This document shows, one piece after another, positions 1-52,155 of a stretch of 52,155 bases of DNA. This DNA comes from a virus, in IMG/VR virus record IMGVR_UViG_3300044623_000381, positions 1-52,155 of that record; one strand, 5' to 3'. A program made the position numbers and the translations under genes. Positions within the stretch are counted from its first letter, which is position 1. Every line of letters begins with the position of its first letter. The notes under the pieces are model-generated. The model worked only from the letters and a program-made list of their open reading frames with translations, was not told the DNA's origin and ran no database searches.

Positions 1-546
1 TTAGGGAGGGGCTATTGTTCCTCTCTTGTTCACAAGAGCAAACCAAACCACAATGCCAACCGACAACCAAAACCATACAAGACGTACGCATTAAACGCTC
101 AAGCCACTCACTGAAGCCGACCAACCAAAACGCTAAAAGCCTGCAATAGGAATCAGCGCGCGCGAGGGGCATACGTGTGGGATTGCGTTTCCGTTTGCGC
201 GTGCGTACGTTTATATATGTATATTATCCCCCAGATAATTATTTCTAACTCGAAATAATCAGGCCTACCATAAACATTTATTTATCTTAAGATGCTTCTG
301 ACGTCAACCCTTAGGTTGAGGAAGAAGCTGCAGACGTAAACTTATACATTGACGATAGTAGTCTAAACAGCTGTTAATTTGCCATCACGTGGGAGGTGGA
401 GGGGCCCTAAGGACCCGTATACCTCCATTACTCTGCTTTATATGGAGTAAAAACGAGTAAACAATATGTAATGATGGTCAGAAAGAACAGACCATAGTTG
501 TCGCTTATTCTGGGTATCTGAGCACTTGATGTGTTTCGTGACGAGT

Positions 547-578
547 AGGGGGGTCTCTGCTTGTGCGACGACCCCCTT
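547..578. repeat. Strong GC-rich hairpin
   Basis: Left arm 547-555 and right arm 570-578 pair over nine positions, with GGGGGTC facing GACCCCC and a 14-nt loop. No T-run follows on the plus strand, so it is not an obvious intrinsic terminator. It lies upstream of the first gene's promoter. Confidence 0.55.
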
Positions 579-593
579 AGTACGTGATGTGTA

Positions 594-619
594 AAAGCGA
601 TTGTCTTTTAGATCGCTTT
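594..619. repeat. Perfect 8-bp inverted repeat
   Basis: AAAGCGAT (594-601) is the exact reverse complement of ATCGCTTT (612-619), with a 10-nt loop. It lies 16 nt downstream of the 547-578 hairpin and about 60 nt upstream of the HNH gene's promoter. It could be a terminator-like or operator element. Confidence 0.5.
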
Positions 620-679
620 GTCTTTGAGCACTGTCACTGCAGACCTTAGTCTATGCGAAGGTACGAATGGATTTACAAC

Positions 680-708
680 TTGTCAACCGACTATTTTTTG
701 TATATTTG
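680..708 (+). promoter_or_regulatory. Bacteroidota-type promoter for the HNH gene
   Basis: TATATTTG (701-708) matches the TAnnTTTG -7 box. A TTG at 680-682 lies 18 nt upstream, as expected for the -33 element. The ATG at 731 follows 22 nt after the box, which supports that start over an in-frame start at 653 that would lie upstream of the promoter. Confidence 0.65.
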
Positions 709-730
709 CAAACAACAAAAATATAACACT

Positions 731-1468
731 ATGAAAATCCACCATATAAAGAACAGCTACGGGTCCAACAAGATTGTGATTGCATCAGACAGATCCGCAT
801 TCTATACATTTAGGAACAAGGCAGGTGATATATCGCCACTAAAGAAGATATACTGTGACGACAGGGGTTGGACCGTTGTATCTACTAATGGCCTCAAGAA
901 AGGTATATCCTTAAATATAGTGGAGATAGACTATGACAGGGAGTTCTCGTATAATTCATTATCGGGTCCAATAGGTATCTCTATAATGTGCGACTATGAA
1001 TCAGTAAAGAAATGGCTTGACAAAAACAACTGCAAGATTCTACCTGGAGGAATGTGTAGGTACGCTGTATCTAGAAAGGGGGAGGCATTTCGTATGTTTG
1101 ATAAATTTGGTAATCTAAAACCTTTTAAGTTAATTGGAGCTAAAAATAGTAGGGGGTATACACAGATTCATATTAAACAATTAGATGGTTCGACTAAATA
1201 TGTATTAATCCATAGACTTGTAGCATATATGTTTCTCAATCTAAGTTGGGACTCTAAACTTGACATCGATCATATAAATATGAATAAGGACGATAATAGA
1301 CTAGAAAACATCAGGGCGTGTACAAGGTCTGAGAATTTACAATTCTTCAGAGACCGAGTTGTAAAGCTGTACATAAGAAATGGAAGGGATATAGCAAGCA
1401 CCGCAAGGGCAATGAATATAACTCAATTTAAAGTATCGCAGTCATTGTCTATGGAAGGCGTTAAGTAG
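731..1468 (+). CDS. HNH endonuclease (HNH_3 type) with C-terminal helix-turn-helix
   Basis: The 245-residue protein carries the HNH_3 signature in its second half: a VLIHRLVAYMF segment, then LDIDHINMNKDDNRLENIR, then RSENL. It ends in a segment that looks like a helix-turn-helix (DIASTARAMNITQFKVSQSL). This is the layout of free-standing phage homing endonucleases, which cut DNA at a specific site and spread by repair copying. The ATG at 731 was chosen because the promoter at 680-708 lies between it and the upstream in-frame start at 653. The gene is visibly more A/T-rich than its neighbours, consistent with recent acquisition. The first half (residues 1-120) has no fold that I recognise. 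The target site is unknown. Confidence 0.8.
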   Translation: MKIHHIKNSYGSNKIVIASDRSAFYTFRNKAGDISPLKKIYCDDRGWTVVSTNGLKKGISLNIVEIDYDREFSYNSLSGPIGISIMCDYESVKKWLDKNNCKILPGGMCRYAVSRKGEAFRMFDKFGNLKPFKLIGAKNSRGYTQIHIKQLDGSTKYVLIHRLVAYMFLNLSWDSKLDIDHINMNKDDNRLENIRACTRSENLQFFRDRVVKLYIRNGRDIASTARAMNITQFKVSQSLSMEGVK

Positions 1469-1473
1469 AATTG

Positions 1474-1481
1474 TATATTTG
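1474..1481 (+). promoter_or_regulatory. TAnnTTTG promoter box for the endolysin gene
   Basis: TATATTTG ends only 5 nt before the ATG at 1487, so the transcript would have almost no leader. No convincing TTG lies at -33. Confidence 0.55.
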
Positions 1482-1486
1482 CTGCT

Positions 1487-1954
1487 ATGAAACTAAGTAA
1501 CTACGTATCGCTATCGGAGGTCACCAAGAGTGATACTGCCAAGCGCAAGGGTATAGACAATACTCCAACCCCAGAGCACCTAGAGAATCTAAAGACAATC
1601 TGTACTGAAGTCTTTGATAAGGTGCGTGAGCACTTCGGTGTTCCTATCTACATCTCTTCGGGCTACAGATCTGCTGGTTTGAACAAGGCCATCGGAGGCA
1701 GCAAGAACTCGGACCATAATCTTGGTAGGGCGTTAGACCTAGACCAAGATGGTAGGGGTAATGGGATTACTAATATGGAAGTGTTTGAGTTTATTAAGGA
1801 CAACCTAGAGTTCGATCAGCTCATCGCTGAGTTCCAGCGTGCTGATGGAAACTTTGACTGGGTTCACGTTGGTTACCGCAAGGGAGCCAACAGAAAGCAG
1901 ATACTTGTAGCCTACAAGGAGGGCACCAAGACAAAATACAAACCATTTAAATAA
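1487..1954 (+). CDS. Endolysin, M15 family D,D-/L,D-carboxypeptidase
   Basis: This 155-residue zinc peptidase of the M15_3 family would cleave peptide cross-links of host peptidoglycan at lysis. The signature SDHNLGRALD (residues 75-84) provides H77 and D84, and WVHV provides H127, giving the three zinc ligands of the family. SSGYRS (58-62) is the usual preceding strand. The length is normal for a single-domain phage M15 enzyme. There is no signal peptide, so it would need a holin to reach the wall; a holin candidate is at 20295. It has its own promoter box 5 nt upstream. A role in virion entry rather than lysis cannot be excluded. Confidence 0.88.
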   Translation: MKLSNYVSLSEVTKSDTAKRKGIDNTPTPEHLENLKTICTEVFDKVREHFGVPIYISSGYRSAGLNKAIGGSKNSDHNLGRALDLDQDGRGNGITNMEVFEFIKDNLEFDQLIAEFQRADGNFDWVHVGYRKGANRKQILVAYKEGTKTKYKPFK

Positions 1955-1962
1955 TATCTTTG
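1955..1962 (+). promoter_or_regulatory. TAnnTTTG promoter box
   Basis: TATCTTTG directly follows the endolysin stop codon and lies 5 nt before the ATG at 1968. It probably drives the small-protein operon 1968-3685. Confidence 0.6.
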
Positions 1963-1967
1963 TACCT

Positions 1968-2375
1968 ATGAAAGCAAAGATGACTGTTTACCAAGAAGGC
2001 GGAAAGATGCCTGTTGGCACAAAGAAAAAGATGACCGATATGGAGATTGCCAAGGCAAACCGTATGGATATGTTAACCCAGGAGCGCAACACCATCCGAA
2101 AGAATGACCCCGATGCACTGGCCGCGTTTGATCGCGGACTAAAGGCGCAAGGATTTATGGTTAACAAGAAGCCAGCCGCTAAGCCAGCTGCCGCAGCCGT
2201 CAAGAAGATGATGGGCGGAGGAAAAATGGATATGTACTCTAAAGGAGGAAAGATGGATACGTACGGTATGGGCGGTAAAATGAAGAAGTACCTTATGGGA
2301 GGCCAAGTAAAGATTGACAAGAACAAGGACGGAAAGATTTCCGCCATTGACTTCAAGATGCTAAAAAAGAAGTAA
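1968..2375 (+). CDS. Basic small protein with MGGK repeats and one EF-hand-like loop
   Basis: The 135-residue protein is very rich in Lys, Met and Gly. Residues 82-112 hold a repeating pattern (MGGGKM, SKGGKM, MGGKM, MGGQV) with tyrosines between the repeats. Residues 117-128 (DKNKDGKISAID) match a canonical calcium-binding EF-hand loop, with D/N/D/K/S/D at ligand positions 1, 3, 5, 7, 9 and 12. An Ala/Pro/Lys linker lies at 67-80. It begins an operon of small proteins that share MKAKK-like starts. A structural or DNA-binding virion role is possible, but nothing in the sequence proves it. Confidence 0.75.
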   Translation: MKAKMTVYQEGGKMPVGTKKKMTDMEIAKANRMDMLTQERNTIRKNDPDALAAFDRGLKAQGFMVNKKPAAKPAAAAVKKMMGGGKMDMYSKGGKMDTYGMGGKMKKYLMGGQVKIDKNKDGKISAIDFKMLKKK

Positions 2376-2381
2376 ACAGTT

Positions 2382-2564
2382 ATGAAAGCCAAGAAGTACA
2401 ACTACGGTGGTAGGATGAGTGATGAGTCCGGTGAGGAGATTGAAATCAAATCAATGGATATGGCATCTGGGATGAAGCAGCTTGAAGCTGCTGTAAAAGC
2501 CTCAGGAAAGACTCCTAGCAGCTACAAGTTCAAGGCCTGCTTCTACGAAGAGGACGAGGACTAG
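2382..2564 (+). CDS. Small hypothetical protein
   Basis: This 60-residue protein has a basic N-terminus (MKAKKYNYGGRM) and an acidic C-terminus (FYEEDED). It starts 6 nt after the previous stop and is presumably co-transcribed. The YGGRM segment resembles the GGKM repeats of the preceding protein, so the two may be related or partners. No known family is recognised. Confidence 0.65.
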   Translation: MKAKKYNYGGRMSDESGEEIEIKSMDMASGMKQLEAAVKASGKTPSSYKFKACFYEEDED

Positions 2565-2585
2565 ATATTGTAAGCAAAACTGCTT

Positions 2586-2804
2586 ATGAAAACTAAAAAG
2601 TACTACGACAGCAACCCCAAGGCTTACCAAAAGAAGAAAGAGTACGATACGGAGTATCACTCCACCGACGAGCGTAAGAAGTATCGGGCTGAGCTCAACA
2701 GAAAGAATCGTCAAGCCGGCAAGTACGGAAACGGAGATGGTCTAGACTACGACCATACCGAGCGTAGGTTCATATCAGCGGTAAAGAACAGATCTAAAAA
2801 GTAA
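2586..2804 (+). CDS. Small highly charged conserved-type phage protein
   Basis: The 72-residue protein is dominated by Lys, Arg, Glu and Tyr. The C-terminal pattern RAELNRKNRQAGKYGNGDG followed by DYDHTE resembles a small protein type I associate with marine phages. It has no membrane segment and no cysteine. Its position among small basic proteins suggests a virion or DNA-associated role, which is inference only. Confidence 0.65.
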   Translation: MKTKKYYDSNPKAYQKKKEYDTEYHSTDERKKYRAELNRKNRQAGKYGNGDGLDYDHTERRFISAVKNRSKK

Positions 2805-2816
2805 ACAACCCCCAAT

Positions 2817-3512
2817 ATGAAAAGTACATTATTATCACTACTTGCTGCTTCAGCATTACTAAGCTGCGCGAGCGAAGAATCAAAAGACGCTAAGGCCCTT
2901 AAGATCCACGAAGGCCTTTATGCCTTCTGCGGAGCATCAGGTGCGGAGCTTACTGGAAAGCAGATCATAGTGCAAGGAAAGGTATTTGAAGAGGGCTGTT
3001 CTATCTGTCCAGTGTTGGATGGACCTTCGGTCTCTAACCTAGCTATGGATGGCTATAGCTTTAGCTGGGGCTCTGAGTTCAGTACCGATAGAAACTTTCA
3101 GTACCCGAACAACGACGGAAGCACAGTATGGGATGGTAAGTCAGTGTGGTCTCTGTACTGGTACTTTGACACTTCTAGCTTTGTTCCTCAGTACAATCCT
3201 AAAACACAGGATTGGGAGATGATGCACCCAAAGAACCGCTCGTTTATCGTTAACACAGACTACGCAGTAACAAGTGAGAGCAATATGTTCTGTATGCCCT
3301 GTGAGGTTTTCGATACCACGGAGACTGGAATCGTTCTAGCTAAATGCTACGGGCCTATGAATGAGGCTGCTGTTCCTCTTCGTAGGGCTATCGAAGTAAA
3401 GACTGGTATGAAGTCAATCACCGCAGCGATAGCAGGAAAGCCATACCCGGTGGGAACACCAGTTCCAGTTATGGAGATGAGCAAAAAAGCACAGAAAAAA
3501 GCAAAACTATAA
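2817..3512 (+). CDS. Putative lipoprotein
   Basis: The N-terminus has a lysine, a hydrophobic stretch and LLSC with Cys17, followed by Ala-Ser-Glu-Glu: a lipoprotein signal peptide. The mature 215-residue protein has several cysteines (among them EGCSICPV and MFCMPCEVF) and aromatic-rich middle segments, with a Lys-rich C-terminus. Phage lipoproteins of this kind can protect an infected cell against superinfection or modify the outer membrane, but no family is recognised. It sits in the small-protein operon, and the next gene starts at the last base of its stop codon. Confidence 0.75.
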   Translation: MKSTLLSLLAASALLSCASEESKDAKALKIHEGLYAFCGASGAELTGKQIIVQGKVFEEGCSICPVLDGPSVSNLAMDGYSFSWGSEFSTDRNFQYPNNDGSTVWDGKSVWSLYWYFDTSSFVPQYNPKTQDWEMMHPKNRSFIVNTDYAVTSESNMFCMPCEVFDTTETGIVLAKCYGPMNEAAVPLRRAIEVKTGMKSITAAIAGKPYPVGTPVPVMEMSKKAQKKAKL

Positions 3513-3685
3513 TGAAAGCCAAGAAGAAAGACAGCCACGTAATGGTTCCAGCACCAGCTGGTCATCACTGGATGATGGAGAAAGGTCGTTACTATGTGAT
3601 GGCTGACAAGGACGGAAAGTTTACCCCTCACGAAGGAGCTTCGAAGGAGGCAAAATTCCGGCTATACTCCGCCCATCAATCTTAG
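3512..3685 (+). CDS. Small hypothetical protein overlapping a convergent gene
   Basis: This 57-codon frame starts MKAKKKDSH, like its upstream neighbours (MKAK, MKAKK), and its ATG shares one base with the previous stop codon. It has a His/Met/Tyr-rich centre (GHHWMMEKGRYYVMADKDG). Its last 65 nt overlap the 3' end of the minus-strand gene at 3621-4250. The matching N-terminal style and coupled start argue that it is real. No function is recognised. Confidence 0.6.
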   Translation: MKAKKKDSHVMVPAPAGHHWMMEKGRYYVMADKDGKFTPHEGASKEAKFRLYSAHQS

Positions 3686-4250
3686 CCTGAGCGATAATCT
3701 TCTTGCCAAGGGGAGTATCCTCGTGGCCCTTTAGCTTTCTACCTAATAGAACTGTGGGGATGCCCTCTGCCCTGTTGGGTATGGTCTTGTTGATGGTTTT
3801 TTTGTCGTACTGAAGCTCCACAGTCTCCTTACCGGAGGCTATATCCCTCCACCTCTCTACAATCATACGCCCCTGCTGGGTTAGTGAGTACCTTTTGCGG
3901 TAGTTCCACCTGTTCTCATCGCGAAACCACATAGAGGTGTCCTTGTGGATGTCGATATCCTCCATCGAGAAGTAGTCGAACAGCAATTCCCGCTTCTTCA
4001 TCCTAACAGTAAGCCAGTCTTTGGTCTGATTGTAGGACTTCGACAGCTGTTGTGCCATCCACTCGATGGTAAAAAACTCTAGGTCGTAGGCGAAGAGCAG
4101 AAAGTCCACCTGTATTGGCAGGAGCTTATACTCCTGCTTCATAAACTTGTTGGCGTGCCAGACGAATTTGTATAGGGTAGGCCCGCGATCGTCGCGGTAG
4201 GCGAAGTCCCTAAACTTTAGGTCTTCCTTTTTCTTGAACTTTTTAGCCAA
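3621..4250 (-). CDS. Hypothetical protein, possible winged-helix DNA-binding
   Basis: The 209-residue basic protein is the only minus-strand gene within the late block. The segment LSKSYNQTKDWLTVRMKKRELLFDYF followed by RYSLTQQGRMIVERW (about residues 88-160) reads like a winged helix with a recognition helix and wing, as in MarR/PadR-type proteins. The family is not certain. The C-terminal 40 residues are Gly/Lys-rich and probably flexible. It diverges from the fiber gene at 4288, whose promoter lies just upstream, so it could regulate that locus; this is inference. Confidence 0.6.
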   Translation of the reverse strand: MAKKFKKKEDLKFRDFAYRDDRGPTLYKFVWHANKFMKQEYKLLPIQVDFLLFAYDLEFFTIEWMAQQLSKSYNQTKDWLTVRMKKRELLFDYFSMEDIDIHKDTSMWFRDENRWNYRKRYSLTQQGRMIVERWRDIASGKETVELQYDKKTINKTIPNRAEGIPTVLLGRKLKGHEDTPLGKKIIAQAKIDGRSIAGILPPSKLLREG

Positions 4251-4262
4251 TGAAGTAAATTG

Positions 4263-4270
4263 TATCTTTG
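4263..4270 (+). promoter_or_regulatory. TAnnTTTG promoter box for the fiber-like gene
   Basis: TATCTTTG is followed 17 nt later by the ATG at 4288. It lies downstream of an in-frame ATG at 4234, so the shorter gene start is preferred. Confidence 0.6.
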
Positions 4271-4287
4271 TAGCAAAAGTACGAAAT

Positions 4288-5253
4288 ATGGGAACACTTA
4301 GTGGTCAGCGCGTAAAAGATGCATTCGGTTCACTCCTTAAGATGGAGAGCGGAACAGCAACATCGACGACTAAAATAATTGAAGACGGAGCAGGAAACGA
4401 TACCGCCCTCAAACTGTCAACGGTAAAGGTTGAGGTAAACGGAACTCTTGCCTTCACCTCTGCCCCAAGTACTGGGTCTACTGAAGTAGCAGCCCTTTTC
4501 CTTGACGCTAGCAACAACATTGTAAAGCGTAACCTTGGAACAGCAGCGTTTACCTCAGGGTCTAGCCTAACGCCCGTAGCTCCTCTTGCAATTGCAAGTA
4601 ATGTAATCTCCATCAGTGCGCCAACGACCTTGTCGCAGCTGACGGAGTCTACCGTTGCCATTGCTGACACCTTCCTGATTTACGACGCATCTACTACCGT
4701 ATACAAGTACATCACCATTGAGGACCTTACCCAGTATGTAGGAGCCAACGTGACAGTTACGGCTGGAACAAATAACAACATTGTATACAATAGCGGCGGA
4801 GCACTCGCTGGAAGCGCTAATTTAAACTTCTATGACACTTCAGCTGCTGAGATTCTTGCATTTAGCGGTGATAAGTTCATTATCACTCCTACGGTTGCTG
4901 ACTCAGGCACTAGTTTCCGGAGTCGCAAAAGCTCTGTTGCTAACGGGGCTTCAGGAGCTACACTGTTTACATTCGGCCTCAGTGGTGAGGAAAAAATGTT
5001 GATTATGGAATACTTTGCCTACAACAATTCTCGCGATCGTACGCGAATCGGAACATTGTATGTGGTTGTAAACACATCTACTGGAACAGCAACGGTAACC
5101 GACACAATCAACGTATCTAACGGAGCATCTACATCCTCAAGTCTTACGCTTGGTGCAACACTTAGTGGGAACAACATTTTAATAACAGCAACAAACTCTA
5201 CTGGAGTAACCTACTTCTTCCTTGCTACTGAGCGTAACTTCTACATCACATAA
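4288..5253 (+). CDS. Fiber- or appendage-like structural protein
   Basis: The 321-residue protein is rich in Thr, Ser, Ala and Gly with alternating hydrophobic strands, as in trimeric beta-structured fibers. A VTAGTNNNIVYNSGGALAG segment near residue 170 resembles repeats in the large fiber at 14058. The C-terminal half (about 220-321) looks like a compact beta-sandwich, perhaps receptor-binding. The ATG at 4288 was chosen because the promoter box at 4263-4270 precedes it. It lies away from the main adhesin block (11345-19435), so it may be a separate appendage. No enzymatic motif is seen. Confidence 0.65.
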   Translation: MGTLSGQRVKDAFGSLLKMESGTATSTTKIIEDGAGNDTALKLSTVKVEVNGTLAFTSAPSTGSTEVAALFLDASNNIVKRNLGTAAFTSGSSLTPVAPLAIASNVISISAPTTLSQLTESTVAIADTFLIYDASTTVYKYITIEDLTQYVGANVTVTAGTNNNIVYNSGGALAGSANLNFYDTSAAEILAFSGDKFIITPTVADSGTSFRSRKSSVANGASGATLFTFGLSGEEKMLIMEYFAYNNSRDRTRIGTLYVVVNTSTGTATVTDTINVSNGASTSSSLTLGATLSGNNILITATNSTGVTYFFLATERNFYIT

Positions 5254-5546
5254 TGACAAAAGAAGAGGCTAGGATTGAGCTATTTATGTTTGCAAAGAAC
5301 AGCTTTGATGACATATTAAACAAAGCCGAAGATCTTGGTCTGCTTGATGACTTTATGATGATTGCATCAGCAGGTATTGTGGTGGACCAGATAGACGGGA
5401 ACAGCGTTGTTGAGTCTGTGTCTAACATCAACGTAGACACCAAGGAGGAGATGATTTCCTTGATCACATACCTTATGGGATCCTACAGCGAGGACGACGA
5501 AGCCGACGATACATCCAATATAGATTATTGGCTAAATTTGAACTAA
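5253..5546 (+). CDS. Small acidic hypothetical protein
   Basis: The 97-residue protein is strongly acidic (long Asp/Glu run near residues 77-90). Its start codon overlaps the fiber-like gene's stop by one base, so it is translationally coupled. The composition, mostly helical with no Cys and no membrane segment, fits a small chaperone-like or regulatory partner. It could be an assembly factor for the preceding fiber, which is inference. Confidence 0.65.
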   Translation: MTKEEARIELFMFAKNSFDDILNKAEDLGLLDDFMMIASAGIVVDQIDGNSVVESVSNINVDTKEEMISLITYLMGSYSEDDEADDTSNIDYWLNLN

Positions 5547-5557
5547 ATTAAAATGAA

Positions 5558-5791
5558 ATGGAACTTATCAGAAAAATCATTGCTGGGACCGACCCACTGA
5601 AAGCCTTAGCCTACTATGTAGGCCAGAAGGCAGGGGACGGAGAGATCGACTCCATCGTTCTCGACGGTTCTCACCTCCACTACCACGGGGAGCGCAAGTA
5701 CCTAATATACCTAAAGAAGGAAGACACGCTTATGTTGTGGAAGACCATCGAGGGTATGCCAGTTATAGTAGAATACGACTGTAACTTCTAG
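5558..5791 (+). CDS. Small hypothetical protein
   Basis: This 77-residue protein starts 11 nt after the previous gene and ends inside the left arm of a hairpin terminator. It looks like a mixed alpha/beta fold: MELIRKIIAGTDPLKALAYY at the N-terminus, then strands with LHYHGERKYLIYLKKEDTL. No family is recognised. It is the last gene of the 4288-5791 unit. Confidence 0.6.
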   Translation: MELIRKIIAGTDPLKALAYYVGQKAGDGEIDSIVLDGSHLHYHGERKYLIYLKKEDTLMLWKTIEGMPVIVEYDCNF

Positions 5792-5813
5792 TTGTAACCG
5801 ACTTACAACTTTT
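5790..5813 (+). terminator. Hairpin followed by T-run
   Basis: AGTTGTAA (5790-5797) and TTACAACT (5803-5810) form a perfect 8-bp stem with a 5-nt loop, followed by TTTATTTATT. The left arm starts inside the stop codon of the preceding gene. It probably ends the 4288-5791 transcript. Confidence 0.65.
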
Positions 5814-5832
5814 ATTTATTTTAATTAAACAT

Positions 5833-6411
5833 ATGATACCATTGTACCACATACTAGTGCACATACCTAGCGCTGTAAACGACACCATCAAGGTGGGAGA
5901 GTCAGAGCTTTACCTCGACACTAAGTTCAACGAGTTCCAACACCGCACTATGAAAGCGCTTGTTGTAGGCATTCCCGCCAAGTTCAAGTCCGAGCTAGAG
6001 ATAGGAGACTATGTATTCCACCATCACCACGTTGCACTCAACGACACCCAAGTCGTTGACCCTAAAGAGAAGATATACCGCGTCAACTACGACCCCTTCG
6101 GTGGTCAGGGTAACCAGGCATACCTTATCGAGAAGCCCGACGGCAGCCTTATTGCTGTTGCGGACTGGGTGTTCCTAGAACCCTTTGATATCGATGCTGA
6201 CAAAGAGAAGAGCTTCATAGAAATCATCACCCTCAAGGAACCAGAGAAGCGCTGGGGTCGTATCGTTTACGGCAGCCAGTGGCTAGAGGAAGAAGGTCTC
6301 GCTGTGGGCGACGTGGTGTACTTCGCCAAGGACGCAGACTACGAGATGGACATCAATGGCCGCAAGCTGTGGCGTATGCAAATTCACCACCTGATATGTC
6401 AAAAGCTGTAA
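5833..6411 (+). CDS. Co-chaperonin with two GroES-like domains
   Basis: The 192-residue protein seems to contain two Cpn10/GroES-fold units. In the first (about 38-125), ALVVGIPAKFKSELEIGDYVF gives the GroES strand pattern. In the second (about 140-192), GRIVYGSQWLEEEGLAVGDVVYF is followed by DINGRKLWRMQIHHLI. The latter matches the end of GroES, where a GD-V-aromatic strand is followed by a short G/D turn and a strand containing the IL/LI terminus. Phage co-chaperonins such as T4 gp31 (about 111 residues) work with host GroEL to fold the capsid protein. This one is nearly twice a normal GroES. It precedes the terminase genes and overlaps the next gene by 16 nt. Confidence 0.6.
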   Translation: MIPLYHILVHIPSAVNDTIKVGESELYLDTKFNEFQHRTMKALVVGIPAKFKSELEIGDYVFHHHHVALNDTQVVDPKEKIYRVNYDPFGGQGNQAYLIEKPDGSLIAVADWVFLEPFDIDADKEKSFIEIITLKEPEKRWGRIVYGSQWLEEEGLAVGDVVYFAKDADYEMDINGRKLWRMQIHHLICQKL

Positions 6412-6689
6412 AGTTCACAACAGTTAATGCTGCGCGTAACCTCATCTCTGCGATGGAGGCTGCGATCAGCAATATGACCGAGGAGATCCGTAAGCCGGTA
6501 GACCCCGATTTAACGGGGTCCGCCCGCAAGGCAGAGCTGCAGGCTATCAAAGACACCGCCCTAGCCTGTAAGGAGCTTATCGTAGAGAGGCAGAAGCTAG
6601 AGCAGCTTGTTGGCGACATCGAGGAGTCCGGATCCTTTGAAAAGGAGAAGGACTTCAAGGGGGGCTTCGCCGAGAGGATGGCAAGATAA
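6396..6689 (+). CDS. Putative terminase small subunit
   Basis: The 97-residue, mostly helical protein is encoded immediately before the large terminase, whose ATG shares one base with its stop. Two long helices are predicted, about 8-30 (NAARNLISAMEAAISNMTEE) and 42-80 (RKAELQAIKDTALACKELIV), with a charged tail. Small terminase subunits usually precede TerL and have a helical DNA-binding part plus coiled coil. The position and composition fit, but no sequence signature is seen. The start at 6396 (MSKAVKF) is preferred over an in-frame start at 6279, which would read deep inside the co-chaperonin gene with Arg-rich, non-protein-like composition. Confidence 0.5.
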   Translation: MSKAVKFTTVNAARNLISAMEAAISNMTEEIRKPVDPDLTGSARKAELQAIKDTALACKELIVERQKLEQLVGDIEESGSFEKEKDFKGGFAERMAR

Positions 6690-8800
6690 TGGCTGGACTT
6701 AAGGTAATAGACAAGCAGGAGGTGATAAACATCTGTCCGAACAATTCGGACGGACCTATCATTGAGATAGAGTCCCTCAGCATCCAGTTACCAAAGCCGG
6801 AAAGTTTTCTCTTTAGCGACCTACCCAGGCATCAGCAGATGTGGAAGCGTCAGGACATACCTAGGGAGCTCGCTCAGATAAACTCTATGGACGACTGGTA
6901 CGAGTCACCGCGTGAGTTCCAGCAGAGGTGGAGCCCCTACATTGAGCAGGAGTTCAAGAGGCGTAAGGAAGGCCTGTGGTTTATGAACAACGGGGAGGAG
7001 ACCTACATTACGGGTCACCACTATATGTTCCTTCAGTGGAGCTCCATAGACATCGGATACCCTACGTACCTAGACTTCCAGCGTAAGCTGTTTGTCCACC
7101 TCTCGGCCTGCGAGTCAGACCCTCGGTGTCTTGGTCAGATATACACTAAGTGTCGACGTTCTGGGTATACCAATATGAGTGCAGCGGTGCTTGTAGACGA
7201 AGGTAGTCAGGTGAAGGAAAAGCTGTTAGGTATTATGAGCAAGACAGGAACAGACGCCCAGGAGGCGGTGTTCGGTTCTAAGATCATCCCCATATTCAAG
7301 GGCTACCCATTTTTCTTTTCTCCAATTATTGACGGAACGACTAACCCGCGTATGGAGCTCGCCTTCCGAGAGCCATCGAAGAGGATCACCAAGAAGAATA
7401 AGACGACCTCACGAGGTGAGGCCTTGGACACTATAATCAACTGGAAAAATACCACCAACAACGCATACGACGGAAGCAAGACCCATATGCTGTTTCTTGA
7501 TGAGGCTGGTAAGTGGCTGAATCCTAATGACATAAGAGAGGTGTGGAGAATCCATAGGACCTGTCTGCTTGTGGGTCGTAGGGTGATTGGAAAGGCGATG
7601 GTGGGGTCCACGGTAAACCCGCTGGACAAGGGCGGCAGGGAGTTTAGGAATCTGTACTACGACTCCGACCCTAACGACCGCAACGAGAACGGAAGGACCA
7701 AGAGCGGGCTTTATAAGATATTCATCCCAGCATACGATGCGATGGAGGGATTCTTCAGCCAGTACGGACTTCCTATTGTTGAAGACCCAGAGACTCCAAT
7801 GCTTACCGAAGACGGAACCATAACCGAAATTGGGGCTAGGACGTTCTTAAAGAACGAGAGAAAGGGTCAGCAGAATAACAGCTATGAGCTCAACGAAATC
7901 ATCCGTCAGTTCCCCTTTACCGAGGACGAGGCGTTCCGCGACTCGACCAAGAGTTCTCTGTTCAACATCCAGAAGATATACGAGCAGATACAACATAACG
8001 AGGAGCTTTATCCAAACCCTGTTGTCATCGGTAACTTCCAATGGAAAGACGGTAAGATGGACAGCGAGGTAATCTTCGCCCCCGACCCTAATGGGCGGTG
8101 GCGTGTGGCTTGGCTAGCACCTGCTGATATTCGAAATAAACGAAAGGTTGAGAACAATAAAGCTGTTGCCCCCAACGGAGCATTCGGGGTTATGGGTGTT
8201 GACTCCTACGACCTTGACACCACCCTTGACTACAGGTCCTCAAAGGGTGCCTGCCACGTATACAACAAGTTCTCAATGGAGCACCCATCCAATATGTTTG
8301 TCGCGGAGTACGCCTCACGGCCTCCGCTCGCCAAGATATTCTACGAGGACATCCTTATGGCTGCCGTCTTCTACGGATACCCTGTGCTGATAGAGAACAA
8401 CAAGTACGGCATCGCTAGGTACTTTGAGTCAAGAGGATACGATGAGTATCTTATGAACCGCCCTGCGCATCTAGCGTCTACCTCTTCAAAGATGAACGTA
8501 AAGACAAAGGGTATACCTTCCAACAGCCAAGATGTGATACAAGCTCACGCTCAGGCTATTGAGTCCTACATCCACGACCACGTAGGCCTCCACAATGAAA
8601 GTGGTAAGTTCGGAAGGATGTATTTAAACAGGACACTTGAGGACTGGATTAATTTTAAGATAGACGACAGGACGAAGTTTGACTTAACAATTAGCTCAGG
8701 GCTGGCGCTGCTTGCTGCCCAGAAGCAGGTTAAAGAAGTCAAAAAGACAAACTTCAACGAGAGGGTTTTCTTCCGCAAGGGTAAGGAAATTAGGCGATAA
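6689..8800 (+). CDS. terL: Terminase large subunit
   Basis: The 703-residue packaging motor joins an N-terminal ATPase to a C-terminal RNase-H-like nuclease. A degenerate Walker A (TKCRRSGYT, residues 153-161) is followed by a Walker B, MLFLDEAGKW (D271, E272). The nuclease domain starts with VMGVDSYDLD, in which D505 would be a metal ligand. The deviant Walker A with arginines is common in phage terminases. It would act at the portal, pumping DNA into the capsid and cutting concatemers. It overlaps the previous gene by one base. The length is at the upper end for the family. Confidence 0.9.
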   Translation: MAGLKVIDKQEVINICPNNSDGPIIEIESLSIQLPKPESFLFSDLPRHQQMWKRQDIPRELAQINSMDDWYESPREFQQRWSPYIEQEFKRRKEGLWFMNNGEETYITGHHYMFLQWSSIDIGYPTYLDFQRKLFVHLSACESDPRCLGQIYTKCRRSGYTNMSAAVLVDEGSQVKEKLLGIMSKTGTDAQEAVFGSKIIPIFKGYPFFFSPIIDGTTNPRMELAFREPSKRITKKNKTTSRGEALDTIINWKNTTNNAYDGSKTHMLFLDEAGKWLNPNDIREVWRIHRTCLLVGRRVIGKAMVGSTVNPLDKGGREFRNLYYDSDPNDRNENGRTKSGLYKIFIPAYDAMEGFFSQYGLPIVEDPETPMLTEDGTITEIGARTFLKNERKGQQNNSYELNEIIRQFPFTEDEAFRDSTKSSLFNIQKIYEQIQHNEELYPNPVVIGNFQWKDGKMDSEVIFAPDPNGRWRVAWLAPADIRNKRKVENNKAVAPNGAFGVMGVDSYDLDTTLDYRSSKGACHVYNKFSMEHPSNMFVAEYASRPPLAKIFYEDILMAAVFYGYPVLIENNKYGIARYFESRGYDEYLMNRPAHLASTSSKMNVKTKGIPSNSQDVIQAHAQAIESYIHDHVGLHNESGKFGRMYLNRTLEDWINFKIDDRTKFDLTISSGLALLAAQKQVKEVKKTNFNERVFFRKGKEIRR

Positions 8801-8810
8801 GTTAAGTTCG

Positions 8811-8818
8811 TACCTTTG
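8811..8818 (+). promoter_or_regulatory. TAnnTTTG promoter box for the portal gene
   Basis: TACCTTTG lies in the 35-nt gap between terL and the portal, 17 nt before the ATG at 8836. No clear TTG lies at -33. Confidence 0.55.
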
Positions 8819-8835
8819 TCCATAAACTCCGATAA

Positions 8836-11292
8836 ATGGATCAATACTCTGTAAAAAGTAACTCATACGACTCTACGTTCCCAGACCCTTTTGCCTCACA
8901 CGATGTAAAGGTGGGAAAGAGGTACGGTCTTCAGTACGCAAAGGCTGTATACGGCCAGTGGGGAAGCGCCCAGTACGAGGGGTCTCTGTACAGCAAAAGA
9001 TTCCGTGAGTTTGAAGTCTCTAGGGACTACGCCAACGGAACGCAAGACACATCCATCTACAAGCAGATACTTACCTCTCTTGACCCAAACAATGGTGATG
9101 GGTCTCTGGTGAACCTAGACTGGACACCAGTTCCTATCGTTCCCAAGTTTGTAAAGATTGTAGTCAACAAGATTCTGTCTTCTAAGTTCTACCCCAACAT
9201 TGAAGCTGTTGACCCTTTATCACGCAGTGAGAAGGACTACGAGAAAAATAAGATGAAGATATTCATCGAGAACAAGGATATCCTAAAGGAGGCGAAGGAC
9301 TCAGGACTTCGCACCGAGGTAGACCCAGATTCACTTCCCGATACCGCTGAGGAGACCGAAATTTTCCTTGAGACTAACATCAAGACCGCTGCCGAGATTG
9401 CTGCCCAGATTGGCATCAACCTAACGCTCAGCTGGAATGACTTCGACGAGCGCATTTTTAGGCGCAATGTCGAAGACCTCGTCACCTGCGGTATTGCTGT
9501 CACCAAGCGCAGCAACGACCCCAACTACGGGATTGTTGAGGACTATGTAGACCCAGCATTCTTTATCCACAGCTTTACCTCTGACCCAAACTTTACGGAT
9601 ATAACCTACGCAGGCCACGTAAAGCGTATGAGCATCTCTGAACTTAAGAGAACCGCAGGCAACCAGTTCACCGAGGACGAGTACGAGAAGATGGCAAGGA
9701 CGGTTATGAACCGCTTTGGTAATGATTCTAGTAGGCTTATGGGATCTGGGTACGACCCAGGTATGGAGCGCTACTACTACGGCTACGACGAGTACACCAT
9801 CGAAGTCCTTGACTTTGAGTTCGTTAGCGTTGACAACATCATCTTTGAGAAGAAGGAGTCTCGTTTTGGAAACATTGGTTTCTACTACAAAGGCCACAAG
9901 TACAATGCCCCACAGCAGAGTGTGTATGATAGGGAGGCTGTCTATATGCAGAACCAGACGCTGTATGGTGGTAATTACATCCTAGGGACTGACTACATCT
10001 ACGACTACGGATTGAAGAAGAACATTCCTAAAAATGTTCACGACCTCACCCGCACCCGGATGAGCTACAGCATTGTGGCCACCAACATCCGCAAGTCTAT
10101 TCCTAAGTCTATGGTTAGCGGCATCATCGGCTTTGCCGACCAGCTGCAGATCACCCACCTAAAGCTCCAACAGTCTATCGCTAAGGCTAAGCCTGATGGA
10201 TTGATTATCGACATCGAGGGACTTGAGAACGTACAACTAGGACGTGGCGGAGAGCTACAGCCTCTGGACCTTCAAGACATCTACGAGCAGACGGGTATCT
10301 TCTACTACCGCAGCAAGAATCCTGACGGCAGCTTCCAGAACCCACCGATCCGTCCCCTTGAGAACGGCATCAGAAACATCAACGAGCTCATTACCATCTA
10401 CAACCACGCTCTGCGTATGATTCGTGATGCTACGGGCATCAACGAGGTTATGGATGGAACGAGCCCTAAGGGAGACCAGCTTGTTGGCGTACGCCAGCAG
10501 CAACTGGCGGCAGGCAACAATGCTCTTGGGGATATTAGCAATGCAGCGATTGTGCTGTACCGAAGGATCTGTGAGGACGTTGTGAAGTGTCTTCAGATAC
10601 TTCCCCCGAAGTCTATCCTATACAAGGCCTACGAGACTGCTATTGGCAGGGAGAATATGGCGGTGCTGTCGAGTTTCTCTAATCTGCCTATGTATAACTT
10701 CGGTGTTAGGGTTGTCGCTGATATGAACGAGATTGACCGTATGTATTTAGAGCAAAACATCCAGGCTTCTATTGCCCAGGGCGAGCTTGACATCGAGGAT
10801 GCTATTGCTATCCGTCAGTTAAGGGACATCGACCAAGCCGAGAGGTTGCTTATCGTACGCCGTAAGAAGCGTATGAAGGTCCGTCAGGAGATGGCCCAGC
10901 AGAACTCTCAGTTCCAGGCTCAAGCCAACGCACAGGTCGCTCAGGTGACAAGCCAAGCCAAGATGCAGGAGGACCAGATGAAGGCACAGTTAGACGCTCA
11001 GAAGATTCAGCTAGAGGCTGAGGCTAAGGCTCAGCTGCTGCAGGTGGAGTACGGACTTAAGATGCAGTTGGCTCAACTGCAAGGAGACTACGGAATCAAA
11101 GAGCAGCAAATTGAATCTGGCGTACGTCAGAGTGCCGATCAAGAGGCTGAGGACCGCAAGGACAACCGCATTAAAGAGCAAGCAGTTGCCCAAAGCAAAC
11201 TGATTGCCCAGCGTAAGGGAGACCGTTCTGAGTTGGAGAAGCAGGACCTCGAGAGTCAAGAGGATATCGTGGATATCATATTGAACCAATAG
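8836..11292 (+). CDS. Portal protein
   Basis: The 818-residue protein directly follows terL and has the layout of podovirus portals. It has a long helical/clip body with a segment on DATGINEVMDGTSPKGDQLV near residues 531-555, a region typical of portals where a loop and helix line the tunnel. Its C-terminal 150 residues (about 670-818) are Gln/Ala/Lys-rich coiled coil, probably a barrel extending into the capsid. Twelve copies would form the DNA entry ring, bind terminase, and later hold the tail adaptors at 25729-27185. It has its own promoter at 8811. Confidence 0.85.
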   Translation: MDQYSVKSNSYDSTFPDPFASHDVKVGKRYGLQYAKAVYGQWGSAQYEGSLYSKRFREFEVSRDYANGTQDTSIYKQILTSLDPNNGDGSLVNLDWTPVPIVPKFVKIVVNKILSSKFYPNIEAVDPLSRSEKDYEKNKMKIFIENKDILKEAKDSGLRTEVDPDSLPDTAEETEIFLETNIKTAAEIAAQIGINLTLSWNDFDERIFRRNVEDLVTCGIAVTKRSNDPNYGIVEDYVDPAFFIHSFTSDPNFTDITYAGHVKRMSISELKRTAGNQFTEDEYEKMARTVMNRFGNDSSRLMGSGYDPGMERYYYGYDEYTIEVLDFEFVSVDNIIFEKKESRFGNIGFYYKGHKYNAPQQSVYDREAVYMQNQTLYGGNYILGTDYIYDYGLKKNIPKNVHDLTRTRMSYSIVATNIRKSIPKSMVSGIIGFADQLQITHLKLQQSIAKAKPDGLIIDIEGLENVQLGRGGELQPLDLQDIYEQTGIFYYRSKNPDGSFQNPPIRPLENGIRNINELITIYNHALRMIRDATGINEVMDGTSPKGDQLVGVRQQQLAAGNNALGDISNAAIVLYRRICEDVVKCLQILPPKSILYKAYETAIGRENMAVLSSFSNLPMYNFGVRVVADMNEIDRMYLEQNIQASIAQGELDIEDAIAIRQLRDIDQAERLLIVRRKKRMKVRQEMAQQNSQFQAQANAQVAQVTSQAKMQEDQMKAQLDAQKIQLEAEAKAQLLQVEYGLKMQLAQLQGDYGIKEQQIESGVRQSADQEAEDRKDNRIKEQAVAQSKLIAQRKGDRSELEKQDLESQEDIVDIILNQ

Positions 11293-11293
11293 C

Positions 11294-11301
11294 TATCTTT
11301 G
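11294..11301 (+). promoter_or_regulatory. TAnnTTTG promoter box for the adhesin block
   Basis: TATCTTTG follows the portal stop codon and precedes the GTG at 11345 by 43 nt, the longest plus-strand leader I see in this window. Confidence 0.55.
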
Positions 11302-11344
11302 TAAGGAATTAGCGTTTTCTCTTTAACCTCTAACCTTTACCATT

Positions 11345-11611
11345 GTGAGCTATTCAAACATTACCAACCCAGTAAACTACCAACTTCAAGCATTCGGTCA
11401 GAAGGGATTTAGGGTAGTAACCTCAGCATTTACTCCTGTTAGCGGAGAATTCTACCGAGCATTTACCATAACCAGCGACGCAGTGGTCACCGCTACATCG
11501 GTAGAAGGGGATAGCCTTAGCGCTGTAACGCTACTTGCCGGAACAACAGTTTACGGATTGTTCAGCGCAATCAGCGTTTCTTCTGGAACGGTAATCGCCT
11601 ATATCGCATAA
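11345..11611 (+). CDS. Small virion-type protein (GTG start)
   Basis: The 88-residue protein is rich in Ser, Thr, Val and Ala with alternating strand-like segments. It looks like a small all-beta structural protein (head decoration, or a fiber attachment domain). The start is GTG at 11345, the first in-frame start after the promoter. The following gene begins 2 nt after its stop. No family is recognised. Confidence 0.65.
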   Translation: MSYSNITNPVNYQLQAFGQKGFRVVTSAFTPVSGEFYRAFTITSDAVVTATSVEGDSLSAVTLLAGTTVYGLFSAISVSSGTVIAYIA

Positions 11612-11613
11612 AG

Positions 11614-11889
11614 ATGATTGGTCTCGGTTTAAGCGTAAGCCTGACTCCGTCTGGTGCTGGATTCCTTCGCGGAGCAGCTCAGCTAATCTACAATGACTAC
11701 TACAACCGAGTAACGGCAGATGGTGGTACTGTGGAGGGAGAGTCTTGTTTTGAGCGTGCTGTATTCCTACTTGGTGTTCGTAACACCGTCAACTACATCG
11801 ACCTAATCTTCCAAAGATGGACTGCCGACGGCGGAACCATAGAGGCGGAAGATTGCTTTACAAATTCTTTCTTTGCGCTAAATCAATAA
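11614..11889 (+). CDS. Small protein with a duplicated ADGGT-E-CF motif
   Basis: The 91-residue protein carries two copies of one motif. TADGGTVEGESCFERA (residues 34-49) and TADGGTIEAEDCFTNS (70-85) align residue by residue. A third copy, IGDGGTFEGTICFDAA, occurs near residue 1306 of the nozzle-like protein at 27192. Each copy has a conserved Cys-Phe, so disulfide or metal binding is conceivable. The N-terminus (SVSLTPSGAGFLRGAAQ) looks unstructured. The neighbours are virion proteins, so it is probably structural. The function is unknown. Confidence 0.65.
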   Translation: MIGLGLSVSLTPSGAGFLRGAAQLIYNDYYNRVTADGGTVEGESCFERAVFLLGVRNTVNYIDLIFQRWTADGGTIEAEDCFTNSFFALNQ

Positions 11890-11892
11890 AAA

Positions 11893-13581
11893 ATGTCATC
11901 ATTCTACTCAGACGCATCACTAGTTTTAATTCCCTCTGGCTACAAGAATCAGAAGGTTTACTCTGCAGTCCCAACGGACGGGAGCGGAGATTTGTCGTTC
12001 ACCCGTGCCTCTGATGCCACCCGTGTGGCAAGCAACGGCCTAATTGAAAAGGTGCGGACTAATAACTTTGTTCAAAGCCAAGCATTAGCAACATCTTGGC
12101 TGGTCTTTGCCGCTAGTGGTGCTGGTACTATTGTGCGGACAAATAACTATGCCGCTGCACCCGATGGAACGATGACTGCCACCCGCATACAAAATACTGG
12201 CACAAGCACTGTTCAATGGGTTTACCAAAATTTAGTAAGCTCACCATCCGTTGTATCAATTTATGCCAAAAGAACTGGAGCAACAAACCAAACATTTACA
12301 TTGTTTGGCAATAATGGAAATACGCAATCGGCAACCTTTACCGCAACCGACACTTGGCAGCGATTTACATTTGCTTTAGGTTCGCATATATCGTTGCCAG
12401 TAGGCATCAATGCCGATGCTTCTGGAAGTGCTTATGACATCCTTTTTTGGGGCGCACAACTTGAAGATGGAGACGTAGCAACCGACTACATCGCCACCAC
12501 CACCGCAGCGGTATCAGTTGGCCCCGTTAGCGGTTTACCCCGCTTGGATTACTTGGGGTCTACTTGCCCTCGCTTGTTGCTGGAACCGCAGCGGACTAAT
12601 GTACTGCAATACTCGGAGCAAATAGACAATGCGGCTTGGGCTAAATCACTCACAACGATAACGGCAAACGCAGTAACTTCACCAAGTGGCTATCAAGATG
12701 CGGATAAATTAGTAGAAACGGCTTCGCTGGGCGTACATAGGGCAGCACCTACAAGTACAACAAACCTAAATGGAACTTATTCGTTTTTCGCAAAAAGCGG
12801 TGAAAGAACAAAGGTTGCCATACTTTCAACCACGATTGATTTAGGTTTTGATTTATCAAATGGTACCTTGATTAATTTAGGTTCTGGAACATCAGTTGGC
12901 AAAATTGAAAACTACGGTAATGGATGGTATCGCTGCTCTTTACCGCAAGCCAGTGGAATTGTTGCGCTTTCTTTAGCCCTTTTGGACGATGCTGGCAACA
13001 TTTCTTACACGGGCAACGGCACAAGTGGCGCATATTTTTGGGGCGCACAACTTGAAGTCGGAGCCTACGCCACCTCGTACATCCCCACGCTTGGGGCATC
13101 AGTTACAAGGGTTGCGGATGCTGCTTCAAAGACGGGCATTAGTTCTTTGATTGGGCAGACGGAGGGAACAATGTTTATTGACACGCAAGTAGGCGATGAA
13201 ACGGATGAGGTTTACGGATGGCTTCAGGCATCTTTGTCTGGAAATCCAAATGACTCAATTCAGATTAACCGAGCGACTACAACTGTACAATGTCAAGTTT
13301 ATATTGGTTCATCCGTTACTGGTTTCATAAGTGGTGGTAGCATTACAACAGGTCAGCGCATAAAAATAGCAGTAGGGTACAAACAAAACGATGTAGTGCT
13401 TTATTTAAACGGAACACAAATTGGGGTTGACACATCAACCAATATACCAACTTGCGCAGTATTTCAATTAGGTGCATACCCTCCGCTTTTGAGCGATTAC
13501 ACAAATAATGGCGGAATCAAGCAAGCCCTACTATTCAAGACCCGTCTAACCAACGCCCAACTGGCTGAACTAACCGCATAA
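11893..13581 (+). CDS. Head spike / tail adhesin with carbohydrate-binding-like modules and LamG domain
   Basis: The 562-residue protein starts with SFYSDASLVLIPSGYKNQKVYSAVP (shown here in part), a start I associate with phage spike proteins. Two similar beta modules follow (about 60-200 and 230-400), each ending in FWGAQLE followed by an aromatic-rich boundary (DYIATTT and SYIPTLG). Between them sits CPRLLLEPQRTN, a linker typical of this family. The last 150 residues (about 410-562) read as a concanavalin/LamG-type beta sandwich (DTQVGDETDEVYGWLQASLS, then IKIAVGYKQNDVVLYLNG). It probably binds host surface glycans. An exact 23-bp DNA repeat marks the module ends. Confidence 0.7.
   Translation: MSSFYSDASLVLIPSGYKNQKVYSAVPTDGSGDLSFTRASDATRVASNGLIEKVRTNNFVQSQALATSWLVFAASGAGTIVRTNNYAAAPDGTMTATRIQNTGTSTVQWVYQNLVSSPSVVSIYAKRTGATNQTFTLFGNNGNTQSATFTATDTWQRFTFALGSHISLPVGINADASGSAYDILFWGAQLEDGDVATDYIATTTAAVSVGPVSGLPRLDYLGSTCPRLLLEPQRTNVLQYSEQIDNAAWAKSLTTITANAVTSPSGYQDADKLVETASLGVHRAAPTSTTNLNGTYSFFAKSGERTKVAILSTTIDLGFDLSNGTLINLGSGTSVGKIENYGNGWYRCSLPQASGIVALSLALLDDAGNISYTGNGTSGAYFWGAQLEVGAYATSYIPTLGASVTRVADAASKTGISSLIGQTEGTMFIDTQVGDETDEVYGWLQASLSGNPNDSIQINRATTTVQCQVYIGSSVTGFISGGSITTGQRIKIAVGYKQNDVVLYLNGTQIGVDTSTNIPTCAVFQLGAYPPLLSDYTNNGGIKQALLFKTRLTNAQLAELTA
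12444..13057 (+). repeat. Two identical 23-bp copies marking duplicated modules
   Basis: Positions 12444-12466 and 13035-13057 are identical over 23 bases and encode the FWGAQLE boundary of each beta module in the spike protein. They are 591 nt (197 codons) apart, so recombination between them would keep the reading frame and delete or duplicate one module. Confidence 0.8.
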
Positions 13582-13592
13582 TTCAACACACG

Positions 13593-13988
13593 ATGAAATT
13601 CTTAAAATACGAGTTCACGCCCACGCAATGGGCAACGGCTAAAGCAAAGATTGAGTTAACGGGCACCGACCCCGAAGGCGAAACCTACCAATACTACAAC
13701 CCCGAATTAGTTACTGCCGTAGTGGAACTCGGCCACCTATGCACCCAATGGGGAACCGATGCCGAAGGCAACAAAGTTTGTGAGGTAACGTCACCAAAGT
13801 ACGCAGTTGACATTTTGTGGACTGCCGAACCAATGACAACTTCGTTTGCGTCTTATGTCGTATGGCCTTCGCCTTGCGGAGTTCATATCTTCGCAGGATG
13901 GGAATCAGCATACGCAACCGAGTATTGCGTAGCGAACCCAACTGCTGCCTACTGTATTCTGCCTCCAGTACCACCGACCGAAGAGTAA
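13593..13988 (+). CDS. Hypothetical protein downstream of the spike
   Basis: The 131-residue protein has five cysteines and many aromatic residues. It begins MKFLKYEFTPTQWATAKAK and ends in a Pro-rich tail (PPVPPTEE). It starts 11 nt after the spike gene's stop and is followed by a terminator hairpin, so it is the last gene of the 11345-13988 unit. It may be an assembly chaperone or an accessory subunit for the spike; this is inferred from position. No family is recognised. Confidence 0.65.
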   Translation: MKFLKYEFTPTQWATAKAKIELTGTDPEGETYQYYNPELVTAVVELGHLCTQWGTDAEGNKVCEVTSPKYAVDILWTAEPMTTSFASYVVWPSPCGVHIFAGWESAYATEYCVANPTAAYCILPPVPPTEE

Positions 13989-14012
13989 CATTCGTATCTT
14001 TATATACGTTAT

Positions 14013-14034
14013 AGGGGCCTATTGTGCCCCTTTG
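14013..14034 (+). terminator. Short GC-rich terminator hairpin
   Basis: AGGGGC (14013-14018) and GCCCCT (14026-14031) pair around a 7-nt loop, followed by a short T-run. It separates the spike operon from the large fiber gene. Confidence 0.6.
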
Positions 14035-14050
14035 ACGTTTTGTACCTTTG
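14022..14050 (+). promoter_or_regulatory. Promoter for the large fiber gene, overlapping the terminator
   Basis: TACCTTTG (14043-14050) has a TTG (14022-14024) 18 nt upstream, matching the -33/-7 pair. The ATG at 14058 follows after 7 nt. The -33 element lies inside the loop of the terminator hairpin. An in-frame ATG at 14022 would lie upstream of the box and is not used. Confidence 0.65.
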
Positions 14051-14057
14051 CAATCGT

Positions 14058-17000
14058 ATGGCAGCAAATCAAGTAGACTTTAAGATCCTTCCGAGCGATC
14101 AATTTAGCGTATATAGTCCCCAGACCCGAAGCGACAAGGTAATCACCTATTTTACTTTGCTGTCTAAACTTCGTGGAGACATCCTATCCGTTGGGCAAGA
14201 CGACGACCCAAACGATATTGTCTCGGCGTTCTACAGCAGCGTAGGGGGAACTCAGACCCTCCACCTTGTAAAGGCGGATGGGTCAGAGATTACGGCATCC
14301 GTCCCAGAGCCCACCGTAGGAACGGTTACCTCTGTCGACCTAACTGCTAGCACAGGAATCAGCGTTAGTGGGGGACCTATCACCACTAGTGGAAGTATTA
14401 CCGTAACCAACACAGCACCCGATCAGGTGGTAGTGTTGACTGGTGCTGGGACAACCTCCATCAGCGGAACCTACCCAAGCTTTACCATCACAAGTAACGA
14501 CCAGTATGTAGGTACTGTAACATCTGTTGGCCTTACGATGCCAGCGGCTTTCTCTGTTGCAAATAGCCCAGTAACTACTAGTGGAACCTTAGCGGTCACT
14601 GCAATTGGCTTAAGCTCTCAGTACATCAGGGGCGATGGCCAGCTAGCTAACTTCCCGACCCCTGGGGGTGGAGGCTCTAGCGTTAACTACTACCTAAATG
14701 GATCGGTAAACCAAGGTACGTTTGGTGGTGTCATCTACTATGAGTTAAGCAAGACACCAATCGCTGGAGCTGGAACGAATTTTACGAGGACTAGCGCTTC
14801 AGGAAATGGATACGTAGCTTCATTTATAACTGACGCTAACGACCCAGACCAGATAAACATACCTGGTGGAAACTTCAACCTAGAGTTCTACTTTAACTCG
14901 TCATCAAACGGTGGTTCGCCTGCGTTCTACGGAGAGTTGTACAAGGTAAGCACATCAAATGTGTTTACGTTAATTGCTAGCGGATCAGCCAACTCAGAAG
15001 TCATCACTGGAGGCACTTCTGTTGACCAGTACTACACCTCGATAGCTGTACCTCAGACTGCGTTACTTTCCACCGATAGGCTTGCTATTCGTGTGTATGT
15101 TATAGTAGACGGAAGAAACATCACGCTCCACACTGAGAATAGTAACTTCTCTGAGGTGATCACTACGTTCTCTACTGGCCTTAACTCACTTAACGGGCTT
15201 AGCGATCAGGTTCAGTACTTTGCTGTTGGTACTAGCGGAACTGATTTCGCGATAAGTTCTTCTGTAGACACCCATACGTTTAACTTGCCAACGGCTAGCG
15301 CCACCAACAGGGGCGCTCTGTCGTCTGCGGACTGGAGCACTTTTAGTGGCAAGCAGAATGCTTTAACGCTAACGACCACAGGAACCACTGGCGCAGCCAC
15401 CTTAATTGGAGCTACGCTAAACATTCCAAACTACGCAGACCAGTTTGTAGGGACGGTAACTAGTGTAGACCTCACGGCTGGAACGGGAATAACCGTAAGC
15501 GGTGGTCCGATAACCTCAAGCGGGTCTATCACCGTAAACAACAGCGACAGAGGCTCATCGCAAAATATCTTCAAGAACATTGCTGTTGCTGGTCAGTCTA
15601 CTATTGTGGCTGACCTAAATGATGATACTCTTACTATTGTTGCGGGAACAGGAGTTACAATCACCACTAATGACACTACGGATACTCTAACGATATCTGC
15701 AGCTGGAAGTGGGGGTACGATCACAGGAACTGGTACTACGAACTATGTTTCTAAGTTTACAAGTTCAAGCGCTATTGGTAACTCTGCTATCTATGATAAC
15801 GCGGGCAACATCGGCATCGGGACGACGTCGCCTGGAACTAAATTAGATGTAGTAGGAAATGCTAGAATGGGTGCGAATACATCACAGCAAGCTTTTGCAG
15901 CATTACAAGTATCAGCCGGGGAGGGAACAACTACTACATACAGAGATATAGATTTACACGGTTTTTGGGCTGCAGGTGAAGGTCACGCTATAACAGCAAA
16001 TTACGGAACAACAACATCTGATATCGTAGGACAAATTGTATTCCAGCACGATAATCCTGGTTCTAAAATTAAGTTTGGAAGATTGTATGATTCTGGAAAT
16101 CAATCTACATATCCAATGGAGTTAGTTAGCGATGGTGGAAGCGCTAACTTAACAATAACGGGTAAAGTCGGAATTGGGACTACGAATCCAACTTCTAAAT
16201 TATACATAGAAGGTGGTTCAGCTAACTGGAACGAAACCACGCCTGGTCTTTCTGTTGGTACCATCCATCTAGATCCTGGAGTAAGTACAAACGATTTCGG
16301 TAATGCTATAACATTTGGAGCTAGTGATGCGTCTAGTGGAACAGATGCTCAGGCTGGGATATATGTTCGTAGTGATGGAGCCTACGGTACAAAAATGTAC
16401 TTTGCTACAACAGATGCTTATGTTACTGGAAGTAAGACAAGGATGTATATATCCGAAGCTGGAAGCGTCGGTATTGGTAACACTGCACCATCTCAGATAC
16501 TCCACGTCACTGGAAACCTCCGAGTAACGGGAGCGTACTACGACTCCGGAAACTCAGCAGGTACATCAGGTCAGATATTGTCTTCGACCGCAACGGGTAC
16601 TTCTTGGATTGCAGCACCTAGTGGTAGTATAAGTGGTAGTGGTACTACGAACTATGTGCCTAAGTTCACAGGTGCAAGTGCTATTGGTGACTCTGCCATA
16701 TATGATAACTCGGGTAAAATCGGCATTGGTACGACCGCGGCTAGCGCTAAGTTTCAGGTTGTATCTGGAATTCAGTCAAATACGGTTTCCGTAGCTAATT
16801 CAGCAGCATATATATATGGGATAGATGTCGGTTTAGCTATTGGGCAAGACAATGGCGCTGGAGGATATGGAACTTGGGTTCAGTCTACTCGATTATCAGA
16901 TGGAGTATCGTTTAGTATGGCTTTAAATCCCAATGGAGGCAATGTCGGTATTGGTACGATAGCTCCACAGGCATTGTTGCACGTATCTGGAACAGTTTCT

Positions 17001-18371
17001 TATGGTAGCGCTAGATTTAGCCCAACATCCGCTGACGGTGAATCAGCTATAGCCTTTTATGCTGACGTAGCAGGAACTAGTACAAGTACATCTTGGGTAG
17101 TTGGTCAGGCTGGGTGGGGACACACTGGAGACTTTGTTATTGGTAATGAAAATGGTGGGGCTGGCGGCAATGTAAGACTCCTAATAGAGCGCTCCGGCAA
17201 CGTCGGAATTGGGACGACGGGTCCAGCATCTAAGCTTCACGTTCAAGATGGAGATATAAGGATATACAATAGCACTTCCGCAAATCCGACTATATACTTT
17301 GGCAACTATAACGTAAGTACAGCATATCCACAGGTATCCATTGTTCAATCAGACGCTGGGTCTTATGGTGGGAACCTTGAGTTCTACACTAAGCCAAATG
17401 GAGGGCCAACAAATGCATTGATATTTGCAATGAATATTACCCACCAACAAAGAGTTGGCATTGGGACGACGGCACCATCGTTTAAGACAACTATATCTGC
17501 AGACATCACAAAAGATGGTGATCTAAGCCCTGGGACTGCACAATTGTCTCTTGAGGGAATAACCACTCCTGGAAAAAGAATGATTCTAGGGTATGATACT
17601 AATAGTAATGGTTTTGGTTTCATTAAGGCTGGAAACTTTGGGGTAACGTGGACAACATTATCGCTTCAGCCAGATGGTGGCAACGTCGGCATTGGGACGA
17701 CGAGTCCTGCTGCTAAACTACACGTTGCTGGCACTCAATACATATCTGGTGATTTAAGAATAGGTTCGTCATTTGGAGCTACAAATCAAACAAGTATATT
17801 TAAGGACCAAGGGTCCGCTGGTCTTGGTATTTTTACGTGGGGAGATACGGCTCCAGTTGTTATTGGTGGAGGTCACGTAATAATACGGTCTGAATCCGGT
17901 GCGAACAGAAATCTTTATGTTACTGGCAACGTCGGCATTGGGACGACGGGGCCATCCTACAAGCTAGACGTTGTTGGAGACGCTCGCATCACCTCGGGCT
18001 CATTAGGCGTGGGGGTTGCCCCCAACGCCACCGACGGACGTATCGACGCATCCAACGACATCGTAGCATTCCAGACCTCAGATAGGAGGCTAAAGGAAAA
18101 CATCACCCCCATCACTAACGCACTTGAAAAGGTTCGTTCTCTAACAGGTGTAATGTTCGACTGGAAGGAAGAGACCAAGTCTGTCCACGGATACGAAGGA
18201 CACGACGTAGGTATCATCGCCCAAGACGTGCAGGCAGTACTCCCAGAAGCTGTCCGTACCAACGACACAGGATACCTATCGGTACGCTACGAGAAGATGA
18301 TTGCACTACTGATTGAAGCAAACAAAGAACTCGCTACTCGTGTTGAAGAACTAGAATCTAAATTAAAATGA
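14058..18371 (+). CDS. Long tail fiber with VGIGTT repeats and S74 chaperone tail
   Basis: The 1437-residue fiber has three parts. Residues about 85-200 and 470-500 carry three GTVTSV-type repeats (VSGGPITTSGSITV). Residues about 580-1310 carry nine repeats around VGIGTT-P--KLHV, interspersed with different inserts. The end (about 1330-1437) is a Peptidase_S74 intramolecular chaperone: SDRRLKENI, GVMFDWKEE, HDVGIIAQDVQAVLPEAV, YEKMIALLIEA, then a coiled coil. In this family the chaperone trimerises the fiber and cuts itself off using a Ser-Lys pair, probably within SDRRLKE. It would recognise the host surface. The next gene overlaps its stop by 4 nt. Confidence 0.88.
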   Translation: MAANQVDFKILPSDQFSVYSPQTRSDKVITYFTLLSKLRGDILSVGQDDDPNDIVSAFYSSVGGTQTLHLVKADGSEITASVPEPTVGTVTSVDLTASTGISVSGGPITTSGSITVTNTAPDQVVVLTGAGTTSISGTYPSFTITSNDQYVGTVTSVGLTMPAAFSVANSPVTTSGTLAVTAIGLSSQYIRGDGQLANFPTPGGGGSSVNYYLNGSVNQGTFGGVIYYELSKTPIAGAGTNFTRTSASGNGYVASFITDANDPDQINIPGGNFNLEFYFNSSSNGGSPAFYGELYKVSTSNVFTLIASGSANSEVITGGTSVDQYYTSIAVPQTALLSTDRLAIRVYVIVDGRNITLHTENSNFSEVITTFSTGLNSLNGLSDQVQYFAVGTSGTDFAISSSVDTHTFNLPTASATNRGALSSADWSTFSGKQNALTLTTTGTTGAATLIGATLNIPNYADQFVGTVTSVDLTAGTGITVSGGPITSSGSITVNNSDRGSSQNIFKNIAVAGQSTIVADLNDDTLTIVAGTGVTITTNDTTDTLTISAAGSGGTITGTGTTNYVSKFTSSSAIGNSAIYDNAGNIGIGTTSPGTKLDVVGNARMGANTSQQAFAALQVSAGEGTTTTYRDIDLHGFWAAGEGHAITANYGTTTSDIVGQIVFQHDNPGSKIKFGRLYDSGNQSTYPMELVSDGGSANLTITGKVGIGTTNPTSKLYIEGGSANWNETTPGLSVGTIHLDPGVSTNDFGNAITFGASDASSGTDAQAGIYVRSDGAYGTKMYFATTDAYVTGSKTRMYISEAGSVGIGNTAPSQILHVTGNLRVTGAYYDSGNSAGTSGQILSSTATGTSWIAAPSGSISGSGTTNYVPKFTGASAIGDSAIYDNSGKIGIGTTAASAKFQVVSGIQSNTVSVANSAAYIYGIDVGLAIGQDNGAGGYGTWVQSTRLSDGVSFSMALNPNGGNVGIGTIAPQALLHVSGTVSYGSARFSPTSADGESAIAFYADVAGTSTSTSWVVGQAGWGHTGDFVIGNENGGAGGNVRLLIERSGNVGIGTTGPASKLHVQDGDIRIYNSTSANPTIYFGNYNVSTAYPQVSIVQSDAGSYGGNLEFYTKPNGGPTNALIFAMNITHQQRVGIGTTAPSFKTTISADITKDGDLSPGTAQLSLEGITTPGKRMILGYDTNSNGFGFIKAGNFGVTWTTLSLQPDGGNVGIGTTSPAAKLHVAGTQYISGDLRIGSSFGATNQTSIFKDQGSAGLGIFTWGDTAPVVIGGGHVIIRSESGANRNLYVTGNVGIGTTGPSYKLDVVGDARITSGSLGVGVAPNATDGRIDASNDIVAFQTSDRRLKENITPITNALEKVRSLTGVMFDWKEETKSVHGYEGHDVGIIAQDVQAVLPEAVRTNDTGYLSVRYEKMIALLIEANKELATRVEELESKLK
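15804..17958 (+). repeat. Nine copies of a 24-bp GNVGIGTT-encoding repeat
   Basis: Copies start at 15804, 16161, 16461, 16713, 16938, 17196, 17448, 17689 and 17935. Several share long identical stretches such as GTCGGCATTGGGACGACG, although the same peptide could be coded otherwise. The DNA between copies varies in length (about 225-357 nt) and is often more A/T-rich. This suggests cassette exchange by recombination between copies. Confidence 0.8.
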
Positions 18372-19435
18372 CCTTACCCCTTTCGGGCCCTCTAGAGGCC
18401 AGCGACATCAACGTAGAGCTTGGACGCTCAGCAACAGCAACATTCTCTATTACTGATGCAGCAACAGGGGTTTATGGTGCCATCAATACCTGTAGCATTC
18501 CCCACCCTAATGGAACTGCTCCCCACGCCTATTCGGAGTGGTACGGGTACAACCACAACGCTATATGTCTTAATTCATATTATGCATTCCTTGATGACCC
18601 ATCCAGCGGATCGGGTAAACTTTACTCGCTCACTAAAGACTACTGGACCGTTGTTTCATCATCAAGGCCAAGTCCAGCATCTTCAATGACCATAAGCTTT
18701 TGGATGAAAATGACAGATAATTGGGGAACCAATCGTGCTGGTCTTATTGAGTTTACAACTGGATCTAGCAATAATAGTCTTCTAATAGATTGGCGGCTGT
18801 CGGAAGATCTTTTAAACCCTGGAACTTATTTTAACGATATACTTTTCTTTTTTAGAACTGGATCAACAGATATTTTGTCGAGTATAGTAAACTTAGCAGA
18901 TTCAAACAATTCTTCACTTACAGGAATAAATTCTGGTGGTTACTGGGACAATAGTGGCAATACCGGATATGTTGATAGCAATGGTTACTCATTGATAACC
19001 ATTGTCATCGACTACAGCCAATATGGAACATCTCAATATGCTAAGTGGTACTGGAATGACACGCAACTTATTGTCCCTTGGCAACCAAATCCCGGAAATG
19101 GAGAATCTTTTACAGATGGAGTATCCTCATTATCGGGACCAAACTGGACCAACAGCAGGCTGTATGTTGGCGGAACTTCTGGACTTCCCGCTGAATGCCA
19201 ACTTGATGGATTTGCCATATTCTTGAATACAGCACTTAATCAATCGGATGTTACAAGCATATACAATGGTGGCGCTGTTGCCCCTATTGCATCATATACG
19301 GGTATATCGTCAGCCCTTTTGTTTTACAACTTTGAAAACGATACTCCAAACATTGGACTCGACACAGGCGGAACATATACGATGGATCTTAATGAGCTAA
19401 ACAATCCGCAAAGAGTTCAAGACCCAGCTCTCTAA
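18368..19435 (+). CDS. LamG/concanavalin-like tail protein
   Basis: The 355-residue protein begins with a short Gly/Ser collar (MTLPLSGPLEASDINVELGR) that I associate with Bacteroidota phage tail proteins. It continues with a LamG_3-type lectin fold from about 75 to 335: SFWMKMTDNWGTNRAGLIEF, then SRLYVGGTSGLPAECQLDGF, AIFLNTALNQSDVTSIYNGG and LLFYNFEND. Domains of this fold bind sugars, so it is a candidate receptor-binding subunit. It may be attached to the fiber encoded just upstream, with which it overlaps by ATGA. Its middle is A/T-rich compared with its start, consistent with domain exchange. Confidence 0.75.
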   Translation: MTLPLSGPLEASDINVELGRSATATFSITDAATGVYGAINTCSIPHPNGTAPHAYSEWYGYNHNAICLNSYYAFLDDPSSGSGKLYSLTKDYWTVVSSSRPSPASSMTISFWMKMTDNWGTNRAGLIEFTTGSSNNSLLIDWRLSEDLLNPGTYFNDILFFFRTGSTDILSSIVNLADSNNSSLTGINSGGYWDNSGNTGYVDSNGYSLITIVIDYSQYGTSQYAKWYWNDTQLIVPWQPNPGNGESFTDGVSSLSGPNWTNSRLYVGGTSGLPAECQLDGFAIFLNTALNQSDVTSIYNGGAVAPIASYTGISSALLFYNFENDTPNIGLDTGGTYTMDLNELNNPQRVQDPAL

Positions 19436-19447
19436 TTGAATACTTTG

Positions 19448-19455
19448 TATATTTG
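19448..19455 (+). promoter_or_regulatory. TAnnTTTG promoter box
   Basis: TATATTTG, 22 nt before the ATG at 19478. A second TTTG word (19444-19447) directly precedes it. No TTG is visible at -33. Confidence 0.55.
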
Positions 19456-19477
19456 CCTAACTAACTAGTACATAACA

Positions 19478-19867
19478 ATGAGCGATATAATTTACACCTG
19501 GGACTGCCGTACAGTAGACTGCTACCCGACCAAAGACGAGCAAGGCGTAGAGCTGGATGACGTAGTGTACAACATCCACTGGCGCCTAACAGGAACACAG
19601 GCTGTTGATACCAAGACCTACACCGCTACCGTTATCGGCACGCAGATGGTCTCTGCTGACGACATCGACCCTGCCACCTTCGTTCCCTTCGAAGATCTTA
19701 CCAACGAGATTGCCACAGGATGGTGCACCACATCAATGGGACCAGAGCAGGTAGCAAACCTAGAGACCTCTGTAGCTAACCAAATCGCGAGTCAAATCAA
19801 TCCAACGTCTATAACGTTGGTGATTGGTCAGCCCATACCTCCTACCCCTCCTACTCCAGTAGTTTAG
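19478..19867 (+). CDS. Conserved-type phage hypothetical protein
   Basis: The 129-residue protein starts DIIYTWDCRTVDCYPTKDEQ and continues with VVYNIHWRLTGTQ, a pattern I associate with a family of small phage proteins near tail genes, with no known function. The middle reads as a beta-rich domain (YTATVIGTQMV). The C-terminus has a predicted amphipathic helix (VANLETSVANQIASQINP) and a Pro-rich tail. It has its own promoter and lies right after the adhesins. Confidence 0.65.
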   Translation: MSDIIYTWDCRTVDCYPTKDEQGVELDDVVYNIHWRLTGTQAVDTKTYTATVIGTQMVSADDIDPATFVPFEDLTNEIATGWCTTSMGPEQVANLETSVANQIASQINPTSITLVIGQPIPPTPPTPVV

Positions 19868-19870
19868 TAG

Positions 19871-19878
19871 TATATTTG
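19871..19878 (+). promoter_or_regulatory. TAnnTTTG promoter box
   Basis: TATATTTG, 17 nt before the ATG at 19896. It lies 3 nt after the stop codon of the previous gene. Confidence 0.55.
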
Positions 19879-19895
19879 CATAAATAATTAAATAT

Positions 19896-20168
19896 ATGTC
19901 ATCATCATCAACAACACACGTAGCAAAAGAGCTCATCGACACTGTCAAGCAGCTCCAATCATCAATGGAGGCAATCAAGTCTGAGCTTGGCACCATTACA
20001 CTTATCGAATCACGCAAGGCTAAGCTAATCGCCTCCTTCGAGGAGGCTGAGGTGTCTATGAAGGACGTGAGGGAGAAGATCTACAAGGATTACGGAGACG
20101 GAACCATCGACCTCAACACTGGCGAGTTCACCCCCAACGGTGTGCCCGAGGCTGAGATTGTAGAGTAG
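19896..20168 (+). CDS. Small coiled-coil protein
   Basis: The 90-residue protein is mainly one long helical region (residues 8-65) with heptad-like spacing (AKELIDTVKQLQSSMEAIKS), and a short acidic tail. It has no signal peptide and no membrane segment. A double terminator follows it, so it is expressed alone from the promoter at 19871. It could be a virion or regulatory protein. No family is recognised. Confidence 0.6.
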   Translation: MSSSSTTHVAKELIDTVKQLQSSMEAIKSELGTITLIESRKAKLIASFEEAEVSMKDVREKIYKDYGDGTIDLNTGEFTPNGVPEAEIVE

Positions 20169-20183
20169 ATACTGGCACAGGCA

Positions 20184-20210
20184 GATAGGCCCCTTAGTGT
20201 GGGGCTTATC
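20184..20210 (+). terminator. First of two tandem terminator hairpins
   Basis: Ten base pairs (one G-T) form between 20184-20193 and 20201-20210, closing a 7-nt loop with a GGCCCC/GGGGCT core. There is no long T-run. A second hairpin follows 16 nt downstream. Confidence 0.55.
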
Positions 20211-20226
20211 ATAAGCTGGTTAAGGC

Positions 20227-20252
20227 AAAGCCCCGCAAGGGGCTTTTCTTTT
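20227..20252 (+). terminator. Strong intrinsic terminator
   Basis: AAAGCCCC (20227-20234) and GGGGCTTT (20239-20246) form a perfect 8-bp stem with a GCAA tetraloop, followed by CTTTTT. It isolates the lysis cluster from the upstream genes. Confidence 0.8.
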
Positions 20253-20257
20253 TGGCA

Positions 20258-20265
20258 TAACTTTG
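20258..20265 (+). promoter_or_regulatory. TAnnTTTG promoter box for the membrane/lysis cluster
   Basis: TAACTTTG immediately follows the terminator and lies 29 nt before the ATG at 20295. Genes 20295-22083 follow with overlaps or tiny gaps, so it probably drives them all. Confidence 0.55.
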
Positions 20266-20294
20266 CACTACTTCAAACCCATTCATTTAAACAG

Positions 20295-20549
20295 ATGAAA
20301 TTTTTTACTTACATAAAAGAAAAACTTATGGGCTTTGCCTCTATCTTTAAAGATGACAACAACTGGAATGAGAAAACCATTATTGGTTTTATGTCATTTG
20401 CTGTAATGGTTATAGTAATGGTTGCGGACGTTGTCTCTGGCGTTATGGGTAAAGACCTAGTTATTAACGAGTTCACTTATAATTCTTTTGTAATCATTAC
20501 CCTAGGATCATTTGGAATCGCAGGACTAGAAAAGTTCGCTAAGAAATGA
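20295..20549 (+). CDS. Holin-like membrane protein
   Basis: The 84-residue protein has two hydrophobic segments (about 28-50 and 59-77) separated by a short charged loop, with basic residues at both ends (MKFFTYIKEK and EKFAKK). This is the size and layout of a class II-type holin, which would open the inner membrane for the M15 endolysin at 1487. The start at 20295 follows the promoter at 20258. An in-frame ATG at 20199 would read through the terminator hairpins and is rejected. The next genes also carry membrane anchors. Confidence 0.6.
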   Translation: MKFFTYIKEKLMGFASIFKDDNNWNEKTIIGFMSFAVMVIVMVADVVSGVMGKDLVINEFTYNSFVIITLGSFGIAGLEKFAKK

Positions 20550-20797
20550 AGATGCCCGTCAACTTTGAGCAGTTCCAAAAGAACCCCACCGCAGCAATAG
20601 CGTTTATTGCATTGGCAGCCGTAGGCTATTTATACATTGATCAGAAGATGAGCAACTCAACAACCGATGAGCGTTGTCAAACAAGAGTGGGTGAGCTTGA
20701 GGTGAAGGTAGAAAAGTACACCGAACACGTCAGACGGCTAGACTCAGCGTTAGCCTACACAAGTGCTAAAAACGAAATGCTAATACAAACACGATGA
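20546..20797 (+). CDS. Small membrane-anchored coiled-coil protein
   Basis: The 83-residue protein has one hydrophobic segment (about 14-31) and then a charged helical tail with two cysteine-free heptad stretches (VGELEVKVEKYTEHVRRLDS). It overlaps the holin-like gene by ATGA and is followed by another ATGA overlap, so the three are coupled. The architecture (N-terminal anchor, periplasmic coiled coil) is that of an Rz-type inner-membrane spanin or an antiholin-like partner. No family signature is seen. Confidence 0.6.
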   Translation: MKMPVNFEQFQKNPTAAIAFIALAAVGYLYIDQKMSNSTTDERCQTRVGELEVKVEKYTEHVRRLDSALAYTSAKNEMLIQTR

Positions 20798-21144
20798 AAG
20801 CCACACAAGCTGCAGTAATTCTGTTAATCCTTCTAATCATTGGTGGAATCCTTAGCGCACAAAAGCCAAAAGTAAAAGTGGTAGATGAGATGGACTTGAT
20901 GATTGAGAAGTCCAACCAAACTATGCGTAAAGCGGCATCCGTATCAAAGAGCGCAGACAATCTAATTGTTGCGGAAGTAAAAGAAATGAAGGCCACCATC
21001 ACAACTTTAGAGGAGGAGAAGGTCGCCCTCGTTGAACAAGTTAAAACAATGCAAGATGAAATCGTTGCTATTAGCGAGCAGCCTGCTGCTTTGCCATTTA
21101 ACGTACTCGCAATCCTACCCGATTCAACGGGTGGAGGGGAGTGA
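20794..21144 (+). CDS. Putative inner-membrane spanin (i-spanin-like)
   Basis: The 116-residue protein has an N-terminal membrane anchor (residues 6-22, AAVILLILLIIGGIL) and a long periplasmic helical region (about 28-97) with heptads such as KATITTLEEEKVALVEQVKT. It ends in a Pro/Gly-rich tail. This matches Rz-type i-spanins, which pair with an outer-membrane partner to fuse the membranes after wall degradation. A second gene starts inside its 3' part in another frame (21056), as in Rz/Rz1. It is coupled to the previous gene by ATGA. Confidence 0.55.
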   Translation: MKATQAAVILLILLIIGGILSAQKPKVKVVDEMDLMIEKSNQTMRKAASVSKSADNLIVAEVKEMKATITTLEEEKVALVEQVKTMQDEIVAISEQPAALPFNVLAILPDSTGGGE

Positions 21145-21418
21145 TACGGTAGTCGTTCTTAAGCTGTCTCAGGCAGCGTCTATGAACAGCAAGTTTGTCA
21201 AGCTGAAGAAAGAGATTGACTCTGTAAGCGTAGACTATCGTGGTATGAAGTCTGTTGCCGACTCTCTTGCTACTGAGAACATCAAAACCACAGAGACCCT
21301 ACGTAAAGCCCTTCTAGAGCCTAAGGCTGCAGTCAGTAGGGCAAACGACCAATGGATTGGTGGAATAGCTACGTATCTATGGGGCAGATTTGTATTCTTC
21401 GTATTATTTGAGCAGTGA
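21056..21418 (+). CDS. Putative exported spanin partner, nested start
   Basis: The ATG at 21056 lies inside the 20794-21144 gene in another frame, giving an 89-nt overlap. The 120-residue product has a signal peptide (MKSLLLASSLLLCHLTYSQS). The Cys at 13 follows three leucines, which is a poor lipobox, so cleavage after YSQ by signal peptidase I is more likely. A helical region follows (about 35-100), with SDTVVVLKLSQAASMN at its start. The C-terminus (WGRFVFFVLF) is hydrophobic. It could be the outer partner of the i-spanin. An in-frame TTG at 21032 is less likely as start. Confidence 0.55.
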   Translation: MKSLLLASSLLLCHLTYSQSYPIQRVEGSDTVVVLKLSQAASMNSKFVKLKKEIDSVSVDYRGMKSVADSLATENIKTTETLRKALLEPKAAVSRANDQWIGGIATYLWGRFVFFVLFEQ

Positions 21419-21702
21419 TGGAAGAAAGAGTAAAGAACCTCCTTAAGAAGTACGGGTTATCTGGAATTAATAAAGCCAAAGCAACTCCCTCACACCCAAA
21501 GAAGTCGCACATCGTATTAGCTAAGGTCGGAGATAAGGTTCGCCTTATCCGCTTTGGGCAAAAAGGTGCTGACACAGTAACCGAGAGCAATCCTACTGCT
21601 GCTCGTGCTGCAAAGCGTGCGAGCTTTAAGGCTCGGCACGCAAAGAACATCGCCAAGGGTAAGATGAGCGCGGCGTACTGGGCAAACAAAATTAAGTGGT
21701 AG
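21418..21702 (+). CDS. Small basic conserved-type phage protein
   Basis: This 94-residue protein starts at an ATG overlapping the previous TGA by one base (a GTG at 21415 is the alternative). It is rich in Lys, Arg and Ala. The core TPSHPKKSHIVLAKVGDKVR, then IRFGQKG, and the end KARHAKNIAKGKMSAAYWAN form a pattern I recognise as recurring in phages and Bacteroidota/viral contigs, with no known function. The high charge suggests nucleic acid binding or packaging inside the virion; this is inference. Confidence 0.65.
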   Translation: MEERVKNLLKKYGLSGINKAKATPSHPKKSHIVLAKVGDKVRLIRFGQKGADTVTESNPTAARAAKRASFKARHAKNIAKGKMSAAYWANKIKW

Positions 21703-21705
21703 GTC

Positions 21706-22083
21706 GTGAAGGTTGCTAAAAAAACAAACCCAGAACTTTGGGAGAAGTCAAAGGCTCAGGCTAAGGCTAAGATGGGCGGAAAGCACTCAGCTAGAGCTAT
21801 GCAGCTTGCTGTTTCTATCTACAAGAAAGCAGGCGGAGGATACTCCGGCGCAAAGACGAAGACAAGCCTCAGCAAGTGGACCAAGCAGAACTGGCGCACC
21901 AAGAGCGGCAAGCCATCAGGCGAGACAGGAGAACGCTACCTTCCAGAGAAGGCAATCAAATCATTAAGCTCTAAAGAGTACGCAGCCACCACCCGCGCTA
22001 AGCGCGAGGGGACTGAGAAAGGCAAGCAATTCGTTGCCCAACCCAAGGCTATTGCCAAGAAAATCGCTCGGTTCCGTAAGTAG
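21706..22083 (+). CDS. DUF5872-like basic protein (GTG start)
   Basis: The 125-residue protein is very basic. It has the segments KMGGKHSARAMQLAVSIYKK, then GGGYSG, LSKWTKQNWRTKSGKPSGET, GERYLPEKAIKSLS, EYAATTRAKREGTEKGKQFV and the ending AIAKKIARFRK. This is the pattern of the DUF5872 family found in phages and large DNA viruses, with no known function. It starts with GTG 3 nt after the previous stop. The two adjacent small basic proteins may act together, for example in DNA condensation. The family name is recalled, not searched. Confidence 0.65.
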   Translation: MKVAKKTNPELWEKSKAQAKAKMGGKHSARAMQLAVSIYKKAGGGYSGAKTKTSLSKWTKQNWRTKSGKPSGETGERYLPEKAIKSLSSKEYAATTRAKREGTEKGKQFVAQPKAIAKKIARFRK

Positions 22084-22126
22084 CCATATACGAAACTGTT
22101 GCAAAATATGCAATAGTTATTTGAAC

Positions 22127-22134
22127 TAATTTTG
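22127..22134 (+). promoter_or_regulatory. TAnnTTTG promoter box for scaffold and capsid
   Basis: TAATTTTG, 27 nt before the ATG at 22162, in an A/T-rich 78-nt gap. A TTG at 22099-22101 is 25 nt upstream of the box, longer than usual. Confidence 0.5.
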
Positions 22135-22161
22135 CGTTATTAATAACAAAATTTATTTTAT

Positions 22162-23292
22162 ATGAGCAATGACATTGAAAGCGCTCTAAGCGCAATGGGA
22201 TACGAGGTAACCAGCGGAGAGGTGCCAGAGGGAACGCCACTAGACGCCCCCACCTTCTCAGTACCTGAGGGAGCAGAGGTTTTAGACTTTAGCAATCAAG
22301 TTGCAGAGTCTACACCAGAGCAACCAGAGGCCGCACCGCAGGAGACCTACGAACCCCAACAGCAACTAGAACAGGAGTCTGTTCAAAGTTCTTTTACAAA
22401 TGAACCCGAGCCAGAGATGTCTGAGCAAGAGTTCGAGGCTGCAGTCGCAAGCTACGTCAGTGAAAAGCTAGGCGTATCTATCGATAGCATCGAACATCTT
22501 ACCCAGCTTCTTGAAGCTCAAAAAGCCCCATCAATTGACGAGAGAATAAAGGCAATCGCCGACTTCGTTGAAGAGACAGGACGTGATCCACTTGACTGGT
22601 TTAGATACCAGTCAATTAATCCGTCTGAAATGGATGAGCTCAGCGCTGTGAAACTGCAGCTAGCTGTTGACTATCCTAATCTCTCTAATGAAGACATCGA
22701 TTTACTGGTGAGGTCCAAGTACAAAGTAGACGAGGACCTATACAGTAATGAAGAGATTCGGTTGTCGAGTATCCAATTGAAGATTGATGCGGACAAAGCT
22801 AAACGGGACATCGAGAAATTGCGCGACAATTATCGTATGCCTGTGAAGCAAGAAGTCTCAAATAACGAAGTTCAAAGTCCCATTGACGAGAACTGGATTC
22901 GCACGATGAGCCAAGAGGTTGATGCCCTTGAGGCGCTAAGCTTTCAGCTTGGCGACCAAGAGTTCAACTTTGGGCTTAACGACCAGTACAAGTCGAGCTT
23001 AAAGGATAAGAACGCACGTCTTGATGAGTTCTTCGATCAGTATGTCGATAACAGCGGAGGCTGGGACTTCGAGCTGCTGAACTCTCACCGAGCCCTAGTA
23101 GATAACATTGATGAAATTGTCAGTTCTATCTACAAACAGGGCCTTAGTGATGGCCAGCGCAAACTCGTAGAAACTGCCGCGAATGTAGATGTCTCATCTC
23201 CACGTCCCGCTGATTCAAAGAATGCTGATTCTGTCTCTGCTCAGATACTAAACTATCTAAGCAATAGCGACAGTCTTCGTCTAAAAATATAA
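22162..23292 (+). CDS. Capsid scaffolding protein
   Basis: The 376-residue protein is acidic and Glu/Gln/Pro-rich at the N-terminus (about 15-85: PEQPEAAPQETYEPQQQLEQ), followed by long helical segments with charged heptads. It lies immediately before the major capsid gene and shares its promoter and terminator. This position and composition are typical of scaffold proteins, which guide procapsid assembly and leave before DNA packaging. There is no protease motif in it. No enzymatic signature is seen. Confidence 0.7.
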   Translation: MSNDIESALSAMGYEVTSGEVPEGTPLDAPTFSVPEGAEVLDFSNQVAESTPEQPEAAPQETYEPQQQLEQESVQSSFTNEPEPEMSEQEFEAAVASYVSEKLGVSIDSIEHLTQLLEAQKAPSIDERIKAIADFVEETGRDPLDWFRYQSINPSEMDELSAVKLQLAVDYPNLSNEDIDLLVRSKYKVDEDLYSNEEIRLSSIQLKIDADKAKRDIEKLRDNYRMPVKQEVSNNEVQSPIDENWIRTMSQEVDALEALSFQLGDQEFNFGLNDQYKSSLKDKNARLDEFFDQYVDNSGGWDFELLNSHRALVDNIDEIVSSIYKQGLSDGQRKLVETAANVDVSSPRPADSKNADSVSAQILNYLSNSDSLRLKI

Positions 23293-23315
23293 AAACGCCT
23301 AACACATAAAACAAA

Positions 23316-24734
23316 ATGGCAACTACAAATACCCCGTTGGATTTTTCTCCCAACAGTTTTCGTCGGTTAGACCCGACCAAATACACTTCACTCGGTGATT
23401 TCATCGATGAAGTAAACAAGCCCGACAACCGTGATCTTCTCGTTAAGACCTACGGTAACCAAGGCATCACAGGCTTCCTTCAGATGGTAGGAGCTGTCAA
23501 ATCTAACGGTGCTGCCGATGAGGTTCAGTACTGGGAGGAGACTCGCTTGCACCAGCTTCAGGTTGCTACCCTTTCTGCTACTGCTGCAACTGGAGCTACT
23601 ACCCTGACCCTTAACCTTGCATCTGCTGCTGCTACTGCAACTGGATCTACCAAGGCTGCTGCTCAGAAGTATCTTCGCGTTAACGACGTGATTTTGGTTG
23701 GTGGTGTAGACCGCTTCATCATCACTGCTGTTTCTTCTGGCGAATACTCTCAGACAGCTACTGCTGCCGCTACTGCTGTTGCTCTTACCTCTGGCGGCTT
23801 AAGTGCTACAGCCGCTACTGCTGCTGCTAACTACCCCATCGTTGGTAATATGTTTGCTCAGGGAACTGATCAAAACACTGGATACCTAGAATCAAACGTT
23901 GTTAAGCGTACGAACCCATACCAGATCATCAAAGAGGTCTACAAGGTTACCGGTTCACAGGCTACCAACATTGGCTGGGTAAACCTAGGAAATGGCGACT
24001 ACCGCTGGTTCATCAAGTCTGAGAACGACACCCGTCAACGCTTCCTCGACAAGCGTGAGATGATGATGTTGCTTGGACAGCAAGTTACCAACACATCAGC
24101 TACTGGTCTTGGTTCTATTGCTGGATCTGAAGGTTACTTCTCTGCTATCGCTGATCGTGGTGTTGTTGTTAACTCTGGTGCAACCACTACTGCTGCTATC
24201 GCTACGCTTGACGAGCTTGATGTTCTCATCACCGCTCTTGACAAGCAAGGCTCTATGCCTGAGTACGCTATGTACGTTAACCGCCTCCAAGACCTTGCCA
24301 TTGACGATATGATCGCTCAGGGTACGTCTACGGCTGCTAACATCACCGCTGGTGTTACTACTCAGTTCGGACAGTTTGCTAACGCTGCAGATATGGTGAA
24401 GCTTGGCTTCTCTTCATTTATGCGTGGCTCTTACACCTTCCACAAGCACAGCTGGAAGCTCCTCAACGATCCTACGTTGTTGGGCGCTAGCAACTTCCAA
24501 GGTGTTATGATTCCGTTGACCAACGTTGCTGATCCTCGCACTGGAGAGAAGTCTCCAGCTCTTGAGCTCAACTACAAGGCCACGAATGGTTACAACCGCG
24601 AAATGGAGCACTGGATGACAGGTTCTATTCTTGGAGTTACCAATAGCAACACGGACGCTTTGCAGTTTAACTACCGCTCAGAGTTCGCACTAGTTACTCG
24701 CGCTGCTAACCAGCACGTGCTTTTGACTAAGTAA
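23316..24734 (+). CDS. Major capsid protein
   Basis: The 472-residue protein follows the scaffold and precedes a strong terminator, as expected for the most abundant product. The N-terminal arm (residues 1-75) and the C-terminal two thirds read as an HK97-type fold (GDYRWFIKSENDTRQRFLDK, then a spine helix with EMMMLLGQQVTN). Residues about 82-172 form an insert dominated by Ala and Thr with a beta-rich centre (LRVNDVILVGGVDRFIITAV). This may be an extra surface domain. The fold call is by position and overall pattern; no diagnostic motif exists. Codon choice looks uniform and biased, as in highly expressed genes. Confidence 0.8.
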   Translation: MATTNTPLDFSPNSFRRLDPTKYTSLGDFIDEVNKPDNRDLLVKTYGNQGITGFLQMVGAVKSNGAADEVQYWEETRLHQLQVATLSATAATGATTLTLNLASAAATATGSTKAAAQKYLRVNDVILVGGVDRFIITAVSSGEYSQTATAAATAVALTSGGLSATAATAAANYPIVGNMFAQGTDQNTGYLESNVVKRTNPYQIIKEVYKVTGSQATNIGWVNLGNGDYRWFIKSENDTRQRFLDKREMMMLLGQQVTNTSATGLGSIAGSEGYFSAIADRGVVVNSGATTTAAIATLDELDVLITALDKQGSMPEYAMYVNRLQDLAIDDMIAQGTSTAANITAGVTTQFGQFANAADMVKLGFSSFMRGSYTFHKHSWKLLNDPTLLGASNFQGVMIPLTNVADPRTGEKSPALELNYKATNGYNREMEHWMTGSILGVTNSNTDALQFNYRSEFALVTRAANQHVLLTK

Positions 24735-24754
24735 TCAACAGCTTTGTTGATAGG

Positions 24755-24778
24755 AAGGGGGCTTAGGCCCCCTTTTTT
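24755..24778 (+). terminator. Strong intrinsic terminator after the capsid gene
   Basis: AAGGGGGC (24755-24762) and GCCCCCTT (24767-24774) form a perfect 8-bp stem with a TTAG loop, followed by TTTT. It closes the scaffold-capsid transcript. Confidence 0.85.
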
Positions 24779-24808
24779 ATTGCCAAATTTTCGCTTTGCA
24801 TAGAAGTG

Positions 24809-24816
24809 TAATTTTG
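24809..24816 (+). promoter_or_regulatory. TAnnTTTG promoter box
   Basis: TAATTTTG, 30 nt before the ATG at 24847, followed by an A/T-rich leader with a TAATTATTAATTATAATT pattern. The same TAATTTTG box precedes the scaffold gene. Confidence 0.55.
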
Positions 24817-24846
24817 CATAATTATTAATTATAATTCTATTTAACT

Positions 24847-25605
24847 ATGGCACGTCCAGCACGAGCGTCTGCAGCTCCTAAAGCAGAAGAAAGAAAGGGA
24901 AAGATTTTCTCCATCCCCAGTGGTGGCGGAATAATTTCCACAGTAAAGTCAGAGGCAATCATCTACGATCCCGAGACTAATACCAACAGACAGATACGTT
25001 ACTGCCCCAACGAGTCTTCTATCTTTGCCGACGAGCAGAGCAGCCTAGCTGTTCGCCGTCACGTTATCTTCGAGGGTGGGCTACTCTACGCTCCTGCTAA
25101 CCAGCCTAACCTGCTTAAATTCCTAGATCTTCACCCCGCCAACCGCGCAAACGGTGGCGGCTTGTTCGAGGAGGTAAACACCGAAAATAACGCAGAGGTT
25201 GATATCAACGTAGAGTTCCTTCTCCACGATGCCATCGGCCTGATTCGTAGCAAGTCCGTAGACGAGCTTATTCCTGTCGCTATATGGTTAGGTATCGACA
25301 CTGGCCAGAAGAACGCTGAGATCAAGCGTGAGCTACTCCTAGAGGCTAAGGGGAACCCTAAGCGCTTCATTGATCTATTCGATAACCCAACAGTTACCAC
25401 CAGGGCCAACGTTAAGAAAGCTGTTGACTTCCAGATGCTGCTTGCCCGTGAGGACGGTATGTACTGGTTCGACAGCAACCGCTTGATTGTCGCTACTCCA
25501 GTGGGTCAGGACACCGTAAGTGTTATGACTCAGTTCTGTATGACTGAGAAGGGCGGAACAGCTTACGAAACTTTAAAGACAGAGTTGCAAAAGTTGGAGC
25601 AATAG
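24847..25605 (+). CDS. Virion-region hypothetical protein
   Basis: The 252-residue protein has a basic Ala-rich N-terminus (MARPARASAAPKAEERK), a beta-rich middle (AIIYDPETNTNRQIRYCPNE, then VRRHVIFEGGLLYAPANQPN), and a helical C-terminal half. It is flanked by its own promoter and by a second promoter plus terminator, so it is transcribed alone. Its place between capsid and head-tail adaptors suggests a head-completion or minor capsid protein. No family is recognised. Confidence 0.65.
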   Translation: MARPARASAAPKAEERKGKIFSIPSGGGIISTVKSEAIIYDPETNTNRQIRYCPNESSIFADEQSSLAVRRHVIFEGGLLYAPANQPNLLKFLDLHPANRANGGGLFEEVNTENNAEVDINVEFLLHDAIGLIRSKSVDELIPVAIWLGIDTGQKNAEIKRELLLEAKGNPKRFIDLFDNPTVTTRANVKKAVDFQMLLAREDGMYWFDSNRLIVATPVGQDTVSVMTQFCMTEKGGTAYETLKTELQKLEQ

Positions 25606-25615
25606 CGTATATTTG
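25585..25615 (+). promoter_or_regulatory. Promoter with a clear -33/-7 pair, not followed by a gene
   Basis: TTG (25585-25587) and TATATTTG (25608-25615) are 20 nt apart, one of the best spaced pairs here. Transcription would start near 25621. The next thing downstream is a terminator at 25663, not a gene. Confidence 0.55.
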
Positions 25616-25620
25616 CACCC

Positions 25621-25694
25621 TACACTGAACCTCGTTTCATAGGTTAATTGTTGATTGGTTGGAAAGGGCTCTAGAAATGGAGCCCTTTTCTTTT
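25621..25694 (+). ncRNA. Possible ~75-nt small RNA
   Basis: A promoter ends at 25615 and an intrinsic terminator ends at about 25694, with no open frame of useful length between. The transcript would hold a small hairpin (AACCT/AGGTT around 25627-25645) and the terminator stem. This layout is that of a bacterial small RNA. Alternatively the box is a chance match inside the end of the previous gene. Confidence 0.3.
25663..25694 (+). terminator. Intrinsic terminator
   Basis: GGGCTC (25666-25671) and GAGCCC (25680-25685) form a stem, extended by flanking A-T pairs, around an 8-nt loop. TTTTCTTTT follows. It ends the 24847 transcript and the proposed small RNA. Confidence 0.75.
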
Positions 25695-25698
25695 GTTG

Positions 25699-25706
25699 TA
25701 CTTTTG
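25699..25706 (+). promoter_or_regulatory. TAnnTTTG promoter box for the adaptor genes
   Basis: TACTTTTG, 22 nt before the ATG at 25729 and directly after the terminator. It would drive 25729-32309. Confidence 0.5.
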
Positions 25707-25728
25707 TATGAACTACAGATATTAAGAT

Positions 25729-26442
25729 ATGGCATCAGTAAACCGCGTATATTCAGCCCTGAAAGATCTGGTCAACAAGGACCAGCGTGGCTTTGTTACG
25801 CCTGCTGTTTTCAATAACTTCGCTCAGGTGGCGCAGATGAACTTGTTTAACAAGTTATTTAGCGATGCTGCACTCGATAAGAGACTACGTCAGGCGCAGC
25901 TTGATGCAGGAAGAGACAAGTCAAGGGTAAAGCAAAGCAACGAAGACCTCTCGTACTTCTCTAAGAAGTCAACCATCAGTTTAACCACTGGGGTTGGCGC
26001 AAAGCCAACCGACCTTGCAAGGATTATCTCTATACTATCCACCGACTCACCAGCGAAGAGCCTTGCGCTTATCTACGACGAGGAGAAGCTAGAGTACATC
26101 CTAAGGTCTACCCTCAGTGCCCCTACAACGGCGTTTCCTGCTGCTATGGTGGGAGACAGCGTATATGTGTACCCAACTAGTATAGCAAGCGTTATTATGC
26201 GCTACTACAAGACCCCACAGGGTCTTGTTCCGTCCACTGGCGCACGCACCACGGCATCGCCTAAGTTTGGCTATACTGTTGTCGCAGGAAAAGAGGTTTA
26301 TGATGCCACCAACAGCGTTGACTTCGAGCTACCAGAACACTACTTCGCGGAGTTAGTTGTCGAGGTTGCAAAGCTTATAGGGGTCAACCTACGCGACACT
26401 GACGTTTACACTTACGCTAAACAAGAAACTCAACAGCAATAA
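25729..26442 (+). CDS. Putative head-tail adaptor / neck protein
   Basis: The 237-residue protein starts with a helical region (VNRVYSALKDLVNKDQRGFV) and continues with beta strands. It ends with DFELPEHYFAELVVEVAKLI and GVNLRDTDVY, a pattern seen in phage neck and adaptor proteins in which a C-terminal helix docks on the portal. Its place between capsid and nozzle genes supports a connector role. It overlaps the next gene by one base. The assignment is by context and pattern only. Confidence 0.55.
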   Translation: MASVNRVYSALKDLVNKDQRGFVTPAVFNNFAQVAQMNLFNKLFSDAALDKRLRQAQLDAGRDKSRVKQSNEDLSYFSKKSTISLTTGVGAKPTDLARIISILSTDSPAKSLALIYDEEKLEYILRSTLSAPTTAFPAAMVGDSVYVYPTSIASVIMRYYKTPQGLVPSTGARTTASPKFGYTVVAGKEVYDATNSVDFELPEHYFAELVVEVAKLIGVNLRDTDVYTYAKQETQQQ

Positions 26443-27185
26443 TGGCACAGGATACCGTATCACTTGAGCAGGTCATTACGGACTTCGTCATATCGATGGA
26501 GAGTGATGACTATGCAAATACCGCCTCAGACACCCTTATTCGCAACCTAGCGCTAAGAGGTATCAGAGAGATGGGATTCGACATCCTGAAGCGCCTAAAG
26601 GCCACTGAGCTCAACATAGACTTAAGCACCAACACAGTGACGTTGCCAAACGATTATGTTGACTTAGTAAAAATTGGAATAGTAGGATCAGATGGACTTG
26701 TATATATATTCGGAGAGAACAAAAACAAAAACATACTCGCTAACCAGCAGCCATATCAGATTCCTGATTACCTGCTTGGCTTTGACGACTTTATTTACCG
26801 CAACTATGTGTACGCCACAACCAATGGCCGCTTATACGGCTATGGTGGTGGCCACTACAGCGGAGAGTACCGAATAAACACAGAGCAGAACAGGATAGAG
26901 CTAACCACTGGCACTAGTGTAGACACCGTTTACCTAGAGTACATTGCAGACGAGGCTCGTGCAGCGAGCCCCACCATCCACATCTACGCAGAGCAGGCCC
27001 TGAGGGCGTACATCTACAACCATCTCATCGAGCGCAAGAGTAATGTCCCATTAGGAGAGAAGGCTCGTGCGCGTCAGGAGTACTACACCGAGCGCCGTCT
27101 AGCAAACTCACGACTAAAGTCATTCTCTAAGGATGAAGCACTGAAGACGATTCGCAAGAATTTCAAGCAATCTCCTAAGTACTAG
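26442..27185 (+). CDS. Putative tail tubular / adaptor protein
   Basis: The 247-residue protein has an N-terminal helical part with TLIRNLALRGIREMGFDILK and a strand pattern STNTVTLPNDYVDLVKIGIV that recalls podovirus gp11-type tubular adaptors. A helical C-terminus follows (AEQALRAYIYNHLIERKSNV, then Arg-rich). In T7-like phages this kind of protein forms the ring between portal and nozzle. It directly precedes the very large nozzle candidate at 27192. Context and pattern support it; no unique motif exists. Confidence 0.6.
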   Translation: MAQDTVSLEQVITDFVISMESDDYANTASDTLIRNLALRGIREMGFDILKRLKATELNIDLSTNTVTLPNDYVDLVKIGIVGSDGLVYIFGENKNKNILANQQPYQIPDYLLGFDDFIYRNYVYATTNGRLYGYGGGHYSGEYRINTEQNRIELTTGTSVDTVYLEYIADEARAASPTIHIYAEQALRAYIYNHLIERKSNVPLGEKARARQEYYTERRLANSRLKSFSKDEALKTIRKNFKQSPKY

Positions 27186-27191
27186 TAACTT

Positions 27192-30100
27192 ATGATTGAA
27201 AAACTCATACCGCGATACCTTAACAAGGACGATGATGCCCGCCTAATTAAAAGCATAGAGATGACAGACGCACTTAATGTGCGTGTCTCGTCTGAGGAGA
27301 ATGGCGATGGAGGTGTTGTCAAGAACGCTTTTGGTAACTCAGCTGTTGTATTTCGCTCTGGTAACAACTGGCAGGGATTACCTCACGCCCTACCCGCTCC
27401 AACAAATAAAGTTGTAGGTTCCGTAAGCGACCTAAAGAATGGAGTAATCATATACTTTTTGTATAACAGCAATGGTGATCATTCAATCTATAGGTTTACC
27501 ACTTCACAAAATAATGTAGAGCTAGTCTACCGCGACAGCGTGCTGGCCTTCCAGTCTGACAGCTTCGTAAAGGGAGATGTGATCAATAACCTCTATAACG
27601 AGGTTCTTCTTTACTTCACCGATGGTATAACTCCACCAAAGAAGATTAACGTAACCAGAGCGATTATAGGGGGCTATTCAGAGGTCATCACCAACGGGAC
27701 AGACGAGCAGAAGCTAGAGTTCATTACGTTGGCTAAGAAGCCACCTCTAGACCCACCCACCTACGAGTTCTTTACCGATACAACTGTTGACGATAACAAC
27801 ATCTACGAGGATAATTTTCAGTTTGCCTATCAATATGTTTATCTAGACGGTGAGTACTCAGCGTTGTCTAAGTATACCGACCTAGCTGTTGCTCAGAACC
27901 AGTACCTAGACGGCTTTATTGAAGAGGATCAGAAAAATGAGTATAACGCTATACGTATCTCAGTAGAGTCTTCAATAGCCGATGTAAAGACTATTAAAGT
28001 ATTAGGGCGCAGAGGAAATACTGGTCCTTGGTTTATTGCGGGCGAGATTTCAAATCCCGCCCTTGCAAGTCCAGCTACATTATATATTGAATTTAGGAAT
28101 GATAAACTATATAGGTTTATTTCCCAAGATGATGCGAACAAGATTTATGATGCTGTTCCGCTTACCGCTCAGTCTCAGACCATTTCAGGTTCAAGATTGT
28201 TCTTGGGCAACTACACCGAAGGATACCCAAATCTTCGAATTGATTCAGCAATAATTCCAAACTACGAGAAGGAGGCTCAGGTAATTAATATACCTGTAGA
28301 AACCATTGGCCAGACTGTGACTCCAAACTTTATGGGTCCAGTAAAAGAAATACGTGCAGATATTTCATCTATCCCCGCAGGAGGTGTAACCGCTGATAGT
28401 ATATTAATCATTGATTTCTCTATTGATTTAGGTCGTGTGGAGCTATATGCTCCGGGATACTTTTTTAATTTTGTATCACTAAACGAAAACTTATTAAAAG
28501 TTTACGGCGGTGCCCTTATAGAAAGTTTCGTATACACATCTGCGTTTCCCGTATCGATATACAAAAAGCAATTCGTTCCTGCGGGTACATCGTACAACGA
28601 CATCATTGTATTGATTCAAGCGGAGATAGAGGACAGATACGCTATACTCTTTGGAACAGACACCACAAATCTAGGTCTTGCTAGTCGATTTAGCGCTGCC
28701 GTTGTTCCCAATAATGCTGGGCGTCAAGATCAAAAGTTCTTTAATAACTATGGATTTTTTACTGGATCAGGAACACTAGAGATTGACTCAACTGGCGTAA
28801 GTGGTAATTATGCAAACTTTGTGTTAAGCATACGAGATACTACAATGAGTATGCAGTTCTTGTGTGGTGCTGTCAGCAGCAATCCAAACATCCAAGACTC
28901 TATAAACATTTTTGAAACAGATAACGTAGTTTATAATGGCGATGACAATCAATACACTAAATATCTTGGCATCCTTGATATTATTTCAACAACCGTTGTA
29001 CAGCCAGAGCCTAATAGCACTACTGGAGTTTTTTCATCCAACAGCAAATTTTCTTCTGTCTTAACATCTTCTTCGTTTCTTTCTAGCTTTATCGAGGGAG
29101 TAAAACAATTTAAATCTGGCGCGTCTCACGAGCTTGGGATTGTATTTTATGACGATCGAGGTCGTTCATCAGGCGTTCAGACGCTAAGCAGTCCATATGT
29201 AGAGTGGTATTCTGATAGGCAATATAAGGGGGCTGTATCTATTGTAATGCGAATTAAAAGCCAAGGACCATCTTGGGCTAGAAAGTGGGCGCCTGTATAC
29301 GCCAAGCGTGGGTCCATAGATAGGTTTATCCAGTATTCTGTTATTGATGGATTCATTGCCTCAAATCCAGACGCTGATATTTCCACAATATACTCAAATC
29401 AAAATTCAATTTACCTTTCAATGAGATCTTTGGAGGGCAAAGACAGCTCCTACATAAATGGTAAAGATGCAAACCTTTCATATGAATATACGGACGGAGA
29501 CAAACTAAGGGTAGTTTCATATATTGACGACTCTACAATTACGTTAACAATATCATCAGTAGTAGGCAACATAGAAGTTGGAGACGTATTGCTTGGATTT
29601 GGTCTACAGGGATTTTTTTTCTTTACTATTACTAGTATAAACCTTGTCGGTGGGGTAGGAACTATTCAGGGAACATCAACCCTACCGATTGGCTCAATGC
29701 CTTCTGCTTCTGCAATTTTTAATCCAGATCCAACTAATAGCGTTCAAGTTAACTACACCGCAATATCTGAATCAGAGCAAAAAATATATCCATCAATATC
29801 ATATTTCAATGTATTGGGCTATAGTAATTTTACCGATGACCCAGACACAAACCCAGTATTAAATAGGTCCAATGACGATACTATTTTCAATAGCACTGGG
29901 CAGTTCTTGGTTTTAGAGAACAATGATGGCGCTATTGGATTTAATGCCCAGTCAATTGCTCAAGGTACATCTGTATGGGGTAATAGGTGTATCGTTGAAA
30001 TTTATCGCACAAGAAAAGAGCAATCCGAAGAAGTTTACTACGAAATAGGCGAATCATATAATGTCACAAATGGTTTTCTTTCTAGCGATAGAAATATTGT

Positions 30101-32309
30101 TTCACAAATTGCCGCACTTTGCACCAATGAAAGGCCGCTTCAATTTAGAACTAACATCATACTTTATGCGGGAGACATCATATCAGATGTCTCTGGAAAT
30201 TCAGCGCTTGTCACAAACGTTTTTGAAAGTGTTTCTGCTCCATATAATTATTTTGTAGACTGCACGCTTAGCACCGGATCCTTTACCTCAACCCAAACAT
30301 ACACATTTAATCTATTAAACAGCAGCGATGCTGTTATTCAGTTAACGCAGGGTGACACTTATTTTCGAATTCGTCAACTTAGGTACGGAAGCCAAGCAAA
30401 GTCATTTAATTATTTTGTAGATTATGTTGAGTCGGATACCGTAAGTGATTTTTACGAATCTAAAAACACATCTATTGGTCGTCCGTTTGCTGTACTTCCA
30501 GACGCAAAGACAATCTACAGGACTGGCTCCGTAACCTATTCTGATCCATTTATTGTTGATGTAACAAGGCTTGGGCTGTCTTCGTTTAATCCATCCCTAG
30601 CGCCTTTCTACGACCTCAACTATATCCACGGATCAATCCGATATATGGTCAACAGAGACGACAGCATAGTATTCTTGCAAGACAAGAAGTGTGGCCTGTT
30701 ACCAGTGGGACGTAACTTAATTGAGTACGTAAGCGGACAGCAAGGCGTTACCGTATCCACAAACGTTGTTGGAACACCAAGCTACTACGTAGGTGACTTT
30801 GGAGTTGGAAACAATCCAGAGTCTGTTGCCGTTGAAGGTGGACGTGTTTACTTTGCTGACATACGCAACGGAAAGGTGATGCGCATCTCACAAGATGGGC
30901 TCACCGCAATCAGTGAGACCAAGATGGACTCATTCTTTAAGGGCAACTTTAGGGATATAGTCCAGTTTGCTTCAGTAAAACGAGTAGTTGGAGGCGTTGA
31001 CGACGAGGCAGGCGAATATATTATCGCTAGCGATAGTATCTGCACATCAACAATTGCCATAACAGCAGATGGAGTTGACATAACGGCAGCGTTTGAACAG
31101 CGCTGCATAGGTGACGGTGGAACCTTTGAGGGCACAATATGCTTTGATGCTGCAATAGAAGTCCTTCTTGGCTCGTTTAGCTTCACACTGCAAACAAATT
31201 GTGCAGGCTCTGTTGTATTTGCCGAAATAGAGTACAACGACGACAAACTTCCTCAGTTTAATACAGAGGTTCGTGAGTTTCAAGATATATGCGATACGTT
31301 TGACAACAGCGTAAATGCTGTTGTTTTTTTAGACAGACTTACTGCTGGGCAGGCAATCATTGTTGGAGAAGAGTTTCAGGGCACCAACAGCACCATCTAC
31401 GGTATTGCGACCAACTCTACGTATGATTTCTTTGTCGGTATATCTATAGACCTTTCTGCTGGAACGTTTACCTTTATAAACACCTGCGGAAACTACAATG
31501 GAGCAATATCTAATGTTGGCACTACAGACACAGGTTTCACCGTAGCCTACGATACCGAAGACAAGGTGTGGAACACTAGGTACTCCTACTCACCAGAGAG
31601 GATTGCTACTCTAGACGATACGCTCTACACATTTAAGGCAGGGACGATGTACGTCCACGACGATACATCCAACAGGTCTACATACTACGGCGTTGCGGGA
31701 GGTACTATTGTGGAGGTGATAAGCAACAACAACCCATCTATGGTTAAGTCCTACGAGTCGTTAAGCCTTGAGGGCACTGATGCTTGGGCTACTGTAATCA
31801 CAAACACAGATCAGTCTACGTCAATCCTTACTACCGACTTCAGCGAGAGAGAGCGTGAGTTCTTTGCCTACGTTCCAAGAGACACTAGCGCAAACGTTGG
31901 AACTAGCACCATCACCTCGCTAAGCGGAAGCTCTGAGGTTTTTGTTCTCGGAAACGTAGCCACAAGTGGAGTTTCCGGGTCAACCATTACGTTCACCACT
32001 CCTGTGGGAGATGTGCCATTCCCTTTCGGAGGCACACTCTACAAGGTTAGCGGTTCGACCCTTGTAACCCTTGGGGTAACTGTTACTGCAATCAGCGCTA
32101 ACAAGCAGATTACTGCAAGTGGCGCTATAGCTGGCGTAAGTGACGGAAACACAATAGTGGTCCTTGCTAACGCTGGAGTCGAGGGAGACCAACTGCGAGA
32201 CTACTACGCACGCATCAACCTAACAAACACCGATACATCTGAAATTGAATTGTATGCCGTCAATGCAGTGTTCGCCCAAAGTAATCTACACAACCAACAG
32301 GGACAATAA
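27192..32309 (+). CDS. Very large tail nozzle-like structural protein
   Basis: The 1705-residue protein starts MIEKLIPRYLNKDDDARLIK and continues EMTDALNVRVSSEENGDGG, an N-terminus I associate with nozzle/stopper proteins of Bacteroidota podoviruses. The position after the adaptors equals that of T7 gp12, but at twice the length. It is beta-rich throughout with many Asp/Asn/Gly turns and no catalytic motif. A GDGGTFEGTICFDAA copy near residue 1306 matches the two motifs in the 91-residue protein at 11614. The DNA from about 28300 to 30540 looks more A/T-rich than both ends, suggesting an exchanged middle. Six hexameric copies would form the tail tip. Confidence 0.6.
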   Translation: MIEKLIPRYLNKDDDARLIKSIEMTDALNVRVSSEENGDGGVVKNAFGNSAVVFRSGNNWQGLPHALPAPTNKVVGSVSDLKNGVIIYFLYNSNGDHSIYRFTTSQNNVELVYRDSVLAFQSDSFVKGDVINNLYNEVLLYFTDGITPPKKINVTRAIIGGYSEVITNGTDEQKLEFITLAKKPPLDPPTYEFFTDTTVDDNNIYEDNFQFAYQYVYLDGEYSALSKYTDLAVAQNQYLDGFIEEDQKNEYNAIRISVESSIADVKTIKVLGRRGNTGPWFIAGEISNPALASPATLYIEFRNDKLYRFISQDDANKIYDAVPLTAQSQTISGSRLFLGNYTEGYPNLRIDSAIIPNYEKEAQVINIPVETIGQTVTPNFMGPVKEIRADISSIPAGGVTADSILIIDFSIDLGRVELYAPGYFFNFVSLNENLLKVYGGALIESFVYTSAFPVSIYKKQFVPAGTSYNDIIVLIQAEIEDRYAILFGTDTTNLGLASRFSAAVVPNNAGRQDQKFFNNYGFFTGSGTLEIDSTGVSGNYANFVLSIRDTTMSMQFLCGAVSSNPNIQDSINIFETDNVVYNGDDNQYTKYLGILDIISTTVVQPEPNSTTGVFSSNSKFSSVLTSSSFLSSFIEGVKQFKSGASHELGIVFYDDRGRSSGVQTLSSPYVEWYSDRQYKGAVSIVMRIKSQGPSWARKWAPVYAKRGSIDRFIQYSVIDGFIASNPDADISTIYSNQNSIYLSMRSLEGKDSSYINGKDANLSYEYTDGDKLRVVSYIDDSTITLTISSVVGNIEVGDVLLGFGLQGFFFFTITSINLVGGVGTIQGTSTLPIGSMPSASAIFNPDPTNSVQVNYTAISESEQKIYPSISYFNVLGYSNFTDDPDTNPVLNRSNDDTIFNSTGQFLVLENNDGAIGFNAQSIAQGTSVWGNRCIVEIYRTRKEQSEEVYYEIGESYNVTNGFLSSDRNIVSQIAALCTNERPLQFRTNIILYAGDIISDVSGNSALVTNVFESVSAPYNYFVDCTLSTGSFTSTQTYTFNLLNSSDAVIQLTQGDTYFRIRQLRYGSQAKSFNYFVDYVESDTVSDFYESKNTSIGRPFAVLPDAKTIYRTGSVTYSDPFIVDVTRLGLSSFNPSLAPFYDLNYIHGSIRYMVNRDDSIVFLQDKKCGLLPVGRNLIEYVSGQQGVTVSTNVVGTPSYYVGDFGVGNNPESVAVEGGRVYFADIRNGKVMRISQDGLTAISETKMDSFFKGNFRDIVQFASVKRVVGGVDDEAGEYIIASDSICTSTIAITADGVDITAAFEQRCIGDGGTFEGTICFDAAIEVLLGSFSFTLQTNCAGSVVFAEIEYNDDKLPQFNTEVREFQDICDTFDNSVNAVVFLDRLTAGQAIIVGEEFQGTNSTIYGIATNSTYDFFVGISIDLSAGTFTFINTCGNYNGAISNVGTTDTGFTVAYDTEDKVWNTRYSYSPERIATLDDTLYTFKAGTMYVHDDTSNRSTYYGVAGGTIVEVISNNNPSMVKSYESLSLEGTDAWATVITNTDQSTSILTTDFSEREREFFAYVPRDTSANVGTSTITSLSGSSEVFVLGNVATSGVSGSTITFTTPVGDVPFPFGGTLYKVSGSTLVTLGVTVTAISANKQITASGAIAGVSDGNTIVVLANAGVEGDQLRDYYARINLTNTDTSEIELYAVNAVFAQSNLHNQQGQ

Positions 32310-32313
32310 TTAG

Positions 32314-32321
32314 TACCTTTG
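32314..32321 (+). promoter_or_regulatory. TAnnTTTG promoter box, near-leaderless
   Basis: TACCTTTG ends 4 nt before the ATG at 32326. The preceding TAATTAG is shared with the box at 34720. Confidence 0.6.
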
Positions 32322-32325
32322 CAAT

Positions 32326-33297
32326 ATGCGATCAAAGAAGAGTAAAGAACCAAAAAAATATATAGCGGGAGGACTTGTTCTAGCTGGAGCATTAGGCGCA
32401 GCGCAAACAGGACTTGGTGCATACCAAATGATTCAAGGACAGCAGGCTGCTAAACGAATTAAGGAGGCTTCAACAGCTCGTCCTTCTGAATACGCAGAGA
32501 TGCTAAAGCAGGCTCGTAATGCGGAGCTAGAGCAAAGACGCCTTGAGGAACTTAACCGCTCTATAGCTACAGGAATCGCTGCTGCCCAAGGGGCTGGTGG
32601 TCGTGCTGTTGTCGGAGCGTTGCCAGGTATGATTCGTGCGTCAGATGCTGGCGCCTTGGATATCTTAGGTCAGCGTCAGGCTCAGACTATGCAGGCCCTT
32701 GGCTTTGCGGCGCAGGGCTCTGAGCGAGAGATTGGACGTAAGATAAATCGTGAAATGATGGAGCGTCAAGCTGCTCAGGCCGCCATTGAGGGCGGCCTCC
32801 AGAACATCGCAGGTGGTGTAGGTCAGATTGGATCTGCAGGTGTATATGGCGCTCAATTGGCGTCTAAAAAGCCCGCTAAAGCTGGTGCTGAATCAGTACT
32901 TAGTGCAGAAGATATAGCTAGAACTGAAACCGTTGCCTCTTTAAGAGGAGCGGAAGGCGAACGTGCTGTTCTTGCTCAAGGATTTGACAATATGCAAGAG
33001 GAGGAGATGTTTCCGTTGATTCCAGAATCAGCAGAAAGTAGAGCCGCTAAGATATTAGGACTTACAGAATATCCAGACATCTTAAAAGATCGCTCGTTTT
33101 ACAAAAAAGACGGAGGTATGGTAACAGGCGGTAAGTTTGACCATAAGACCAACCCAATCGACATCGTAAAGAAAGGTCAGAAGATTGGCGAGATGACAGG
33201 CGGAGAGGTTATCCTAAACCCAGCCCAACAGCAAAAGCTCAGCAAAGAAAGTGCTTACTTTCGTCAGCTGTTAAAGAAATTCAATAAGCAAAAGTAA
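32326..33297 (+). CDS. Putative internal virion / ejection protein
   Basis: The 323-residue protein has a hydrophobic Ala/Gly-rich N-terminal stretch (about 12-40: YIAGGLVLAGALGAAQTGLG), followed by long helices with Ala/Gln/Arg (ASTARPSEYAEMLKQARNAE). A Gly-rich turn region follows, then a conserved-looking C-terminus, TGGEVILNPAQQQKLS. T7 gp14 and analogues have this size and a membrane-active helix, and sit in the head before ejection. It is the first of three consecutive candidate ejection proteins. It overlaps the next gene by one base. Confidence 0.6.
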   Translation: MRSKKSKEPKKYIAGGLVLAGALGAAQTGLGAYQMIQGQQAAKRIKEASTARPSEYAEMLKQARNAELEQRRLEELNRSIATGIAAAQGAGGRAVVGALPGMIRASDAGALDILGQRQAQTMQALGFAAQGSEREIGRKINREMMERQAAQAAIEGGLQNIAGGVGQIGSAGVYGAQLASKKPAKAGAESVLSAEDIARTETVASLRGAEGERAVLAQGFDNMQEEEMFPLIPESAESRAAKILGLTEYPDILKDRSFYKKDGGMVTGGKFDHKTNPIDIVKKGQKIGEMTGGEVILNPAQQQKLSKESAYFRQLLKKFNKQK

Positions 33298-34709
33298 TGG
33301 CTAAACTTATCCCAAGTGGCGTAATTCAGCTGCCAAACTTTGCGGAGCTTCAGTACAATCTCAATGAGCGTGAGCGCCAGAAGCAGCTTCAGTTCGACGA
33401 TTGGTCATCTCAGTTTACGAAGAAGTCAGGAACATATCTTGATGGAGATAGAGAGGCTGTTCAGACAGCCTATGGCGCGGTAGAGAACTCACTTAAAGAG
33501 CTTGCTAGGGACCCAGATAATATAGACCTACGACGTAAGGTTCGTGAGGCTAATGCTGGATACAACGAGATAGCAGGAACAGCACAATATCTTGCAGACA
33601 ACTACCGACAGCAGTGGTCTGCATACAATACCAAGCCAGATCAGTTTGACTTGGGTGGGAGAAATGCTTCGGAATTATTTGATGCCGAGCGTACCACTAA
33701 ACGTGACGCAAATCAAATTATGTCGCTTGCTGCCAATCCTTTTACCTTGCTTCCAAGGTATAACTATGATATGCAGAGCCCTAATCAGATTGCTGATGAA
33801 ATGGCTTCAACGTTTGAACGCAATAAGAATGATTACATCAAGCGTGACGGAACTATTGATCAAGAAAAAGCTGGAAAGTGGGCAGCGGAATATCTTCTTG
33901 CCCGAAACATTGACCCGGCACAGTTAAAAAATGCCGTTGTATTTGAGGGGGTGTCTCAAGGTAAGCTTGGACGTAACGGTCAAATCACAAGCAGAGCAGA
34001 CCTAGACATCATTGATTCAGAAGGATTTGCTCCTCTAAAAGAAGGATTAGTTGCAGACTACAACAACAAAGCCATTAATGCTTTCTTAAAGAAAATTCCT
34101 GAGCGTGGAATTTCAGCGTACGATAAGGCTGTCAATGATCAGAAGATTGCAATTGAAATCGCTAAGCTTAATCAAAAGGCAACTGAAAATCAGCGTAAAA
34201 ATAAGTATTTTGGAATTGAGCCAGCTGCTTACGTTCAGCGAGTAGGAGAGAACATTTTATCTACTGGATATATGATTCCCATTCGAACTGCCAAAATCCC
34301 AACAGTTGGTGGTGAAATCTCAGCATTTGGAAAACTTAATGGAAAGCCAAGTATAATCGTTGAGGTTAGAGAGAAAAGAATAGGTGCTGATGGAGTAGAA
34401 TTCGTGGCCGTAAGAGAGGTTGGTAGAGAAGCAAAACCAAGCGATCTTTCAACACTAAGAAAAGCCACTGAAGGATTGTCAGATAGCTATTTTAATGCCC
34501 TACCATCATCACAGATTAAACCTCGCGCTACTGCAATGCAGTCTGCAGCGTCTGGAAGACTTGATATAAATGGAGCTTCCGAAGCTCTAGGTCTACAAGA
34601 GACACAGGCGCCACAAGGTGGAGAGGTTTGGTCTTCTGAAATGTTTGGAGAAAGTCAATTCTCTAAACCTAGAATACCTACCATCCCAGGCATCACCATT
34701 ATCGACTAG
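33297..34709 (+). CDS. Putative internal virion protein
   Basis: The 470-residue protein is mainly helical, with Arg/Gln/Asp-rich segments (ELQYNLNERERQKQLQFDDW near the N-terminus), an acidic turn region and a beta-containing part around 310-400 (VREKRIGADGVEF). Its end (PRIPTIPGITIID) is hydrophobic and Pro-rich. It lies between a gp14-like protein and the giant polyvalent protein, the slot of T7 gp15. No specific family is recognised, so the role is inferred from the gene order. Confidence 0.55.
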   Translation: MAKLIPSGVIQLPNFAELQYNLNERERQKQLQFDDWSSQFTKKSGTYLDGDREAVQTAYGAVENSLKELARDPDNIDLRRKVREANAGYNEIAGTAQYLADNYRQQWSAYNTKPDQFDLGGRNASELFDAERTTKRDANQIMSLAANPFTLLPRYNYDMQSPNQIADEMASTFERNKNDYIKRDGTIDQEKAGKWAAEYLLARNIDPAQLKNAVVFEGVSQGKLGRNGQITSRADLDIIDSEGFAPLKEGLVADYNNKAINAFLKKIPERGISAYDKAVNDQKIAIEIAKLNQKATENQRKNKYFGIEPAAYVQRVGENILSTGYMIPIRTAKIPTVGGEISAFGKLNGKPSIIVEVREKRIGADGVEFVAVREVGREAKPSDLSTLRKATEGLSDSYFNALPSSQIKPRATAMQSAASGRLDINGASEALGLQETQAPQGGEVWSSEMFGESQFSKPRIPTIPGITIID

Positions 34710-34719
34710 AAGTAATTAG

Positions 34720-34727
34720 TATCTTTG
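34720..34727 (+). promoter_or_regulatory. TAnnTTTG promoter box, near-leaderless
   Basis: TATCTTTG, preceded by TAATTAG as at 32314, ends 5 nt before the ATG at 34733. Confidence 0.6.
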
Positions 34728-34732
34728 TCATA

Positions 34733-37700
34733 ATGAACGAAGAGCTACAATCTTTAATCGATCGCGCAATGGCCGCAGGTCGTAGTCCCGGGCAAATTAT
34801 TTCAGCCTTAAAGCAGAATGGTCTTGACGATGGCGGAATAATGTCTGCAGATTCCTATATTAAAAAAAAAAGTCCAAGCGATTTAAAGGGATCAAGTTCT
34901 CTATCGGATCTACGACCATCTGTATCGGAATCATTAGGTAGCGAGCGAGTACAGATAGGCTTTGATGAAGCTGCTATACAGCAGAAGAAAAAGGCTATCT
35001 CAGATGATGCTGCCGCACAGGTATACACTGCTGTAGTTAAGACTAAAGGTGACCTAAACAAGATTGAAGACAAGCAGGCTTTTGCCAATGCCTACACCAC
35101 ATATCGCTCTATGTCCGACGACCCTATGGTGTCGTCGCTTCCTCAGAATCCAGTAGCTCAAAATGGGCAGATAGACTTTGCTGTTGTCCCTGCATTGAAG
35201 AAGGGTGCCACTGAATACATCAACGACTTAATCAAGCAAGAAGAGGCTCGAAAAGCCAAGCTTGGAGAGAAGATTACAGTACCGATATTAAGCGAAGCAG
35301 CAGCTGGTGCAAATGCGCTTATTGGTGGTGTCTTAAAGTTCAATGAAATGATTACTGGAAGGGACAGCGAGCTTGCTGATTTCTTTCTAAATGATGCATC
35401 AACTAGAGGTCGTGATGCTCTTATTGATTATGGCCTTACCGAAGAAGACATTAGTAAGGGTCTTATTGGCAATATATCAGAAGGGAATATAGGTACTGGT
35501 TTAGCTATATTTGGCTCTACTTTGGTTCAACAGTTACCTCAGCTTGCTGCTGTTGCTCTGACTGGTGGTGCTGGACTTCCACTGCTCGCTGCATCTGCAG
35601 CTGGTAGCGGTTATGCCTCATTCGAAGATCGATCTGATTTAAGCGAAGGAGAGAAAGTGCTTTACGGCATTGGTGTTGGAGCTGCTGAATATTTAGCAGA
35701 ACGGTTATTTCTTGGTGACATAAACGCAATCCGAAAGGCGCTTGGCAAAGAAGGTATAGAGGGCCTTACTAAAAAAGAGCTGGGCGATGTGATGTTTGGC
35801 GCACTACCTAAAGGAGTGCGTGGAGTAATGGAAGAAGGAACAGAAGAACTTCTTACCAGTGTAGCCCAGCAGACTCTCGGAAAGATTATTGCAGGCGAGG
35901 AGTTTAACCCTATTGAGATTGCAGAAAGTGCAATCTATGGTGGAACTCTTGGTGGCAGCATTTATTTATTGAGTCGTGGCAGTGGTGCTATTGTAGATCC
36001 AGAAAATGAAGCTAAGATTCAGGACTTAAAAAAAGATCTGAATAAAACACAACAGGCAAAAAGCCGACCAGACATTGCCGAGGAAGAAAGAGAAATACTG
36101 TCTAGAAAAGAACAAGAGACTCGTCAGGCGATTAATGATTTTAAAGCGAAGGATGATGATTTAGTTGCTCGTATGAGCGAAGAAGATCGCGTGGCGCTAA
36201 AGAGTATTCAAGACGAAATTAGTTCAATCAGAAGAAAAAATACTATTGTAAAGACAGAAGAGGGTAAACAGCAACTCAAAAAAGAGTCTCTTGCCGCCAT
36301 TCAAAAGTTAAACAATCTAAAGACTAAATATGATACTCAAGAAGAAGCAGGGATACCAAGTCCTATCGTCGAAGGGGAAGCCCCTATCGAAGTCCAACCT
36401 ATCGAAGGAGCAAGCCAAGAAACGCCTCAAGCAGGTGGAGTTTTTCAAGTACCTGTCGAAGAAGGGGCTGAAGCCACAGCCCAAACAGAAGTAATAGCCC
36501 CAATACAGGCAACAGTATTTGCTGCTCCGTTCTACGACACTAAAGTCAATAACATTCAGGAGGCTAGGGCTATTCGTCAGAGCGAGCCATACATTAATAA
36601 TCTAGACACAGTACGTAATGCGTCTGCATTATTTAACCTAGAGATTGAGAACATAGACGAATCCATTGGAGGATTCGTTAACGAAGCTGGAGATAAAATT
36701 GTAGAGATATCAAATATCATTAGAGTCAAGGGAACTCCCGAAGACGTACAGAACTACGCCGCGTTTCTAGCCACTTCATCGCCAGAAACTCAGGAGGCAA
36801 CTATTGCCGCTACTTATGTCGAGCCCGACAGTGAAACCCACAACATTGATGAGTTAACTATCAGTGTATCAGATGTTGACGGAGCCATTGAAGCGCTCAA
36901 GGAAAACGATATTTACGACTTTACAATCAACGACTCCAACAACACCATTACATTTTTAGATTTTTCTAAGGGTGCTGATGGTGATTTTATGGATAATGTT
37001 GGTAAATTTGCTAAATCTTTAGAACGAAAAAACATTAGTTATGAAAAAAGAGACATCCGAGCCATCGACTCAAAATATATCGGACCGAGAGAAAGGGAGG
37101 GAATTTTTAGCGGGATTCAAGAAACTCTCGTACAACAGGGACAGACTGGGACAGAGCTTTATAAGCAAGTCGAACAAGCGATAGCTAGAAACCAAGAGTT
37201 TCTAGCTAAGACGTCAGCCCCAATATCTGAGGCTATAGTAGCTGAAGAGATTACTGAACAAGCTGTAGAACAAGAGCCTATAAAGAATAAGAAAGGCTTA
37301 AGCAGTGAGCAGGTAAATGAAGCTGTATCTGGTGCTGAAAGACTAGCTAAACGGCTAGGTCTTCCTACTAAGATAATAGTACACAACAGCAGAAAGGAAT
37401 TTAATGACGCTATGGACGAGGTGTCTAAGAGCGGATCTGTTGACGCTGGTGTTGAGTCGGGTAGGTTTATCCCGTCTGCTAATGAGATACACCTGAACCT
37501 CGAGGATATGACCTCAGAGGTTCCTTTCCACGAGGTGTTCCACGCAGCCTTTGTAAACAGGTTTGGCAAGAGAGGACAAAAGGTTCGTGAGAAAGTAGCT
37601 ACCGACTTTTACAATGGCATCGTTAGGATTCTACGTAGCGGAAGCGAGCAGGATCAATTGCTTGCTGATGCTGTTGAATCATTCACTAGGTCTGGGTACT

Positions 37701-40700
37701 ACACCGCTGAAGAGAAGCCAGAGGAGTTCTTAGCTCAAACAGCTGGATTTCTATCTACTAGTGGCGATAAGATCAGCAAGTCTACGATGGACAAGCTCAT
37801 CCAGTGGCTTAACAACTTCATTGCTAAGATTGCTCCAGGCGTTAAGGTTAATACTCGTGGTGAGTTTATTGACTTTATGAACTCGTTTTCTGGTGCGTTG
37901 TTTTACTCTCAAGCAGAGCAGACAAACGCTATTGATAAGCTTGGTGAGATGGAGGACGGGACTATTCCGTTGACAGAATCTCCAATTGACGTATCCCCAG
38001 AACAGCTAAAAGATTCTTCTAGTCGTAAAGCAAACTATATCAATACGTACATATCAAATAAGTACATCGTAGATCCAGAGAAAGTATTCGAAGACTTCCG
38101 TAAGGAAAACGGCCGAGACCCAAAGGTTTGGATTTGGATGAGTGACCAACTTAAGCGTGGTGAATACTTTAATCCAAAAAGTGGAGTACGTATGAGTCTT
38201 GAAGGCGGAATCGGATTCGCTTTTGATGCCGAAAATCAAAAGAAAAATATCGTGTGGGCATCTGGTCTTTCCGATAAGACCCTCACCGAACGCACCAAAG
38301 ATGCGGACTTCATTTGGTTTATGTCTGGCAGTCCCAAGTCAAGTTTTAACTTCTCAAAGGGAACTACTAAAGTATTCTTTGCCGAGATTGAAGCTGGTAT
38401 GCAAAATGTAAAAGGTCAGACCATTGAAGGAGTTGAAATAAAGGACGGGTCATTCGATGAGTTTATTGCTGTTGTTAATGCAATCTATGATGCAAACACT
38501 GGTAAAAACTGGGTAAATGCGGATAAGTGGACCAACGTTCGTAAATACTTAAACGACGGTAAGAAGGGCCTTATTGATAAGCCTATTCGTAAGTTTGTCG
38601 TAGAGAATATGATGCACGAAGGCGAGGGTAAGTCTATGCAGATTCCTGTACAAAAGTTCCTTCACGAGACTCTTGGAGTTCCACAGAAAGATGTGTTCCA
38701 TTCTTTGCTTCGTGACGAGGCATTAGTAAAAAATAATGTTCGCAACGGAGACCTTACACTTATTGTTAAGCCTACTGGAATCATTCGTGGATCTAACGTT
38801 CACGACACGTACCCAACAGCTATTACTGGTAAGATTGTAGGTGTGCCAAATAAGATTTATAGCGTACTTGATGTTGTACCAGAAGAAGCAAAAACCGTAA
38901 TATCAACGCAGACTGGATTACCGATTCCAAATGCTTCACCAACCACACAGATTAAGACTGCTGTTGGTGATGTGGGGCGTATTTACAAATCGATAGAGCT
39001 TCAAACAAAGGAGGCCAACAAAGTATATGACAACATACTTAAGGAGTCTAGTTCTAAGTCTTTCCAAGAGCTTTCAGAAGCTAGTAAAGCTGGTTTGCTT
39101 ATACACGCAACAAAAGGTTCATTTGATACATTTGATCCGCAGAGAATATACGGAGGAGCACGATCCCTATATGGATACGGATTCTACTTTACATCAAGAG
39201 CAAGTAAGGCGTTAGACTATGGGAGCAAATTTATTTTTACGCCATTAAATAAATATAACTTCCTTGACATTGATGCAAAAGCAAACAATGATTTTGCGAA
39301 CGAACTTAAGTCATTGGCTGAAGCTCGGATTTTAAAACTTCAGGGCCTATTTAAAGGCATTGAATTAATACCAAAATCATTAAAGACTCCACTAGATAAC
39401 GCATTAAAAATAAGTTCTACCATATCTGGTGATTCTAAATATGGCAAGTATTCTATTGATGACTTGCGTAAGTTTTTAGATAACGATTACATTCTTAGTT
39501 TCACAGATTTTTCTGAAGCTATGCTATCTGTTGGTTATGATGGATTCCAAACTGATGACTTTTATGAGGCTGTAATCTTCAACTTTGGAAAGCTGAACGA
39601 CAACCTTGTTAAGGACGAAGCTGACTACTTAAAAGAGTCATCTTCTCGTGATGTTCGTGAGGAAATACTAGATAAAGAACAGCTATCATTTAAGCAGAGG
39701 GCTGTTAATACAGCTAAGACTTTTGTTTGGAGCGATACTCAGAAGCAAATTCGGGTATTTAAAGAGCGTATGAGTTCTCAGATAGCTGAGGAAGGTATTC
39801 AGATTACAAAGTTTACAAAAAGTCTTAATAAACTTCTTAAAAAAGCAGATGTTCAGACTCTTGACTTAGTAGGTGACATATTTGATGGAACACTTACTCC
39901 AGAGAATCAAAGAATACTAGAGTCTAAGCCCAATGGAAGTCTGATATTCGGACAGGCAAATGCAATGCGTAACTACATTGATTCGTTTGCCGAGGAGTTC
40001 GTAAACAGCCCAGAGTTTCACGCGATGCCAGAGGAAACTGTTAACACAATTGTTGACAACTTTGGTCAATATATGCGTGGTAGTTATAGATTCTGGAAGG
40101 ATAAGAACTTCAAGCCGTCAAATGCTGCACGTCGTGAAGCAATCGCTTACGAGTATGAGATATTACGCGCAAAGAGCATTGGACAACTTACAAAGTTGTC
40201 TGGTCTAACCGAGAGTGAGGCTGACGATTTCTTTGAACTGCTTCACGATGAAACACTTGCTCAAGCAACAAAGGTAATAGACGACTACATTGCCGACATT
40301 GAAAAGATTCGCAACGGAAGCGACTTTAAGAAGCTTGGAATCGTAAGTCCTTCTGGCATAAAGCTGCCAAGCGAACAGTTCTTACGCCGTAAAGAATTAC
40401 CTGAGACAATTCAAAATTTGCTAGGTAAGGAGCGTGACCCAATTATTCGATTTATTGACACGACAATTGCTCTATCAAACATCAAGTACAAGGGCCATAT
40501 GCTCTACGCGATAAGCGAATCACTTGGCGGAACCCAGTTCATCAAGAACGAGGTGACGGACGCTGAGAAGTCAACTGGTGAATACAAAGAGGTAAAGGAT
40601 AAGTTCTCGCCCCTTAATGGTCGATTCGTTCACCGTGATGTGTATGAGGCAATCACAAATCAAAACATCTATGAATCCGATAACATATGGATGAGTGGAT

Positions 40701-42220
40701 ACCTAACAACCCTTCAGCTTGCTCGTAAATCTAAGGTTATATATAACCTTCCTTCTTGGCGTAAAAACCTTACTGGTGGCTGGTATACTATGGCAGCAAA
40801 CGGAGTGATTAACCCTAGCTTCGTAAGAGACATTAAGCGTCGTGCTGAGTTATTTGCAACGGGAGAGACGGACCAGGAGACAGAAGATCTGCGCAAGATT
40901 ATGGCTAACAATGGATTGCTTGCTCAGGACGTTAACGCTAATCTTTTGGGATTCACAAACGCTATGTACTCTCGCACTTTAACTGGAAATGACAAGGACT
41001 ACAATAGTTATGTTGACAGGGCAAGAAATCTAATTAAGAATTTTGACTCTGTAGTAGGTCAGAAATATGCTGCTGTTGACGACTACACTAAGCTTGTAGT
41101 CTTCCGTTCAGAGATTCAATCCTTTGCGAAGAAGATATACGGGAATTCATACGACTCGCTTACTGAGGCCCAGAAGAATAAGGTTCACGCTGAGGCGGCT
41201 GAGTTTGTGAAGCAGAACACACCAACGTTCTCAAGACTACCAAAGTGGTATGCATCACTTGCCAAGCTTCCAGCAGGAGACTTTCTATCTTTTGAGTTTG
41301 AATCCCTTCGTAGTTTCGGGACCAATATACTCAACGGACAGAGGGACCTTATGAAGGGTATGACCGATAAGACCCTAAGTAAGGAGCAGAAGGCTGAATA
41401 TATTGAGTCTGGATCTCGTCGCCTAGCTGGGTCTGCTGCAATTCTCGGGGCTCGTTTAGCTATAACCTCTATCTTAGCATCTCTTGCACTTGGGGATGAT
41501 GATGAGCTTGAGGAGGACATCAAGAACAACCGACCAAACTGGATGGAGGGCCACAGCATTATACCTACTAAAGTCAGTAAGGAAGGCATTGCAACCGTCT
41601 ATGACTATTCTATGGAGGATCCATATGGAAGCTTCTTTGACCTAGCTACAGACCCATTATCTTTCCCAGCGTATGTTGTTGACCTACTTCAGCCTAATAT
41701 GGGTATCTCGTTCTTAACTAATCTTGCAGAAAACAAGGACTTTTACGGAAGGGATATAACCAACAGCTACGACAGCAAACTAACGAAGGGGTACAAGTAT
41801 GGTGGTCACACACTAAAGTCATTGATTATTCCTCCGTTTATTGCATCATCGTACCGCGATGAGCAAAAACGTCTTGAGGCTGAGGCTGACAAGTACAGTC
41901 CTCTTGATGCTGTTGGACGAGTTGCTTCTCGTGCAGTTATCCGCGACTATGAGTACAACATCCCCGTTCAGTTCTACTACTTTACGGATCAGTTCCGTAC
42001 AAAGAAGGAACAGTACAGCGACTTAACTGGAGCATCTAGAGACAACAGGCTTGCGGAGCTTGACGAAATCAAGAAGATGTACAAGTCAATCACAAACATT
42101 GGAATCAAGAAAGGAAACTACAAAATGATTGCCGATGCAAACAAAAATGTTAAACGAGCGCTAAAACCAGCTGAAGAAGCTTACGTGCTGTACGGATACG
42201 AAATACCAGAGAAAAAATGA
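34733..42220 (+). CDS. Giant polyvalent virion protein: metallopeptidase plus ADP-ribosyltransferase-like domains
   Basis: This 2495-residue protein is the largest in the window. Residues about 240-320 are hydrophobic and Ala/Gly-rich (LAAVALTGGAGLPLLAASAA) and may cross membranes. HEVFHAAF (H933, E934, H937) is an HExxH zinc-peptidase site, with E997/E998 in EEFLAQ as likely third ligand. LLIHATKGSFDTFD (H1458), then GYGFYFTS (Y1485) and FYEAVIF (E1612) match the H-Y-E pattern of PARP-like ADP-ribosyltransferases. Coiled and helical segments fill the C-terminal third. In other phages such polyvalent proteins are injected to act on host targets. The order of ejection genes supports this. The targets are unknown. 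Confidence 0.7.
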   Translation: MNEELQSLIDRAMAAGRSPGQIISALKQNGLDDGGIMSADSYIKKKSPSDLKGSSSLSDLRPSVSESLGSERVQIGFDEAAIQQKKKAISDDAAAQVYTAVVKTKGDLNKIEDKQAFANAYTTYRSMSDDPMVSSLPQNPVAQNGQIDFAVVPALKKGATEYINDLIKQEEARKAKLGEKITVPILSEAAAGANALIGGVLKFNEMITGRDSELADFFLNDASTRGRDALIDYGLTEEDISKGLIGNISEGNIGTGLAIFGSTLVQQLPQLAAVALTGGAGLPLLAASAAGSGYASFEDRSDLSEGEKVLYGIGVGAAEYLAERLFLGDINAIRKALGKEGIEGLTKKELGDVMFGALPKGVRGVMEEGTEELLTSVAQQTLGKIIAGEEFNPIEIAESAIYGGTLGGSIYLLSRGSGAIVDPENEAKIQDLKKDLNKTQQAKSRPDIAEEEREILSRKEQETRQAINDFKAKDDDLVARMSEEDRVALKSIQDEISSIRRKNTIVKTEEGKQQLKKESLAAIQKLNNLKTKYDTQEEAGIPSPIVEGEAPIEVQPIEGASQETPQAGGVFQVPVEEGAEATAQTEVIAPIQATVFAAPFYDTKVNNIQEARAIRQSEPYINNLDTVRNASALFNLEIENIDESIGGFVNEAGDKIVEISNIIRVKGTPEDVQNYAAFLATSSPETQEATIAATYVEPDSETHNIDELTISVSDVDGAIEALKENDIYDFTINDSNNTITFLDFSKGADGDFMDNVGKFAKSLERKNISYEKRDIRAIDSKYIGPREREGIFSGIQETLVQQGQTGTELYKQVEQAIARNQEFLAKTSAPISEAIVAEEITEQAVEQEPIKNKKGLSSEQVNEAVSGAERLAKRLGLPTKIIVHNSRKEFNDAMDEVSKSGSVDAGVESGRFIPSANEIHLNLEDMTSEVPFHEVFHAAFVNRFGKRGQKVREKVATDFYNGIVRILRSGSEQDQLLADAVESFTRSGYYTAEEKPEEFLAQTAGFLSTSGDKISKSTMDKLIQWLNNFIAKIAPGVKVNTRGEFIDFMNSFSGALFYSQAEQTNAIDKLGEMEDGTIPLTESPIDVSPEQLKDSSSRKANYINTYISNKYIVDPEKVFEDFRKENGRDPKVWIWMSDQLKRGEYFNPKSGVRMSLEGGIGFAFDAENQKKNIVWASGLSDKTLTERTKDADFIWFMSGSPKSSFNFSKGTTKVFFAEIEAGMQNVKGQTIEGVEIKDGSFDEFIAVVNAIYDANTGKNWVNADKWTNVRKYLNDGKKGLIDKPIRKFVVENMMHEGEGKSMQIPVQKFLHETLGVPQKDVFHSLLRDEALVKNNVRNGDLTLIVKPTGIIRGSNVHDTYPTAITGKIVGVPNKIYSVLDVVPEEAKTVISTQTGLPIPNASPTTQIKTAVGDVGRIYKSIELQTKEANKVYDNILKESSSKSFQELSEASKAGLLIHATKGSFDTFDPQRIYGGARSLYGYGFYFTSRASKALDYGSKFIFTPLNKYNFLDIDAKANNDFANELKSLAEARILKLQGLFKGIELIPKSLKTPLDNALKISSTISGDSKYGKYSIDDLRKFLDNDYILSFTDFSEAMLSVGYDGFQTDDFYEAVIFNFGKLNDNLVKDEADYLKESSSRDVREEILDKEQLSFKQRAVNTAKTFVWSDTQKQIRVFKERMSSQIAEEGIQITKFTKSLNKLLKKADVQTLDLVGDIFDGTLTPENQRILESKPNGSLIFGQANAMRNYIDSFAEEFVNSPEFHAMPEETVNTIVDNFGQYMRGSYRFWKDKNFKPSNAARREAIAYEYEILRAKSIGQLTKLSGLTESEADDFFELLHDETLAQATKVIDDYIADIEKIRNGSDFKKLGIVSPSGIKLPSEQFLRRKELPETIQNLLGKERDPIIRFIDTTIALSNIKYKGHMLYAISESLGGTQFIKNEVTDAEKSTGEYKEVKDKFSPLNGRFVHRDVYEAITNQNIYESDNIWMSGYLTTLQLARKSKVIYNLPSWRKNLTGGWYTMAANGVINPSFVRDIKRRAELFATGETDQETEDLRKIMANNGLLAQDVNANLLGFTNAMYSRTLTGNDKDYNSYVDRARNLIKNFDSVVGQKYAAVDDYTKLVVFRSEIQSFAKKIYGNSYDSLTEAQKNKVHAEAAEFVKQNTPTFSRLPKWYASLAKLPAGDFLSFEFESLRSFGTNILNGQRDLMKGMTDKTLSKEQKAEYIESGSRRLAGSAAILGARLAITSILASLALGDDDELEEDIKNNRPNWMEGHSIIPTKVSKEGIATVYDYSMEDPYGSFFDLATDPLSFPAYVVDLLQPNMGISFLTNLAENKDFYGRDITNSYDSKLTKGYKYGGHTLKSLIIPPFIASSYRDEQKRLEAEADKYSPLDAVGRVASRAVIRDYEYNIPVQFYYFTDQFRTKKEQYSDLTGASRDNRLAELDEIKKMYKSITNIGIKKGNYKMIADANKNVKRALKPAEEAYVLYGYEIPEKK

Positions 42221-42630
42221 AATACCTATCAACCCTACTAGTCGCTGCACTTCTTTCAGGATGCAGCGCCACCTATCATCTCAACAAAGCAGTAAAGAAG
42301 GACCCTTCAATACTGAAGCCAACTACCATTACGGTCTGGGATACCATCATCACCCCACCAGTGTATCTGGTTGACACAGTTGCTGTTCTGGATAATGGCG
42401 ATTCTGCGGTGATTGAAAACGACACCGTCAAAATTGTCATCACGAAGTACCAAGACAAGATGATAGTGAAAACCTTGGTAAAGGAAGTTCCCTACGCGGT
42501 GAGTGTCCAGGCTGAGTGTCCACCGCAATTAGTCCAGCCAGAAAGCAAAACGGGCAAGGTAAAAGATTACCTACTTTTGTTCTTAGCGGCAGCACTTGTC
42601 GTTATGATGTTTTTATACCGATTCAGATAA
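42217..42630 (+). CDS. Candidate unimolecular spanin: lipoprotein with C-terminal membrane anchor
   Basis: The 137-residue protein has a lipoprotein signal ending LLSGC (Cys16), a Val/Thr-rich periplasmic stretch (about 25-112) and a C-terminal hydrophobic anchor (about 118-134, DYLLLFLAAALVVMMFLYRF). A single protein tied to the outer membrane by lipid and to the inner membrane by a C-terminal helix is the layout of u-spanins such as T1 gp11 (131 residues). It would fuse the membranes at the end of lysis. It overlaps the polyvalent gene by ATGA and is far from the other lysis genes. Confidence 0.6.
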   Translation: MKYLSTLLVAALLSGCSATYHLNKAVKKDPSILKPTTITVWDTIITPPVYLVDTVAVLDNGDSAVIENDTVKIVITKYQDKMIVKTLVKEVPYAVSVQAECPPQLVQPESKTGKVKDYLLLFLAAALVVMMFLYRFR

Positions 42631-42770
42631 TGGCTAAAACCAAAGCACAAACAGCATCAACCTTTAAAGCAAAGCCAAAGGTCTCAAGGCCTGGCGTACA
42701 TTCCAAGACCAAGAGCAGTAAGCTCAAGACCTCTAAGCTGTACTCCAAGTCCTATCGTGGGCAGGGTTAA
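42630..42770 (+). CDS. Tiny very basic protein
   Basis: The 46-residue product is mostly Lys, Ser and Thr (KTKAQTASTFKAKPKVSRPG, then KTKSSKLKTSKLYSKSY). Its ATG at 42630 shares one base with the previous stop codon. An in-frame ATG at 42516 would overlap the spanin candidate widely and is not used. Such short basic proteins are common in Bacteroidota phage genomes near the end of the late region. It may be a DNA-binding virion protein; no function is proven. Confidence 0.55.
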   Translation: MAKTKAQTASTFKAKPKVSRPGVHSKTKSSKLKTSKLYSKSYRGQG

Positions 42771-42891
42771 AGAAAAAGACCCGTCTTACGAAGGCAGGCC
42801 CCTCGATCCAGCAGTAGTTGGATGGTGCGTCACAAGGCCAGTAGCCTGTGACGGAAACTGCCCCCACGCCTCTTGCAGCAGCAAGAAGTAA
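42757..42891 (+). CDS. Possible tiny Cys-rich protein (GTG start)
   Basis: A 44-residue frame starts at a GTG and overlaps the previous gene by 14 nt. It has four cysteines in GWCVTRPVACDGNCPHASCS (C24, C31, C35, C40), a spacing that could bind one zinc. It ends 5 nt before the nrdA stop codon, filling the only gap. The same DNA can also form two hairpins, so an RNA role is an alternative. The start codon choice is uncertain. Confidence 0.4.
   Translation: MGRVKEKDPSYEGRPLDPAVVGWCVTRPVACDGNCPHASCSSKK
42806..42852. repeat. Two adjacent hairpins between the convergent gene sets
   Basis: ATCCA (42806-42810) pairs with TGGAT (42819-42823). GTCAC/AGGC (42829-42838, one bulge) pairs with GCCT/GTGAC (42844-42852). 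They lie at the junction of the plus- and minus-strand gene blocks, where transcripts would collide. No T-run follows, so classical termination is uncertain. Confidence 0.4.
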
Positions 42892-42896
42892 AACAT

Positions 42897-44675
42897 CTAA
42901 CCATCGCAGGAAAGACAGTCGGGGCTCATAGCCTTTACGGCTATATCACCACGAAGCACAGACTCTGTTCGCATATAGTACAGCGTCTTGATTCCTTGAT
43001 TCCACGCCTCCATATGTACCTGATTGATCCACTTAGGAGTAGCCTCAGTAGGGAACGCAAGGTTCAATGATACAGACTGATCTATGTACTGCTGTCGGAT
43101 TCCCGCTTGGTAGATTAGATCCAGCTGATTGATTTCCTTGAAGGTCTTGTAGACCTCCTTCACTAGAACTACGTCCATCATAGGGTCAGCCTCATTGCTT
43201 TGTATAAGCTTACCCTTCTGGTAAATCCAGCCATCAAGCTCATTGATGTTCTGAACAGAGCCTTCGTCGGCTAGTATCTGGTCCCAGGTCTCTTTGTTGT
43301 TGATCCCTATCTTACGCAGAACCCTCTCTAAGGTTGGGTTCTTGCGTATGAACGTACCCTTTGCAGACTGCTCGGTGAATACGTTAGCGGCCCAAGGCTC
43401 GATGCCTGCACTTACGTTACCACTAAGCTTGGAGTTGGACACCGTAGGCGCTATAGCGCGTAGGTGGGTGTTGCGAACACCGAAGCCACGGCACCATAGA
43501 GGCTCTCCGAACATCTTAGCCATATCGCGGCTAGCACGCTCTGATTCCAGCTTGATGTGGGAGAAGATACGGCGCGTCTCGATCTGCGCCTGTAGCCCCT
43601 CAAATGGGGCTCCACGTTGCTGTAGGTAGGTGTGCCATCCGAGTACGCCCAGTCCAAGTGCCCGTCCCTTTTCAGCAGAACGAACCGAATTTTCGAAGCC
43701 CCTCATATTCTTGGCTTTCTGGATGAACTCCTCCAACACACCGTCCAAAAAGAACGTGGAGTAGTATACAACGTCTGTGTCCTTCCACTCGTCATACTTG
43801 GCAAGGTTCAGTGAGGATAAACAGCAAACAAAGCTGTGGGACTCATCGGTGTAAAGGGTAATCTCTGAGCAGATATTGGTCATAAAGACCTTCAGCCCGT
43901 TGTGCTTGTACATCTCGGGGTTCTGCTTGTTGACGTTGCCGCGGTACATAATGTACGGCTGGCCTGTAGCCTTGCGCTTCTGTAGTACTTTAGACCAGCG
44001 ACGGCGCGACTCATCGTCGCCGTCCTCTAGCTTCCGCATAAACTTATCGGATACAATGATAGACTGGTTTAGGTTGAGGCACTGGCGGTTGACGTCGCCC
44101 TTTGGCTCGCGGATCTCAATCCACTCCCAAAAGTCTCCGTGCTCTATGCTTAGGTTCACCGATGCAGCACCCCTGCGTACGTTGCCCTGTGAGGTGGCGA
44201 GTATCGTTGAGTCGTATATCTTACAGAAAGGGACCACACCATCGGTAGTCCCATTGCTGTTGGAGATAGGTGATCCTGCAGGACGTAGCATATTGAGTCC
44301 GATGCCTACACCACCGCCGTGCTTGGCCAGTAGCATAGTCTCTAGGTTCTTCATCCCGATGTCGTGGATGCTGTCGCCAATGTCAACGCCGAAGCAAGAG
44401 ATTGGAAGCCCACGATCTGTTCCCATATTGGCAAGTACTGGTGTGGCAAGGCCAAGCCAGTTGTTCCATATGTAGCCGTAGAACTTGCTGGCAAGCTCGG
44501 GTCGATTTAGGCGGTGTGCCGCCGCCTTAGCGACCCGTAGGTACGCATCCTTAGGCTTTTCGTCGTTGATGAGGTAGCCACGCGATATGGTCTTCACGTA
44601 CTCCTCTGTGTTTCCCCACTCGGGGAAGTCAACTCCGACTTCCCACCCTAGGCTCTCTGCAAAATTCTTAGACAT
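42897..44675 (-). CDS. nrdA: Class I ribonucleotide reductase alpha subunit
   Basis: The 592-residue protein reduces ribonucleoside diphosphates to deoxyribonucleotides together with NrdB. Typical motifs are GLATPVLANMGT, LPISCFGVDIGDSI, AKHGGGVGIGLNMLRPAGSP, GVVPFCKIYDSTI, QGNVRRGAASVNL and SFVCCLSSLNLAKYDEW. The protein ends in CLSCDG, the redox CxxC tail. The N-terminus starts right at the catalytic part, so the ATP-cone (about 90 residues in E. coli NrdA, which is 761 long) is missing and dATP inhibition should be absent. It overlaps the DnaA-like gene by 8 nt, in the nrdB-DnaA-like-nrdA operon. Confidence 0.93.
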   Translation of the reverse strand: MSKNFAESLGWEVGVDFPEWGNTEEYVKTISRGYLINDEKPKDAYLRVAKAAAHRLNRPELASKFYGYIWNNWLGLATPVLANMGTDRGLPISCFGVDIGDSIHDIGMKNLETMLLAKHGGGVGIGLNMLRPAGSPISNSNGTTDGVVPFCKIYDSTILATSQGNVRRGAASVNLSIEHGDFWEWIEIREPKGDVNRQCLNLNQSIIVSDKFMRKLEDGDDESRRRWSKVLQKRKATGQPYIMYRGNVNKQNPEMYKHNGLKVFMTNICSEITLYTDESHSFVCCLSSLNLAKYDEWKDTDVVYYSTFFLDGVLEEFIQKAKNMRGFENSVRSAEKGRALGLGVLGWHTYLQQRGAPFEGLQAQIETRRIFSHIKLESERASRDMAKMFGEPLWCRGFGVRNTHLRAIAPTVSNSKLSGNVSAGIEPWAANVFTEQSAKGTFIRKNPTLERVLRKIGINNKETWDQILADEGSVQNINELDGWIYQKGKLIQSNEADPMMDVVLVKEVYKTFKEINQLDLIYQAGIRQQYIDQSVSLNLAFPTEATPKWINQVHMEAWNQGIKTLYYMRTESVLRGDIAVKAMSPDCLSCDG

Positions 44676-44976
44676 TGTTGATTTTTGATTCTATGTTAAA
44701 CTTCATCTTACTATAACGATTTCGATATACTTTGTTTGTATCTAGTTCACGACCTACCGCCTTTGTAGTGGCGACCACCGTAGAGTGGTCTCTGTTTACT
44801 AGCCTACCAATCTCCGTGGTGGTCATTGATGAGTGCTCTCGCATAAGCTGAGTAAACACTTGGCGTGCCTCACGCACATAGGATATACGAGTCTTGTTAC
44901 GTATATGAGAAATGCTTAGTCCATACTCGTTTTTGACCTCATAAAAAACAATGGATGCTATTTTATTATTGTTCAT
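44668..44976 (-). CDS. Stand-alone DnaA domain IV-like DNA-binding protein
   Basis: The 102-residue protein looks like only the DNA-binding domain of DnaA. A helix with YVREARQVFTQLMREHSS precedes TTTEIGRLVNRDHSTVVATT (residues 52-71), which closely follows the DnaA signature in which an RDHSTV core contacts the DnaA box. The AAA+ part is absent. It lies between nrdB and nrdA, 11 nt after nrdB and 8 nt overlapping nrdA. It could regulate the operon, block or capture host origins, or help start phage replication. Family assignment is by motif only. Confidence 0.75.
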   Translation of the reverse strand: MNNNKIASIVFYEVKNEYGLSISHIRNKTRISYVREARQVFTQLMREHSSMTTTEIGRLVNRDHSTVVATTKAVGRELDTNKVYRNRYSKMKFNIESKINNV

Positions 44977-44987
44977 AAATTTAATTT

Positions 44988-45977
44988 TTACCAGATGTTC
45001 TCAAAGTCTTCTCCCTCGTTGGCCTTTGAGTAATCAGTAGGGCGTATAGAGAAAAAGTCAGTATGAGTATGGCCACCAGTTAAGTGGTAGAACCAATCAA
45101 GCTGAGAAGCCTTTGACTCGTCATAGTCAAAGATACCATCGTAGCCTAACTCCCGCAACTTTTCGTTGCCTCTTTTTTTAATAAACTCTTTAAGGTCCGA
45201 AGCCTTCAGGTTCTCGAGGTCTCCCATCTCAAACATCTTGTCGATAAAGTTTAGCTCCATATCAACAGCTACCCTAGCAGCTTCCTCAATCTTTTCCTTT
45301 ACTCCAGCGCGGATGTATGGGTCTTCCTCGCACATATGGTTGAACAGGATGCAGCCCATCTTGGAGTGGAGGGACTCATCCCTCACGGACCACTTCATCT
45401 GTTGACCGACTCCCTTTAGCAGGTTACGCATCTGGAAGGAGTAAAGAACAGCAAATGAAGAGTAGAGGGCCATACCCTCGGCGAAGGCAGAGAAGACCGC
45501 TATAGAGCGGGCGACGTCCTGACGTGCCTTGGGGTCTATCTTAAGTATTGTGTGGCTGTACTCGGCCTTAGTGTCAACTAGGTTCTCAAACCTAGCAACG
45601 GTTGCAGGCTCCTGAAGGAAGGCCTCAAAGTCCTCAAGCCCTAGCGTCTCGTTGAGGTAGCTGTAGGCGGTGGCGTGGATGGTCTCCTGTGAACCGAACA
45701 TCATAGCCATCTGCTTGATCTCGTGCTTGGGGAACCACTTGGTAACCATACCAGTCCAGTAGTCGGCAACAGCTGTCTCTGTCTGGGCGAAGCCTAGGAG
45801 GATGTTACCCACGAGGTTCTTCTCGCTTGGGCTTAGGTTCTCCCTAAAGTCCTTAACGTCGTTCTGCATAGAAATCTCCGTGTGCAGCCAAAACGCTTGA
45901 GCTTGCTTGAGCCAGCCTTCAGTATAGTATATCGGATATTCGAAAGGTTTGTAGGGGATACGTTCGTCAAACAGCAT
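44988..45977 (-). CDS. nrdB: Class I ribonucleotide reductase beta subunit
   Basis: The 329-residue protein carries the diiron centre that makes the tyrosyl radical for NrdA. E98 and H101 in SQETIHATAY with Y105 keep the exact E-x2-H-x3-Y spacing of E. coli NrdB (E115, H118, Y122). E67 in FAQTETA sits 31 residues before E98, where E. coli has D84. SAFAEGMALY and VRDESLHSKM give the second set of ligands. The length is normal. It is the first gene of the operon. A hairpin and a weak promoter-like box lie in the 69-nt gap upstream. Confidence 0.92.
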   Translation of the reverse strand: MLFDERIPYKPFEYPIYYTEGWLKQAQAFWLHTEISMQNDVKDFRENLSPSEKNLVGNILLGFAQTETAVADYWTGMVTKWFPKHEIKQMAMMFGSQETIHATAYSYLNETLGLEDFEAFLQEPATVARFENLVDTKAEYSHTILKIDPKARQDVARSIAVFSAFAEGMALYSSFAVLYSFQMRNLLKGVGQQMKWSVRDESLHSKMGCILFNHMCEEDPYIRAGVKEKIEEAARVAVDMELNFIDKMFEMGDLENLKASDLKEFIKKRGNEKLRELGYDGIFDYDESKASQLDWFYHLTGGHTHTDFFSIRPTDYSKANEGEDFENIW

Positions 45978-45999
45978 AGGATTATTGTTAAGGTTAGAA

Positions 46000-46024
46000 A
46001 AGAAAGGGCCACACTAGGTGGCCC
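46000..46024 (-). terminator. Terminator or leader hairpin before nrdB
   Basis: GGGCCAC (46006-46012) and GTGGCCC (46018-46024) form a perfect 7-bp stem with a 5-nt loop. Read on the minus strand it is followed by TTTCTTTTC. It can end the long operon 46047-50076, or act as an attenuator in the nrdB leader if the box at 46036 is used. Confidence 0.7.
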
Positions 46025-46035
46025 AAAACGGATTG

Positions 46036-46067
46036 CGAAGATAGTGCTACTTGCTCAATCCTAGCAA
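46036..46067 (-). promoter_or_regulatory. Weak promoter-like box upstream of nrdB
   Basis: On the minus strand TATCTTCG (46043-46036) is one base off TAnnTTTG, with a TTG at 46067-46065, 21 nt upstream. It lies above the hairpin at 46000-46024. No better box is seen for the nrd operon. Confidence 0.3.
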
Positions 46068-46460
46068 CTCTGTGATGTCTTTTCCTAAAGAAATGTTGTA
46101 GTAACCCACCATCTTGACAATCATATTGTTATTGGTGAAATGCGTAGTCTTTGGCATCCTACGCTCCTCCCACTTGGGTTCTGGGAGTTCGCTCAATCGG
46201 AACGACCAGACCCCATTAGGGGTTGAGTTGATATAAACAGGGAGCGTACCAAACATTGCCGCCCTTTCGATAAGGGCGTCGTACTTGGCCTTCTCGATGA
46301 GTAGATCATCGTAGTGAAGGTTACGGCACTTAAGTTCTATGTCTGAGTTATGGACAAGAGAGTAGCAGTCGTACTTAGACATCTTATGCTCGCTGACCTT
46401 GAGGTCATCGGCAATTCTCTCCTTTATGAGGTTGAAGAGCTCCCTCTCGTACTTTACCAT
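46047..46460 (-). CDS. PD-(D/E)XK nuclease-like small protein
   Basis: The 137-residue protein has SDIELKCRNLHYDDLLIEKA (D40, E42, K44), the D-(x)-E-x-K core of PD-(D/E)XK nucleases. It is followed by the Lys-rich helix EKAKYDALIERA, typical of the fold. The C-terminal half has WSFRLSELPEPKWEERRMPK, then a helix with NNNMIVKMVG. It is the last gene of the RusA-to-glf operon and overlaps glf by 7 nt. The motif is short, so an alternative fold is possible. It might process DNA or act as a small endonuclease. Confidence 0.5.
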   Translation of the reverse strand: MVKYERELFNLIKERIADDLKVSEHKMSKYDCYSLVHNSDIELKCRNLHYDDLLIEKAKYDALIERAAMFGTLPVYINSTPNGVWSFRLSELPEPKWEERRMPKTTHFTNNNMIVKMVGYYNISLGKDITELLGLSK

Positions 46461-47533
46461 TCCTTGCAGAAGTTAAGTGCTTTCTCAATCACTTGATGCA
46501 TATCGTAGTATTTATATTCCGCTAGTCGTCCGCCAAGATGCAACCCATCAATCACGTCTGCCTGTGCCTTGTACTGGGTGTATCTCATTCTGTTCTCAAC
46601 AGTGTCTACGGGATAGTATGGCTCCGCACCACGAAAGTATTCTGATGGGTACTCTTTAGTCACAATCGTCACGTCGGAGTCTACATTGCGAGCAAAGTGT
46701 CGGTGCTCAATAGAACGAGTGAACTTCGTCACGTCGTCTGTGTAGTTGATTACGGCTGTTCCTTGGTAGTTGTCGGTCTTGTAGGTCTTCTGCTCAAATC
46801 GCAGGCTCCGGTAGTCAAGGTCCCCATACTCATAGTCAAACAACTCATCAATCTTGCCAGTGTATATGATGTTCTTCGCCTTAATGCGATGTTGGGCCAT
46901 CTTGAACTCTACCCCAAGCTCAAGGTTAATTCCGTCAAGTAGTTGTTCAAACATAGATGTGTAACCACCCATCGGTATTCCTTGATACTTGTCGTTAAAG
47001 TAGTTATTATCAAACGTAAGACGGACTGGGAGCCTCTTAATAATTTCAGCAGGAAGATCCTTAGGGTCCCTCATCCATTGCTTTTTCGTATAGCCGTATA
47101 CCAATTTTTGGTACATCAACCTTCCTATTGAGTTGATTGCCACCTCCTCAAGGTTCTTTGGATCGTCGAAACTTTTCATCTCCTCAAGCTTTTGCTTAAC
47201 CTCACCTGGTGTACTTACGCCGTAGACCTGATTGAATGTCCAAAGGTTGAACGGAAGCGAGAATAGCTCCCCGAGGTAGTTGGCTACGGGACTAAGCTTG
47301 AATGGTTCAAAGTAAGCAAATCTGTTTACATATTCCCAAACCTCCTCGTTTGAAGTGTGGAAAATATGTGGTCCGTATACGTGGACATCAATACCCTTCT
47401 GATTGGATGTGTAGCAGTTTCCCCCAATATGTGGGCGCTTGTCAATTACCAAACAGCTGTAACCCTTATCGGTCAGTTCTCTAGCACAGATGCTGCCATA
47501 CAGGCCAGCACCAACAATTAAGAAGTCATACAT
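46454..47533 (-). CDS. glf: UDP-galactopyranose mutase
   Basis: The 359-residue flavoenzyme interconverts UDP-galactopyranose and UDP-galactofuranose, the donor for galactofuranose residues. DFLIVGAGLYGSICARELTD (residues 3-22) is the FAD-binding start with GxGxxG. IDKRPHIGGNCYT and VHVYGPHIFHTSNEEVWEYV are further family hallmarks. GYTKKQWMRDPKDLPAEIIKR, given here in part, is the usual substrate-binding segment (KKQW). The length is normal (about 360-390). Two glycosyltransferases precede it with one-base overlaps, suggesting one glycosylation function. It is probably cytoplasmic. Confidence 0.92.
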   Translation of the reverse strand: MYDFLIVGAGLYGSICARELTDKGYSCLVIDKRPHIGGNCYTSNQKGIDVHVYGPHIFHTSNEEVWEYVNRFAYFEPFKLSPVANYLGELFSLPFNLWTFNQVYGVSTPGEVKQKLEEMKSFDDPKNLEEVAINSIGRLMYQKLVYGYTKKQWMRDPKDLPAEIIKRLPVRLTFDNNYFNDKYQGIPMGGYTSMFEQLLDGINLELGVEFKMAQHRIKAKNIIYTGKIDELFDYEYGDLDYRSLRFEQKTYKTDNYQGTAVINYTDDVTKFTRSIEHRHFARNVDSDVTIVTKEYPSEYFRGAEPYYPVDTVENRMRYTQYKAQADVIDGLHLGGRLAEYKYYDMHQVIEKALNFCKEW

Positions 47534-48279
47534 TACAGCTTATGCCTAAACAGAATCTTCTTCCCGTTATTCATAGCAAAGCTGTCTTTGTAGTAGCATC
47601 CAATTGGATTTCCACCGTGGCCGTGTGAATGCATTTGATATGACATTTCAATGACGCGGTATCCCATAGTATTGACGATTAGGCTAAGTAGCCATTGCTG
47701 TTTTGCGTAGTGAGTAAACATAGAGTCCACACGATCCCAGTACTCAAGATATTTTTCGTATACGCTCCACCAAGTCTTCTTATTCATAATGAGAACACCA
47801 GTATTATATACCTTGATCTTACGAAGGTCTATATCGGTAAGCCCAGGAACAACAGCTCCAGTATAAGACAGTCTCATTGCCTCGTCATATAGAGTGTCAT
47901 CAGGTGATGCGTTGTAGCCTACAAGCACATCATTGTCGCCTAGATTACGCAACAGTTCAATCTCACCAGAAGACATACGACGCTGTAGGATTATGTCCCC
48001 ATCGGTAAAGCAGATAACATCATCATCTGCTAGGTCAGTCATTTCTTTGCTGTTTAAAAACTCGCCGTGCTGGATGCAATTGTTTTGGTTTATGACCTTA
48101 CAGTCATCCATTTTTATGTGCGACACCTTAATCTTTTTGAACCCAGACTTAATCGGTTCTTCGTCGAGATATATAAGGTAGTTCTCGTCAAAATTACTGT
48201 TTGTCTGGATGGACTCAAGATATGGAAGTATCCTCAGGTAGTATCCCTTATCGCTTCCGGTTGCTAAAACAAGTTTCAT
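47533..48279 (-). CDS. GT-A fold glycosyltransferase
   Basis: The 248-residue protein begins KLVLATGSDKGYYLRILPYL, a nucleotide-sugar-binding start, and has FTDGDIIL (D93, D95), the DxD-type metal/UDP site of GT-A enzymes. KVYNTGVLIMNKKTWW and a C-terminal HSHGHGGNPIGCYYKD with a His resemble GT8-like transferases. It shares one base with both neighbours (glf and the GT-B gene). The acceptor is unknown. A UDP-galactofuranose donor is plausible from the glf next door, but is inference. Confidence 0.75.
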   Translation of the reverse strand: MKLVLATGSDKGYYLRILPYLESIQTNSNFDENYLIYLDEEPIKSGFKKIKVSHIKMDDCKVINQNNCIQHGEFLNSKEMTDLADDDVICFTDGDIILQRRMSSGEIELLRNLGDNDVLVGYNASPDDTLYDEAMRLSYTGAVVPGLTDIDLRKIKVYNTGVLIMNKKTWWSVYEKYLEYWDRVDSMFTHYAKQQWLLSLIVNTMGYRVIEMSYQMHSHGHGGNPIGCYYKDSFAMNNGKKILFRHKL

Positions 48280-49241
48280 TATACTAAGTATTTAATTCTA
48301 TTCTGATTTATCAGGTCTAAATTGTGGTCAGGAGAATCCTTCAAGGCCTCGTGGAGGTTACTACCGAGTTTTTTAGCGAGCTTCTTATCCATCATCTCGA
48401 TTGCTTGTGCCCACTCGTACTGATCGTTAACTAAAAAGCCAGTGGAACCGTTCTCAATTGCTTGATTATATGGTCTTGTGTTCGATGCTATAACAGCAGT
48501 CTTTGTAGCGGCTGCTTCGGTAATCTTCAAATCACTCTTACTCCAGTTAAATCTGTTAGCTACAAGCGGTACAAGGCTAACATCTACATCTTTGTATAGC
48601 TTTCCGTAGTTCCAGATGTCCCTAGCGTATGAACTCTTATTGTAATTAAATATCTCGTCGTAGCCCATACCCTCTACACCGAATGTATGGATTTTAGAGA
48701 AGTCATATCCTATAAGTTGAACATCCCTGATGTGAGCCGCAGCACCAACATATCCGAAACGAACTTCTTTTGATGGATTTTTTCTTGGATTTAACCACTG
48801 CTCCTCACCCATATCTAACCCGTTGTTTACGAATTCAATTATGGCCTTCGGATTTTCATCCTTCATAATCTTACCTAGGTATTTAGATGGTGTCCAGATA
48901 ACATCAGCAATCTTAATTGTCTTCTTGATGTCTGGACCGTAGTATGTCTCATACAAAGGCTTCGCTGGATTCTCTGGGTTAAGCACCCAGTAGTCGTCGT
49001 TGTCAAGTATTAAACGTATGCCGTGATTCTTTAGCATACGGCTGAATTCCTTGTGGCTATTTACCGAAGTCTTCCTAGATACGATAAGGTTATCTATTAG
49101 GTCGAGGTTCATATCCTTAAGGTCAGTCAATCCTTTTATCCAATGCAGATTAACCCCTTGTGACTGAAGCCTACGAAGGGGTACAATCAACCTGTGGTAG
49201 TTTACGCCACTAAGCCCATCAAGGTGCACCACGGTTATCAT
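48279..49241 (-). CDS. GT-B fold glycosyltransferase (GT4-like)
   Basis: The 320-residue protein has an N-terminal VVHLDGLSGVNYHRLIVPLR, a middle VIWTPSKYLGKIM, and RFGYVGAAAHIRDVQLIG. The C-terminal donor site has KITEAAATKTAVIASNTRPY followed by NGSTGFLVN, the typical GT4 arrangement with a glutamate helix. The usual length for the family is 350-400, so it is on the short side. It overlaps the small gene before it by 4 nt and the GT-A gene by 1 nt. It probably acts with GT-A on one acceptor; donor and acceptor are unknown. Confidence 0.75.
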   Translation of the reverse strand: MITVVHLDGLSGVNYHRLIVPLRRLQSQGVNLHWIKGLTDLKDMNLDLIDNLIVSRKTSVNSHKEFSRMLKNHGIRLILDNDDYWVLNPENPAKPLYETYYGPDIKKTIKIADVIWTPSKYLGKIMKDENPKAIIEFVNNGLDMGEEQWLNPRKNPSKEVRFGYVGAAAHIRDVQLIGYDFSKIHTFGVEGMGYDEIFNYNKSSYARDIWNYGKLYKDVDVSLVPLVANRFNWSKSDLKITEAAATKTAVIASNTRPYNQAIENGSTGFLVNDQYEWAQAIEMMDKKLAKKLGSNLHEALKDSPDHNLDLINQNRIKYLV

Positions 49242-49456
49242 CGCTGCTGTTCTGCGTACTCCGTGAGTGCTGAGCGGATCATATCAAGCTCAAGACGAAA
49301 TGATCTAGAGTACTTATTTGTTATCTCGCTTACCTGCTTTGGGTCTAGCAGAGGGCTTCCTTTTTGGTCGTGTAGGTCTTCGTACAGTTCCGCGCTCCCC
49401 GCTGATATCCTCGAGGTCGCTATGAAGTACACTCGGCTTAGTTGTTCTAGTGTCAT
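49238..49456 (-). CDS. Small helical hypothetical protein
   Basis: The 72-residue protein starts at MTLEQLSRVYFIATSRISAG, with a start codon 1 nt after the previous stop. An in-frame start at 49495 would overlap the neighbouring gene and is rejected. It is wholly helical with mixed charge. It overlaps the GT-B gene by 4 nt, so it is part of the same operon. No family is recognised. Confidence 0.6.
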   Translation of the reverse strand: MTLEQLSRVYFIATSRISAGSAELYEDLHDQKGSPLLDPKQVSEITNKYSRSFRLELDMIRSALTEYAEQQR

Positions 49457-49457
49457 A

Positions 49458-49697
49458 TTAAATTTTATTATTGAGTACGTCGTTTGGATCTTCAAACTTA
49501 AATAGTCGAGATGATTTATTGGTATGTTTACCTAGTTCTTCGTTTTGATTATTATGGATATAATAGTGCTCTATAAGAGTAATAGCAGTTTGAAGTCCCC
49601 AGACATATCCCTTGTCCCACTCGTTAGACGCACTATCCTCTATTTCGTTGCTTTTTTTCTGGATTTTTTCGATTATCCTCTTTATGTGCTTGTTCAT
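49458..49697 (-). CDS. Small hypothetical protein
   Basis: The 79-residue protein has a Lys-rich N-terminal helix (NKHIKRIIEKIQKKSNEIED) and a WDKGYVWGLQTAITLIEHYY segment that reads like a small helical DNA- or protein-binding domain. It overlaps the RusA gene by 65 nt in another frame, a notable long overlap. The C-terminal part is polar and probably flexible. It has no known family. Confidence 0.55.
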   Translation of the reverse strand: MNKHIKRIIEKIQKKSNEIEDSASNEWDKGYVWGLQTAITLIEHYYIHNNQNEELGKHTNKSSRLFKFEDPNDVLNNKI

Positions 49698-50076
49698 AGT
49701 TTTGAATTAAATTATAGTTATAACAGATTATTTTAGCGATGTATTGATCCTTTTTGAGTTCCGCATCAAACGTGATTCTAAGCTCCAGGAAATGTTTAGG
49801 AGTATCATCGATAACGTATCCATTATAGCGTAGATAATCTGCAAGAAACTTAACAGCAACAACAGAATTGTCAACGTCGAATTTAGAATTATAGCGTAGG
49901 TGGATAGCGAAGCGGTCTGTAGACCATTTATCGTGTCCTTCAAGCGCAATGGCAAGGCCATTAAAATACTTTTCTTTTTCCCTGTGGCGGAACGTCCAAA
50001 ACTTGCCAGCGTAGAGCTGATTAAGTGACGGAGGCTTTGGTATTGATATCTCAATTTCATTATAATTATTTATCAC
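49633..50076 (-). CDS. rusA: RusA-like Holliday junction resolvase (GTG start)
   Basis: The 147-residue protein would cut four-way DNA junctions to release branched phage DNA before packaging. SIPKPPSLNQLY (residues 11-22) is the typical start. KFDVDN (D67, D69, N70), K76 and IDD (D90, D91) match the catalytic Asp-Asp-Lys-Asp arrangement of E. coli RusA (D70, D72, K76, D91). The start is GTG, 4 nt after a perfect TATCTTTG box. It is the first gene of the operon that runs through the glycosyltransferases and glf. The C-terminal 30 residues are Lys/Asn/Glu-rich and look disordered. Confidence 0.85.
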   Translation of the reverse strand: MINNYNEIEISIPKPPSLNQLYAGKFWTFRHREKEKYFNGLAIALEGHDKWSTDRFAIHLRYNSKFDVDNSVVAVKFLADYLRYNGYVIDDTPKHFLELRITFDAELKKDQYIAKIICYNYNLIQNYEQAHKEDNRKNPEKKQRNRG

Positions 50077-50080
50077 TAGT

Positions 50081-50111
50081 CAAAGATACTAGAAAGCATC
50101 TTCATACACAA
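50081..50111 (-). promoter_or_regulatory. Promoter of the RusA-glycosylation operon
   Basis: On the minus strand TATCTTTG (50088-50081) has a TTG (50111-50109) 20 nt upstream and lies 4 nt before the GTG of rusA. It is the best-spaced promoter on this strand. Confidence 0.7.
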
Positions 50112-51915
50112 CACCTTCGAAGTTTATTTTAGGTGGCGGTACATCGGCAAGTATAGACTTAAACAATGGCTTTCCTGTAAACTTGTTTACAAAGCCAGAG
50201 CTTAGCCCATTCATCTCAAACAGAACAGGATAGTCGAGGCTTGTGGGTTCCCCACCGGACTCTACCTCCCTAATCTTTCTTACGTGGACCTCGACGGTGC
50301 GCCTCATATCGTACTCTGGGTGCTGAATTTTCCTGTGGAATGTCAAGAAATTATCGCTCTTATTTACGAATTTACCGCCACCTTCGGTGTCCTCAGCATA
50401 GGGGGCCTTAGGTAGTCCGTCCTCTCCCTTGCGCCTCTGCGCCTCGGTGATGGCGTGGGTCGACAGCCACAGGCCCATATTGTGTGACTGGGTAAAGGAA
50501 AGGAACTCAGAGGCAGCCTCGTAGTGGTAGTCGTGGGTGGTGAGCGAAGAGCCCGAAGACATCTGAATCTTTAGACTATTGTACGGATCAATGAAGTACC
50601 CGTCGTAGTCACCCTGGCGTATTAGCTTCTCTCCGAATACCAGCAGGTCGCTGTAGGAGTAGATGCTCTTATTGCTAATTATCGTGAAGTGGTCATTGAC
50701 CCATTGGTACGACCTCTTAAGGTCGTATCCATTCATCTCCTTGACCTGCATATTTGCAGCAAACTGGATGAGCTTCATCTTTACTGCAGCTGTGCGGTTC
50801 TCTGATGAGTATATAATCCACCTCCAGTTGTGGTTAACTGCAGTAGATACAATCATATATAGAGAGAACGTAGACTTACCAATGTTTGATATTCCGTTGA
50901 TTACGGTTAGGTCTCTTTTGATTAAGAAGTGCTTGTCAAAGTCCTTGCAGCCAGTGGTAAGGCCTAGCTGTATCTTACCCTCTATGTAGTCCTGAATCCA
51001 TCGGTAGTCCTCATCGTCGGAGGATATGAACGACATATCACCGTCGTTGATCATCATCTCTAGCTTGGCGGAGTTCTCCTCCTCTAGGACCTCACGGATG
51101 GGCATTGTCTTGCCCTTCGCTATGCCGTCCTTGATTGTGTTGCGTGCGGTCTCTATGGAGTCCACATCGCGCCTAAGGATCTCCCTCTCGAGCACGTGGT
51201 ATGCCTCATCCTCTTCCATACGTCCAACAGCAATATAGCCGCCACATAGAATCGCTGCCTTGAGAAGTATCGCGTGCTTCTCTCCATCCTCTGCTCGGCG
51301 TATCATAGATGACACCACCGCCAACTTATTGTAGTCGGTGTAGTGGTCCTTTGGCTGTACCTTCTGCGCTATAGACTTCTCGGACATCATCTGCCCGAAT
51401 ATCTTGGAGCCTTCGTTGACTACAATCTCTGGGTCGTAGCTGTCAAAGCAGGCGCGAGATTCGTTGATTCCTGATGGGTCTACCTCAAGACCATACTCAG
51501 TATCAAAGTACGCCTGAAGTGCTCGGAAATGGTCTCTATGTAGGCTTGGATTCGATACGTTGACCAGTGCCTTGAGCCCTTCGCCGGATGGAGATATCCA
51601 GCAGGCGAATACATATGGATCTGTGGATAAAATGTCCTTACTTCCCTCCACGTCTAGGTGGTCGAAGTCAAGGACTATCAGTCCACTGTGCTGTCGTATT
51701 GATTCGTCGCGGCGTGAGTCAAACTCACCCGCCCATAGGATCACCGGAAGCTTCTTCTTGGCTTCTTTTTGACCCCCTCTGAACTGCTGAATCAATGGTA
51801 GATGTTTCCCACCAGTCGAGATTCTTTGGAGTGCGGCGGATATCGTTATGTACGAAGGTTTTTCCGTCTGCAGAACGCTCGGAAATATTGTCACTGATTG
51901 TTCTAGTACGCTCAT
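50089..51915 (-). CDS. Primase-helicase: BT4734/VirE-type N-terminus plus RecA-fold helicase
   Basis: The 608-residue protein starts at ATG 51915. The N-terminal 170 residues resemble the BT4734/VirE_N prim-pol-like domain: SVTIFPSVLQTEKPS, LIVLDFDHLD, WISPSGEGLKALV, and DPSGINESRACFDSYDP. The linker (about 195-270, GEKHAILLKAAILCGGYIAV) fits a PriCT-type helical domain. The C-terminal part has VINGISNIGKST (Walker A, about 338-349), DGYFIDPYNSL (Walker B) and STHAITEAQRR, as in RepA/DnaB-like RecA folds. It would prime and unwind DNA in phage replication. It overlaps the upstream gene by 191 nt. A TTG at 51927 is an alternative start. Confidence 0.75.
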   Translation of the reverse strand: MSVLEQSVTIFPSVLQTEKPSYITISAALQRISTGGKHLPLIQQFRGGQKEAKKKLPVILWAGEFDSRRDESIRQHSGLIVLDFDHLDVEGSKDILSTDPYVFACWISPSGEGLKALVNVSNPSLHRDHFRALQAYFDTEYGLEVDPSGINESRACFDSYDPEIVVNEGSKIFGQMMSEKSIAQKVQPKDHYTDYNKLAVVSSMIRRAEDGEKHAILLKAAILCGGYIAVGRMEEDEAYHVLEREILRRDVDSIETARNTIKDGIAKGKTMPIREVLEEENSAKLEMMINDGDMSFISSDDEDYRWIQDYIEGKIQLGLTTGCKDFDKHFLIKRDLTVINGISNIGKSTFSLYMIVSTAVNHNWRWIIYSSENRTAAVKMKLIQFAANMQVKEMNGYDLKRSYQWVNDHFTIISNKSIYSYSDLLVFGEKLIRQGDYDGYFIDPYNSLKIQMSSGSSLTTHDYHYEAASEFLSFTQSHNMGLWLSTHAITEAQRRKGEDGLPKAPYAEDTEGGGKFVNKSDNFLTFHRKIQHPEYDMRRTVEVHVRKIREVESGGEPTSLDYPVLFEMNGLSSGFVNKFTGKPLFKSILADVPPPKINFEGVVYEDAF

Positions 51916-52155
51916 CTTCAACTGCAATTTTAAGTAAAATTAAATAACCTATTAGGTCCTGAATAGTATCCTCCGTGGAGTCGTTGATCCCTTTGTTTTT
52001 GATTCGCATCAGCTTGTCGTCAATACGACAGCAGATGTTCTCAACAGCGGAACCCTTTGCAAAGATATTGGAAGGCTCAAGTGCTGAGTCCCCATATGCT
52101 TTATTTTTTTCTAACAATAAATCCCTAACAGCATTTGCTGTTTTTAGAATCTTTA
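51725..52155 (-). CDS. DUF1599/Nmad1-like protein, 5' end outside the window
   Basis: The frame is open to the right edge (the last window residues read KILKTANAVRDLLLEKNKAY), so the start is not in this window. YGDSALEP followed by NICCRIDDKLMRIKN and TEDTIQDLIGYLILLKIAVE is the pattern of the DUF1599 family, named nucleotide modification associated domain 1, related to MazG/dUTPase helical folds. The acidic residues in it would bind a nucleotide. It may edit a nucleotide pool or assist base modification. The last 63 residues overlap the primase-helicase start and look disordered. Confidence 0.65.
   Translation of the reverse strand, partial: KILKTANAVRDLLLEKNKAYGDSALEPSNIFAKGSAVENICCRIDDKLMRIKNKGINDSTEDTIQDLIGYLILLKIAVEDERTRTISDNISERSADGKTFVHNDIRRTPKNLDWWETSTIDSAVQRGSKRSQEEASGDPMGG

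Follow-up and report, generated by a model that had tools for sequence, protein, structure and literature searches.

A long tail-fibre gene in the viral DNA analyzed here (52,155 nt; the window) is very probably built of interchangeable cassettes bounded by an in-frame repeat, the DNA of which would serve as a site of short-homology crossover and gene conversion. We propose that the gene encodes an adhesion fibre terminated by S74, with a distal half made of a row of swappable cassettes, each bounded by a copy of the repeat. The repeat peptide probably forms a capping loop closing each trimeric β-helix stretch, so that any cassette could succeed any other. Fibre genes of co-replicating phages would cross over in frame at the 24-nt repeat homology, with whole cassettes exchanged, gained or lost, and repeat copies within one gene would convert each other. 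Under such exchange, repeats would stay similar at synonymous sites and the cassettes would remain unrelated. The agent would be homologous, probably annealing-type, recombination; no recombinase was found among the window ORFs scanned, from which several small ORFs and a 2495-aa ORF were left out. A change of host range may be the benefit of exchange.

The fibre gene and its repeat array

The fibre ORF with the S74 chaperone spans 14022-18371 (1449 aa, with TTG at 14022). ATG at 14058 is the likelier start; in L259 and L261 (relatives are given by locus number) the sequence is kept from 14037 onward and diverges upstream of that point. The PF13884 match covers aa 1353-1412, near the C-terminus, and SDRRLK in the translation fits the predicted catalytic motif SDxxxK. 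DNA matches to named phages over 14000-21700 comprised only a stretch of 62-76 nt, outside the fibre.

14058-18371, + strand, tail-fibre gene probably built of cassettes (distal-fibre PHROGs and S74)
15804-15827, + strand, repeat 1 (24 nt, GGCAAC-type plus [V/I]GIGTT core)
16161-16184, + strand, repeat 2
16461-16484, + strand, repeat 3 (VGIGNT)
16713-16736, + strand, repeat 4
16938-16961, + strand, repeat 5 (VGIGTI)
17196-17219, + strand, repeat 6
17448-17471, + strand, repeat 7 (left junction of a cassette common to the window, L251 and L007)
17679-17702, + strand, repeat 8 (right junction of that cassette)
17925-17948, + strand, repeat 9 (S74-end homology starts here in L002, L077, L007, L005, L006 and L251)
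18078-18257, + strand, S74 intramolecular chaperone domain (PF13884, E 4.9e-20; SDRRLK)

Nine in-frame [V/I]GIG copies lie at 15810, 16167, 16467, 16719, 16944, 17202, 17454, 17685 and 17931; five read exactly VGIGTT and seven [V/I]GIGTT, with VGIGNT and VGIGTI as the remaining two. The repeats are direct and in frame. The 18-mer GTCGGCATTGGGACGACG has seven matches in the window at up to three mismatches, all within the fibre gene (shuffled expectation, 0.01); it is exact in two repeat copies and within one mismatch in four. The statement in the initial annotation that several copies share 18 to 24 identical bases is generous, since a full run (25 nt) is common only to the last two copies; shared runs elsewhere are shorter.

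Its claim that nine VGIGTT-type repeats are conserved at the DNA level stands, since codons match beyond bias. Of 319 comparisons between identical residues, 163 had the same codon (0.511); the expectation was 0.318 from genome usage, 0.332 from the rest of the fibre and 0.389 from the modules between repeats alone (p = 0.0019). The VGIGTT core reached a fraction of 0.591, against 0.292 (genome, p < 1e-4), 0.301 (rest of the fibre, p < 1e-4) and 0.371 (modules, p = 4e-4). This excess rejects codon bias as the full cause of the identity, the explanation that the initial annotation had set against its own reading. The modules favour A/T-ending codons, and GTC makes up 0.03 of Val codons there versus 0.41 in the repeats. 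Codon identity beyond bias recurred in 25 of 26 viral ORFs first found by scans other than the 18-mer (0.564 observed, 0.337 expected), loci that were found with queries from this window and some of whose contigs also have the 18-mer. Because loci L148-L250 and L304-L417 were selected via the 18-mer, their codon figures are biased.

Probable cassette exchange among relatives

Six of the eight window cassettes, which are 69-113 residues long, have relatives in other phages.

14511-14560, + strand, GTVTSV-type linker (L251 homology stops at 14529)
15714-15854, + strand, second linker family, copy 1, GTGTTNYVSKF... (overlaps repeat 1; L251 homology begins at 15723)
15828-16160, + strand, cassette 0, common to L251 (99% aa)
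16185-16460, + strand, cassette 1, common to L251 (93% aa), L273 (78%), L272 (72%) and L275 (71%)
16485-16712, + strand, cassette 2, common to L251 (87% aa); contains the second NYVxKF linker
16623-16763, + strand, second linker family, copy 2, GSGTTNYVPKF... (L251 homology stops at 16687)
16737-16937, + strand, cassette 3, common to L297 (88% aa)
16962-17195, + strand, cassette 4, distant match in L301 (51% aa)
17220-17447, + strand, cassette 5, without a relative in the compared set
17472-17678, + strand, cassette 6, full length in L251 (93% aa) and L007 (90%); also L303 (87%)
17703-17924, + strand, cassette 7, without a relative in the compared set

Whole cassettes are shared in new contexts: cassette 1 occupies ordinal positions in L273, L272 and L275 that differ from its position in the window. 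The near relative L251 is largely colinear upstream and matches the fibre only in separate blocks, most of which end in repeats or other linkers (matches at 7878-12063, 13860-14529, 15723-16687, 17454-17701 and 17925-18185). Together with L258 (matches at 7304-11885, 13532-15353 and 19870-24356), it displays conserved flanks around a re-assorted fibre. Among 41 between-contig cassette pairs with at least 70% aa identity, 30 were common over at least 85% of both members and 11 were partly shared. At the 48 junctions of the 30 whole-cassette pairs, identity dropped across the repeat, with about 0.8 on one side and about 0.3 on the other.

Block ends concentrate at repeats. Eighty-five of 139 interior ends fell within a 60-nt repeat interval versus 21% under the null (p 9e-25; 192 contig groups), a score inflated by the drift of BLAST ends into conserved repeats. 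The count draws on 143 deduplicated HSPs, with non-overlapping loci of one contig counted apart; contained or near-identical ORFs, HSPs shorter than 120 nt, same-contig and duplicate HSPs, and ends within 45 nt of ORF ends or outside the array were dropped. At 90% identity or more, 31 of 41 ends lay within the interval (null, 22%), as did 11 of 14 from HSPs involving the window (null, 25%), although six of the 14 HSPs from the window have their left end at repeat 9 and are not independent. The remaining 54 of the 139 ends (39%) lie outside these repeats and, like the partly shared cassette pairs, count against the proposal. In L003, S74-end homology starts at 18035 and not at repeat 9. The proposal in the initial annotation of recombination between short repeats and module shuffling is thus largely borne out by block ends and cassette sharing in relatives, where breakpoints in the repeats, as it had anticipated, are present.

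Within the junctions, repeats are hybrid. Of 22 junction repeats beside a flank of 93% identity or more, 20 had mismatches within their 24 nt, with a mean of 3.3; in a control of three members only, with both sides shared, the mean was 1.0. For most near-identical cassettes, the breakpoints lie inside the repeat. Between close pairs, third positions differed at 29 of 192 sites in repeats versus 89 of 2272 in the surroundings; the window/L251 pair alone had no such excess in its shared repeats (2/24 versus 24/297).

The cultured cyanophages S-CRES1 and S-CRES2 differ at 14 fibre positions, 7 of them in repeats that make up 288 of 3954 nt (7% of the fibre gene; p 2e-5), and third-position differences number 6 of 96 in repeats versus 1 of 1222 elsewhere. 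In one phage or the other, each repeat copy that differs has the sequence of the majority repeat, a pattern that looks conversion-like from sequence comparison. In five of six distinct pairs of cultured Pelagibacter phages, N-terminal homology is lost 14-27 nt past the start of the first repeat core. The VGIGTT array was absent from six ACG-2014f cyanophages and from an elemovirus, and 6 of 11 further isolates (four S-TIM cyanophages, HTVC304P and HTVC134P) were left out for want of an ORF with three copies of the motif.

Competing explanations of the junctions

An alternative, which we consider unlikely, is structural selection alone, in which illegitimate recombination is random, only joins at capping loops fold and DNA homology plays no role. 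Capping loops are natural domain borders, and selection of this kind would likewise place block ends at repeats. It is also consistent with the unrelated linker families that likewise bound exchanged blocks (GTVTSV..., RGALSSADW... and NYVxKF...), and with junction cores whose similarity (0.80) barely exceeds that of unrelated repeats from the same gene pairs (0.75). However, it predicts neither the excess synonymous identity among repeats that flank unrelated cassettes, nor mismatches confined inside junction repeats, nor isolate repeats whose differences equal the majority repeat.

Purifying selection on the repeat DNA or RNA, as a hairpin, translation pause or protein-binding site and without recombination, is improbable. 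As a single strand, the 24-mer consensus folds into a hairpin (z -3.15; five pieces folded, one of which, L382, is not a repeat), and the codons GTC, GGG and ACG are favoured in viral loci and in sampled Patescibacteria alike. Yet close pairs and isolates have repeats that differ more than their surroundings, and some phages, such as S-CRES, use other codon sets for the repeat. Complementarity of hairpin pair (9,21) was linked within loci no more than that of the non-facing pairs (9,18) and (9,24). A hairpin under selection was accordingly rejected, as covariation was not specific to stem pairs despite the good consensus fold; selection on repeat DNA or RNA may still play a minor role alongside exchange.

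It is very doubtful that the junctions are assembly chimeras, unrelated fibres misjoined at 24-nt repeats. Most relatives are metagenome contigs, but protein divergence of 7-30% has built up since exchange in many of the cassette pairs that carry junctions, which therefore do not come from one misjoined read pool, and five of the six cultured Pelagibacter pairs lose homology at the first repeat. Similar cassette sizes would suit an origin by recent tandem duplication of cassette-plus-repeat units whose cassettes then diverged fast, but this is hardly credible, given that no repeat family longer than the repeat region links window cassettes, apart from the two NYVxKF linkers (77% identical to each other), and that six of eight cassettes are related to those of other phages. 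Diversity-generating retroelements (DGRs) diversify receptor-binding proteins; unlike them, the window fibre shows cassette exchange and not point variation, and a classical DGR was rejected, as the 52-kb record, possibly part of a larger genome, contained no PF00078 (reverse transcriptase) match, in agreement with the initial annotation, whereas 3 of 14 control genomes did. Switching of the invertase or shufflon type would call for a site-specific recombinase and inverted sites; the window ORFs scanned include no recognised recombinase, and the repeats seen here are direct and in frame.

Capping loops, cellular genomes and related systems

A phmmer comparison of 15714-18368 with the PDB matched the repeat region to 8ond (bd2133; whole-sequence E 1.9e-8), with three segments aligned over VGIG...KL that are individually weak (best, 0.005), and to 8ojn, 8onb and 8onc. 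A single-chain model of cassette 6 reached pLDDT 65 with no Foldseek match at E ≤ 0.001. At the protein level the repeat resembles the capping-loop motif of Bdellovibrio mosaic adhesive trimers (MATs), and a corresponding fold is probable in the window fibre. MATs further have a trimeric β-helix stem and a signal peptide with a conserved N-terminal domain of about 130 aa. Like the S74 intramolecular-chaperone fibres of T5 and K1F, as far as these are described, the fibre ends in a C-terminal S74 domain with SDxxxK; unlike them, it has a cassette array between DNA-conserved repeats. As described by Caulton et al. 2024 (PMC10769870), the MAT superfamily includes S74 and non-S74 members and chimeric fibres for which tip swapping was proposed, and its capping-loop consensus, V-G-G/N-pi-X-X-P-X-X-X-L, resembles VGIGTTxPxxKL of the window. 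The portion of that work cited here proposes no DNA-level mechanism, unlike the serial cassettes with repeat DNA as junction in the window.

The repeat extends beyond phages. The exact 18-mer is also present in repeat proteins of Patescibacteria, Woesearchaeota and Omnitrophota MAGs; one locus, L441, holds two of the six exact copies in the Patescibacteria sample and sits in G007, already reached via the 18-mer locus L378. Judging from these sequences, in ultra-small bacteria and archaea, giant proteins too have cassettes linked by this DNA repeat, and the sampled Patescibacteria favour the same rare codons. With the repeats excluded, a profile of viral cassette 6 copies detected the Patescibacteria cassettes L382, L314 and L340, which places cassette 6 in a putative family also found in Patescibacteria. 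In single-sequence tblastn without repeats, only L314 was kept (E 3e-4), and L327 was dropped as a relative once repeats were removed from the query. Of 204 HSPs, just one showed viral-cellular DNA sharing at 75% or more, so recent phage-cell transfer lacks support. We tentatively suggest, as a possibility rather than an expectation, that the 24-bp in-frame GGCAACGTCGGCATYGGGACGACG is a common crossover site for the assembly of adhesion cassettes, so that a single recombining pool, needing neither reverse transcriptase nor site-specific recombinase, would supply fibres in phages and giant repeat proteins in Patescibacteria and DPANN archaea.

In T-even gp38 adhesins, exchange occurs at glycine-rich motifs. 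Five such conserved motifs surround four hypervariable segments, as summarized in PMC12529663, so that motifs alternate with variable receptor-binding segments as in the window; there the segments are short and lie in a tip adhesin, versus cassettes of 69-113 residues here. Streptococcus thermophilus antireceptors combine variable regions with collagen-like repeats, which differ from the window repeat (PMC5601072; Duplessis and Moineau 2001 cited there); conserved repeats likewise separate domains, one being the variable host-range region. Domain mosaicism of phage proteins, in which shuffling continues and is pronounced in tail fibres and spikes, is comparable, but the account in PMC10684548 is, in the part cited, a protein-level survey without a crossover sequence, versus a DNA-level repeat here. 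A limited literature search returned no report of a crossover repeat at the DNA level.

The repeat offers a sequence-level handle on fibre re-assortment: its crossover site can be read, copies in metagenomes can be counted, and recoding can put it to the test. Should this site also join cassettes in the repeat proteins of Patescibacteria and archaea, retroelements would not be the only means of diversification in those organisms, and exchange of cassettes between ultra-small cells and phages would become testable.

Cassette exchange in the fibre gene

The window is the record of a 52-kb IMG/VR virus whose fibre protein matches tail-fibre PHROGs and carries, in its C-terminal part, a Peptidase_S74 chaperone domain near the end (domain profile match). 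Its gene has, at 15810-17931, nine in-frame [V/I]GIG repeats separated by roughly 200-335 nt. The fibre and other features of the window are as follows.

653-1468: HNH endonuclease gene
14022-18371, + strand: fibre ORF, 1449 aa; ATG at 14058 is the likelier start
21613-21700: 62-76 nt stretch with 78-84% DNA identity to 17 phage records
23316-24734: structural protein, distant kin of Flavobacterium elemovirus (29% identity in best matches)
27192-32309: 1705-aa ORF with a crAss-phage muzzle C-terminal domain match
46454-49241, minus strand: UDP-galactopyranose mutase and glycosyltransferase gene

The structural protein is also distantly related to Cellulophaga phages (among 85 records). At the DNA level, the sole match of 14000-21700 to named phages was the 62-76 nt at 21613-21700; the phages matched there include Roseobacter, Siovirus, Celeribacter, Lentibacter and Synechococcus. 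The sugar genes at 46454-49241 possibly serve to change surface sugars.

The initial annotation proposed that recombination between the short repeats allows fibre modules to be shuffled, and comparison with relatives, most of them metagenome contigs, supports this. L251, a near relative, is 92.6% identical to the window over 7878-12063 and 93.3% over 13860-14529, and farther inside the fibre has only 15723-16687, 17454-17701 and 17925-18185 in common with it at 85% or more. The block at 17454-17701 spans repeat 7 to repeat 8, with differing neighbours on both sides, and its cassette also occurs in locus L007 (90% aa). In locus L002, fibre homology is confined to 17924 (repeat 9) onward, and cassette 1 (16185..16460) is present at full length, at different ordinal positions, in loci L272, L273 and L275. 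Four further loci (L258, L259, L260 and L261) match the fibre as far as 15353 and match the window again from about 19865; between these points they have different linkers and no [V/I]GIG array, L258 having a single GIGIG copy and an S74 end. The genes flanking the fibre (11893-13530 and 18372-19860) are mostly without match in relatives such as L258-L261, whose remaining flanks are 93-96% identical to the window; the variable island is therefore wider than the fibre. One of these flanking genes has a weak Laminin_G_3 match, below cut-off. Further linker families (GTVTSV, RGALSSADW, SDRGSSQN and NYVxKF, at 14319, 14511, 15450, 15309, 15543, 15741 and 16650) recur in relatives, e.g., L260 (1940 aa), where some of the families border blocks that were exchanged.

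Block ends were placed relative to the repeats in 216 ORFs from 200 loci and 192 contig groups, with 143 deduplicated HSPs of at least 120 nt and ≥75% identity. Of 139 interior ends, 85 fell within -6 to +54 of a repeat core, compared to 21% for random positions, a count to be read knowing that BLAST ends are drawn into conserved repeats. The counts were 31/41 at ≥90% identity, 26/42 between cellular loci, 58/95 between viral loci and 11/14 for HSPs involving the window (six of 14 such HSPs having a common left end at repeat 9). Where the adjoining flank was ≥93% identical, 20 of 22 junction repeats were mismatched inside the 24 nt (3.3 mismatches on average), which places the end of the shared stretch within the repeat; control repeats with both sides shared averaged 1.0 mismatch, in three members only. 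Of 41 between-contig cassette pairs at ≥70%, 11 were shared partly and 30 over at least 85% of both members. The latter gave 48 junctions, several of which share a contig and are not independent; at these junctions, identity across the repeat drops from about 0.8 to 0.3. Mean identity was 0.80 in junction cores compared to 0.75 in unrelated repeats of the same gene pairs. Six pairs can be formed from the cultured Pelagibacter phages Bylgja, HTVC168P, HTVC131P and Ran/Jormungand (taken as one). In five, N-terminal homology ends 14-27 nt past the point where the first repeat core begins; the pair Bylgja-HTVC168P showed no such loss.

Repeat conservation beyond codon usage

That the VGIGTT repeats are conserved as DNA, as originally noted, is real: the 18-mer, allowing up to three mismatches, has seven copies in the window, all in the fibre gene, where 0.01 are expected. 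Nor does codon bias account for it. Same-residue comparisons between repeats gave the identical codon in 163 of 319 cases, where codon choice simulated from the genome yields 0.318, from the rest of the fibre 0.332 and from the inter-repeat modules 0.389; identity in the repeat core (0.591) lies above all three. The repeats favor codons used less elsewhere in the phage, such as ACG for Thr (0.62 compared to 0.14 in the genome) and GTC for Val (0.41 compared to 0.14).

Scans not based on the 18-mer first identified 26 viral ORFs; in 25 of them, codons agreed within the gene more often than expected (0.564 against 0.337). Between genes, codon identity was only 0.358. Repeat likeness is mostly a within-gene property, which points to concerted evolution of the repeats within a gene. 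The fibres of cyanophages S-CRES1 and S-CRES2, with 12 [V/I]GIG-type repeats, differ at 14 of 3954 positions, seven of them within the 288 repeat positions (P = 2e-5); at third positions, differences number 6/96 in repeats and 1/1222 elsewhere in the fibre. In each of the four altered repeat copies, one phage has exactly the majority repeat, the pattern expected of gene conversion. In seven close locus pairs, S-CRES among them, third-position differences were 29/192 in repeats, some of them junction repeats at block ends, compared to 89/2272 elsewhere; in the pair of the window and L251 alone there was no excess.

Distribution of the repeat outside phages

The exact 18-mer occurs in 104 IMG/VR stretches and, in the genome collection, in at least 114. 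Uniform random sequence of 257 Gb would contain about 7.5 matches, so some single matches are chance. By title, 50 of 80 listed genome-collection matches are Patescibacteria (36), Woesearchaeota (6), Pacearchaeota (2) or Omnitrophota (6), and 58 of the 80 listed cellular loci have an ORF with two or more [V/I]GIGTT copies (as many as 22 where the locus end truncates the ORF). Loci L304-L383 include giant VGIGTT-repeat ORFs in Patescibacteria, Omnitrophota and DPANN MAGs; a crude S74 motif search was positive in 3 of these 80, and L374 visibly has an S74-like end.

Among 192 genomes drawn evenly from Patescibacteria (two of which, G001 and G007, had come up through the 18-mer), 72 match a degenerate repeat pattern, 46 of them at least twice; a reversed control pattern matched 15 of the 192, never more than once each. 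Exact GTCGGCATYGGGACGACG accounts for 6 of 53 copies in 30 loci of this sample (four without L441, which lies in G007) against 0.011 expected from their own codon usage, for 12 of 181 copies in viral loci against 0.002, and for 0 of 34 in seven genomes of the order of a Flavobacteriales MAG. One Flavobacteriales MAG (G010, 5.2 Mb, the genome of locus L379) has 124 VGIGTT-coding matches over many contigs.

A profile of cassette 6 (17472..17678), built from six viral copies with repeats removed, matched 9 of 718 cellular cassettes at E<0.01, the best in Patescibacteria loci L382 (6e-16), L314 (4e-14) and L340 (9e-10); no shuffled cassette scored better than 0.09. Among cellular cassettes, single-sequence queries recovered only L314. 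At the DNA level, viral and cellular loci had a single block in common, at 75%, too little to show recent transfer.

A repeat that may both join and recombine

Module exchange in fibres is already well known. In the open-access literature (preprints and most subscription journals lay outside the scope), the word VGIGTT was absent, and VGIGT occurred in 13 papers, whose titles concern antimicrobial peptides or bacteriocins in 12 cases and an archaeal flagellin in one. Among the matches listed, no open-access title or abstract start described a fibre crossover repeat conserved as DNA.

No recombinase was recognized among the window ORFs scanned. We infer annealing-type recombination as the agent of exchange, and the HNH endonuclease is a possible source of DNA breaks. 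The repeat region matches mosaic adhesive trimer (MAT) fibres of Bdellovibrio in PDB (8ond, whole-sequence E of 1.9e-8; individual segments weak), and the MAT capping-loop consensus resembles the VGIGTTxPxxKL of the window repeat. The repeat is likely a structural joint and a short homology stretch at once.
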